This document shows, one piece after another, positions 1 to 42,023 of a DNA stretch of 42,023 nucleotides. Under the pieces are notes generated by a model, which worked only from the letters and a program-made list of their open reading frames with translations, had not been told where the DNA came from and did not search any database. Source of the stretch: Pseudomonadota bacterium (GTDB taxonomy: Bacteria; Pseudomonadota; Alphaproteobacteria; UBA828). Made by a program: the position numbers and the translations under genes. Within the stretch, counting starts at the first letter, position 1. Each line of letters opens with the position of its first letter. Location of the stretch: the NCBI GenBank assembly GCA_027624955.1, contig JAQBTG010000035.1:1-42023 (forward strand). Reading direction: 5' to 3'.

Positions 1-36
1 TACGATGAGACAGAAACCCTCCCTTATGCAATCCGA

Positions 37-1764
37 CTAGTTTGTTCCATAGGCGCTGACGTCAGACAAGCGCGCCGCCGCCGCATGCTTTGAGACATAT
101 CCCTCGCGCACGTCTTCGGCGATCAATTCATGCGGGCGCTCGGCCACGTCGCCGTAGCCGCCGCCACCGCAGGTCGTGAGCCGGATACGGTCTCCCTCGT
201 GCAACGTCACGTTGCCGAATTTGCTCGGCGAAACCTTGCCGTAAAGCTCACACACATTACGCCAATCCTCGGCCCCGACAGGGCGGATCAAGAGCGAGGC
301 GTTGTTGGCTTCATCGCCGCCCAACAAACCCCACGGGCGCATTTTGTGGCGATCGCCCATATGGCTGATGGTGACTTCACCTTCGATGCAGCGCAGTGTT
401 TTGGTACAGCCGAGCCCGCCGCGATATTTTCCCGGACCACCCGAATCCTCGGCCAGGCTCATATTCTCGACCAGCCAGGGATAGCGCGTTTCAAAAACTT
501 CAACCGGAATGGTGCGGCAATTGCCGTTGATGCAGTTCACCGTGTCATGGCCGTCAGCGAAACTGCGGCCGCCCCAGCCAGCGCAGAGAAAGTCGTAACA
601 CACATAATATTCGTCGTTGCGCGGGTCCTGCCCGCCAAACAGAAAATTGCAATGGGTCGCCGCATCGGTGGCGAAGGCGCGCTCTGGCGTGCATGCCGAC
701 AACGCGCCGATCACGGCATAGGCAATGCGCGGATGGGTTTCCGTATTGCCACCGACTTCGGGCGCCGGATAATCCACATTAACCAGCGTGCCCGGCCGGG
801 CGAGCACCTGGATAGGGCGGAAGCAGCCCGAATTGCGCGGAATGGTCGGGTCCGTCAAATGCAGGAGCGCATTGAAGCTCGCTGACCAAGTGACGCCGAG
901 CGTAGCGTTGATGGCGCCTTGAGCCTGCTCATCGCTGCGCCCGAAATCGACAATGATTTCGTCGCCCTGGACGAAAACATCGACGGAAATCCGGTACGGA
1001 CGATCACTGATACCGTCGTCTTCCATATAGTCGTCAAAGGAATATTTGCCGTCCGGCAGCGCCACCAACTCGGCCCGCATTCGTGCTTCTGAGTAATCCA
1101 TCAAATCGCTGCAATTTTTGCGGTATGTCTGGGTGCCGTATTTCCGCACCAAATCGCCGACCCGCCGGGCGCCCAATTCGCAGGCGCTGATGAGGGCGCG
1201 GTAATCGCCGTAATTGTGGCGCGGCGTCCGCACATTCGCGAGTGCGATCTTCCACACGGCGTCGACATCCACACCGCACCGTTTGATGCGCACCGGCGGC
1301 ACCCGCAGGCCCTCGTGAAATATCTCCGTCGCTTCACTGCAAAAACCACCCGGCACCATGCCACCGGTCTCCGCAACATGACCGATGGAAACCGAGTAGC
1401 CGAGAAATTCGCCATCGACGAAGATCGGCGTGAAGAAGGTGTGTTCCGGCGTATGCAATCCGCCCCGATAAGGGTCGTTGTGCATGATCACGTCGCCTTC
1501 CTCGATCTTGTCGCCGGCCATCTCGCGCACGCAGGATTTAATCAACAGCGGCATGCCGCCGATTTGCGCCGGACAGTAATCGGCGACGGCGATCATCTCG
1601 CCCTCGGTGTCGGCAATGGCGCAGGTGAAATCGAGCGATTCATTAAAGATCGTCGAATAGGACGTCTTCATGAGTGTGATGCCCATTTCCCGGCAAATCG
1701 AGAGCAACGTCGATTCGATGATATTCATCGTCACGACATCCATCTCTTTTTCTGCCTGTGCCAT
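37..1764 (-). CDS. Hydantoinase B / oxoprolinase family subunit (HyuB-1)
   Basis: This is a 575-residue member of the hydantoinase B/5-oxoprolinase family, the half that normally pairs with an ATP-binding HyuA subunit to open cyclic amides or to carboxylate ketones. Visible family marks are the NDPYRGG-LH segment at residues 96-104, GHVAETGG at 128-135 and the C-terminal GGGGYGD at 533-539. The length is normal for the family (550-610). It starts 12 bases after the aldolase stop codon, on the same strand, so both probably share a transcript with the GntR regulator further upstream. No HyuA partner lies inside the window on this side; if there is one it should be just beyond base 1. The substrate is unknown; hydantoins, oxoproline-like lactams or ketones are all possible within this family. 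Confidence 0.9.
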   Translation of the reverse strand: MAQAEKEMDVVTMNIIESTLLSICREMGITLMKTSYSTIFNESLDFTCAIADTEGEMIAVADYCPAQIGGMPLLIKSCVREMAGDKIEEGDVIMHNDPYRGGLHTPEHTFFTPIFVDGEFLGYSVSIGHVAETGGMVPGGFCSEATEIFHEGLRVPPVRIKRCGVDVDAVWKIALANVRTPRHNYGDYRALISACELGARRVGDLVRKYGTQTYRKNCSDLMDYSEARMRAELVALPDGKYSFDDYMEDDGISDRPYRISVDVFVQGDEIIVDFGRSDEQAQGAINATLGVTWSASFNALLHLTDPTIPRNSGCFRPIQVLARPGTLVNVDYPAPEVGGNTETHPRIAYAVIGALSACTPERAFATDAATHCNFLFGGQDPRNDEYYVCYDFLCAGWGGRSFADGHDTVNCINGNCRTIPVEVFETRYPWLVENMSLAEDSGGPGKYRGGLGCTKTLRCIEGEVTISHMGDRHKMRPWGLLGGDEANNASLLIRPVGAEDWRNVCELYGKVSPSKFGNVTLHEGDRIRLTTCGGGGYGDVAERPHELIAEDVREGYVSKHAAAARLSDVSAYGTN

Positions 1765-1776
1765 GATCAGGTTTCT

Positions 1777-2574
1777 CTAGCGCCCCTTGGAACGCCCGCC
1801 TTTGCTTTTGGCTCGTAGTTGATCGATGCCGTCCTTGAGGGCTGCCTGGAATATCCACACATCGCCCGAGTAGCAGATGAAATCGAAACCTTGGCGGAAG
1901 AGCGCGGCGCCAGTTGCGACATCCGGCACCAGACGGCCGAAAGATTTCTTATGCTTTTGGCAGGCGCGCCCGACCTTCTTCACTGCGGCCTTAAAATCTG
2001 GGTGATCAAACTGACCTGGAATACCCATCGAAGCGCTGAGATCAAAATGTCCGATCCACAAGCAATCGATGCCTTTGACGGCAGCAATATCGTCCGCATT
2101 TGCTACGCCGCCGGGCGTTTCGATCTGGGCGAAGATGGTGCTGCGCTTGTTGGCGTCGCGCAGTTTCTTCAACACCGGTCCGGGTTGGTAGCGGTCATGT
2201 GCAACCTGAAGCGCGACGCCGCGATGGCCCTGCGAAGGATATTTGGCGTGCGCGACGATTTGCTCCGCTTCCTCACCGGAGCTCACCATCGGCAGCATCA
2301 GGCCTTCGGCGCCCATGTCGAGAGCGCGCGCAATGTGATGATAATTGCGCGACGGCACACGGACGATGGTGGGAAGCTCCGCCGACTGCATATAGCGCAG
2401 CATCGATTTGAGTGATTCGAAACTGAAGCCACTATGCTCCATGTCCAGAAGGACGAAATCGCATCCGGCCGCCTTCATGATCTGCCCGATACCCGGCGTA
2501 TTAAACTCAACCAAAAACGTGCCGAACTTGCCGCGCCGCGATTGGGCCATCTCCTTTAGACTATCTTGCGCCAC
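1777..2574 (-). CDS. HpcH/HpaI-family class II aldolase
   Basis: The 265-residue protein belongs to the HpcH/HpaI aldolase (citrate-lyase-beta-like) family, metal-dependent TIM barrels that cleave 4-hydroxy-2-oxoacids into pyruvate and an aldehyde. The key residues are present: the DMEH motif at 44-47 (catalytic His47), Arg72 in VRVP, the metal ligand Glu152 in QIETPGG and the metal ligand Asp178 in GHFDLS. It starts with GTG; a GGGAG site 8 bases upstream supports this over the ATG eight codons later, whose AAGGAG touches the start codon. It sits 63 bases after the GntR regulator gene and 12 bases before hyuB-1. The grouping suggests a pathway that ends in pyruvate plus an aldehyde. The exact substrate cannot be told. 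Confidence 0.9.
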   Translation of the reverse strand: MAQDSLKEMAQSRRGKFGTFLVEFNTPGIGQIMKAAGCDFVLLDMEHSGFSFESLKSMLRYMQSAELPTIVRVPSRNYHHIARALDMGAEGLMLPMVSSGEEAEQIVAHAKYPSQGHRGVALQVAHDRYQPGPVLKKLRDANKRSTIFAQIETPGGVANADDIAAVKGIDCLWIGHFDLSASMGIPGQFDHPDFKAAVKKVGRACQKHKKSFGRLVPDVATGAALFRQGFDFICYSGDVWIFQAALKDGIDQLRAKSKGGRSKGR

Positions 2575-2610
2575 CCCTTGTCTCCCTTTTTACCGTTATG
2601 TGGTTGTCGG

Positions 2611-2638
2611 CTGTGGCGGCCAGATATTGCGTCGCCAC
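2611..2638. repeat. Inverted repeat after the GntR gene
   Basis: GTGGCG (2613-2618) and CGCCAC (2633-2638) are complementary and can form a 6-bp stem with a 14-base loop. It lies directly after the stop codon region of the regulator and before the aldolase. There is no U-run behind it, so it may be an mRNA-processing or attenuation hairpin, or chance. Confidence 0.3.
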
Positions 2639-3357
2639 TACCCTGTCTCTGCGCTCCCTTTGACGCGCCAATACTGTTGCGACACGTCGTTCAAATGGCC
2701 GCGCATGGCCTGTTCTGCCGCATCGACATCATGATCGGCGACAGCGCGGAAGATCTTGGCGTGCCATTCATAAGCGCTTTCGGCCACGCCCGCCTTGCGC
2801 AGCGACGTGTGGCGCTGTTCGGTCAACCAGCCGACCACCGCTTCGTGAATTGCGACAAATACAGGATTTCTCGGAATCTCAGAGAGAACGTAATGAAAGG
2901 TGACATCGGTGCGCTCAAACGCTTCCATATCGCCCAAGGTTTGCCGGTTTTCCGCCAGCGCCTTTTCCAACCTGGCAATATCTTCGTCCCCCGCATGCAG
3001 TGCGGCATCGCGCGCTAAGCCGATCTCGAAAAATAGCCTCGCCTCTTGTAGATGGCGCACGCCCTTCGCATCCGCCAGCATGTGACGAACGGTTCCGGTC
3101 AGTCCATTGAGGACGGTTTCAGGCGTTGGTTTGGTGACTCGCGCCCGCTCGCCGCTGCTAATCGCGACAAGGCCCATTTTCTGCAGCGAAAACAGCGCCT
3201 CGCGCACCGACGGGCGGCCGACGCCGAAGCGTTCCATCAGATCGCGTTCCGACGGCAATTTTTCGCCGAGGCCGAATTCGCCCGAGTGAATAAGACCTTC
3301 TAGGCGATCCATTACCTCATCTGAAAGTCGTCGCCGCGTGATTATCTCTCTTTCCAT
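2638..3357 (-). CDS. GntR-family transcriptional regulator, FadR/NanR type
   Basis: A 239-residue GntR regulator. The winged helix-turn-helix covers about residues 10-75, with the signature LPSERDLMERFGVGRPSVRE (34-53), and an all-helical FCD effector domain covers about 95-225. The N-terminal part resembles NanR and other FadR-subfamily proteins that respond to organic acids. It is first in a minus-strand operon with an aldolase and hyuB-1, and is divergent from an SDR gene at 3486, a usual arrangement for a local pathway regulator. A GGTATA-type repeat lies directly before its start codon and overlaps its ribosome-binding region, which points to autoregulation. The effector is unknown; a product or substrate of the hydantoinase/aldolase route is likely. 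Confidence 0.92.
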   Translation of the reverse strand: MEREIITRRRLSDEVMDRLEGLIHSGEFGLGEKLPSERDLMERFGVGRPSVREALFSLQKMGLVAISSGERARVTKPTPETVLNGLTGTVRHMLADAKGVRHLQEARLFFEIGLARDAALHAGDEDIARLEKALAENRQTLGDMEAFERTDVTFHYVLSEIPRNPVFVAIHEAVVGWLTEQRHTSLRKAGVAESAYEWHAKIFRAVADHDVDAAEQAMRGHLNDVSQQYWRVKGSAETG

Positions 3358-3378
3358 GGTGTACCTGTTATACCACCA
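3358..3378. promoter_or_regulatory. Probable GntR/NanR-type operator
   Basis: Read on the minus strand this site is TGGTATAACAGGTACACC, immediately before the ATG of the regulator. It contains GGTATA-ACA-GGTACA, very like the spaced GGTATA repeats bound by E. coli NanR. The ends are also partly palindromic (GGTG...CACC). Its position over the ribosome-binding region and between two divergent genes fits repression of both. Binding is inferred, not shown. Confidence 0.55.
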
Positions 3379-3485
3379 ACACCGCGATAATGGATAGCGT
3401 CCAGGCGCGCGTAATCACCTCTTTCCATGGCGGGTCGCGAACAATAGCCTGGGCACGGCATTTCACATCAGACGGAGCGAAAAAT

Positions 3486-4235
3486 ATGGCAAGACTTTCT
3501 GGCAAGAAAGCGGCGATCACCGGCGGCGCGGGTGGCATCGGCGCTTCTATTGCACGTCGCTTCGCAGCTGAGGGCGCCACGCTGGCGCTGCTAGACCTTA
3601 ATGGAGACGGCGCGGCGCAAACCGCTGCGGCCCTGAATGGCCCTGGCTCGGGCCATTATGGCGCGGCTGTCGATGTCGGCGACGAGACTTCGGTTGAAAA
3701 CGCCTTCGCCGCCGCTGCGAAGGCGGTGGGAGCGATCGACATATTGATCAACACCGCCGCCATCGCCGGCGCTTCGTCGGTCGAGGAAATGGCCGTGGCG
3801 GACTGGGACCAAATGCTGCGCATCAATCTACGCGGCACATTCCTATGTTGCCGCGCTGTGATGCCCGCCATGCGCCAGCGCAAATGGGGCCGTATCGTCA
3901 ATTTTGCGTCCGAGGTCGCGCATCGCGGCAATCCCGGTCTCAGCCATTATGCCGCTTCCAAGGCGGCGGTCATCGCGTTCAGCAAATGCCTTGCGCTTGA
4001 AGCCATCTGCGACGGCATTTGCGTCAACACGCTATCGCCGGGCCCGACCGACACCTCCATGCTGGCCGGCATCGAGCCAGAGGTGATCGCCAAATTGGTT
4101 AATGACCTGATGCCCATCGGGCGTCTCGGCAAGACCGAAGAAATCGCCGCCGCGGCGCTTTTCCTCGCCTCAGACGATGCCGCTTTTTGCGTCGGCACCA
4201 CCCTCAACGTCAATGGCGGCACCTATATGAACTAA
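3486..4235 (+). CDS. SDR-family NAD(P)-dependent oxidoreductase
   Basis: A 249-residue classical short-chain dehydrogenase/reductase. The cofactor motif TGGAGGIG is at residues 12-19, and the catalytic set is Ser142, Tyr155 and Lys159 (YAASK). The usual NNAG motif is altered to NTAA (89-92). The ATG at 3486 is chosen because GGAG lies about 8 bases upstream and the cofactor motif then sits at the normal distance from the N-terminus; an upstream in-frame start at 3390 would add 32 unconserved residues. It is transcribed away from the GntR gene and probably shares its operator. It likely oxidises or reduces a hydroxyl or keto intermediate of the local pathway; the substrate cannot be predicted from the sequence. 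Confidence 0.92.
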   Translation: MARLSGKKAAITGGAGGIGASIARRFAAEGATLALLDLNGDGAAQTAAALNGPGSGHYGAAVDVGDETSVENAFAAAAKAVGAIDILINTAAIAGASSVEEMAVADWDQMLRINLRGTFLCCRAVMPAMRQRKWGRIVNFASEVAHRGNPGLSHYAASKAAVIAFSKCLALEAICDGICVNTLSPGPTDTSMLAGIEPEVIAKLVNDLMPIGRLGKTEEIAAAALFLASDDAAFCVGTTLNVNGGTYMN

Positions 4236-4251
4236 TTTACCCGGGCAGGAG

Positions 4252-5325
4252 TCACATTGCGGCGATCACCGCCTGGGCATCTGCGGCGAGCTTAGCCAGC
4301 AGTTCGCCCGCCGGCATGGGCCGCGCAAGTGCCGCGCCCTGCCCCGCCCACATCACCATGAGATCGCTCTCATCGCGTTTGCGGCTGGCCGCATTTAGCG
4401 GGCCGGACAAGCTGTATTGCAGCGGGAACGCCAAGGGCTCGGCTCCGCTTTCGTTCATCTCGGCAATGTAGCGGTTGATGATCGCTCGGGCCGGGCGGCC
4501 GGAAATCATACGCGTCACCTGGGTTGTCTCACCAGGCGCATGCAGCAGCAATTCGCGGTGCACGGGATGCATGTCGGTTTCCGGGCAGGCGAGAAAAGCG
4601 GTGCCTATTTGAACCCCGCTGGCGCCGAGCGCAAACGCCGCCGCAATGCCGCGCCCATCGGCGACAGCGCCGGCGGCGATCACCGGCAGGCTTACCGCAT
4701 CGACAACTTGCGGCACCAACGCGAAGGTGCCGACGGTGCCGGATTCGACGTCGCCTAGAAACGTGCCGCGATGCCCGCCGGCCTCAAACCCTTGCGCGAT
4801 GACAGCGTCGGCGCCGCCATTTTGCAACGCCACGGCCTCGCGCACCGTTGTCGCGGAACCGAGAATGACCGCGCCTGCCGCTTTCAAGGTTTCGATTATG
4901 GCGGGCTCGGGCAGGCCAAAATGGAAGCTGACAATCGCCGGCTTGAGCGCTGTGACGGCGTCGAGCATCTCGGTGCCGAATATCGGATAAATTGACCGCG
5001 CCGCCGGCGTCTCTCCTAGCGCCATTTCAGCATAATAGGGCGCGAGGTGGGCACGCATCGCGCTCTCCGCGTCGGCGTCATGAAGCGGTTCATCATGCAC
5101 GAAAAAATTTACGTTGAAGGGGCGGTTGGTATTGGCCCGTACCGCGCCGACCTGATCGCGGAACTGCTCCGGAGTAAATGCCGCGCAGCCGAGCGAGCCA
5201 AGTCCGCCGGCATTGCTCACCGCGGCAGCTAGCGCCGGTGTGGCCGCACTCGCCATCGGCGCCTGAATAATTGGATGCTCGATTCCGAGGAGATCAGTGA
5301 GGTCGTTTCTGGGCCAACCGGCCAT
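4252..5325 (-). CDS. Nitronate monooxygenase family protein
   Basis: An FMN-dependent TIM-barrel protein of the nitronate monooxygenase (2-nitropropane dioxygenase) family, 357 residues from the ATG at 5325. Visible features are the N-terminal HPIIQAPM segment (17-24), GGLGSLGC (40-47), the likely catalytic His185 in FEAGGHRGTF, and the phosphate-binding stretch VIAAGAVADGRGI (215-227). An in-frame TTG at 5358 would overlap the preceding gene by 11 bases and add 11 residues without conservation. It is the last gene of the hyuA-hyuB operon. Members oxidise alkyl nitronates, but many homologues have other roles, so a nitro substrate is not proven. Confidence 0.9.
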   Translation of the reverse strand: MAGWPRNDLTDLLGIEHPIIQAPMASAATPALAAAVSNAGGLGSLGCAAFTPEQFRDQVGAVRANTNRPFNVNFFVHDEPLHDADAESAMRAHLAPYYAEMALGETPAARSIYPIFGTEMLDAVTALKPAIVSFHFGLPEPAIIETLKAAGAVILGSATTVREAVALQNGGADAVIAQGFEAGGHRGTFLGDVESGTVGTFALVPQVVDAVSLPVIAAGAVADGRGIAAAFALGASGVQIGTAFLACPETDMHPVHRELLLHAPGETTQVTRMISGRPARAIINRYIAEMNESGAEPLAFPLQYSLSGPLNAASRKRDESDLMVMWAGQGAALARPMPAGELLAKLAADAQAVIAAM

Positions 5326-5347
5326 TGCTTCCGCTTTCGCCGCCAGG

Positions 5348-6031
5348 CTATTTCTCAAGCGCCGCGAGCGCTTCGTCCAGCGTCATCACATCGCCGAATT
5401 GCTGAATGATGATTTCTAACGTGGCGCGGTGCTCCTCGTCCGATAGCGCGGCGCAACAATCCGACAGCATTACGGTATTGAAATCGAGCATCATGGCGTC
5501 GCGCGCCGTTGATTCGCAGCACACATTGGTCTTGGTGCCAGCAATCAGCAGCGTGTCGATATCGTCGCGGCGCAGCAGGCTTTCGAGCGAAGACGATCCC
5601 GCTATCAGCGCGCTGTAACGGTTCTTGAAAATTTGGGCGTCTTCGGGCGAAACATCAAGATCGGGCCATATTTTTTGCCCCTCTGCGCCAGGCGCCAACC
5701 CGTCGATGGTTTTCTGCCGCACCTCGGCGGCGACGAAATAGTCGAAAAATCCCGGCCAGTCACTTTTGTCATCTGTGCTGCCGTTGGCGTGCGTCACCCA
5801 AATCACGGGCACGCCGATTGCCCGCAAGCGCGCGCTTAGGCGATTGATGTTGGCGACGATCTCGCGGCCCTTCGGTACTTCGACCGGCGCACCAGGACGG
5901 AGAAACGTGTTCTGCATGTCAATGACGACAAGCGCCGTTTTCGCCGGCGTCAATTTCTCGAATAGATGCAGTCGCCCGCGCCGGGCCATGACACGCGCAA
6001 TAATTTCCGGGCGGATTTCGATATCATGCAT
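5348..6031 (-). CDS. Isochorismatase-family cysteine hydrolase (probable amidase)
   Basis: A 227-residue cysteine hydrolase of the isochorismatase superfamily. The catalytic triad is visible: Asp38 in VVIDMQN, Lys136 in FKNRYS and Cys171 in TNVCCEST. The region around the cysteine is close in pattern to RutB (ureidoacrylate amidohydrolase) and to N-carbamoylsarcosine amidase rather than to true isochorismatases. It lies 8 bases after the small zinc protein in the hyuA-hyuB operon. In creatinine breakdown an ATP-dependent hydantoinase (HyuA/HyuB type) makes N-carbamoylsarcosine, which a member of this family hydrolyses to sarcosine, CO2 and ammonia. A carbamoyl-amino-acid amidase role here is therefore a good inference, but not proven. 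Confidence 0.9.
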   Translation of the reverse strand: MHDIEIRPEIIARVMARRGRLHLFEKLTPAKTALVVIDMQNTFLRPGAPVEVPKGREIVANINRLSARLRAIGVPVIWVTHANGSTDDKSDWPGFFDYFVAAEVRQKTIDGLAPGAEGQKIWPDLDVSPEDAQIFKNRYSALIAGSSSLESLLRRDDIDTLLIAGTKTNVCCESTARDAMMLDFNTVMLSDCCAALSDEEHRATLEIIIQQFGDVMTLDEALAALEK

Positions 6032-6039
6032 GGCCGCCC

Positions 6040-6312
6040 CTATATATGTACGACGTCGTTGAGAAACGGATCTCCCGCCAGCGCCGTTTCGCTATCCAGG
6101 AGTGCCGCACAACCGGGGCAGTAGAATCGCCGCAGCAGCACGTTGGCGGCGTTCGAATAGGGCTCACCGCCAGCGCCTTTTAAGGTGGTTTCACTGAGGC
6201 GCGCCGCTTCTTTCCAGGGTTCGCCCGACGGCCCAAGCGCGTGTCCGCATGCCATGCAGGCGATTTCAGCCTTTTCGTTCACCACCAGGGAAGCCGAAAT
6301 GCGTGTGCTCAT
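6040..6312 (-). CDS. Small zinc-ribbon protein, acetone carboxylase gamma-like
   Basis: A 90-residue protein with two CxxC pairs (Cys19/Cys22 and Cys65/Cys68), the spacing of a zinc ribbon. Its length, cysteine pattern and place directly after hyuB match the gamma subunit of acetone carboxylase and related short homologues found beside hydantoinase-type genes. It overlaps the hyuB-2 stop by ATGA, so translation is probably coupled and it may form part of the complex. True acetone carboxylase gamma subunits are about twice as long, so this is a reduced version. It could support assembly or metal supply of the HyuAB complex. An independent role is possible. Confidence 0.75.
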   Translation of the reverse strand: MSTRISASLVVNEKAEIACMACGHALGPSGEPWKEAARLSETTLKGAGGEPYSNAANVLLRRFYCPGCAALLDSETALAGDPFLNDVVHI

Positions 6313-8138
6313 TCTGCTGCTTCCTGGCTCAGGCGGCCGACGCGAATGGCTTGACGTGCCGAAGCGCTCGCCGCTGCGTCCACGCCGCCTTCAGCGTTGA
6401 GCACGACCCCATATACATCGCGCCCCACGCCTTCGCTTACATTGCCTTCACGCACATCGCGGGCAATCTTTTCCGGCTCGCGCGCCAACGGATCACCGTA
6501 ACCGCCGCCACCGTCGGATCGGACATAGAGCACGTCCTGATCCATCAACGGAAACACACCCCACGAAATCGACTGTTGCTCGCCGGTCATTTGCTGCGGC
6601 GACATGGCGAATGGATTGACGTTCTTGCCCGCTTCGGCCGCCTCATTGTTGTGCACCCAGCGGAAGTTGCACGGCGCGCCAGGAAAACCGCCGCCCAACC
6701 CATCGCTCATGGAAAATTTGGTGCCTTTGCCGGAGACCACGTAATTGATGCCGCCATCGGGTGAATCATGCTGTTGGACGGCATATTCAAGCCCGGTGCC
6801 GCCGCGGTATTTTCCTGGGCCGCCGGAATCGATGGTGGCGCGGCGGAACAAGTAGCGCACAGGGAAATGGCTTTCGGTGGTTTCCACATTGGCCATGCGG
6901 CCAATGGGGTTGGGTATTTCCCCGCCAACATCGACGCCGTCGGCGAAGCTGCGCCCGCCACCGGCGCCGCCGAACGTCTCGGTCATGATGCCGATAGCTT
7001 CTTGGCCTTTTTGATTCTGCCCGAACATGAAAATCGCAAAATGGCTACCGTGCCAGACCGCGGTCGCTTCTTTGGCATATTTTTCGCTCGCGGAGAGCAT
7101 TTTAGAGATGCAAATGCAGGCGGCGTTATTGACCGATTGTATGGCGCCAACAGTGGCGAGCGAGATCGGCGCCGGGCGCGTGCAATTCACAATCGAGCCT
7201 TCCGGCGCGATCATCGAAATCGGGCGCAGCACTCCGTCATTCCAGGTAATGTCGTAACAAAGCAGCGGGAAGAGCGGCGCGAAGAACCCGCCCCAGGCGG
7301 CCCAGTAAGCGCAATTGATGCCGTATTTCGATTGCGCACTCGAGCCGGTGAAATCGAAATTGAGCGTATCGCCTTTTTTGGTCATGGCGAGAAGAACATG
7401 ATAGGTCTCTTCTTCGATATCGAAATATTGACGTGATTCCCAACGCCCATCGGGCAATTCGCGCAACCGCTCGCGGAAGCTTTGCTCCGATTGGTCGACC
7501 AGCATTTGGCACGCTTGATCGACCGGTTTGGCGCCGTATTTATCGACCAGCGCCACCATGCGTTCGCGCGCCACATTGTTGGCCGCGATCATCGAGGACA
7601 GATCGAGCGCCACCATCTCGGGCGCCCGCACCATGTTTAAAATGGTATCCATGATGTCGGTATTCATTTCGCCGCGGTCCACAAGTTTGAGTCCGGGCGA
7701 GGAGAAACCCTCGGTGAAGATATCGCGCGAATCTGGACTGAACCCGCCCGGCACCATAGCGCCGATATCATAGACATGGACGAAGCACGCGCTCCACGCT
7801 ACCAACTTGCCCTCATAGTGAATCGGCGATACGAGGTAAACATCGGAGGTATGCAGCGCTGCCGTATACGGGCAGTTGGTAAGGAACACATCACCTGGGT
7901 TGATGCGCCCGTCAAAGCGCCGGATGATCGTCTTACAGGCTTCCGCGGCGCTGGTCAGATGATGCAGGAAACCGACCCCGCCCATCAGCAGAGAACCATC
8001 CGCACGATAGAGCGACACCATGAGGTCGTGGCCCTCATTAGTGATGGCACTTCCTGAGACATGCTTGAGCGTTATTACCGCTTCGTCGATGACGCGGTAA
8101 AGCCGGTGGCGAATAATTGAAAATGTGATCGGGTCCAT
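6309..8138 (-). CDS. Hydantoinase B / oxoprolinase family subunit (HyuB-2)
   Basis: A 609-residue HyuB-family subunit, start ATG preceded by GAGG at a 7-base spacing. It begins 9 bases after the hyuA-1 stop and is surely its partner. The conserved HVYDIGAMVPGG (121-132) and the C-terminal GGGGYGDP are present. Unlike the other two HyuB proteins in the window, the motif usually written NDPxxGG is NCPYTAALHTSDV (88-100): the Asp is Cys and the Gly-Gly is Ala-Ala. This may mark a different substrate or metal site. Together with the downstream zinc-ribbon gene the layout recalls the alpha, beta and gamma subunits of acetone/acetophenone carboxylase, but the amidase gene next door favours a cyclic-amide route. 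Confidence 0.92.
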   Translation of the reverse strand: MDPITFSIIRHRLYRVIDEAVITLKHVSGSAITNEGHDLMVSLYRADGSLLMGGVGFLHHLTSAAEACKTIIRRFDGRINPGDVFLTNCPYTAALHTSDVYLVSPIHYEGKLVAWSACFVHVYDIGAMVPGGFSPDSRDIFTEGFSSPGLKLVDRGEMNTDIMDTILNMVRAPEMVALDLSSMIAANNVARERMVALVDKYGAKPVDQACQMLVDQSEQSFRERLRELPDGRWESRQYFDIEEETYHVLLAMTKKGDTLNFDFTGSSAQSKYGINCAYWAAWGGFFAPLFPLLCYDITWNDGVLRPISMIAPEGSIVNCTRPAPISLATVGAIQSVNNAACICISKMLSASEKYAKEATAVWHGSHFAIFMFGQNQKGQEAIGIMTETFGGAGGGRSFADGVDVGGEIPNPIGRMANVETTESHFPVRYLFRRATIDSGGPGKYRGGTGLEYAVQQHDSPDGGINYVVSGKGTKFSMSDGLGGGFPGAPCNFRWVHNNEAAEAGKNVNPFAMSPQQMTGEQQSISWGVFPLMDQDVLYVRSDGGGGYGDPLAREPEKIARDVREGNVSEGVGRDVYGVVLNAEGGVDAAASASARQAIRVGRLSQEAAE

Positions 8139-8147
8139 GGCGTTGCC

Positions 8148-10268
8148 TCAGATGAAATGAATGACCATGTTGCGGTATTCGTCAAGATAACCGGTCTGTT
8201 TGTCCTGCAGGACAATGGTGGTGATCGGCGTGTGAATGACCGCCGGGCCGGTAATTTCGTTGCCGGGCGTAAGGCGCTCAAAATCGTAAATATCGGATTC
8301 GACCAGAGCGCCCGCAGCATCAACGAAGATCGGTCGACGCCCGGTTATAGCAGCGCTAGCATCTTTGCCGCCGAGCGCCATTTTCTCGATTTCTGGGCGT
8401 TTCATCAGGCCACGCGCGGTGAGCCGGAACATGGTCATTTCCATGCCCGCCGCACGGTAGGCTGAGCCCTTGCCAAATTTGCGTTCGTACAGTGCCTCGA
8501 AATCATCGACCAGGGCGGCCAGAGCGTCTTCGTCCAGAGGCGTTTTGCCACGTACCGGAGTCGTCACCTCATGTACTTGGCGGCCATAGCGAAGATCGAT
8601 CGACCATTCGAAGGCGGTACCAGAATCGGCGAAACCTTCCTTGGCCAGCTGAGCTTTTGCGTCGCCGATCATGGATTCATAGATGGCGTTGATATCTTCG
8701 GCAGGACTTGGCACTGGCAGGGTCTTGGTGACACTGTACTCATGAACAATATCCGCTGAAACCAAGCCGAATGCGCAGTTCACCGACGCGGTGTACGGAA
8801 CGACAATTCGTTTAACATTCAATTCCGCGCCGAAGATGCCGCAGACGATCGGACAGCTTCCGCCAAAAGCATGAAGTACGAAATCGCGCGGATCGAGGCC
8901 GCGCTCGACCGTAATTTCATGAATAAGGTCGGAGATTTGCGCCGCTGCAATTCGGAATATCCCAATCGCCGCTTCTTCCACACCGAGGCCAAGCGGATCG
9001 GCGATCTTCTCCTTAAAAATAGTGCGCGTGCGCTCCAGGTCGAGGGTTATCGCGCCGCCGAGGAAATTTTCTGGATCCATGTAACCAACGAGGATCATGA
9101 CGTCGGTTAGTGTTGGCTCTTCACCACCCTGGCCGTAGCAGATCGGTCCCGGCCGGGCGCCAGCACTGCGCGGACCGACGCTCGGCACATTGGTGCGCGG
9201 GTCGAGCGACACGATACTGCCGCCACCAGCGCCGATAGACACCACTTCGATTTTCGGAGCGACATAGTGAAATCGGTCGACCATCGGCTCGCGCGCGTAA
9301 TCGAACTCGCCGCCCTGAATGACTCCGACCTTGAACGTGGTGCCGCCCATATCGGCGGCGATGACATCATCGTCGCCCATCAAATGGCCAAGATATCGGC
9401 TGCCGATAACACCCGCCGCCGGGCCACACTCAATCATTCCGACGGCTCGTCCTGCGGCCTCCTTGGCCGGCAATAGCCCGCCATAGCCCTGCATCACCAG
9501 CAGCGGCCCGTCATAGCCCTCGGCTGTGAGCAGGTCCTGTAGATTGTTGAGATACAGGGACGCGATGTTGCCGGCATAGGCGTTGATTACAGTGGTCGAA
9601 GTTCGCTCATATTCGCCTGGCACTGGCGCGATGTCGCTCGACAGCGACACATATATCGAAGGCGCCACGCGCTGAATCACCTCGCGCACGGCGTGCTCAT
9701 GTTCAGCGTTGTAAAACGACCAGAGAAAGCAGACGGCGAGCGCTTCGACGCCTTTCTCTTCAACTAGATGGCGCACCGCTTTTTCAGTGGCTTCCAGGTC
9801 GAGGGCGCGCAGCACCGCGCCTTTGTAATCGACCCGCTCGGGCAGGCCGCAAATACGATCACCCGGCACAAGCGGTTCGGCACGCTCGGTCGCCACCGGA
9901 TGCTTGATGCCGTCTTCGCTGAGCCCGCCCCAGCGGCCATAGGCGCCGCGCGTGATCAGGAGCGTATCCTCGAATCCCTCGGTGGTGAGCAAGCCGGTAA
10001 GCGCGCCATCGCGGGTGAGCAGCGTATTGTCGACAACAGTTGAGCCATGCACGAACAGCGACGTGGCGGCGAACAATTCGGCGAAAGAGAGGCCCATGGT
10101 ATCGGCGGCGGAGCGAATAGAATTCATCACGCCTTCAGCAAAATTGGGCGGCGTTGAGAGAGCTTTGCCGAGATAAAGCGGCTCTCCCGGCGCAAAGACG
10201 ATGGTATCGGTGCATGTGCCGCCGACGTCGGTGGCAACGACATAGCGTTTGCTTTTCGATTTTTCCAT
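8148..10268 (-). CDS. Hydantoinase A / oxoprolinase family ATPase subunit (HyuA-1)
   Basis: A 706-residue HyuA-family subunit, which binds ATP and activates the substrate carbonyl by phosphorylation. Two actin-like ATPase phosphate loops are visible: DVGGTCTD at 14-21 and DMGGTT at 306-311, followed by a GAGGGS loop. It is the first gene of a five-gene minus-strand operon (hyuA, hyuB, zinc ribbon, amidase, nitronate monooxygenase). The 220 bases upstream, shared with the divergent MOSC gene, must hold its promoter. The size fits the N-methylhydantoinase/acetone carboxylase beta type. The substrate remains open: hydantoin, lactam or ketone. Confidence 0.93.
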   Translation of the reverse strand: MEKSKSKRYVVATDVGGTCTDTIVFAPGEPLYLGKALSTPPNFAEGVMNSIRSAADTMGLSFAELFAATSLFVHGSTVVDNTLLTRDGALTGLLTTEGFEDTLLITRGAYGRWGGLSEDGIKHPVATERAEPLVPGDRICGLPERVDYKGAVLRALDLEATEKAVRHLVEEKGVEALAVCFLWSFYNAEHEHAVREVIQRVAPSIYVSLSSDIAPVPGEYERTSTTVINAYAGNIASLYLNNLQDLLTAEGYDGPLLVMQGYGGLLPAKEAAGRAVGMIECGPAAGVIGSRYLGHLMGDDDVIAADMGGTTFKVGVIQGGEFDYAREPMVDRFHYVAPKIEVVSIGAGGGSIVSLDPRTNVPSVGPRSAGARPGPICYGQGGEEPTLTDVMILVGYMDPENFLGGAITLDLERTRTIFKEKIADPLGLGVEEAAIGIFRIAAAQISDLIHEITVERGLDPRDFVLHAFGGSCPIVCGIFGAELNVKRIVVPYTASVNCAFGLVSADIVHEYSVTKTLPVPSPAEDINAIYESMIGDAKAQLAKEGFADSGTAFEWSIDLRYGRQVHEVTTPVRGKTPLDEDALAALVDDFEALYERKFGKGSAYRAAGMEMTMFRLTARGLMKRPEIEKMALGGKDASAAITGRRPIFVDAAGALVESDIYDFERLTPGNEITGPAVIHTPITTIVLQDKQTGYLDEYRNMVIHFI

Positions 10269-10488
10269 AAGGCGCCTAATTTCGGTCGAATATTGCAGCC
10301 TCCATAATGGCGCGCGGGGCGCAACGGAACAATTACTCCTGCAACGTTATTTCGCTGCGTTTCAGCCGCAGCCGGCTGTTAGAATACGGCTTCCAGCTGG
10401 ATGCATTCCAGCCCTGCCAACCCGGCCTCAGGACGTGGCACGCAATCTGAGACCTAACTGACGATGGCGCACAACGAGGAGACGGCAC
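10269..10488. other. Divergent intergenic region, hyuA-1 / MOSC gene
   Basis: The 220 bases separate two divergently transcribed genes and must contain promoters for both. I could not pick out a convincing -35/-10 pair or a clear operator. A GAGGAG ribosome-binding site lies just before the MOSC gene. Confidence 0.5.
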
Positions 10489-11343
10489 ATGACGAGCCAA
10501 TCGAACGCCGTCGGAACCATCCAGAACATCTGGCGCTATGCCGTGAAGTCGATGGGCGGCGAAGAATTGGGCGAGGCCCTCGTTACCGAAGGCGGGCTCT
10601 TAGGCGATCGCGGCTATGCCGTGATCGACCAGGCGAATGGCAAGGTCGGCAGCGCCAAAATGCCGAAAAAATGGGGCAGCCTGCTGACCCTCAGCTCCGC
10701 CTACAGCGCGCCGCCGAGCGCAGGCGCGCCGTTGCCACCGGTGCAGATTAACTGGCCGGGCGGGGAAAGCGTGATCAGCGGCGGGGGCGATATAGACGCC
10801 CGCCTGTCCGAGACCGTTGGGCGGCCGGTCGCGCTGACGACGGTGCGCCCCGAGACCGTCAGCCTCGAACGTATGGACCCCCTCGAAGCCGAGGAAACCA
10901 TTCTCGATATCGGCGAAATCATGATGGCGGGCCGCTTTTCCGACTATGCCGCAATCCACCTGCTGACCACCGCAACCCTCGCCCGCCTATCCGAGCTTAG
11001 CCCCGGCATCGCTTTCGATGCCAAGCGCTTCCGCCCCAACCTAATTATCGAGGCGGCGGAAGGCCGGCACGGCTTCGTTGAGAATGACTGGGTCGGGCGC
11101 ACCGTCGCCATCGGCAAAGACGTGCGTCTGCACATCACCGACCCCACACCCAGGTGTCTGATCCCGACCCAGGCACAGCATGGTGGCATCGAAAAGGACA
11201 TGAAAATCGTCTCCACCATCGTCGAACATAACAGCCTGCCGGTCCCCGTCCTCGACAACGAAGTGCTGCCTTGTGTTGGCGTCTACGGCTTTGTGTTGAA
11301 GGGCGGAGATATGCGCCAGGGAGATACGATCCGGGTCGAGTGA
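10489..11343 (+). CDS. MOSC domain-containing protein (mARC/YcbX-like)
   Basis: A 284-residue protein with an N-terminal MOSC_N beta-barrel region (about 8-100) and a C-terminal MOSC domain (about 130-282). The typical KRFRPN segment is at 179-184, and the conserved cysteine that ligates molybdenum in mARC proteins is Cys223 in TPRCLIPT. Homologues reduce N-hydroxylated compounds such as hydroxylamines and amidoximes, often with a separate ferredoxin-type partner; no such domain or gene is seen here. A GAGGAG site precedes the start. It is convergent with the tartrate-dehydratase-like gene, only 13 bases between stops. Its place between nitrogen-ring catabolic operons fits a role with N-oxygenated compounds, but that is inference. 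Confidence 0.88.
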   Translation: MTSQSNAVGTIQNIWRYAVKSMGGEELGEALVTEGGLLGDRGYAVIDQANGKVGSAKMPKKWGSLLTLSSAYSAPPSAGAPLPPVQINWPGGESVISGGGDIDARLSETVGRPVALTTVRPETVSLERMDPLEAEETILDIGEIMMAGRFSDYAAIHLLTTATLARLSELSPGIAFDAKRFRPNLIIEAAEGRHGFVENDWVGRTVAIGKDVRLHITDPTPRCLIPTQAQHGGIEKDMKIVSTIVEHNSLPVPVLDNEVLPCVGVYGFVLKGGDMRQGDTIRVE

Positions 11344-11356
11344 AACCGTCCGCCGC

Positions 11357-12514
11357 TTAATCCAACAACCGCTTGAGCACATCATAAAGCGCCGCCTTGC
11401 GTTCGAAGCCGATGCCTGGGGCATCGGGCAGCATGACGTAGCCGTCTTCTATTGGGGTGTCGTCGGCGAAGCCGCCGAAGGGTTGGAAGACGCCGGGGTA
11501 GGATTCGCAGCCGCCGAGATTGAGCGCGCCTGTCAAAGCTAAGGCGAGGAGGTTGCCGCCGTGTGGGATGAAGCGGCGAGGCGACCAGCCCAGCTCCTGC
11601 ATCATATCGACAATGGCGATGGTCTCTAAGACGCCGTAGGCCAGGGCAGGATCGAATTGCAGATAGTCGACGCTCCGGCGCAGGCCGCCATGGCGGATGA
11701 GGTTGGTGGCGTCTTGCAGGGAAAGTAGATTCTCCCCGGTGGCGACGGCATGTGGGTAGCACCGCACGATTTCGGCATTGAGAGCATAATCGAGGGGATC
11801 GCCAGGCTCTTCAAACCAGCGCAGACCATAGGGCGCCATGGCCGCGCCATATTTGAGCGCGGTCTCGATATCGAAGCGGCCGTTGGCGTCCACCGCCAAG
11901 CGCCCGCCATCGCCGCCCAATAGCTCCAGCACGGCCTCGATGCGCCTGATGTCGTCGTCGAGCGGCGCGCCACCGATCTTGATTTTCACCCAGCCATAGC
12001 CCGTGTCCAAGTACCCGCGGACCTCTGCCAGCAGGCCCGGGATGCCTTTTTCTTCATCGTAATAGCCGCCCGCCGCGTAGACGAAAACTCGGTTTTCCGC
12101 CGCTTCGCCGCCGAGCAAACGCCAAAGTGGCACACCGGCTACCTTGGCGGCGGCGTCCCACAGCGCGATCTCTATTGCAGCCACGGCAACGGCACGCTCG
12201 CCGTGGCCGCCGGGCTTTTCGTTTTGCATCATGGCGGCGCGGAGAGCTTTGGGGTCGAGATTATCGCCGGCTTGGTTTTGCTGCTGTTCCGGCGTCAGGT
12301 CGAGGATACGTGGTGCCAGGCGGGCGCGGATCACTTCTCCTTGCGCGTAGCGGCCATTCGAATTGAAGCCGAAACCGATGATCGGTTTGCCATCGCGAAT
12401 TACGTCGGTGACCACGGCCACCGCGCTCACCGTCATCTTGCTGAAATCGATAACGGCGTTGCGCATGGCAGCACCCATGGGAACGCTCTTCTCGCGTATT
12501 TCGACAATGCGCAT
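11357..12514 (-). CDS. Enolase-superfamily dehydratase, D-tartrate dehydratase (TarD)-like
   Basis: A 385-residue enolase-superfamily protein that strongly resembles Bradyrhizobium D-tartrate dehydratase (D-tartrate to oxaloacetate). Seen here: the NEKPGG loop with Lys100, the KIK motif (Lys177, Lys179), metal ligands Asp209, Glu235 and Glu261, and the general acid/base pair Asp288/His318 in QFDP and IPHGG. Segments such as FNSNGRY (50-56) and AGDNLDP (82-88) also match TarD as I recall it. It is the last gene of the pxpBC operon, 9 bases after pxpC-1. The product may be an oxaloacetate-type 2-oxoacid from a dihydroxy diacid. Substrate identity should be treated as probable, not certain, because loops near the active site differ between close relatives. 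Confidence 0.88.
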   Translation of the reverse strand: MRIVEIREKSVPMGAAMRNAVIDFSKMTVSAVAVVTDVIRDGKPIIGFGFNSNGRYAQGEVIRARLAPRILDLTPEQQQNQAGDNLDPKALRAAMMQNEKPGGHGERAVAVAAIEIALWDAAAKVAGVPLWRLLGGEAAENRVFVYAAGGYYDEEKGIPGLLAEVRGYLDTGYGWVKIKIGGAPLDDDIRRIEAVLELLGGDGGRLAVDANGRFDIETALKYGAAMAPYGLRWFEEPGDPLDYALNAEIVRCYPHAVATGENLLSLQDATNLIRHGGLRRSVDYLQFDPALAYGVLETIAIVDMMQELGWSPRRFIPHGGNLLALALTGALNLGGCESYPGVFQPFGGFADDTPIEDGYVMLPDAPGIGFERKAALYDVLKRLLD

Positions 12515-12523
12515 GGGAGCGAC

Positions 12524-13498
12524 TTATGCCTTTACGATGCTGTCTTCGCCACACAGCGCATTGATGGCGCGCTTGCGGGCCTGCGCTTCTTCCACCGAGA
12601 TGAGCTCGAACGCATAATGCTCGTTGGGGCGCGATTGGCCGAGCTTCCAGAACGCGGCGGAAGGCACGGTGAAGGGGTTGATAAAGCCGCCCAGCGTCAA
12701 GGTATCGTGCAGCAGAATGATCGGCGTCTGGCCGCAGAGATTAATCGCGCCGATGGGATAGCCGTGATCGATGGTGTTGGACGGGTCGGAACCGTTCTCG
12801 GGCGCCTTATTGGTCGCCTTGTCGGTGAACGTCCATTCCGGTCCTTCGAGGCGAAAGCCGACACGGTTGCTTTTTGGCGAGAGCTTCCAATCGCTTGTCA
12901 AAAAGCGCTTCTGCCCGGCGGCATCGATCCAATCATCATTGGGTCCGGCGCAAACTTCTATCTGCCAGCGCCCGTTCGCGGATATCGCCGGGCGGCTAGA
13001 ATTCTTGACCTTCCGGTCCGGTACGCCTTCCCCGGCTCCGATCGGAATCTCGCCGCCGACTTGCAGCGCCGCGCCATTCAGGCCGCCGCAATCGCCGAGC
13101 ACGAATGTCGCGCGTGAGCCAAGAAACGGCGGCGTATCGATCGCGCCGGCAATTGCGATATAGGCGCGTGCGCCGTTTATCGCTGAGCCCAATACAAGCA
13201 CCTGCCCAGCAGCAACGGCGATGCTTTGCCAAAGCGGCACGGGCGCGCCATCGAGCTTAGCCACCATGTCGGCGCCGCAAATGGCGATTACGGTGGCAGC
13301 CCCGAATCTCAGCGATGGGCCGATGAACTGGCATTCGAGCGCCGCCGCGCCCGGTGCATTGCCAACCAGGATATTGGCGAGGCGGAAAGACCAATGATCG
13401 ATCGGCCCGGACGGCGGGAAACCCATGCCGAACGCGCCCTTGCGGCCGGGAAAATCCTGCACGCAGGTTTCGAGTCCAGCTTTCAATACTTCGATCAT
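12524..13498 (-). CDS. PxpC/KipA-type biotin-dependent carboxyltransferase-like subunit, copy 1
   Basis: A 324-residue protein of the AHS2 family, the PxpC (KipA) subunit of prokaryotic 5-oxoprolinase, also homologous to part of urea carboxylase. Typical motifs are LETCVQDFPGRKG near the N-terminus, FPPSGPIDHWSFRLAN, and GPNDDW in the middle. The ATG at 13498 is chosen because it overlaps the upstream stop as ATGA and fits the family N-terminus; an earlier in-frame start adds 12 unrelated residues. It is closely similar to the second copy at 15275-16252 (for example LECQFMGP against LECQFIGP). Here it is separated from its PxpB partner by a dehydrogenase gene. PxpA is not present. Confidence 0.92.
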   Translation of the reverse strand: MIEVLKAGLETCVQDFPGRKGAFGMGFPPSGPIDHWSFRLANILVGNAPGAAALECQFIGPSLRFGAATVIAICGADMVAKLDGAPVPLWQSIAVAAGQVLVLGSAINGARAYIAIAGAIDTPPFLGSRATFVLGDCGGLNGAALQVGGEIPIGAGEGVPDRKVKNSSRPAISANGRWQIEVCAGPNDDWIDAAGQKRFLTSDWKLSPKSNRVGFRLEGPEWTFTDKATNKAPENGSDPSNTIDHGYPIGAINLCGQTPIILLHDTLTLGGFINPFTVPSAAFWKLGQSRPNEHYAFELISVEEAQARKRAINALCGEDSIVKA

Positions 13499-14391
13499 AA
13501 GCGCGGCGCCTTCACACCGGCGCGCTCGCACCAATGATCCAAGAGGGCGGAGAAATCCTTGTCATGAAACTTCGTGCTGCGCGCCAGGCTGACGCTTTCG
13601 CGCGCCGCCGCGGCGATCGGCAACGGCACCTTGACTTGATTGGCGGCATTTAAGATCAGAGATAAATCTTTATGCGCAAGATCGATCGCGAAGCCGGGCT
13701 CGATATCGCCAGTCAGTACCTTCGTGGCGTAGTTGATTTTGAGCTGGCCGTTGGTCGCCGTCGTACCATGAATGACATCGAGCGTGGTTTGCAAATCTAG
13801 GCCGAAGCGGGCGGAAAGCGTCAGCACTTCAGCATTCATCTGGCACGAGACGATGGCGAGATAATTGTTCACCAGCTTCGTGCGCATGCCGCTGCCGACC
13901 GCGCCGCAATGGTGGATGGTGGTGCCCATGGCTTCGAGAAGTGGACGCACGCGGACTAAATCTGCGTCCGACGCGCCGACCATAAAGAGGCTTTCTCCAG
14001 CATTGGCGTGTTGGGCGAGGCGGCCAACCGGCGCATCCACCATCGCCATACCGGACTTGTCGAGTTTCGCCGCAAGGGCGTCGGTCGTTAGCGGATCGAC
14101 AGTGCTCATGTCGAGAAGAAGCATGCCTTCCCGGCCATGGGCGAGCACCCCGCCCTCGCCGAGCACAACGGCTTCTACTTCCGGCGAGCCTGGCAGCATG
14201 GTGACGACGATATCGCTGGCCGCGGTCAACTCGGCGATCGAGGCGGTTTCGGTCGCGCCCAATTGGACGAGCACGCTGACCGGCGTCGGCGAGACATCGA
14301 ACACGCTTAGTTGGAAGCCCTTGTTTTGAAGGTTGCTCGCCATGCCTTTACCCATGGCGCCGAGGCCGATAAACCCAATGCGTTCGGTCAT
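13495..14391 (-). CDS. NAD(P)-dependent 3-hydroxyacid dehydrogenase, YihU-like
   Basis: A 298-residue beta-hydroxyacid dehydrogenase (HIBADH family). The dinucleotide loop is GLGAMG at 9-14, the substrate loop DMST at 94-97, and the catalytic lysine Lys172 in TKLVNN. The signature DAPVGR (119-124) differs from the usual DAPVSGG and matches the sulfolactaldehyde reductase YihU group, as does the FAIDLAHKDL stretch in the C-terminal half. The ATG at 14391 is preceded by AAGGAC at a suitable distance; an upstream in-frame start would overlap pxpB-1. It lies inside the second pxpBC pair and its stop overlaps pxpC-1. It likely reduces or oxidises a short aldehyde acid such as a semialdehyde. Confidence 0.9.
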   Translation of the reverse strand: MTERIGFIGLGAMGKGMASNLQNKGFQLSVFDVSPTPVSVLVQLGATETASIAELTAASDIVVTMLPGSPEVEAVVLGEGGVLAHGREGMLLLDMSTVDPLTTDALAAKLDKSGMAMVDAPVGRLAQHANAGESLFMVGASDADLVRVRPLLEAMGTTIHHCGAVGSGMRTKLVNNYLAIVSCQMNAEVLTLSARFGLDLQTTLDVIHGTTATNGQLKINYATKVLTGDIEPGFAIDLAHKDLSLILNAANQVKVPLPIAAAARESVSLARSTKFHDKDFSALLDHWCERAGVKAPRL

Positions 14392-14408
14392 GATTGTTGC
14401 GTCCTTGT

Positions 14409-15278
14409 CTAAAATTTTCCGTCTGGGTTGAGCGACGCCACCCACTTCTTGTAGGCACCGACCGAGAAGCGCTGATAGGCGGTGATGTTGAACTCATAAC
14501 TGCCATCCGCCACCCGGGCCTCGATATATTCGAACTCTTCTGCGCCGATGGGCATGAATTTCACCCGGTCGGCGGCGTCGAGCAGCACGACGCGGTCCTT
14601 GAAAATCGGGTGACGTTGGCGCGGGTCCCATAGCGGTACCGGCACGCGGCCGATCAAATTGTAACCACCCGGCCCGGGCGTGGTGTAGACTGAGGTCGAG
14701 AGCCCGCCGACGCCGATCGCGCCAAGCGTCGTCCAGGTGCGCGGCGGATTATATTTGGGCGAGGTGATAGCGCATCTCGGATCGAGCGCGCGCAACAACG
14801 GCAGGCCCGGCGTCGAACACACCGCGACCACCCAATGCTCGGTGCCGGAATGGACACGCGCCAACTGCTTGGCGTCATCAAGGCCGTTGATACGGGCGAC
14901 GTAATCGGGATCATATTCGCGCGGGGATATCTTCTCGCTGTAATCCTCAACGCATTGCCGGCTCCAAGGGTCGAGATACATCGCCGGCAGATAGGCGAGA
15001 CGGCTCTCAAGCTCAAGCTCCTCGACCGAGCCCAAGCCACCAATCAGACGTTCCAGTTCCGTTTGCAAATCCGCGTAAGAGATTTCGTCCGAATCATATT
15101 CAACAACGAGAGAATTATAGGACGGGTTGGTATCAATCACCCCCCGCGTTTGATCCTGCTTGAGCGCCGCCGTCAGGCCGAGCGCGAGAAAATTGAGATC
15201 GATGCTGCCATCGTCGCCGAACTGTACCAAGATGAATTGATCGCCGCCTGGCAGAAATTTAGCCTCGTCAAACTTCAT
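14409..15278 (-). CDS. PxpB/KipI-type (AHS1) subunit, copy 1
   Basis: A 289-residue protein of the AHS1 family, homologous to PxpB (KipI) of 5-oxoprolinase. Its C-terminal half carries the family core: the HSGTEHW motif, PKYNPPRTW and a glycine-rich TTPGPGGYNLIGRVPVPLW-like stretch. Its ATG overlaps the stop of pxpC-2 (ATGA), so the two pairs are translationally linked. PxpB and PxpC together form the ATP-using part that phosphorylates or opens a cyclic amide; PxpA, the LamB/YcsF part, would normally be required and is missing nearby. About 290 residues is slightly longer than E. coli PxpB, as is usual for this acid-catabolism subgroup. Confidence 0.9.
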   Translation of the reverse strand: MKFDEAKFLPGGDQFILVQFGDDGSIDLNFLALGLTAALKQDQTRGVIDTNPSYNSLVVEYDSDEISYADLQTELERLIGGLGSVEELELESRLAYLPAMYLDPWSRQCVEDYSEKISPREYDPDYVARINGLDDAKQLARVHSGTEHWVVAVCSTPGLPLLRALDPRCAITSPKYNPPRTWTTLGAIGVGGLSTSVYTTPGPGGYNLIGRVPVPLWDPRQRHPIFKDRVVLLDAADRVKFMPIGAEEFEYIEARVADGSYEFNITAYQRFSVGAYKKWVASLNPDGKF

Positions 15279-16252
15279 GCGATGCTCTCCTCGGTACAGA
15301 GTTTATCGATGGCGCGGCGCGCATCTTGCGCCTCTTCCACCGAGATCCGGTGGAACCGGTAGATATCGTTGGGCTTGGACTGGGCCAGCTTCCAGAACGC
15401 CGCCGAAGGGACGGTGAACGGATTAATAAAGCCCCCAGCGCTCGGCGCGTCATTGACCAGGATAATCGGCGTCTGGCCGCAAAGATTGACCGAGCCCACC
15501 GGATAACCGTGATCGAGAATGTTCGATGGGTGCTCGCCATGTTCCGGCCCCTTGGTGCTAGCCTTTTCGGCGAACAGCCAATCCGGCCCCTCCAAGCGGT
15601 AGCCGGTGCGGTTGCTGCGCGCCTGAAGCTTCCATTCGCTAGTGAGGAACCGGTCGATCCCCTCCGCTGTGATCCAATCGTCATTCGGCCCCTGCACCAC
15701 TTCGATTTGCCACTCTTTGCCGTTGGCAATAGCTGGGCGGCACGCCTCTTTCACGCGCCTTCCTGGAACGCCCTCCCCGCCATTCGCGTGCAAGATTTGA
15801 CCGACCTTCAGGGCGTGGCCGTCGACGCCACCGACACCAGCCATGTGGAACGTTGCGCGCGCACCAAGCACCGATGGAACCTCTATGCCGCCCGAAATCG
15901 CGAGATAGGCGCGCGCGCCTTTGCTGGCAAAACCGCAAGCCAATTTCTGACCGGCCGTCACAGTCAGGCTTTCCCACATGGGAATGGCGGTGCCGTCGAT
16001 CGTGGCGTTCATTTGAGCACCGCATAGAGCAATCACACAAGTGCCGCTAAAAACCAATGTCGGACCCATAAATTGACACTCCAATCCGGCGGCGGCGGGT
16101 TCATTGCCGACCAATATATTGGCGAGGCGAAAGGACCACATATCGAACGGGCCAGAAGGCGGAAACCCTTGCTCCCAAAAGCCGCGGCGGCCGGGGAAAT
16201 CCTGCACGGATGTTTCCAGACCAGCTTTCTCCACTGCGATCACAACCGCCAT
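15275..16252 (-). CDS. PxpC/KipA-type biotin-dependent carboxyltransferase-like subunit, copy 2
   Basis: A 325-residue AHS2-family protein, paralogue of the copy at 12524-13498. The same landmarks occur in order: LETSVQDFPGRRG, FPPSGPFDMWSFRLAN, LECQFMGP, GPNDDW and the C-terminal GGFINPFTVPSAAFWKLAQS. It follows pxpB-2 by 2 bases and overlaps pxpB-1 by 4, so it lies in the most compact part of the operon. The two copies share most motif sequence but differ enough to exclude a very recent duplication. Different substrates, or hetero-oligomers mixing both pairs, are possible. Confidence 0.92.
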   Translation of the reverse strand: MAVVIAVEKAGLETSVQDFPGRRGFWEQGFPPSGPFDMWSFRLANILVGNEPAAAGLECQFMGPTLVFSGTCVIALCGAQMNATIDGTAIPMWESLTVTAGQKLACGFASKGARAYLAISGGIEVPSVLGARATFHMAGVGGVDGHALKVGQILHANGGEGVPGRRVKEACRPAIANGKEWQIEVVQGPNDDWITAEGIDRFLTSEWKLQARSNRTGYRLEGPDWLFAEKASTKGPEHGEHPSNILDHGYPVGSVNLCGQTPIILVNDAPSAGGFINPFTVPSAAFWKLAQSKPNDIYRFHRISVEEAQDARRAIDKLCTEESIA

Positions 16253-16254
16253 GA

Positions 16255-17124
16255 TTAAAACCGTTCCGTCATATCGAGCGTTTCAAGCCAGTGATGATAT
16301 TCACGGATGGAGAACTTGGCGTAGCCCGCGACATTGTGGACATAGGTGCCCTCTTCGACCCGGCTCTCGACGTAATCATATTCGGCGCGTTCGATGGGCA
16401 AGAAGCGCACCCGGTCACCTGGGCGCAGGAGAGCCAGATCGTCCTTGAACGCGGGCAGGCGCTGGGCGATATCGCAAACCGGAACCGGTGTGTGGCCAAT
16501 AATTTGATATCCCCCCGGCGTATTGGCGGGATAAACGCATGTCACCGAGCCGCCATACCCGATTGTGCCCTTCGGCGTCCAGGTGCGCGGCGGATTGTAC
16601 TTTGGCGCGGTCATCCGGCAGCGCGGATCGAGCGCAATCAACGACGCCAAGCCAGGATAGAAACCGAGCGCCGACACCCAATATTCGGTGCCGGAATGGA
16701 TGCGGGCAAGCTGGGCATAACCGTCGAGATCATTGAGCCGTACCATGAGGTCGGGATCATATTCCTTGTCGCCGATCTTGGCGCAGTAATCCTCCCAACA
16801 GGCGCGCGTAACATGGTCGCAATAAAGCACGGGAATGTAGTAGATCGGGCTCAACAGCTCGATATTTTCAAGCGACTCCATGGCATAATAATGCGAGAGA
16901 ATTTCGCGTTTCAAATCGCCGAAGGAGATCCCATCCGGGTCGTAGCTGAGAACGATGGATGCCATGTTCGGAAGTAGCTCTATCAGCCCGGGTATCTCCG
17001 CTTCGCGCACTTTCGCCGAGAGCGAGTGAACGAGAAAGTTAAGGTCGAAATTCAGCTCGTCTCCAAGCTCCATTTCGATATATCGGTCGCCGCCGGGCAG
17101 AAATTTGGGCTCGTCGTAGATCAC
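16255..17124 (-). CDS. PxpB/KipI-type (AHS1) subunit, copy 2
   Basis: A 289-residue AHS1-family protein, first gene of the six-gene operon pxpB-pxpC-pxpB-dehydrogenase-pxpC-tarD-like. It has the same landmarks as the copy at 14409-15278: HSGTEYW, PKYNPPRTW and the NTPGGYQIIGHTPVPV-like stretch. Both copies have exactly 289 residues and share an N-terminal pattern (FLPGGD), which shows they arose by duplication. The upstream 164 bases are shared with the divergent E1 gene and contain a TGTGATCACA palindrome. No LamB/YcsF (PxpA) or biotin-carrier gene is close. Confidence 0.9.
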   Translation of the reverse strand: MIYDEPKFLPGGDRYIEMELGDELNFDLNFLVHSLSAKVREAEIPGLIELLPNMASIVLSYDPDGISFGDLKREILSHYYAMESLENIELLSPIYYIPVLYCDHVTRACWEDYCAKIGDKEYDPDLMVRLNDLDGYAQLARIHSGTEYWVSALGFYPGLASLIALDPRCRMTAPKYNPPRTWTPKGTIGYGGSVTCVYPANTPGGYQIIGHTPVPVCDIAQRLPAFKDDLALLRPGDRVRFLPIERAEYDYVESRVEEGTYVHNVAGYAKFSIREYHHWLETLDMTERF

Positions 17125-17209
17125 GCGCTATTCTCTCCCCACCAGCGATGCGGCGGTTGCTTCCGCCTACAGACACGCCGGACGATCTGCTATAACTTGT
17201 AGCCCGTGA

Positions 17210-17219
17210 TGTGATCACA
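17210..17219. promoter_or_regulatory. TGTGATCACA palindrome, possible GntR operator
   Basis: A perfect 10-bp palindrome lies between the divergent pxpB-2 and E1 genes, 70 bases before the E1 start. A GntR/FCD regulator is encoded in the E1 operon, and such regulators bind short palindromes in divergent promoter regions. The link is inferred from position only. Confidence 0.35.
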
Positions 17220-17288
17220 CGCCAGACGGCAATAATAGTTTCGTGCGCGGATACGCGCCGATAATGAAAGTTCAGTGGAGACAAAAAC

Positions 17289-19484
17289 GTGCCAAAGCTT
17301 GTGCCGCTCAAGACAAACACCCCCTGGTTTCGCGTTGAGGCCACCGATGCCGACTGGAAAAAAGAAGATCCGGTGGTTTTAGCGCAAATTCTCGAGCAGC
17401 TCATTGTGGTGCGAAAATTTGAGGAACGCATACTGGAATTGTGGCAGGCCGGCTGCGTGCATGGCCCGGCCCATGCCAGCATCGGTCAGGAAGGCGGCGC
17501 GATCGCCGCCATTTCCACGCTCGGAGCCGGTGACAAGATCAACGGCACCCACCGCGCCCACCACCAATTTCTTTCGCGCTTTCTCTATCATGAAATGCCG
17601 GCTGGCTATGATCCGCGCAGCACCGAATTTCCAGCCGCCATGCAGGATACGGTGTATCGCTCAATGGCGGAGATTATGGGTCTCACGCCCGGTTACTGCG
17701 GCGGGCGCGGCGGCTCGATGCATATGCGCCGCGACGAGGCTGGCGTACTTGGCACCAACGCCATTGTCGGCGGCAATCCGCCCCAGGCGACAGGCTACGC
17801 GCTGGCCGACAAAATACTCGCCACCGGCAACATCACGGTGACCTTCTTCGGCGACGGCGCGATGCAGAATGGCGCCGCCTATGAGTCCATGAATTTGGCC
17901 GCGATCTATGATCTGCCAATGGTCTTTATCGTCGAGAACAATCTTTATGGCGTCTCCACACATGTTAGCGAGGCGACGCGAGAGGCCCGCCTCTCGGCGC
18001 GCGGTCAGGGACTTGCCGTACCGTCTTTGGAAGTGGACGGCATGGACGTTATGGCCATGCGCAAGGCGATGGAATGGGCGCTCAAGCAAATCCGCGAAAA
18101 GAAGGGTCCAGTGCTGATCGAATGTCAGACCTATCGCTACTTCCACCAAAATGGCCCGATACCTGGCAGCGCATTCGGCTACCGCGAGAAATCAGAAGAG
18201 GCAGCCTGGCGCAAGCGCGATCCCTACATCACCCTACCGAAAAAACTGTTGAAGCTCGGCGTGGTAACGCAGAAGTCGCTTGCGGAAATTGACCGCAAAG
18301 CGGGAGAAAGCGTCGCGTCTGCGTCAGCGGCACTAACGGAAACCGAGCCCAAATCCAACCAGCTACGCATCATTCCGGCACTTTGGCCGGACCCGGGCAC
18401 GGTGGATAACGGCATCCGCGGCGACCTCAGCGAACTTGCCGGCCAGCGCATGATAGAAATCGAAGATATCGACCCGGCAAAAACCAAGACGATGAAATAT
18501 GTCGAGGCCATGGCCGCGGTCCAGATGCGGGCCATGGAGCGCGACGAACGCGTAATTGTTCTCGGCGAAGATGTGCATCGTCTCGGCGGCGGCACCGTCG
18601 GCGCGACCAAAGGCATCTCCGAGAAATTCCCCGACCGCCTGATCGGCACGCCAATCGCCGAAAACGGCTTCACCGGCATGGGTCTCGGCGCCGCCATCAA
18701 TGGTCTGCGCCCGATCATCGAAATAATGTATGCCGATTTCTGTCTGGTTGCGGCGGATCAATTGTTCAACCAGATCGCCAAAGTGCGGCATATGTTCGGC
18801 GGAACGTCGACAGTGCCCCTGATCGTGCGCATCCGCGCCGCCGGTGGGCATGGCTACGGCTCGCAGCATTCCATGGACCCAAGCGGGTTGTTCGCTTTGT
18901 GGCCGGGTTGGCGGGTGATCGTGCCAACAACGCCGTTCGACTATATCGGCCTATTTAATTCCGCAGTGCTGTGCGACGACCCGGTGGTGGTGGTCGAAAC
19001 CCAGACCCTGTTTCAGAGCGAAGGACCGGTGCCCGCAGACGATCTCGACTTCTGCATTCCCTTCGGTAGCGCGCGGATCGTCCGCCCCGGCACGGCCTGC
19101 ACCATTGTTGCCTGCGGCAACATGGTGCCGATTTGCATTGAGGCGGTGGAGAAAAGCGGCATCGACGCCGAGGTAATCGATCCACGCACGTTGGATGCAG
19201 TGAGCTTGGACTGGCAAACCATCGGCGCCAGCGTGCAGCGCACCAACCGCCTGCTGGTGGCGGAACAAACGTCGCGCGGCCCATCACTCGGTGCGGGCAT
19301 CGTGCAGGAGGGCCAGGAGCGCCTGTTTGATTGGCTCGACCACCAGATACTTCGCGTCAGCGGCACTCAGTCCGCGCCGGTGGTTTCCAAGGTTTTGGAG
19401 CAAGCAGCACTAGCCGGCGTCGATGAAGTGGTGGCCGGCATTCATGCTCTAATGGGTGGTGGCGCCCGCGAAGCGGCGGAGTAG
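17289..19484 (+). CDS. Fused E1 alpha-beta thiamine-diphosphate 2-oxoacid dehydrogenase
   Basis: A 731-residue fusion of the two E1 subunits of a pyruvate/branched-chain/acetoin-type dehydrogenase. The alpha part (about 1-370) has HASIGQEG, HRAHHQF and the thiamine-diphosphate motif GDGAMQNG, ending in ENN. The beta part (about 395-731) has LGEDV, the PIAENGFTGMG loop, the catalytic-type SQHS and the C-terminal transketolase domain. It starts at GTG with GGAG 9 bases upstream; no better start is seen. The next genes, 6 and 16 bases apart, encode a GntR regulator and an SDR, so they form an operon. No E2 or E3 gene follows. It may use an E2/E3 elsewhere, or decarboxylate a 2-oxoacid or diketone in another way. 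Confidence 0.93.
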   Translation: MPKLVPLKTNTPWFRVEATDADWKKEDPVVLAQILEQLIVVRKFEERILELWQAGCVHGPAHASIGQEGGAIAAISTLGAGDKINGTHRAHHQFLSRFLYHEMPAGYDPRSTEFPAAMQDTVYRSMAEIMGLTPGYCGGRGGSMHMRRDEAGVLGTNAIVGGNPPQATGYALADKILATGNITVTFFGDGAMQNGAAYESMNLAAIYDLPMVFIVENNLYGVSTHVSEATREARLSARGQGLAVPSLEVDGMDVMAMRKAMEWALKQIREKKGPVLIECQTYRYFHQNGPIPGSAFGYREKSEEAAWRKRDPYITLPKKLLKLGVVTQKSLAEIDRKAGESVASASAALTETEPKSNQLRIIPALWPDPGTVDNGIRGDLSELAGQRMIEIEDIDPAKTKTMKYVEAMAAVQMRAMERDERVIVLGEDVHRLGGGTVGATKGISEKFPDRLIGTPIAENGFTGMGLGAAINGLRPIIEIMYADFCLVAADQLFNQIAKVRHMFGGTSTVPLIVRIRAAGGHGYGSQHSMDPSGLFALWPGWRVIVPTTPFDYIGLFNSAVLCDDPVVVVETQTLFQSEGPVPADDLDFCIPFGSARIVRPGTACTIVACGNMVPICIEAVEKSGIDAEVIDPRTLDAVSLDWQTIGASVQRTNRLLVAEQTSRGPSLGAGIVQEGQERLFDWLDHQILRVSGTQSAPVVSKVLEQAALAGVDEVVAGIHALMGGGAREAAE

Positions 19485-19490
19485 AACGGA

Positions 19491-20222
19491 ATGGCGGTTG
19501 CTCCCTCGGCGCTTCGACTGTCGGACGCAAATCTCAACGGCACAGATGACGTGCCCCTGCATGAACATGTTTATCGGGAAATTCGCCGCAACCTGATCGC
19601 CGGCCAATATCAGCCGGGCGAGGCGGTGACGCTGCGCGGGGTCGCCGGAAAATTGGGCACCAGCGCCATGCCGGTGCGCGAAGCACTCGGACGCCTCGTC
19701 GCCGAACGCGCGCTCGATCTCGGACCGAACCGCACGGCCCGCGTGCCGTTCGTTACCAGCGCAAAATATGCCGAGATTTGCGAAGTTCGGATTGCCCTGG
19801 AGGGACTGGCGGCAGAGAAAGCGGCGCACCTAATTGTAGACAGCGAACTCGACCGCATAGACGGCCTTTTCGCCGAAGTATCCGCCGCCGCCGAGCGCCA
19901 CGATGCGCCAACCTATTTCGCGAAGAATCAGGAAATGCATTTTTCCGTCTATCGCGCCGCACGTTCACCGCTCCTGCTAGATATGATCGAAGGTATTTGG
20001 CTGCGTGTCGGACCGACGCTCAATTATTTGTTTCACGATATCCGCTTCGCCGGGCGCGCCGCCGCCACCAACATGCCGATCGTCGATGCGCTGCGCTCGC
20101 GCAAAGGCAGCGCCGCGCGCGAAGCCGTGGCGCATGATATTTCCCACGCGATGATGTGGTTGGTGCAGCATCTGCCGCAAGGCGAGCAACAAGCGAACAT
20201 GGGCCGCGTGGCTCATAAATGA
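19491..20222 (+). CDS. GntR-family transcriptional regulator (FCD type)
   Basis: A 243-residue regulator. An N-terminal winged helix-turn-helix spans about residues 22-92, with TLRGVAGKLGTSAMPVREAL as the recognition part, followed by an FCD helical domain (about 100-225) that usually binds a carboxylate ligand through metal-coordinating His/Asp residues; HFSVYRAA is visible. It lies 6 bases after the E1 gene and 16 bases before an SDR gene, so it is co-transcribed with the enzymes it probably controls. A palindrome ahead of the E1 gene is a candidate binding site. It differs from the first GntR in the window by being of the VanR/FCD rather than NanR flavour. Confidence 0.92.
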   Translation: MAVAPSALRLSDANLNGTDDVPLHEHVYREIRRNLIAGQYQPGEAVTLRGVAGKLGTSAMPVREALGRLVAERALDLGPNRTARVPFVTSAKYAEICEVRIALEGLAAEKAAHLIVDSELDRIDGLFAEVSAAAERHDAPTYFAKNQEMHFSVYRAARSPLLLDMIEGIWLRVGPTLNYLFHDIRFAGRAAATNMPIVDALRSRKGSAAREAVAHDISHAMMWLVQHLPQGEQQANMGRVAHK

Positions 20223-20238
20223 ACCCGGCGTGAGCCAA

Positions 20239-21042
20239 ATGGCGAATTCAGCACGGCGCGCCCCTTCGCTAGTCGGCAAACGCGCTCTGGTCACTGGCGC
20301 AGCACGCGGCATGGGCGCCCGCACCGCGGAAGCGTTGGTGCGCGAGGGCGCCAGCGTCGCCCTCCATGCCCGGCGGCGAGGGCAACTTGATGCGATTTCG
20401 GAAAGTGTGCGGCAGCTCGGCGGCAAAGCCGTTTGCGTGACCGGCGAGCTTACCGACGCAGCTTCCATCGCAGACTTTTGCGCTGAGGCGATCAATAGAT
20501 TGGGCGGTATCGACATCGTCATCAACAATGCCGGCGTCGCGGCCCATGGTCCGGTTGTCGACCTAGAAGAAGAAGAGTGGGACCAAGTGATGGACGTCAA
20601 TTTGAAAGCGCCCTTCCTGGTCACCCAGCACACATTGCCCGCTATGATCGCGCAAGGCACTGGCGGAGCGTATGTGTTCAACGCTTCGAGCGCGGCGCGC
20701 ATGGCGCAGGCGGAGCGCTCAATCTACAACGCGACCAAGGCCGGATTGGTCGGCTTCACCCGCTGTCTGGCCGAGGAAGTCGGCCCGCACGGCATTACCG
20801 CGAATGCGGTTTGCGCCGGCTGGATCGCCACCGAGATGGCGGTGGAATTGCACGAACAGATGGCGGAAGAAAGCGGTGTGCCGTTCGAGCAGCTCTATGA
20901 CCAAGGCATGCGCGTCAACGCGATGCGTGCCATCATTCCGCCCGAGGATGTCGCTGATATGATGGTCTTCCTCGCCGGCCCCGGCGCGCGCCACGTCACT
21001 GCGCAATCCATTTACGTCTGCGCCGGGCGCAGTATCGTCTAG
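20239..21042 (+). CDS. SDR-family NAD(P)-dependent oxidoreductase
   Basis: A 267-residue classical SDR counted from ATG 20239; an in-frame GTG at 20230 is an alternative that adds three residues. The cofactor motif TGAARGMG, the NNAG motif and the catalytic YNATK (Tyr/Lys four apart) are all present. It is the last gene of the operon with the E1 fusion and the GntR regulator. The stop codon overlaps the stop of the convergent hyuA-2: a CTAG serves both strands. It is similar in layout to the SDR at 29973-30758 (both have a long helix before the C-terminal cofactor strand and a VCAG/VCGG tail), so the two may act on related hydroxy compounds. Confidence 0.92.
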   Translation: MANSARRAPSLVGKRALVTGAARGMGARTAEALVREGASVALHARRRGQLDAISESVRQLGGKAVCVTGELTDAASIADFCAEAINRLGGIDIVINNAGVAAHGPVVDLEEEEWDQVMDVNLKAPFLVTQHTLPAMIAQGTGGAYVFNASSAARMAQAERSIYNATKAGLVGFTRCLAEEVGPHGITANAVCAGWIATEMAVELHEQMAEESGVPFEQLYDQGMRVNAMRAIIPPEDVADMMVFLAGPGARHVTAQSIYVCAGRSIV

Positions 21043-23078
21043 GAGATATGCAGAAAGCCGAGTTCGTCGACGCGCAGATGCTGGCCAGGATGAACGATGG
21101 TGTTGGCGGATTGTTCTTCGATGACCATCGGGCCATCGGCTTCAAAGCCGGCGGGCAACAGGTCCCGTTCGAAGATCCGCGCTTCATGGCGGCCGTCTTC
21201 ACCGAAATGTACCGAGCGCGTGCCCTTGGCTGCGGCGGCCTCCGAGCGGCCCGCACCGTTGAGCGGCTTCACGGTCGGGCGCGCCACGCGCGCCGTCGCC
21301 ATGAGGCGGAAATTCACGAACTCGACCGGCGTGTCGTCGAGCTTGAAGGTATAAGCGCGTTCATGGGCGATATGGAAATCATGCAAGATGGTTTCGACGC
21401 TTAGGTCGTCCAACGCGGCGCCAACCGTGACCCAATGTTCCTGGCCGAAATAGCGCAAATCGATGCCGAACTCAAAATCCAATTTCGCCTCCTCCGCGCC
21501 ATCTTGATCGTGGAAATATTCCTCCGCTTCCGCGACGAGGCCGGCGAATAGCTCCTCCAGTCCCGCTGTTGTCATGTTGTCGGCGCGGCCCAGCGCGGTT
21601 TGCACGAAATCACGCCGCGGCTCCGTCGCCAACATGCCCCAGGCCGAGAAATAACCGGGATAGAGCGGAATAATGATTTCTCGCACGCCGAGCTCACGGC
21701 CCAGCGTCGCCGCGTGCATGGCGCCGCCGCCGCCGCCAACGATCAACACAAAATCGCGCGGATCGTGACCGCGCTGAATGGAGACCAGCTTGAGCGCATT
21801 GATGGCGTCGGCATCGGCTAGGCGCAAGACCGCTACCGCCGCCTCTTCGACACTGGTCTTCAGACCATCCGCAATTTTTTGCATGGCACGCTCGGCAGCG
21901 GCGACGTCGAGAGTGATGCGCCCGCCGGCGAAATAGCCGGGATTGAGCACGCCGGTGAGAAGCTTGGCGTCCGTCACCGTGGGCTCGGTGCCGCCCAGGC
22001 CGTATCCGGCGGGGCCCGGATCGGAGCCAGCGCTCACCGGCCCGACCTTGAGCGCACCGACCTTATCGAACCATGCGATGGAGCCGCCGCCCATACCGAT
22101 CTCGACGATATCGACGACCGGAACTTTGACCGGGTATCCCGGATTGATGCGCGTCCATTCCAGTTTGTAATCCGTGGTGACCTTGACCTGCGCGCCTTCG
22201 ATCACCGAGCATTTCGCCGTGGTGCCGCCAATATCGAGATAGATGGCGTCTTCTTCGCCGCACAGCTTGCCGACCAGGGCAGCGCCGTTGACGCCGGCGG
22301 ACGGACCGGATTCCACCAAGGTGATGGGGTGCGCCTTGGCCCAAGAAAAGCTGGTCGAGCCGCCATTCGATTGCATCGCCGCGAACGGGCAGTCCAGGCC
22401 CTGGCCGCGTAAGCTACCCTCGAGACTATCAAAATAGCGCTGCACGATGGGCTGCACATAAGCATTCAGCACCGCGGTATTGGCGCGCTCATATTCGCGC
22501 CATTCGCGCGTGATCTCATGACTTGCGGTGATCGCCACGCCGGGCAGCTTGTCGCGTAAATAGGTGGCACAGGCGGCCTCATGTTCGGGTGCGGCATAGC
22601 TGTGCAGGAACTGTATGGCGACCGCTTCAACGCCCTCCGCCTGGCAGCGCTCAATCACGGCATCGAGATCGGCAAGGTGCAACGGCTCCAATTCCCGCCC
22701 TTTTGCATCGATGCGCTCGCGCACTTCGAAGCGCAGACGTCGGGGCACAAAAGGCGTCGGCTTCTCGAAGCTCAAATTATAGAGATCGGGTCGATTGCCG
22801 CGCGCGATTTCGAGCACATCGCGAAATCCGAGTGTGGTGACAAGCGCCGTCTTAGCGCCTTTGCGCTCGGTGATGGCGTTGATGACGGTGGTGCCGCCAT
22901 GCACGAAGAAGTCGACGGTGTTTGGGTCAATTTGCGCCAAGCGGATGGTATCCTCAACGCCCTGAGTCAAATCCTTGGGCGTGGTGAGGGACTTCTCCAC
23001 TTTCAGGGTGCCACTCTCATCGTCGAAATAGACCAGATCGGTGAACGTGCCGCCGATATCGCTCGCCAAGCGCCCCAT
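21039..23078 (-). CDS. Hydantoinase A / oxoprolinase family ATPase subunit (HyuA-2)
   Basis: A 679-residue HyuA-family protein with two ATP-binding phosphate loops, DIGGTFTD at 7-14 and LDIGGTTAK in the middle, then IGMGGGSIAW and the C-terminal glycine-rich region (VGGGGGAMHA). It is the partner of hyuB-3, whose stop codon is 4 bases upstream. The C-terminal end is convergent with the SDR gene. Its size is typical of hydantoinase A (650-720). It is clearly different from HyuA-1, not a recent copy. The substrate cannot be assigned; the neighbouring enolase-superfamily and SDR genes suggest hydroxy- or keto-acid chemistry downstream. Confidence 0.93.
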   Translation of the reverse strand: MGRLASDIGGTFTDLVYFDDESGTLKVEKSLTTPKDLTQGVEDTIRLAQIDPNTVDFFVHGGTTVINAITERKGAKTALVTTLGFRDVLEIARGNRPDLYNLSFEKPTPFVPRRLRFEVRERIDAKGRELEPLHLADLDAVIERCQAEGVEAVAIQFLHSYAAPEHEAACATYLRDKLPGVAITASHEITREWREYERANTAVLNAYVQPIVQRYFDSLEGSLRGQGLDCPFAAMQSNGGSTSFSWAKAHPITLVESGPSAGVNGAALVGKLCGEEDAIYLDIGGTTAKCSVIEGAQVKVTTDYKLEWTRINPGYPVKVPVVDIVEIGMGGGSIAWFDKVGALKVGPVSAGSDPGPAGYGLGGTEPTVTDAKLLTGVLNPGYFAGGRITLDVAAAERAMQKIADGLKTSVEEAAVAVLRLADADAINALKLVSIQRGHDPRDFVLIVGGGGGAMHAATLGRELGVREIIIPLYPGYFSAWGMLATEPRRDFVQTALGRADNMTTAGLEELFAGLVAEAEEYFHDQDGAEEAKLDFEFGIDLRYFGQEHWVTVGAALDDLSVETILHDFHIAHERAYTFKLDDTPVEFVNFRLMATARVARPTVKPLNGAGRSEAAAAKGTRSVHFGEDGRHEARIFERDLLPAGFEADGPMVIEEQSANTIVHPGQHLRVDELGFLHIS

Positions 23079-23082
23079 CGCC

Positions 23083-24837
23083 CTAACCCCTTGCCGCGCG
23101 CAGAGTTTGAGTTGCCGTATCGTCGATACTGCCGTCCGGCGTCAGCGCCACGCCATATTGATCACGCGCAATTGCCGGCGTGATGTAGTCGTTCAGAACG
23201 TCATCAAGAACTTCTTGTGGCGGGCGGGTGAAAGCATCGCCGTAGCCGCCGCCGCCGCCGGTGACCACTCGCACACGATCGCCCGGCTGCAAGGCATGAT
23301 AAGGAACGCGGGCGACGCGCATTGTCTCCTTGCCGCTTTCAATTTCCATGAAATTACAGCTACCTTTGGCGCCGCCTTTGAGGCCCCACGGCGGCTCAAT
23401 GGAACGACCGAAACTGGCATAGGTAAAGGCATCATCCGCGAGGATATCAAATTCTCGCACCGCGCCGAAACCACCACGGTAGCGCCCCTCGCCCGCGCCT
23501 TCGTCGGTGTTGAGCGCGTACTGACGGACAAGAAGCGGGAACTTGGCTTCGAACAGTTCGACCGAATAATTATAGGTGTCGCCGTCGGTCGTCGCGATCA
23601 GGGCGGCGGTGCCGTCGCGTGTGGAGGTTGCCCCCCAACCGCCCACTGCCGGCTCGATATGGACGAATATTTCGCCGCTTTCGGGATCCTTGCCACAAAT
23701 ATAGGCGCCGCAGAGGGACATATAGCTGCCAGCACTGAAGCGGTCGGGCGCGATTTCAGCCAGCGCCTTCCACACCAGTTCCGAGGCATGGGCGGAACCT
23801 TCGTAATACCAGCCCGTCGGGGCCGGCTTCTTCGCGGTGAAGACGGTGCCATCAGGGCAGATGATTTCCACCGGACGGAACCAGCCTTCATTGGACGCCC
23901 CTTGCGGGTCGACGAGCGATTTGAAGACGGTCTTCACCGCCGAATGCAAGGCACCATAGGCGCAATTGATGGGACCGGGACGCTGCGCGCTGGTGCCGGT
24001 AAAATCGAACGTCATGCGCTCGCCATCGATCCGCACTTCGACGCAGACGGGGATTTGTTCATCGCTGATGCCATCACCGTCAATAATATCCACGGCGCGG
24101 TAACTGCCGTCCGGCAGGGCGGCCACGGCCTCTCGGCTGAGCTGTTCGCTGGTTTCCAAAATGTATTCAAACGTGGCATCCATGACCCCGGAGCCGTATT
24201 TTTTTTCAATCTCACGGAGCCGCACTTCGGCAATGCGCACTGCCGCAAGCTCGGCATTGAGATCGCCGAGACACATCGTTGGAAGGCGCACATTTTCGCG
24301 AATCAGGTCGACCACATCGGGCAGCAACTTGTCATCTCGGCAGACGCGGATACCAGGGAAGCGGATGCCTTCCTGATAGATCTCGGTGGCATTCGGCGCG
24401 ATGCTGCCGGCAACCGAGCCGCCGACCTCACTCCAATGCGCCACGGCAATTGCAAAGGCGCGCAATTTGTCGCCATCGAACAGCGGACGAATGAGCGCCA
24501 CGTCGCAGGTATGGGTGCCGCCCCCGAATGGGTCGTTCGTCATATAGACGTCACCCGGGCAGATATCGCCGCCGAATTTATTCTGAATGGCTTGAAGCTG
24601 AAACGAAAACGTGCCGGTAAAAAGCGTGACGCCGTTGGTCTGGACGATTAACTGGGCCTTGGTGTCAAGGATACCGCAGGCAAAATCAAGCACCTCGTAA
24701 ATCACCGGACTCATCGAAGTGCGGGCGATGACGATGCCCATCTCATCGACCGCCGCCAGCAGTTTGCCGCGCACGATTTCAAGCGTTACCGGATCGATAT
24801 CTGTCGCCGCCACTGGGTCCGTTACTGGGTCTGCCAT
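23083..24837 (-). CDS. Hydantoinase B / oxoprolinase family subunit (HyuB-3)
   Basis: A 584-residue HyuB-family protein from ATG 24837. The start is chosen because AAGGTGG lies 8 bases upstream and conservation (DPVTLEIVRGKL at 15-26) begins directly after; the ATG at 24855 has no good ribosome-binding site, and more upstream starts run into the divergent gene region. The canonical motif NDPFGGGTHTCD is at 101-112, AHWSEVGG at 133-140, and GGGGGYGD near the C-terminus. It begins an operon with hyuA-2 four bases downstream. The 136 bases upstream are shared with the divergent enolase-superfamily gene. Confidence 0.92.
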   Translation of the reverse strand: MADPVTDPVAATDIDPVTLEIVRGKLLAAVDEMGIVIARTSMSPVIYEVLDFACGILDTKAQLIVQTNGVTLFTGTFSFQLQAIQNKFGGDICPGDVYMTNDPFGGGTHTCDVALIRPLFDGDKLRAFAIAVAHWSEVGGSVAGSIAPNATEIYQEGIRFPGIRVCRDDKLLPDVVDLIRENVRLPTMCLGDLNAELAAVRIAEVRLREIEKKYGSGVMDATFEYILETSEQLSREAVAALPDGSYRAVDIIDGDGISDEQIPVCVEVRIDGERMTFDFTGTSAQRPGPINCAYGALHSAVKTVFKSLVDPQGASNEGWFRPVEIICPDGTVFTAKKPAPTGWYYEGSAHASELVWKALAEIAPDRFSAGSYMSLCGAYICGKDPESGEIFVHIEPAVGGWGATSTRDGTAALIATTDGDTYNYSVELFEAKFPLLVRQYALNTDEGAGEGRYRGGFGAVREFDILADDAFTYASFGRSIEPPWGLKGGAKGSCNFMEIESGKETMRVARVPYHALQPGDRVRVVTGGGGGYGDAFTRPPQEVLDDVLNDYITPAIARDQYGVALTPDGSIDDTATQTLRAARG

Positions 24838-24973
24838 TGTGTCCACCTTCGCCATGATGCGGCGGATTGTTGCCTCTACCTGAGTAAAGTCAACTCCGCA
24901 AGCGCAGACGTGGCCTACCTCGCGGCGCTGGGGTAGATTGCCCACGAATAGGACAAGATTCGGGAGACCCCGC

Positions 24974-26116
24974 ATGGCTAAAATCGTAAAAATAACCGCG
25001 AGCGCCCACTCGCGCCCCTTTACCGACAACGTCCTGCGCATGGGATTGGGACGCAACGTCAAGCGGGATTTCGTATTCGTCAAGGTCACTGCTGATGACG
25101 GCACTATCGGCTACGGCGAAGCGCATCACGGCCAAAACCTGACGGCCATGGTGGAAATCATCGAAAAGGGCGTCGGTTCGCTGATCGTCGGTGCCGATCC
25201 GTTCGACAGCGAAGGCATTTGGGAACGCATCAAGCGCCAGCAAATTCAAACCCATGGACTTGGCGCCGGCAGCATAATCGCACTGGCCGGTATCGATCTC
25301 GCTCTATGGGACCTCAAGGGCAAGCTCCTCGGCCAGCCGGTCTATCGCCTTCTCGGCGGAGCGGCGAAGAAAATCCGCGCTTATGTCGGCGGTCTCACGC
25401 TCGGCTTCCAGCCGCTCGACACGCTGGAAAAGGAGGTCGCCGGATTTATCGACCAAGGCTATGACGCGATCAAGATGCGGGTCGGTGATACGCCAAAGAA
25501 GGACGCCGAGCGGGTCGGCCATATTCGCAAGACCTTCGGCGACGGCATCGATATCGCCGTCGACGCGGCGACGCGCTACACCGTGCTCGACCTGCCCGAA
25601 GTGATTAATTATTGCGAGACCAACCGCGTCTATTGGCTGGAGGAGCCATTTGCACCGGACAATATCCCGGCCTATCAGGAACTCTCAAGGCGCACCAGCA
25701 TCCCCATCGCTGCGGGCGAGAACCATTATACCCGCCAAGCCTTCCGAGAACTGTTCGAAGCCCGTGCAATCACCATCTGCCAAGCCGATTGCACCAAGGC
25801 AGGCGGAATCTCGGAGGTTAAGAAAATTGCCGATATGGCCGCCGCCTGGCATTTCCTCGCGGCACCGCACACCAGCCACAGCATGATCGGTGCGGCAGCC
25901 AATGTGCATCTCCTATGCGCCATCCAGAACGGCATCATATTCGAAGCCGATGTGGCGCCGATCAATCCGTTCCGCACCGATTTGGCGCGCAATCCGCTTG
26001 AAGTGGTGGACGGCTACATTATGCCCAACGACGCCCCTGGCTTCGGCCTCGACATCGACGAAAGCATGCTCGAACAATATCCGGCTGTTCCCGGGCCGTG
26101 CTACATACCCGGCTAA
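24974..26116 (+). CDS. Mandelate racemase/muconate lactonizing enzyme family protein (acid dehydratase?)
   Basis: A 380-residue enolase-superfamily protein. The barrel residues are Lys167 and Arg169 in the KMR motif, metal ligands Asp197, Glu223 and Glu249, and the Asp272/His299 pair (ADCTKAGG, APHTS) that defines the mandelate racemase subgroup. Many members with this pair dehydrate sugar or hydroxy acids. ATG 24974 is supported by a GGGAG about 8 bases upstream; an earlier in-frame start adds 12 unconserved residues. It is divergent from hyuB-3 and followed by a second enolase-superfamily gene 134 bases later. The substrate is unknown. Confidence 0.9.
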   Translation: MAKIVKITASAHSRPFTDNVLRMGLGRNVKRDFVFVKVTADDGTIGYGEAHHGQNLTAMVEIIEKGVGSLIVGADPFDSEGIWERIKRQQIQTHGLGAGSIIALAGIDLALWDLKGKLLGQPVYRLLGGAAKKIRAYVGGLTLGFQPLDTLEKEVAGFIDQGYDAIKMRVGDTPKKDAERVGHIRKTFGDGIDIAVDAATRYTVLDLPEVINYCETNRVYWLEEPFAPDNIPAYQELSRRTSIPIAAGENHYTRQAFRELFEARAITICQADCTKAGGISEVKKIADMAAAWHFLAAPHTSHSMIGAAANVHLLCAIQNGIIFEADVAPINPFRTDLARNPLEVVDGYIMPNDAPGFGLDIDESMLEQYPAVPGPCYIPG

Positions 26117-26250
26117 CGGATAGAACGAGCCCTTTCGATGAAACTCGGCATGATCATGCGCCCGAGTTAATATGAGGTACTCCCCCGGAGTCATATGGAG
26201 CGGTTGCCACCTCCCAGCGTTTGCGGGGCAATAAATATGGAGCGCGCGAC
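26117..26250. repeat. Intergenic hairpins between two enolase-superfamily genes
   Basis: Two inverted repeats are seen. AACTCGG (26142-26148) pairs with CCGAGTT (26162-26168) around an inner palindrome GCATGATCATGC. Further on ACTCC pairs with GGAGT across CCC (about 26179-26191). Neither has a clear U-run, so they may pause or protect mRNA rather than terminate it. Confidence 0.35.
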
Positions 26251-27417
26251 ATGAAAATAAAATCGGTCACTGCGACGTGGATTCACGTCCCGATCCCCGA
26301 GGCCGAACAACACATCAGTGATTTCGGGGTTGTCGCCGCTTTCGATACGGCGCTGGTGCGGATCGAAACTGAATCCGGATTGGTCGGCTACGGCGAAGGC
26401 CGCGCTTCGGTGTTCAGCAGCGGCAACAATGCGCCGCTGGTCTCGCTCATTAATGACGACCTCGGGCCAGCGCTGATCGGCGAGAATGCCGGTGATCCGG
26501 CGCGCCTTTGGGAGTACATGTATAACGGCACGCGGGCGCATTTCGCGCTGGCCCGCGCTCGTCCCTTCCCAGCCCTCGGGCGGCGCGGCCTGACTATAGC
26601 CGCGATCAGTGCCGTCGATATGGCTCTGTGGGATATTCTCGGACGCTCTCTGGATGTGCCGGTGTGGCAGTTGCTCGGCGGGCTGACCCACGCCAAGCTG
26701 CCGGCCTATGCCTCGGGCGGCTGGGCGCCAGCCGAAAAGATCGGCGAACAGTTACAAAGCTATATCGAACGTGGCGGTTTCAGGGCAGTGAAAATGCGCG
26801 TCGGCGCGGGCGATGGAGAAGTGGCAGATTCGGTGCGTCGCGTCCATGCGGCGCGCGATCATCTCGGACCCGAAATCGACATCATGGTGGACGCGCATGG
26901 CACCTACTCGGTGCCAGAAGCCAAGCGATTTGCCCGCGAGGTCGCCGATTGCCGTCTCGCTTGGTTCGAGGAGCCAGTCAATGCCGACAACAAACGCGGA
27001 TGTGCCGAAGTGCGCGCCACGACTGACATCCCGATCTCGGCCGGTGAAAGCGAATTTACCCGCTTCGCCTTCCGCGACCTCGCATTGCTGAACGCGGTCG
27101 ACATTTTCCAGCCTGACCCGGCGATTTGTGGCGGCATCACCGAATGCATGCGCATCGCCGCTCTCGCTGACGCCCATCAAATTCGGCTCGCGCCACATCT
27201 TTGGGGCGGGCCGCTGCATTTTTCGGCCGGGCTGCAAATTTGTGCGGTTTCACCGGCGGCCACCATCATCGAATACTCGCTCGGCGCCAATCCGCTGCTG
27301 CACAATATGGCGGAAGAGAATTTCACGGTTGAGAATGGCGAGATGGCGATTCCGTACCGGCCTGGGCTGGGGATTACGATTAATCAGACGTTTGTTGATA
27401 AGTACGCACGGGCTTGA
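26251..27417 (+). CDS. Mandelate racemase/muconate lactonizing enzyme family protein
   Basis: A 388-residue enolase-superfamily protein. Seen in order: Lys181 and Arg183 (KMR), Asp214 (VDAHG), Glu240 (FEEP), Glu266 (AGES), Asp289 (QPDP) and His316 (APHLWGG), the mandelate racemase-type set with a His-Asp pair. The start ATG 26251 is chosen for its GGAG at about 9 bases; an in-frame TTG at 26221 would add 10 poorly conserved residues. It is only distantly similar to the gene just upstream, so they are not a recent tandem duplication. A dehydratase or epimerase for a hydroxy acid is likely. Confidence 0.9.
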   Translation: MKIKSVTATWIHVPIPEAEQHISDFGVVAAFDTALVRIETESGLVGYGEGRASVFSSGNNAPLVSLINDDLGPALIGENAGDPARLWEYMYNGTRAHFALARARPFPALGRRGLTIAAISAVDMALWDILGRSLDVPVWQLLGGLTHAKLPAYASGGWAPAEKIGEQLQSYIERGGFRAVKMRVGAGDGEVADSVRRVHAARDHLGPEIDIMVDAHGTYSVPEAKRFAREVADCRLAWFEEPVNADNKRGCAEVRATTDIPISAGESEFTRFAFRDLALLNAVDIFQPDPAICGGITECMRIAALADAHQIRLAPHLWGGPLHFSAGLQICAVSPAATIIEYSLGANPLLHNMAEENFTVENGEMAIPYRPGLGITINQTFVDKYARA

Positions 27418-27458
27418 GGCGGCCAGTGCTGAGCGCGCATGCGCGCTTGGGTCGCCTC
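27416..27458. repeat. Nested palindrome after the enolase-superfamily gene
   Basis: A perfect 16-bp palindrome, AGCGCGCATGCGCGCT (27432-27447), is enclosed by GAGGCG (27416-27421) and CGCCTC (27453-27458). It lies between convergent genes and could act as a two-way transcription stop, although no U-run follows it. Confidence 0.4.
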
Positions 27459-27517
27459 TGCAACGTAACCCCTACCTCCCGTCCCGGGAGAAAGGATCTT
27501 GTCAGTCAGTGTGCTTG

Positions 27518-28237
27518 TTAAACGCCTGCACGCCCGACGCTTGAAGCCCCACAAACATAAAGCGTTTGGCCGTTGATGAAGCCAGAACCTTCGGCAAGGA
27601 AGAATGCGGCGGCTTGGGCGATATCTTCGGGAACGCCGATACGCCCTGCCGGAACGGTCGCGAGGGACGCAATGGTGCGGGGGTCATCGGCCGGATTGGC
27701 CTTCTTGTAGAGCTCGGTGGCGATAGGGCCAGGGCAGATGCAGTTGACCGTAATGCCATCCGCCGCCAGTTCGAGCGACCAAGTGCGGGTGAGACCGATG
27801 AGAGCTGCCTTGCTGGCGGAATAATTAGTTCTGAGCACTTTGCCGAGCGCGGCACGGCTGGCTATGTTGACGATTCGGCCCATGCCGCGTTTGCGCATGG
27901 CTGGCGCCACTGCCTGGGTGCACTGGATAGCGCATCTCACGTTTAGTGCCATTAAGGCATCGAAATCTTCGAGTGAGGTATCTTCCAGCAAAGCCGGCAT
28001 AACGACGCCGACATTGTTGACCAAGCGGCTGACCGGCCCCAGCCCCAATGCCCAATCCAACGCCGCCGCCGTTGCCTGGAGATCAGAAAGCTCGACAGCG
28101 CGAAACTCACCGACGCTAGAATCTTCCGGCGCGACGCGGTCAAAAATGATTGGGGTCGTGCCGTCCTGTTTCAGGCGGCGACAGATCGCAAGACCGATGC
28201 CTTGCGATCCGCCGGTGACAATGGCGTAATCGGCCAT
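27518..28237 (-). CDS. SDR-family NAD(P)-dependent oxidoreductase
   Basis: A 239-residue short-chain dehydrogenase with TGGSQGIG near the N-terminus, a VNNVG motif in place of NNAG, and the active-site YSASK. A GGAGG lies 3 bases before the ATG. It follows the luciferase-like monooxygenase gene by 37 bases on the same strand and is probably co-transcribed. The flavin monooxygenase plus SDR pair fits oxidation of a cyclic or terpenoid-like substrate followed by alcohol/ketone conversion. It is convergent with the enolase-superfamily gene to the left. Confidence 0.9.
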   Translation of the reverse strand: MADYAIVTGGSQGIGLAICRRLKQDGTTPIIFDRVAPEDSSVGEFRAVELSDLQATAAALDWALGLGPVSRLVNNVGVVMPALLEDTSLEDFDALMALNVRCAIQCTQAVAPAMRKRGMGRIVNIASRAALGKVLRTNYSASKAALIGLTRTWSLELAADGITVNCICPGPIATELYKKANPADDPRTIASLATVPAGRIGVPEDIAQAAAFFLAEGSGFINGQTLYVCGASSVGRAGV

Positions 28238-28274
28238 GAGCCTCCGGCGCGCCTAATCCACCTTTTCTCTCCCG

Positions 28275-29378
28275 CTACTCGGCTGCCTGCTTGTTACCGA
28301 TGGCCGAGTTGACCGCTGGCATGACCTCCTCGGCAAGCAGTTTCATCGAGCGCTTCATGGCATCTGCGTCTGTCCAATCCTGCGCCGTTTGAACCAAAGT
28401 GCCGAAATCACCGATCTCATCGCGGAAGGCGAGAATTTTTTCAGCCACCGTGCTCGGGCTGCCATAGATGGTGTAATTGTCCCGCAGATCCTCATGCGTG
28501 AGAGCATCCCCATCGTCGCCTTTGTTAATCACAAAGGCGCCTTTCATCTTGGCGCGCTCGAAAATGGTATGAAGATATTTGAAATACCAATCGCAGCTAC
28601 CGTTGGCCTCTTTGACGAACGCTTCCGCCTCGGCATCGGTTTCGCCGACATGGATGTTGCGCGCCACGCGCCAAATTGAGGGGTCCACTACCTGGCCATT
28701 TTTCTCGCGTTCCTCGGCATAGACCTGCCAATGCGATTTCACTGACCAATTGCCGATAAAATTAGCCGAAAGCGGGATAAAATCCTGTTGGGCGGCGTAA
28801 CGGATAGAGCTTGAGAACGGGCTCATCGCCGAAATTCCTATTGGCGGGAACGGTTTCTGGTAGGGCTTTAACATATGGCCCAGGCCGATATCGTCATGCA
28901 CCCAATCTTGGATCTTGATGTGCCAATGTTTGCCCTTAATGTCCCAAGGCGGCTCGCCGGACCAAATCTTGCGGATCATATCGATGGATTCGATCATCAT
29001 CTCGTTGCGCTCAGCGTCCATGGTGCCGAACAATTCGAAATCTGGCGGCAGCCCGCCCGGCCCAACGCCCATGATGAAGCGGCCCTTAGAGAGATGATCA
29101 AACATCGCCGCCTGCCCTGCGACTTGGCCGGGATGATATTGCGGCAAGCAAATCACGCCGGTGCACAGCTTGATGTTGGTTGTTTCGGTAATCAGGCTCG
29201 CTAAGAACATCATCGGCGAGGTGATCTGCTCCGGCCCAGAGGCGTAGTGTTCACCGATCCAGGCTTCCGAGTAGCCCAATTTATCGGCCAGAATGATCGC
29301 TTCCCGATCTTCCGCCAGCCCGACGTGGTAATCCTTGTCGCGCGCATGAATTGGCATCATGAATAATGCGTGTTTCAT
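28275..29378 (-). CDS. Luciferase-like (LLM class) flavin-dependent monooxygenase
   Basis: A 367-residue bacterial luciferase-like protein, FMN- or F420-binding TIM barrel. Typical are the N-terminal substrate/flavin strand FMMPIHARDKDY, the ADKLGYSEAWIGEHY segment and the FIMGVGPGGLPPDFELFG loop. The ATG at 29378 is preferred; a TTG one codon earlier is the only alternative. GGGAG lies about 10 bases upstream. It resembles limonene-monooxygenase-type and alkanal/alkane family annotations. Together with the downstream SDR gene it could hydroxylate or insert oxygen into a small molecule. No separate flavin reductase gene is nearby. Confidence 0.9.
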   Translation of the reverse strand: MKHALFMMPIHARDKDYHVGLAEDREAIILADKLGYSEAWIGEHYASGPEQITSPMMFLASLITETTNIKLCTGVICLPQYHPGQVAGQAAMFDHLSKGRFIMGVGPGGLPPDFELFGTMDAERNEMMIESIDMIRKIWSGEPPWDIKGKHWHIKIQDWVHDDIGLGHMLKPYQKPFPPIGISAMSPFSSSIRYAAQQDFIPLSANFIGNWSVKSHWQVYAEEREKNGQVVDPSIWRVARNIHVGETDAEAEAFVKEANGSCDWYFKYLHTIFERAKMKGAFVINKGDDGDALTHEDLRDNYTIYGSPSTVAEKILAFRDEIGDFGTLVQTAQDWTDADAMKRSMKLLAEEVMPAVNSAIGNKQAAE

Positions 29379-29491
29379 CAACCTGTGCTCCCATAATTAC
29401 GAATTTGCGCGATCTTATAGCGAATAATTCGGCAATGCACCACTCTCTCACCATCAGATCGTCGGCCGCCGTTAACCCCTACTTTTTTGAA

Positions 29492-29824
29492 CTATTTGCC
29501 CGCGGCGCAGGTTACGCAGACCGCCGCCATGGGATCGAGCGCCAAGCGCTGGGTAGCTATCTTCTCGCCGCATGCCAGGCAATAGCCATATTCATCTTCG
29601 TCGACGCGCTTGATCGCGGCGTCGATACGCGCCACTTCGTTGTTGCGCCGCCGGGCGGTTTCCTGCGCCATGGCCTGTCCTTGTAACGCATCCATGCGCG
29701 ACAGCCGCCCCACCCGCGTCTGATCCAACTCGACCGGTTTCTGCGCGCCTTCCGCTTCCTCGGCAAGTTCGACGAGCGCCTGCCGACGCGCTACTAAATC
29801 CGCCTTGATATTATTGATATCCAT
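29492..29824 (-). CDS. DksA/TraR-family zinc-finger protein
   Basis: A 110-residue DksA/TraR C4-type protein. The coiled-coil-like helical part is about residues 1-75 and the zinc finger is CLAC at 82-85 with CVTC at 103-106 (C-x2-C-x17-C-x2-C). The ATG at 29824 is chosen because it gives a full-length small DksA-like protein. A longer in-frame reading from 30322 extends into the divergent SDR gene and is not conserved. Such proteins bind RNA polymerase near the secondary channel and modulate stringent or stress responses. It stands alone and diverges from the SDR-hisN-HD operon. Confidence 0.9.
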   Translation of the reverse strand: MDINNIKADLVARRQALVELAEEAEGAQKPVELDQTRVGRLSRMDALQGQAMAQETARRRNNEVARIDAAIKRVDEDEYGYCLACGEKIATQRLALDPMAAVCVTCAAGK

Positions 29825-29972
29825 TGCCACCGCCGGGCATGAGACACAAAACGCCGTCTCATGCCAGATTTCGTCTATTGCGTACCCCTGCATTCCGATT
29901 AGATTGGTCAAAAGCTGGCAACGCAACAGCTTCCGAGTAGGAACAAGGGGCACGGCAAGGGGAAATTGCGGC

Positions 29973-30758
29973 ATGGACCACGGACTCGAAGGCAAACGGG
30001 CGCTGGTGACGGGCGCGGGAAGCGGCATTGGGTTCGCCATCGCCGAAGCCTTGGCGGGTGAGGGCGCCACGGTGGCACTACATGGCCGCGATTTGGAGCG
30101 CACCGTTGAAGTCCGGCGCAATATCGAGGCAGCGAACGGTCGCGCTATTTCCGTCGCCGCCGACTTGCTCAACCCGGCCGAGATCAAGGCCATGTGCGCA
30201 GACACACTCGAGCGCCTCGGCGGTATCGACATCATCGTCAACAATGCGGGATGGGCAGATTTCGCGCCGGTCCCGGAAATGGACGAGCAGATGTGGGACC
30301 GCATCATGGATACAAACGTCAAGGCGCCCTATTTGGTTTCCCGCCATTTGCTGCCGGCCATGCTGGATGCGGGCACGGGCGGCTGCATTCTTTTTAACGC
30401 CTCGACCAGCGGCAAATCGGCGGACGCGAATTGGACCGCCTACAACGCCTCCAAACATGCCATCCTGCAATTTATGAAATGCCTAGCGATGGAAGTCGGC
30501 GAACGGGATATCCGCGTCAACGCGATTTGCCCCGGCTGGGCCGAATCGAAAATGGCGAGCGCCGCGATCCGCAAGACCGCCGAAACAAAAGGCGAAGACT
30601 TCGACACCACCTACTCGAATACGATGCGCGGCAATATGCTTGGCGCATTGATTGGCCCTGAAAGCCTCGCCGACATGGCGGTCTATCTCGCGGGTCGGCA
30701 CGGGCGCTATATCACTGGCCAAGCGATCAATGTGTGCGGAGGTGTGAACTATTACTGA
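29973..30758 (+). CDS. SDR-family NAD(P)-dependent oxidoreductase
   Basis: A 261-residue SDR starting at ATG 29973, with AAGGGGA 9-10 bases upstream. The TGAGSGIG cofactor motif, NNAGWAD and the active-site YNASK are present. It is first in an operon with hisN and an HD-domain gene; its stop TGA overlaps the start of hisN. It looks like a homologue of the SDR at 20239-21042. The hisN and HD genes are housekeeping-like or of unknown role, so the SDR may be a later addition to the operon. Confidence 0.92.
   Translation: MDHGLEGKRALVTGAGSGIGFAIAEALAGEGATVALHGRDLERTVEVRRNIEAANGRAISVAADLLNPAEIKAMCADTLERLGGIDIIVNNAGWADFAPVPEMDEQMWDRIMDTNVKAPYLVSRHLLPAMLDAGTGGCILFNASTSGKSADANWTAYNASKHAILQFMKCLAMEVGERDIRVNAICPGWAESKMASAAIRKTAETKGEDFDTTYSNTMRGNMLGALIGPESLADMAVYLAGRHGRYITGQAINVCGGVNYY
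30738..30743 (+). promoter_or_regulatory. Strong Shine-Dalgarno site (GGAGGT) before an ATT start
   Basis: GGAGGT lies within the end of the SDR gene, with GGAGG 8 bases before the ATT at 30751. No ATG, GTG or TTG in the hisN frame is available at that distance. The site is the main support for ATT being the start codon of hisN. Confidence 0.6.
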
Positions 30759-31569
30759 AATTGCCAATTTATCTGACGGCGATCTTTCCGCCTATGTCGC
30801 GCTCCTGCACAAGGCGTGCGACGCTTCGGGTGAGGTCATCAAGCGCTATTTTCGCAGTCCCGTAGATGTGGTCGATAAGGCCGATAAAGGGCCCGGCGTC
30901 TATTCACCGGTCACCAAAGCGGATCGAGGCGCAGAGCAAGCCATCCGCGCCCTGATTAACGAGACGTTCCCCGACCATGGCATCAAAGGCGAAGAATTTG
31001 GCGACGAAAAGCTCGACGCCGAATATGTCTGGGTGCTTGATCCGATCGACGGCACCAAGGCCTTCATCACCGGGTTTACCACATGGGGGACCTTGATCGC
31101 GCTTTTGAAAGATGGGGAACCGGTCCTCGGCGCCATGAACCAGCCGTTTGTCGGTGAACGCTTTATCGGCGTGTCTGGCCAAACCACCCTGAACGGCCAG
31201 CAACTGCGCACCCGCGCCTGCCCCAAGCTTGAGCAGGCTAGATTGGGAATTACTGAGTTAGAAATGATGCACACTGATGCCCAGCGTCGTGCCTTCGAAT
31301 CTGTCGCATCTCGGGTCGAATATCTGCGCCTGGGCGGTGATTGCTATAATTACGCTCTATTGGCGGGGGGACATATCGATCTGGTTATCGAGGGTGACCT
31401 AATGCCGTGGGACATTCAGGCGCTGATCCCGATTGTCGAAGGCGCCGGAGGAGTGATCAGTCTTTGGGATGGCGCCCCTGTACAAGGTGGCGGCTGGGTC
31501 GTCGCGGCCGGCGACGCGGCATTACATGCCGAGGCGGTGGCATATTTGAAACATGCCGCACCAAATTGA
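30751..31569 (+). CDS. hisN: Inositol-monophosphatase-family histidinol phosphatase (HisN-type)
   Basis: Reads as 272 residues from ATT 30751, the usual size. Metal-binding motifs of the family are GEEFG (80-84), DPIDGTKAF (97-105) and MPWDIQ in the C-terminal part; DPIDGTKxFITG is typical of HisN, which removes phosphate from histidinol phosphate. The conserved first helix (HKACDASGEVI, about 20-30) is upstream of the first canonical start, GTG 30868, so that start would give a truncated protein. No ATG/GTG/TTG lies in frame between the previous stop at 30745 and 30868. An ATT with a strong ribosome-binding site is the best start; a CTG at 30805 is a weaker alternative. A different phosphatase function within the family is possible. 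Confidence 0.85.
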   Translation: MTEIANLSDGDLSAYVALLHKACDASGEVIKRYFRSPVDVVDKADKGPGVYSPVTKADRGAEQAIRALINETFPDHGIKGEEFGDEKLDAEYVWVLDPIDGTKAFITGFTTWGTLIALLKDGEPVLGAMNQPFVGERFIGVSGQTTLNGQQLRTRACPKLEQARLGITELEMMHTDAQRRAFESVASRVEYLRLGGDCYNYALLAGGHIDLVIEGDLMPWDIQALIPIVEGAGGVISLWDGAPVQGGGWVVAAGDAALHAEAVAYLKHAAPN

Positions 31570-31599
31570 TCGGGTGCGGAGAACGGTGGAGAGCGGGCT

Positions 31600-32457
31600 A
31601 TATTAAACGTAACGGAAATAACCATCAACGCGTTTACTGAGCGCCTTAAGGATGCTTACACCGCAAATTTCGGCCGGCAAAAACCAGATTATCCGGATAT
31701 CATCGCTTGGGTCGGGCGCATGTCGCTGGAGCGCATCGCCGATTCGGATGCGCTCTATCACGATGTCGAACACACGTTAATGGTGACCCTGGCCGGGCAG
31801 GAAATTCTGCTCGGCAAACATATCCGCGAGGGCGGCATTACGCCCGACGACTGGTTGCATTTCATGGTCGCGTTGCTGTGCCATGATATCGGCTATGTGC
31901 GCGGCGTCTGTATCGGGGACGTTGCCGGCGCCTATGTGATCGATCAAGTCGGCAACACTTTTTCACCGCCACAGGGCGCATCCGACGCCAGCCTCACGCC
32001 CTATCATGTCGAGCGCGGCAAGATATTTGTGCGCGAGCGCTTCAGCCAATTGGGCATGCTTGATGTCGACCGCGTGATCGCTGGGTTGGAGCTGACGCGC
32101 TTTCCTGTACCCGACGTAGGCGATGCACGCGACACCACGGGCGTCGCCGGGCTGGTGCGCGCTGCCGATCTTATCGGCCAGTTGGGAGACCCCAACTATA
32201 TGCGCAAGATCAACCGCCTTTTTCACGAGTTCAACGAAACCGGCGCGAACAAAAAAATGGGGTTCAACAGTCCCGCGGATTTAGCGGCGGGGTACTCCAA
32301 TTTCTTCTTCGATGCGGTCGGGCCGTACATCGGCGAGGGCCTGAATTATTTGCGCATGACCCAACACGGCAAGCAGTGGATCGCTAACCTCTACGCTCAC
32401 GTCTTCGCCGCCGAGCACCGCGAGCCGCAACTCGGCCCGCAGCGCGGCGAAGGTTAG
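31600..32457 (+). CDS. HD-domain metal-dependent phosphohydrolase
   Basis: An HD-superfamily hydrolase, with YHDVEHT (the first His) and the HDIGY core about 40 residues later. The frame is open from just after the hisN TGA at 31567. The first canonical start is ATG 31720, but the segment before it (with FTERLKDAY and FGRQKPDYPD) looks like the conserved N-terminal helix of this family. No ATG, GTG, TTG or CTG occurs there; ATA 31600 behind GGAGAG is the best-placed start. From 31720 the protein has 245 residues. The convergent SDR gene overlaps the stop by 4 bases. The substrate, perhaps a nucleotide or phosphate ester, is unknown. Confidence 0.8.
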   Translation: MLNVTEITINAFTERLKDAYTANFGRQKPDYPDIIAWVGRMSLERIADSDALYHDVEHTLMVTLAGQEILLGKHIREGGITPDDWLHFMVALLCHDIGYVRGVCIGDVAGAYVIDQVGNTFSPPQGASDASLTPYHVERGKIFVRERFSQLGMLDVDRVIAGLELTRFPVPDVGDARDTTGVAGLVRAADLIGQLGDPNYMRKINRLFHEFNETGANKKMGFNSPADLAAGYSNFFFDAVGPYIGEGLNYLRMTQHGKQWIANLYAHVFAAEHREPQLGPQRGEG

Positions 32458-33203
32458 CCTTTCTCTGCCAGCATGCCGCCATCGATCGGCATGATATGGC
32501 CGGTGACGAAACTGGCCTGATCCGAAAGCAACCATACCACCGCATTGGCGACTTCCTCGGGCCGCCCGATACGGCGCATTGGCACGCGCCCCGACGCCTC
32601 TGAGGGATCGTTGTTCCAGCCGCGCAGCAAGAGCGGCGTGAGGATCGGCCCCGGCGCCACGGCGTTGATGCGGATGCCTTGGGCTGCGACTTCGAGTGCC
32701 ACCGATTTGGTCATGCCGGAAACTGCATGTTTGGCTGTGATATAGGGCGACCATTCCGGATAACCGGCCAAGCCCCACATCGAACTCATATTGACGATGG
32801 CGCCGCCGCCGCGCGCCAGCATGGCCGGTATCTCAGCCTGCATGGCGAGATAGACGCCGTTGATCATGATATCGAACACGCGCTGCACCCGCGCCATGTC
32901 TTGGCTCTGCAGCGGCGCTTGATCACCCTCGACTCCGGCGTTGTTGAACGCAGCGTCGAGGCCGCCAAAAACGCTCAGTGCGCGTGCCACCATGGCATTC
33001 ACATCCGCCGCATCGGACACATCGGTGCGCAGGAACTCAGCCGCGCCACCTGCCTCGCGCACCTCGCCCGCCACGCCCTCTCCACCTGCTTCGTCTACAT
33101 CGGCAACGAGAACCTTGGCGCCGGCCGCAGCCATGGCCAACACCGTCGCCCGCCCAATGCCAGAGGCGCCGCCCGTTACCAGTCCAACACGATCCTTCAG
33201 CAT
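32454..33203 (-). CDS. SDR-family NAD(P)-dependent oxidoreductase
   Basis: A 249-residue classical SDR with TGGASGIG, NNAG and the active-site YITAK motif, and a C-terminal GGM tail typical of the fabG-like group. The ATG at 33203 has GAGAGG about 10 bases upstream; an in-frame GTG at 33227 adds eight residues. It is convergent with the HD gene. The RclA-like flavoprotein gene is upstream on the same strand (gap 119 bases) and need not be in the same operon. Substrate unknown. Confidence 0.92.
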   Translation of the reverse strand: MLKDRVGLVTGGASGIGRATVLAMAAAGAKVLVADVDEAGGEGVAGEVREAGGAAEFLRTDVSDAADVNAMVARALSVFGGLDAAFNNAGVEGDQAPLQSQDMARVQRVFDIMINGVYLAMQAEIPAMLARGGGAIVNMSSMWGLAGYPEWSPYITAKHAVSGMTKSVALEVAAQGIRINAVAPGPILTPLLLRGWNNDPSEASGRVPMRRIGRPEEVANAVVWLLSDQASFVTGHIMPIDGGMLAEKG

Positions 33204-33322
33204 GATTTTGTTGCCTCTCAAATTCACTTGATGGGTAGGTTAGCTGGCCTCCGCCCTCAAGGCTTTAAAATTGTTGGCCTGAGTGACGACGAAGAGAAAA
33301 TATATGGAATGCATGATGCTTG

Positions 33323-34702
33323 CTAATTGAGCGGCTGCAGATCGCCCAACATTGTCGGGATCAGTTCGGTCACCGTTGGATGAATGTGCATCGCGCGCTG
33401 AATCACCGTGTACGGTGCACCTGCGTACATGACATCGAGGAGTGAGTGGATAATTTCATCCCCGCCGATGCCTAGAATCGATGCGCCAAGAATTTTCTTG
33501 CTCTCGGCGTCAATTAGAATCTTCATAAAGCCCTGTGTCTCGCTGCGCTCCTTGGCGCGGCCAACACGCGACATCATCATTTTGCCGATCAATGCTTTGC
33601 GGCCTGATTCTCTAACCTGAGTTTCAGTCATGCCAACCCGGCCTAGGGGCGGATCGATGAACAGCCCGTAGGTCGTGATGCGGTCCGAGACTCGTCTGGG
33701 ATCATTGTCGAACATGTTGGCGGCGAGAATTTCGTAGTCGTTATAGGAAGTGTGGGTGAACGCGCCCTTTCCGTTGGCGTCACCAATTGCCCAAATGCCG
33801 GGTACATTGGTCGCGAGTTGGTCGTCGACGGTAATAAATTCGCGCGCATCGGTCTCGATGCCGGCCGCCTCCAAACCGAGATCATGAGTGTTCGGAAGGC
33901 GTCCGACCGCGAGTAATACATGACTACCGACGACATCTTCAGGGCCTGACTCGCACGCCGCAGAAACCACAACCTGAGTGCCGCGTTTCTTAAATCCAAC
34001 GCACTGCGCGCCGAGGCGGACCTCAACTCCTTCATTCTCGAGGATACCCTTGATCGCTTCGGAAACATCGGGATCTTCGCGATCAACCAGCCTGTCTCCC
34101 CGGTGCATCACGGTGACCGGGCAGCCAAAACGTCGGTACATCTGAGCGAATTCCAAGCCGATATAGCTGCCGCCAATGACGACGAGATGTTCGGGCAGGA
34201 AGTCGACTTCCATCATGCTGGAGTTGGTCAGGTAATCGATCTCGCGGACACCCGGCATATCGGGAATGGTCGCACGGCCGCCGACGTTCAGAACTATTTT
34301 ATCAGCTTCCAGCAACTCGCCGTTGACACGGACGGTTGTGGCGCTTTCCAGGCTGCCATGCCCTTCATACACCGTCAGGCCGTCCATGTTTTTCATCCAG
34401 TTGGTCACACCTTGGTTCGACTGTAGGACGATGCCATCCTTGCGCGCCTTCACGCGTTTCATATCGACGTTTATGTTGCCGTCGATGGTGACGCCGAAAT
34501 CGCTGCCCCGGCGCGCCATATAGGCAGCGCGTGCGCTCGCCACCAGCGCCTTAGTCGGAATGCACCCAACGTTTACGCAGGTGCCGCCGAAAAGTTTTCG
34601 CTCGATGATCGCCGTCTTCAAGCCTTCCCGCGTCATGCGCTGCGCCATCGACGGTCCGGCCTGGCCAGTGCCTATAATAATCGCGTCGAAACTTGTCGGC
34701 AT
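33323..34702 (-). CDS. FAD-dependent pyridine-nucleotide disulfide oxidoreductase (RclA/MerA-like)
   Basis: A 459-residue class I flavoprotein disulfide reductase. Seen are the FAD-binding IIGTGQAG, the redox-active GGTCVNVGCIPTK with its two cysteines, the NAD(P)-binding VVIGGSYIGLE and the C-terminal active-site HPTVTE. The N-terminal metal-binding domain and the C-terminal cysteine pair of true mercuric reductases are absent. The PPLGRVGMTETQVRESG stretch resembles RclA-type proteins, which reduce copper and respond to reactive chlorine. It is often annotated as mercuric reductase or dihydrolipoamide dehydrogenase. A true E3 for the fused E1 is less likely, because it lies far away in another operon. 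Confidence 0.88.
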   Translation of the reverse strand: MPTSFDAIIIGTGQAGPSMAQRMTREGLKTAIIERKLFGGTCVNVGCIPTKALVASARAAYMARRGSDFGVTIDGNINVDMKRVKARKDGIVLQSNQGVTNWMKNMDGLTVYEGHGSLESATTVRVNGELLEADKIVLNVGGRATIPDMPGVREIDYLTNSSMMEVDFLPEHLVVIGGSYIGLEFAQMYRRFGCPVTVMHRGDRLVDREDPDVSEAIKGILENEGVEVRLGAQCVGFKKRGTQVVVSAACESGPEDVVGSHVLLAVGRLPNTHDLGLEAAGIETDAREFITVDDQLATNVPGIWAIGDANGKGAFTHTSYNDYEILAANMFDNDPRRVSDRITTYGLFIDPPLGRVGMTETQVRESGRKALIGKMMMSRVGRAKERSETQGFMKILIDAESKKILGASILGIGGDEIIHSLLDVMYAGAPYTVIQRAMHIHPTVTELIPTMLGDLQPLN

Positions 34703-34908
34703 TCACCCACTCCTCAATCCAAACCGGCCTATATTTGATGCGTCGAAACAATTTAGATCGATTTGTCGAGCGTTCAACGATTGCCGCCAAACCTTCAGGC
34801 GACAATGCACTGCCGATGCGCCGGCCGCGATTCCGATTCCGCGCCGATCAAGGAACCAAACGGGAGACCGGGAGGTCCCGCGCGCAGATTTCCGTTTAAC
34901 CTAAACGC
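34703..34908. other. Intergenic region without recognisable feature
   Basis: About 206 bases between the flavoprotein gene and the transporter remnant. I see no convincing gene, promoter pair or terminator. Confidence 0.4.
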
Positions 34909-35142
34909 TCACCAATCATAACCACCCTCACCGTGATCCGTAATGTCCAAACCCTCGGCTTCTGCATGTTCGCTGACCCGCAGTCCCAAGATCGCCCTTA
35001 CGAACAGCATAATAACGAAACTGAACACGCGGGACCATAGCGCAGTGGCGCCAACGCCAACGGTCTGAACCCAAAGTTGATGCCCCATGGAAGTACCTAA
35101 TCCAAGACCGCCAAGCACCGTGGCGGCGAAGAAGCCGGTGAG
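34909..35142 (-). pseudogene. C-terminal remnant of an ammonium transporter gene
   Basis: About 77 codons match the end of AmtB: the last membrane segment (VGVGATALWSRVFSFVIM) and the cytoplasmic tail (GLRVSEHAEAEGLD...HGEGGYDW). Going upstream the homology ends at a TAG (35143-35145). AmtB proteins have about 400 residues, so over 80% is missing. It cannot work as a transporter. It is divergent from the intact formate/nitrite-family channel gene, suggesting a deletion that joined or removed part of a nitrogen-transport locus. Confidence 0.8.
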
Positions 35143-35265
35143 CTAATACTGCTTCCTCCGATACAACTCGGAGAATCCTGGGCCGGGCGTGTCAAACCGC
35201 CGCGCCGTCGACAACGTCTAACTTCCAGCTTGTCTTGCAGCGAGAATCCGGGGAAATTCGATGTC

Positions 35266-36066
35266 ATGACGCTCACCGAAACGGCCATCGAATTCGCGAT
35301 GCTCGCGCGCAGTAAATCTGACTCGCTGCGCCGCAACCCCCTCGGATTCTTAATTGCTGCAATGATGGCCGGCGCATACATAGGAATCGGTGTCCTGTTG
35401 ATATTCAGCGTCGGAGAAACTGTCGATCCGTCGGTACGAAATCTGGTGATGGGGTGCAGCTTCGGAATTGCGCTTACCCTAGTCATTTTCGCCGGCTCGG
35501 AGCTGTTTACCGGTCATGCCATGTTTATGACGTTGGGACGGCTTTCCGGCACGGTTTCGCTTTCGGGTTTGGCCCGCTGCTGGATCGCAGCTTGGTTCGG
35601 AAATTTGGTCGGGTGCATTGTCCTTGCCCTACTTTTCGTCGCCGGCGGCGGTGGAACGATCCTCCAGGATGGCGCCGACCTACTCAACGCCGTTGCCGCA
35701 AGAAAAATGAACGCCCCGGCGGGAGAGTTGGTCGCTCGCGCGATATTGTGTAATTGGTTGGTTTGTCTGGCGATCTGGACGTCTGCAAGAACAACGAACG
35801 ACGCGGCGAAATGCGTTCTGATCTTTTGGTGTCTGTTCGCATTTATTGCCGCCGGATTCGAGCACAGCGTAGCCAATATGACTATTTTCGCGGTAGCTCT
35901 GCTGTCGGATCATCCGGACAGCGTCACCGTTTCGGGAGCGGCCTGGAACCTTCTCTGGGTAACTGTCGGCAATGCCATAAGTGGTGCCGGTATAATGGGC
36001 TTCGGTTACTGGCTCGTTTGCGGTCGGCCACGCGTTGACCTCGAAGGCAATCCGGTCAGCAAATAG
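35266..36066 (+). CDS. Formate/nitrite transporter family protein
   Basis: A 266-residue membrane protein of the FNT family (FocA/NirC/HSC). It has about six membrane segments; typical stretches are GAYIGIGVLL, GSELFTGHAM and CNWLVCLAIW, and AGFEHSVANM which is the family signature. The family carries formate, nitrite, hydrosulfide or related small anions. Next to a remnant of an ammonium transporter, nitrite is a reasonable guess. ATG 35266 is chosen because the preceding TTG at 35230 gives only unconserved residues; the ribosome-binding site (GGGGA, about 14 bases upstream) is weak. The gene is convergent with the chemoreceptor gene. Confidence 0.9.
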   Translation: MTLTETAIEFAMLARSKSDSLRRNPLGFLIAAMMAGAYIGIGVLLIFSVGETVDPSVRNLVMGCSFGIALTLVIFAGSELFTGHAMFMTLGRLSGTVSLSGLARCWIAAWFGNLVGCIVLALLFVAGGGGTILQDGADLLNAVAARKMNAPAGELVARAILCNWLVCLAIWTSARTTNDAAKCVLIFWCLFAFIAAGFEHSVANMTIFAVALLSDHPDSVTVSGAAWNLLWVTVGNAISGAGIMGFGYWLVCGRPRVDLEGNPVSK

Positions 36067-36228
36067 CCATCGCCGGGTCTGCGCCCAGGATGCGAGACCA
36101 GCCATATATCGGTCGAATTTGGCATCGGTCATGTGTGGTAACCGCTGCTAACAGCAAGCAATAGCCAATATCCGCCGCTCAGAAATAACCAATATGAGCT
36201 GAGCCTTGCCTTGGCCCAATCAATAGCG

Positions 36229-36257
36229 AAAAAAGCCCCGCTGCAGAAGCGGGGCTT
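36229..36257 (-). terminator. Rho-independent terminator of the chemoreceptor gene
   Basis: AAGCCCCGC (36233-36241) and GCGGGGCTT (36249-36257) form a 9-bp stem with a 7-base loop. Read on the minus strand the stem is followed by six Ts (36229-36234, the last two being part of the stem). It lies just after the chemoreceptor stop at 36288. Confidence 0.9.
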
Positions 36258-36287
36258 GATCCAAAGTATCTGTTCAGAACGCTCTAT

Positions 36288-38389
36288 CTATGCCGCCCGC
36301 AACTCGTCGAGGATCTTGGAGACGTTAGCTCTCAACTCTACGGCCTGGCCGTTGAGTTCTGAGGTCGAGCGCTGAACCTCGGTGGCGGCGCTGCCGGTCT
36401 GCTCGGCCGCTGCGTTGACGCCGGTGATATTTTTAGTCACCTCCGATGTGCCCGTTGCAGCCTCTTGAACATTGCGGGCGATCTCCTCAGTTACCGCGCC
36501 CTGTTCTTCCATGGCCGAGGCAATAGCGGCGGAAATGGCGTCGATCTTGCCGATGGTTGTCGAAATCGTTTCGATAGCGCCGACGGCATCATTGGTGGTC
36601 GACTGCATGGACTGCACCTTGGCAGCGATTTCCTCGGTCGCTTGGCCGGTCTGACTGGCCAGGGATTTGACTTCAGAAGCAACAACGGCGAAGCCCTTGC
36701 CCGCCTCACCGGCACGCGCCGCCTCGATGGTGGCATTGAGTGCCAGCAAGTTGGTCTGGTCGGCGATGTCGTTGATCAAGCCGACGATATTCCCGATCTC
36801 ATCGGCGCCGGTGGCCAGGCCCCGGACAATATCGTTAGTGCGCTTGGCTTCCTCGACCGCCGTATTGGCAATGTTGTTGGCTTCAGCGACCTGCCGGGTG
36901 ATCTCCTGGATCGAACTAGAGAGTTCTTCCGTTGCCGAGGCGACTGTCTGAACGTTGGTGCTGGCCTCCTCCGAGGCGACCGACACGACCCCCGACTGAC
37001 GGCTGGTTTCCTCAGCCGTGGAGATCAGCGCGGTTGCGGTTGACTCCATCTGGGTGGCAGCCGAAGACACTGTCTCGAGCATCCCGCTGATCTGGGTATC
37101 CAGATCGTTGGCCAGGGACACTCGAGCCTCGCTGGCGGCATCCATTCGCTCCTGTGCTGCATTCGCCTCTTGCTCCGCCTGCTGTTCGCGCATCCGGTCA
37201 GTCTCTATGGCGGTCTCCTTGAACACCTGAACCGCGCCGGCCATCTCGCCGACTTCGTCACTGCGCCCACGACCTGGAATTTCGACAGTCTTGTCGCCTT
37301 CCGCCAATTTACCCATTACCGACGTCATGGCTGTTATTGGGTTGACGATGGAGCGCGACGTGAAAAACACGATCACGCCGGAGCCGAGAAGACCCACACC
37401 CAGCAAAGCCCACACGATTGTCTCAAGCAGGCCGGCCTGGTAGGTGGCGTCAACGACGTCATTTGTGAGCAGTTGCCGTTGATTATTGACCATGCCACCC
37501 GCGCGTTCGCCGGAAGCGTTAGGCTTGCCGAGCAGGGTGTTCAGTAAACTTCCGGCCCGTGGCGCCGCTTCAGTAACCAAGGTGAAATTTGCCATGTTCC
37601 ATTTATTGGAACCGCGAATCTCGAACATCTGCGGTGGCAGGGGCGCGAACTCGCCCCGCGCCTTCAACATTTTGTCGAAAGCCGTCTGTTGTGCTGCGGT
37701 AAACAAATGAGAGTTATTGCCAAGATCGGCGAAGCGCCTCTCATTCTTGGCCCACATACCGTCGAACCCGGCTTTAAATTTTTCGTCGCCGGTCAGCAGA
37801 TAGGCGCGAATGTTGGCCACTCCTAGACCCATCGAACCCCGGACGTCGGCCATCATTCCCAACAGGGCTTTGCGCTCAGGTGTCGCTCCGAGTTTAGCCT
37901 CGGCATCGATCATGGCAGTAATGCTTGCAATAATGACAGCCGAGCGCGGCGCCGCTTCGGTCACCAGGACCTTGGTGGCGGGCTGTTCGTCGTCACTATG
38001 GGCGATTGCCTCGACGCGCTGCTGAGCGGCCCGGAATTCGGCAAGCGTCGCTTTAAACGCTGTCCAGTTCTCGATGTTTTTTGGATTCGTCCAGTTCTGG
38101 GATAGTTGATCCATGTCCGTGCTGACGGCGTCGATCGAGTCCCATACTTCCGTGCGCTGATCTTTGAAGGACGAATTTCCGGTCAGCATCCAGCCGCGCA
38201 AGGCGGCGAGCGACGCGTATATCTCTGCAACAAGGGTCCCGCTAGCAAAGGCCGTCGGGACCCGCAGCGCCTCGATACGTTCGACTTGTTCGTTGATTCC
38301 ACCAACCTTGACGATTGTTGTCCCTATAGAAACGACAAGAACCAGGCAAATGGCGGCGAAACCAAAAATTAACCGCTGCGGATATTCAT
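36288..38389 (-). CDS. Methyl-accepting chemotaxis protein with a 5' frameshift
   Basis: The intact part reads as a chemoreceptor: a first membrane segment ([19 protein letters not shown]), a periplasmic helical domain with two repeats ([10 protein letters not shown] and [13 protein letters not shown]-like), a second membrane segment (about 260-280 from the TTG at 38201), a HAMP domain and a signalling domain with the [22 protein letters not shown] tip. The ATG at 38389 starts MNIRS, but one base is missing near 38374-38377 (AG then CGG), so it hits TAA after six codons. In the other frame the membrane segment follows with no canonical start. Adding one C would restore MNIRSRLIFGF. It is either a recent pseudogene or a sequencing/assembly error. 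The TTG at 38201 would give a receptor without its first membrane segment. Confidence 0.85.
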
Positions 38390-38693
38390 CTTGATTCGCG
38401 AACGCGTGCGGGAGACACCGCTAGCAGATATTTTGAGCGCGGCAGGGTCCGTCGATCCGTTTACGCTTTCTAATGTTTCCGCCGTTTGATTTTGCATTGC
38501 TAGGTCAACCCTTCATTTCTGATTGTCGCTCCAGCAGGCACTACGGGACGACGGCTATGAAAATTCATTCACGGGTTAATACCGTCCTGAAATAAAAAAT
38601 CCGTTAATTCTCGAATCGGGAGAAAGAGTTACATAAGACTTAAGAAAAGTGGCCTTTGCCGCTCGCGTAATTCTGCGCTGCGAACCTGCGATT
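38390..38693. other. Region between chemoreceptor and decayed GGDEF gene
   Basis: About 300 bases upstream of the chemoreceptor. It should hold its promoter, but I cannot name clear -35/-10 boxes. No credible gene is seen. Confidence 0.4.
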
Positions 38694-39299
38694 CTATATT
38701 TTCGTTTGCAGCAGATGATCAGGTCTCTGATGACGAGGTTCGAGCATTTGGTGCAGAAGCAATTCGGCGGTTCGCACAAGGCCTCTCGGCTCGGCGAGAC
38801 AAAGGGTCGGCACCGATTCCCGCCTTGCGCATGAAGCGCGATGCCCATCAAACCGATAGGATGTGCACAACCCATTAATCAATTTTTGCGCAACTGCAGC
38901 GACTGCCGCCTTTGCTGCGGCCTCGGTTAGCAAGACGATGAATTCGTCGCCGCCAATGCCGGCCGCCCTATCTGTCTCACGGACGCTGGCCGTAAGGTTT
39001 TGCGCAACCTCTTTCAGCACATGGCGGAACGCCGAGAAACGCTCACGACCATTGAGATGCTAGATAGTCGAGAGAACGAACGCATTTGGCCGGCGTGGCG
39101 GGAGTTAGTGGGCGTGACCAACCAGCCACTCGGTGTAGGCGCAGACTTCATCTTGGAAGGTCTGAGTCACTTGATCCACGTTGCCGGCATGGTTCGCCGA
39201 TGCCGTTAAACGGTACGACAGTTCAACGAGCTCTGTTTCTGCCGTGCGCGCTGCTGCGGCCCGTTCGCGCTCCGTAATATTGTGGAAATAGCCCCGCGC
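38694..39299 (-). pseudogene. Decayed PAS-GAF-GGDEF diguanylate cyclase gene
   Basis: Two separate pieces in different frames are recognisable. The upstream piece (39299 down to 39105) has the end of a PAS domain (GYFHNITERERAAAART) and the start of a GAF domain (DEVCAYTEWLVGHAH). The downstream piece (about 39040 to 38790) has LKEVAQNLTASVRETDRAAG followed by an intact GGDEF at about 38940-38954, then breaks up. The rest of the GAF domain and the start of the GGDEF domain, including the substrate motifs, are missing. The gene has been cut by deletion and frameshifts and is not functional. It lies directly beside the 3' end of tRNA-Leu, a frequent place of integration and loss. Confidence 0.7.
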
Positions 39300-39369
39300 A
39301 CGGCGCAGAGTGCGTAATCTTTGCCGCCCTGGGGCGGAGGGTCGTATTTGTATTAAGCATCGAAAAAAT

Positions 39370-39456
39370 TGGTGCCCGCGGGGAGACTCGAACTCCCAAG
39401 GCCGTAAGGCCAACGGATTTTAAGTCCGTCGCGTATACCGGTTCCGCCACGCGGGC
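39370..39456 (-). tRNA. tRNA-Leu (anticodon TAA)
   Basis: Read on the minus strand the 87 bases fold as tRNA: acceptor GCCCGCG/CGCGGGC, D-arm, anticodon stem ACGGA/TCCGT with loop CTTAAAA (anticodon TAA, Leu), long variable arm TGGCC-TTAC-GGCCT typical of class II Leu tRNA, T-arm GGGAG-TTCGAGT-CTCCC, discriminator A and an encoded CCA end. Confidence 0.97.
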
Positions 39457-39467
39457 TCCGGGCAGCA

Positions 39468-39496
39468 AATTAGGCCCCTTTGACGCTTCTGTCCAA
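39468..39496 (-). promoter_or_regulatory. Possible tRNA-Leu promoter
   Basis: On the minus strand TTGGAC (39491-39496) and CTAATT (39468-39473) are 17 bases apart and lie just before the tRNA. The -10 box is a poor match, so this is only a candidate. Confidence 0.35.
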
Positions 39497-39511
39497 AGTT
39501 CCGACACATGT

Positions 39512-40309
39512 CTAGGCCTCAGGCCTCGGCCAACTTCCATCGGAAACGGCAGCCTCGTCTTCCGGCGAACCGCCGAGTTCCTTGAGGATGGTCCTTAATT
39601 CTTCGGCAGCTGCGTCCACCGCTGCCTGATCGACGCCACGCAGCACCAGGGTAGTGCCAAATTTGCCTTTGCGCACGAATGGATAACTGCCGATTTCTAA
39701 TCCCTCATTGCGGGCTTGTAGTTCGCCCAGTGGGCGGGCGATATCGCCCTCGCCCATGAGCACCGAGACGGAGCGCGAGATCACCTTGCTGCCGCCTTCA
39801 AGCTTCGGTGCGATCGCTTCGAACATGGCGCGCATAACTGCTGGAATTCCGGCCATCACGATGACATTTTCGACCCTGAATCCAGGCGCCTTGCTGATCG
39901 GGTTGTCCACCAGCTCCGCCCCTTCCGGCGTATACGCCATCCTGAGCCGGGCTTCGTTCAATTCACGTCCTGATCCATCATAATAATCTTCTAGGATTTC
40001 CTGCGCCTGAGGGTTCAGGACATAGCGGCGTCCGAACGCTTTGGCGACGCATTCACAGGTAATATCGTCATGTGTCGGGCCGATGCCGCCCGTGGTAAAA
40101 ACATAATCATATCGGGCGCGCAGCTCATTGACGGCCTGGACGATTTCCGCCTCGCCGTCGGCCACCACACGCGCCTCCGCAAGGCGGATACCCATGGCGG
40201 TCAATTGACGCGCGAGGTAGTTGAGATTTGCGTCCTGCGTGCGGCCTGACAGGAGTTCATTGCCAATTAACAGAAGAGCCGCGGTAACGATTTTAGTCGA
40301 ATCGGCCAT
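39512..40309 (-). CDS. cinA: CinA-family N-terminal (molybdopterin-binding-like) protein
   Basis: A 265-residue protein with the CinA/MoaB-type fold. Near the N-terminus is LLIGNELLSGRTQDANLNYLA, then TTGGIGPTHDD, both typical of competence/damage-inducible protein A. The C-terminal NMN deamidase domain of full CinA is missing, as in many alphaproteobacteria where the two domains are separate genes. The ATG at 40309 is preceded by GGAG at about 9 bases; a start at 40357 adds 16 unconserved residues. It diverges from sfsA. The role of the isolated domain (a possible ADP-ribose pyrophosphatase in homologues) is not settled. Confidence 0.88.
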   Translation of the reverse strand: MADSTKIVTAALLLIGNELLSGRTQDANLNYLARQLTAMGIRLAEARVVADGEAEIVQAVNELRARYDYVFTTGGIGPTHDDITCECVAKAFGRRYVLNPQAQEILEDYYDGSGRELNEARLRMAYTPEGAELVDNPISKAPGFRVENVIVMAGIPAVMRAMFEAIAPKLEGGSKVISRSVSVLMGEGDIARPLGELQARNEGLEIGSYPFVRKGKFGTTLVLRGVDQAAVDAAAEELRTILKELGGSPEDEAAVSDGSWPRPEA

Positions 40310-40423
40310 GACAGAGCGCTCCGGGATGTCAAAAAAGGGATGCAGATCATAGCCCATCGCTTACTGACCGCCCAGCGACAGCGCACCTTGCCCAAAGTCA
40401 ACGCATTGCCTAGGTTCGAACGC

Positions 40424-41140
40424 ATGCAGTTTCCCGACCCCCTGCTTCGCGGCACCCTGATCAAACGGTACAAGCGCTTTCTTTCCGATCACCGTCTTGA
40501 AGATGGCAGCACCGTTACCGCCCATTGCGCCAATCCGGGAGCCATGCTTGGTCTAACTGCGCCCGGAGCCGAGACTTGGTTATCCCCGGCGCGCAATCCC
40601 GAACGCAAACTGCGCCACACCTGGGAATTGATACGCGTCGCGCCGGGCCGGCGTGGCCTAGTGGGCATCAATACTTCGCTGCCGAACAGCATCGTCGCGG
40701 AAGCCATCGCGGCGGGGCGGGTGTCCGAGCTTGATGGCTACGACGGCATCCGCCGCGAGGTGAAATACGGCAAAAATTCACGTATCGACTTGCTGCTGGA
40801 GCGGGACGGCGCACCGCCCTGCTATGTGGAGGTCAAAAATGTTCATCTTCGGCGCCGGGCAAAACTAGCGGAATTTCCTGATTCCGTAACGGCGCGAGGA
40901 ACCAAACATTTGCGCGAACTTGCGGCCGTCGTGGAGGCCGGTGGGCGGGCCGTAATGTTTTATCTCGTGCAGCGCGCCGACTGCGAATCCTTCGCGCTCG
41001 CCGGCGATATCGACCCAGAATATGCGGCCGCCTTCGAAGCGGCCAGCAAAAGCGGCGTCGAAGCGCTGTGCTTCGATTGTGAGCTAGACGGGCGAGAAAT
41101 CCGAACTGCCCGACAGTTACCCCTTATACTGCCTGACTAA
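40424..41140 (+). CDS. sfsA: DNA/RNA nuclease SfsA (sugar fermentation stimulation protein homologue)
   Basis: A 238-residue SfsA homologue, the normal length. Landmarks are RGTLIKRYKRFL near the N-terminus, HCANPGAMLGL, the nuclease-like motif RIDLLLE and YVEVKNVHL (an Asp...Glu-x-Lys arrangement), and FPDSVTARGTKHLREL. ATG 40424 has AGGT about 9 bases upstream; an in-frame ATG at 40340 would overlap the divergent cinA gene. SfsA was named for a sugar effect in E. coli and is now thought to be a nuclease. It is divergent from cinA, an arrangement common in this group. Confidence 0.92.
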   Translation: MQFPDPLLRGTLIKRYKRFLSDHRLEDGSTVTAHCANPGAMLGLTAPGAETWLSPARNPERKLRHTWELIRVAPGRRGLVGINTSLPNSIVAEAIAAGRVSELDGYDGIRREVKYGKNSRIDLLLERDGAPPCYVEVKNVHLRRRAKLAEFPDSVTARGTKHLRELAAVVEAGGRAVMFYLVQRADCESFALAGDIDPEYAAAFEAASKSGVEALCFDCELDGREIRTARQLPLILPD

Positions 41141-41398
41141 ATCAGGGTCGAAAACGGTCAACCTACGTTAATTAATTTACGTTACAGTTTGTGACAGATG
41201 ACATTTCCCATCTGCACCACCATATGTTAACAATGTCATCGTAAGTGGTACTTTGTTGGGGTCGAGCGGAAAATGACCCGGTATCAAGATACGCCTTAGA
41301 ACTATGCTATAAACCGTTGGATTGTATTAATTTTGCCGCTGGCGCGAGGCGCTGCCGGCGATCGGGCTAACAACGAAATAATGAGCAGGATCGATATC
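41141..41398. other. Intergenic region with small inverted repeats
   Basis: About 258 AT-richer bases before the secreted-protein gene. It contains CAGATG (41195-41200) with CATCTG (41209-41214), a GTATC-AA-GATAC palindrome (41281-41292) and a TATAAA-like box near 41310. These may form part of a promoter, but I cannot place a -35 box with confidence. Confidence 0.35.
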
Positions 41399-42023
41399 AT
41401 GTTCCTTCGCACCCCTCTCCGTTCCTGTCGCTCTTTTGCGACGAGCCTGGCACTGGCACTCGTGTTGTTCGCGGGAACCAGCATCATTCATGCCCAGGAG
41501 ATGGACCTGAACGAGTTCGAGGCTCTGGTTGGTACCGGCCAGACCAGCACCGCCGTCTCGCGCGAACAGGCGGTTGAATTGGCAACCGGCGGCAGCGAAT
41601 CAGATATCGAGCTGCTCTCCGATTACTTTGCGTCCAACGGCCGCGACGCGGAAGGCGTCGCGAAAATGGCCTCCGACATGATTCGCGAATTGGCTGGGAG
41701 CGAACATCTTGCCGATGCAGCGGAACGTATTGCGGACGCTGCCACCGACGCTTTGAACGCTCAATACGTCACGCGCTTTGAAGATGATGAAGATTTCAGT
41801 CTGCCCGAAGCGGCGATCGGCTTCGATTTCGCGACGCCCGATTCAAAACAGATTTCAGGGTACGAGCGGGTCACGCCAAACGATTCACGCCTCGAAAGCG
41901 ATACCGAGATGTCGGGCTTGCGCCGCCCAACGGATAAGCCGGTGGTAGCGCACGGAATCGTCGGAGTGAAGAGATTTGCCACGGAGATGCCAAACGGCAT
42001 CTACCGAGTGACATTGATTACAG
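41399..42023 (+). CDS. Secreted protein, 5' part (runs past the window end)
   Basis: An open frame of 208 codons continues out of the window. It begins with a clear signal peptide: positively charged start (RTPLRSCR), hydrophobic LALALVLFAGTSII and a probable cleavage after IHA. Next is a helical, acidic region (about 40-120). From about residue 140 the pattern GFDFATPDS...GYERVTP and later PNGIYRVTLIT resembles the galactose-binding-like domain found at the start of rhamnogalacturonan esterases and other extracellular proteins. ATG 41399 is chosen because AGGA lies 8 bases upstream; ATG 41381 has no such site. The function is unknown; surface or carbohydrate binding is inferred. Confidence 0.75.
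   Translation, partial: MFLRTPLRSCRSFATSLALALVLFAGTSIIHAQEMDLNEFEALVGTGQTSTAVSREQAVELATGGSESDIELLSDYFASNGRDAEGVAKMASDMIRELAGSEHLADAAERIADAATDALNAQYVTRFEDDEDFSLPEAAIGFDFATPDSKQISGYERVTPNDSRLESDTEMSGLRRPTDKPVVAHGIVGVKRFATEMPNGIYRVTLIT

Follow-up and report, generated by a model that had tools for sequence, protein, structure and literature searches.

The locus and its boundaries

The stretch of DNA analysed here, referred to as the window, comes from a marine alphaproteobacterium, is 42,023 nucleotides long and makes up the entire contig C35. It contains an intact six-gene operon, all on the minus strand and reading from position 17124 down to 11357, in the order B1, C1, B2, DH, C2 and ENO. B1 (16255..17124; 289 aa, GTG start, PF02682) and B2 (14409..15278; 289 aa) encode carboxyltransferase (CT) subunits of the urea carboxylase (UC) type with a CT C/D domain, while C1 (15275..16252; 325 aa, PF02626), the presumed partner of B1, and C2 (12524..13498; 324 aa from an ATG, in an open reading frame that begins at TTG 13534) carry the CT A/B domain. 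DH (13495..14391 from an internal ATG, in a frame that begins at GTG 14445) encodes a beta-hydroxyacid dehydrogenase resembling YihU and tartronate-semialdehyde reductase, and ENO (11357..12514) a TarD-like sugar-acid dehydratase of the enolase superfamily, matching 2DW7 with 478 bits. With the starts of DH and C2 placed at the internal ATGs, the junctions in operon order are a 2-nt gap, a 4-nt ATGA overlap, a 17-nt gap, a second 4-nt ATGA overlap and a 9-nt gap. A sequence-only reading of this DNA had described these six tightly packed genes at the same coordinates and in the same order, with two paralogous B/C pairs of nearly equal length, and had noted that pxpA is missing from the operon; all of this is borne out by the sequence, and both pairs are intact.

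On one flank the operon meets a convergent MOSC gene (10489-11343, plus strand) and on the other the divergent E1fus, a fused E1 alpha-beta 2-oxoacid dehydrogenase gene (17289..19484, plus strand), so that no pxpA gene, not even one just beyond the window, can belong to the same transcript; in this genome, PxpA is encoded only on contigs C18, C19 and C37. E1fus is the most persistent neighbour of B1C1, and the divergent arrangement of the two genes around the intergenic region 17125..17288 is kept across the family. Next to it lies a GntR/FCD-family regulator gene (19491..20222, plus strand), a neighbour conserved in part of the family. A GntR operator conserved between B1 and E1fus was considered and rejected, no palindrome being common to the six aligned loci; one TGTGATCACATCACA repeat occurs in this intergenic region of L013 and is partly kept in the window. 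On the other side of the operon, a HyuB2/HyuA2 pair of the caprolactamase/hydantoinase/acetophenone-carboxylase type (6309..10268, minus strand) is a neighbour that is also conserved in the loci of genus g3. In the window as a whole, the caprolactamase/acetophenone-carboxylase family is represented by three HyuB and two HyuA genes (37-1764, 6309-10268 and 21039-25104). Farther away, two open reading frames overlap on opposite strands, one with a DksA-like zinc-finger end (29492-30322, minus) and one for an SDR-type dehydrogenase (29805-30758, plus), and their start sites probably need trimming.

Family identity of the B and C proteins

The sequence-only reading had named the four B and C genes pxpB and pxpC, after subunits of 5-oxoprolinase. 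In Pfam the B proteins are CT_C_D and the C proteins CT_A_B, and the finer NCBIfam models favour UC throughout: B1 and B2 each score 157 bits against the UC model TIGR02712, versus 90 and 73 bits against PxpB (TIGR00370), while C1 and C2 score 325 and 297 bits for UC versus 168 and 161 bits for PxpC. The equivalog cut-offs for PxpB (145.55) and PxpC (500) are thus missed by a wide margin by all B and C proteins of the operon, and both C proteins (251 and 237 bits) exceed the cut-off of 230 of TIGR00724, a broad domain model for the 5-oxoprolinase/urea amidolyase family. The best PDB match of both B1 and C1 is the Kluyveromyces lactis UC (KlUC, 3VA7), which C1 matches at 2e-65 as against 5e-36 for Escherichia coli YbgK/PxpC. 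Both CT halves are therefore closer to UC than to other families.

The catalytic residues agree with this assignment. Lys1605 is the probable general base of UC (PMC5770610). Counting along the printed alignments of the PDB hits, this residue, in the motif KYNPSRT, aligns with Lys175 of B1 (codon 16602-16600; KYNPPRT in B1) and of B2 (codon 14756-14754), so that the lysine of the KYNPxRT motif is present in both. The equivalent position holds Arg in all 30 short PxpB-type sequences sampled and Lys in all long B sequences linked to a biotin carboxylase (BC); the exceptions within the long class are G399C183 and G400C59, with Arg, and the C9 type, with Leu. This last type represents a third kind of B/C pair, found at L038 (contig C9), L140 and L141, the last with pxpA beside the pair. 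In a B tree of 78 sequences, including KlUC and the CT domains of eight bacterial UCs, B1 and B2 of the window, UC and the BC-linked pairs form one clade with an SH-aLRT of 100, and PxpB lies outside it; the inner order of PxpB is unsure, since many of its short sequences cover less than half of the alignment columns.

Judged by sequence, the label pxpB/pxpC is wrong at the family level, and the four genes are UC-type CT subunits rather than orthologues of PxpB and PxpC. B1 presumably works with C1 and B2 with C2, with the active site assumed to sit at the B/C interface. The operon nevertheless differs in its layout from UC, a single BC-CT-BCCP polypeptide, whereas here the CT halves are separate and doubled and BC and the carrier protein BCCP are encoded elsewhere. 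Of the window genes that were read or scanned, none encodes allophanate hydrolase, which would mark UC proper. The likeness to 5-oxoprolinase is one of superfamily level: the B and C subunits are homologous to those of PxpABC, but PxpB is short, carries Arg at the lysine position, belongs to a separate clade and has pxpA nearby in most of the loci sampled.

Divergence and selection of the two pairs

B1 and B2 are 44-50% identical across loci, and trees strongly support their separation; C1 and C2 likewise form distinct groups, although the join of the G393 C2 is weak. All six operon genes have dN/dS values of 0.08-0.13 relative to G196 (0.09-0.12 for the two pairs), a comparison limited to that genome as dS nears saturation against more distant ones. 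B1, C1, B2 and C2 are kept across genera at 63-86% identity. All six genes, those of both B/C pairs included, are under purifying selection, and neither pair is the decayed copy that the sequence-only reading had named as a possible outcome.

In B2, 11 positions are fixed in nine or more of the ten operon copies and differ from at least 30 of 32 other sequences. Six of the changes (Y148H, L153V, G154C, F155S, P199T and Q207N) distinguish all ten copies from all 32 others and map to the pair of conserved motifs in the C-terminal half. C2 has one fixed site, a change from Pro to Leu (9/9 versus 31/31) at position 279 of the TTG-started frame, turning DxPSxGG into DTLTLGG. Since these changes lie in motifs common to UC, they may bear on the acceptor.

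The dehydrogenase and the dehydratase

Both remaining enzymes resemble, without matching fully, a characterized protein. YihU, a 3-sulfolactaldehyde reductase, is the best match of DH in both PDB and NCBIfam, yet DH stays below the equivalog cut-off (NF012005, 282 bits versus 348). DH lies between B2 and C2 in only three loci, namely the window, G196/L013 and G391/L033, and is absent from the operon of G389, which belongs to the same genus as the window. By its distribution, DH is a recent lineage-specific insertion outside the conserved machine, contrary to the earlier reading, which counted its position between the second B and C among the signs of a modified machine. Homologues of DH on plasmids neighbour aldehyde dehydrogenase genes and, in two records, genes for split TPP-binding proteins; these neighbours fix no substrate.

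ENO retains the catalytic Lys/KxK, the metal ligands and the catalytic His of D-tartrate dehydratase (TarD, 2DW7), and shares 57-60% identity with TarD-type proteins encoded on named plasmids, but the residues around the catalytic His are not as in TarD. It departs from four TarD-type sequences by 14 fixed differences, two of which adjoin the catalytic His (GGHQ to GGNL) and another of which is H270L; GGNL is found in 11 of 11 operon copies of ENO and GGHQ in all four TarD-type sequences. Together with the fixed motif changes in B2 and C2, these changes suggest that the substrates of the operon probably differ from known ones, and the earlier proposal of a substrate other than 5-oxoproline is supported as probable.

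Distribution in the bacterial family

Relatives of B2 at an E-value of 1e-50 or better are confined to six of the 385 genomes of the class, five of them in the family of the window, and all 21 family genomes contain at least one B2 relative (one to seven matches each). The order B1-C1-B2-C2 on one contig, for which a survey of genomes had been proposed, recurs beyond the window in six family genomes (G196, G389, G289, G394, G396 and G393), and partial loci, ended by contig ends, occur in several more. Such recurrence shows that the arrangement is not due to chance. No example was found outside this one GTDB family, and within it the operon is seen only in metagenome-assembled genomes (MAGs); as most of these are split into numerous contigs, little weight attaches to absences.

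Variants of the arrangement also occur. G081 has a B1C1-type pair alone, beside E1fus; the C68-type pair is the sister of B1C1; and G393 (L109) carries both pairs without ENO, so that feeding a dehydratase, as proposed earlier, is possible for the window and not general for the arrangement. In the sequence set at large, two MAG records titled Klebsiella pneumoniae (L024 and L027; CAMAXW010000002.1 and CAMCQE010000064.1) match other gammaproteobacterial MAG loci, and their titles look mislabelled.

Biotin parts and pxpA outside the operon

Neither the operon nor the rest of the window encodes BC or BCCP. Elsewhere the genome supplies both, with matches to PxpA (three), CT_C_D (five, all in open frames of 290-370 aa), BC (four) and biotinyl/lipoyl domains (nine). 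The search for PxpA and biotin carboxylase that had been suggested thus yields three pxpA genes, one of which belongs to a biotin-linked operon on contig C18, and four BC genes, none of them in the operon. Contig C18 carries the only complete set of its kind in the genome, pxpA-BC-B-C-BCCP, with BC at 14340-15698 and BCCP, a free 71-aa protein, near 17684-17866 of that contig. A BC of the C18 type (at least 61% identity) is present as one copy in most family genomes and as two in G397, and it occurs in all eight operon-bearing genomes that are at least 93% complete (G000, G196, G289, G367, G394, G395, G396 and G399), where usually one BC copy faces several CT pairs. No match was found in G391 and G393, which hold parts of the operon, or in G398, which holds ENO; these genomes are 87, 67 and 92% complete, and assembly gaps are a possible cause.

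Outside the family, UC-type pairs are almost always fused to or near BC and/or BCCP. By annotation or open reading frame search, one or both lie near all 13 Lys-type loci examined (L042, L120 and the plasmid records L046 and L172-L181), eight gammaproteobacterial loci have the order accC-B-C-BCCP, and the genome loci L204-L206 have UC-type pairs with BC and/or BCCP, to which eight fused UCs can be added. Only L172, on a Thermomicrobium roseum plasmid, lacks a nearby BC among the 13; its CT pair is accompanied by BCCP and pxpA and adjoins the biotin transporter gene bioY. Pairs without a local BC are hence the exception, and the family of the window has many of them. BC also lies near seven of the 30 short Arg-type PxpB loci (L144, L151, L155, L165, L166, L169 and L170, some with PxpB fused to PxpC), so that its adjacency alone does not cleanly mark the Lys class.

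Like the pairs of the window, the five-gene pxpA-BCCP-BC-B-C operons, found in Ruegeria TM1040 (L046), in Agrobacterium T29 (L181) and, in this genome, on contig C18, have a separate long B (about 290 aa), a separate C and the catalytic Lys, and biotin parts encoded by separate genes are a further likeness. They differ in that the operon of the window has two pairs and neither pxpA, BC nor BCCP. At L046 and L181 these genes adjoin those for GABA transaminase and succinate-semialdehyde dehydrogenase, a gene context that suggests 2-pyrrolidone (GABA lactam) as the substrate of the five-gene system; the hint comes from distant relatives of the window pairs. Open reading frames of about 467 aa beside C18-type operons were considered as amidases and rejected, the three tested being GlcD-type oxidases. 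In the open-access literature, to which our search extended, no paper on five-gene pxpA/BC/CT operons was found.

Proposed mechanism and alternative explanations

The operon probably serves to add CO2 to a compound rather than to open 5-oxoproline. We consider it somewhat probable that it encodes two biotin-dependent UC-type CT heads, both supplied in trans by the shared BC and BCCP of C18. B1C1 and B2C2 would each receive CO2 from carboxybiotin borne by a free carrier protein and transfer it to an acceptor of the amide/ureide or ketone type, with BC and BCCP most likely provided by the complete C18 set. In actinobacterial acyl-CoA carboxylases, several CT subunits are served by one BC subunit. 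B2C2, having diverged from B1C1, would use a different acceptor or carry out a second step, and ENO may then have as its substrate a hydroxy-acid from this pathway. The earlier idea of a modified ring-opening or carboxylation machine is accordingly upheld in its carboxylation option, and not in its PxpB/PxpC identity.

An amide/ureide route in two steps, akin to UC with allophanate hydrolase, with N-carboxylation of an amide by a CT pair and subsequent cleavage by an amidase or a HyuAB-type hydrolase, would be a special case of this explanation and not exclusive of it. An amidase-signature gene does precede the C68-type pair in G196 (L117:7512-8969), and HyuAB and an isochorismatase-family hydrolase are encoded in the same neighbourhood, but the window operon has no detectable amidase-signature gene, the HyuAB family also includes ketone carboxylases, and in L106 (genus g3) the gene after ENO encodes a beta-keto-acid cleavage enzyme (NF053538, 550 bits), a context that favours keto acids over amides; we regard this route as rather unlikely. 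Less probable still, though the chief competitor of the biotin-dependent reading, is an ATP-dependent, biotin-free lactamase like PxpABC, with B1C1 and/or B2C2 activating a lactam or ureide and PxpA from C37 or C19 opening the ring. The genome does have its three pxpA genes, B2-clade pairs of G385, G386 and G387 directly adjoin a C37-type pxpA that is 67-69% identical to that of the window genome, and such pairs stand beside pxpA without BC at L110, L111 and L113. Against this, B1 and B2 have the lysine and the clade of UC, not of PxpB, and two operon genomes, G394 (95% complete) and G367 (98%), lack a C37-type pxpA, which G081 and G392 possess although a search of them gave no operon-type B2. 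C37-type pxpA thus does not follow the operon in its distribution and was rejected as an obligate partner of B2C2. That one pair is regulatory, like KipI/KipA, or a decayed duplicate, leaving the other alone catalytic, seems very improbable: B2 has lost the otherwise invariant G154, F155 and Q207, but it keeps Lys175 and the other common invariant residues, and the conservation of both pairs across genera and their dN/dS of about 0.1 speak against decay.

Significance

Proteins annotated as PxpB/PxpC or as 'allophanate hydrolase subunits' fall, in this sample, into two classes, split by the tree and nearly always by Lys or Arg at the catalytic position. 5-Oxoprolinase fits only the Arg class, and the Lys class probably represents a large group of biotin-dependent carboxylases still to be characterised. 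More tentatively, the supply in trans that we favour may extend to a general scheme in which one BC/BCCP motor drives several exchangeable UC-type CT heads, the two heads of the operon acting on different acceptors, other than urea, in consecutive reactions of a new carboxylation pathway. Having expanded its CT pairs around a single BC, the family of the window offers a natural testing ground for modular biotin enzymes.
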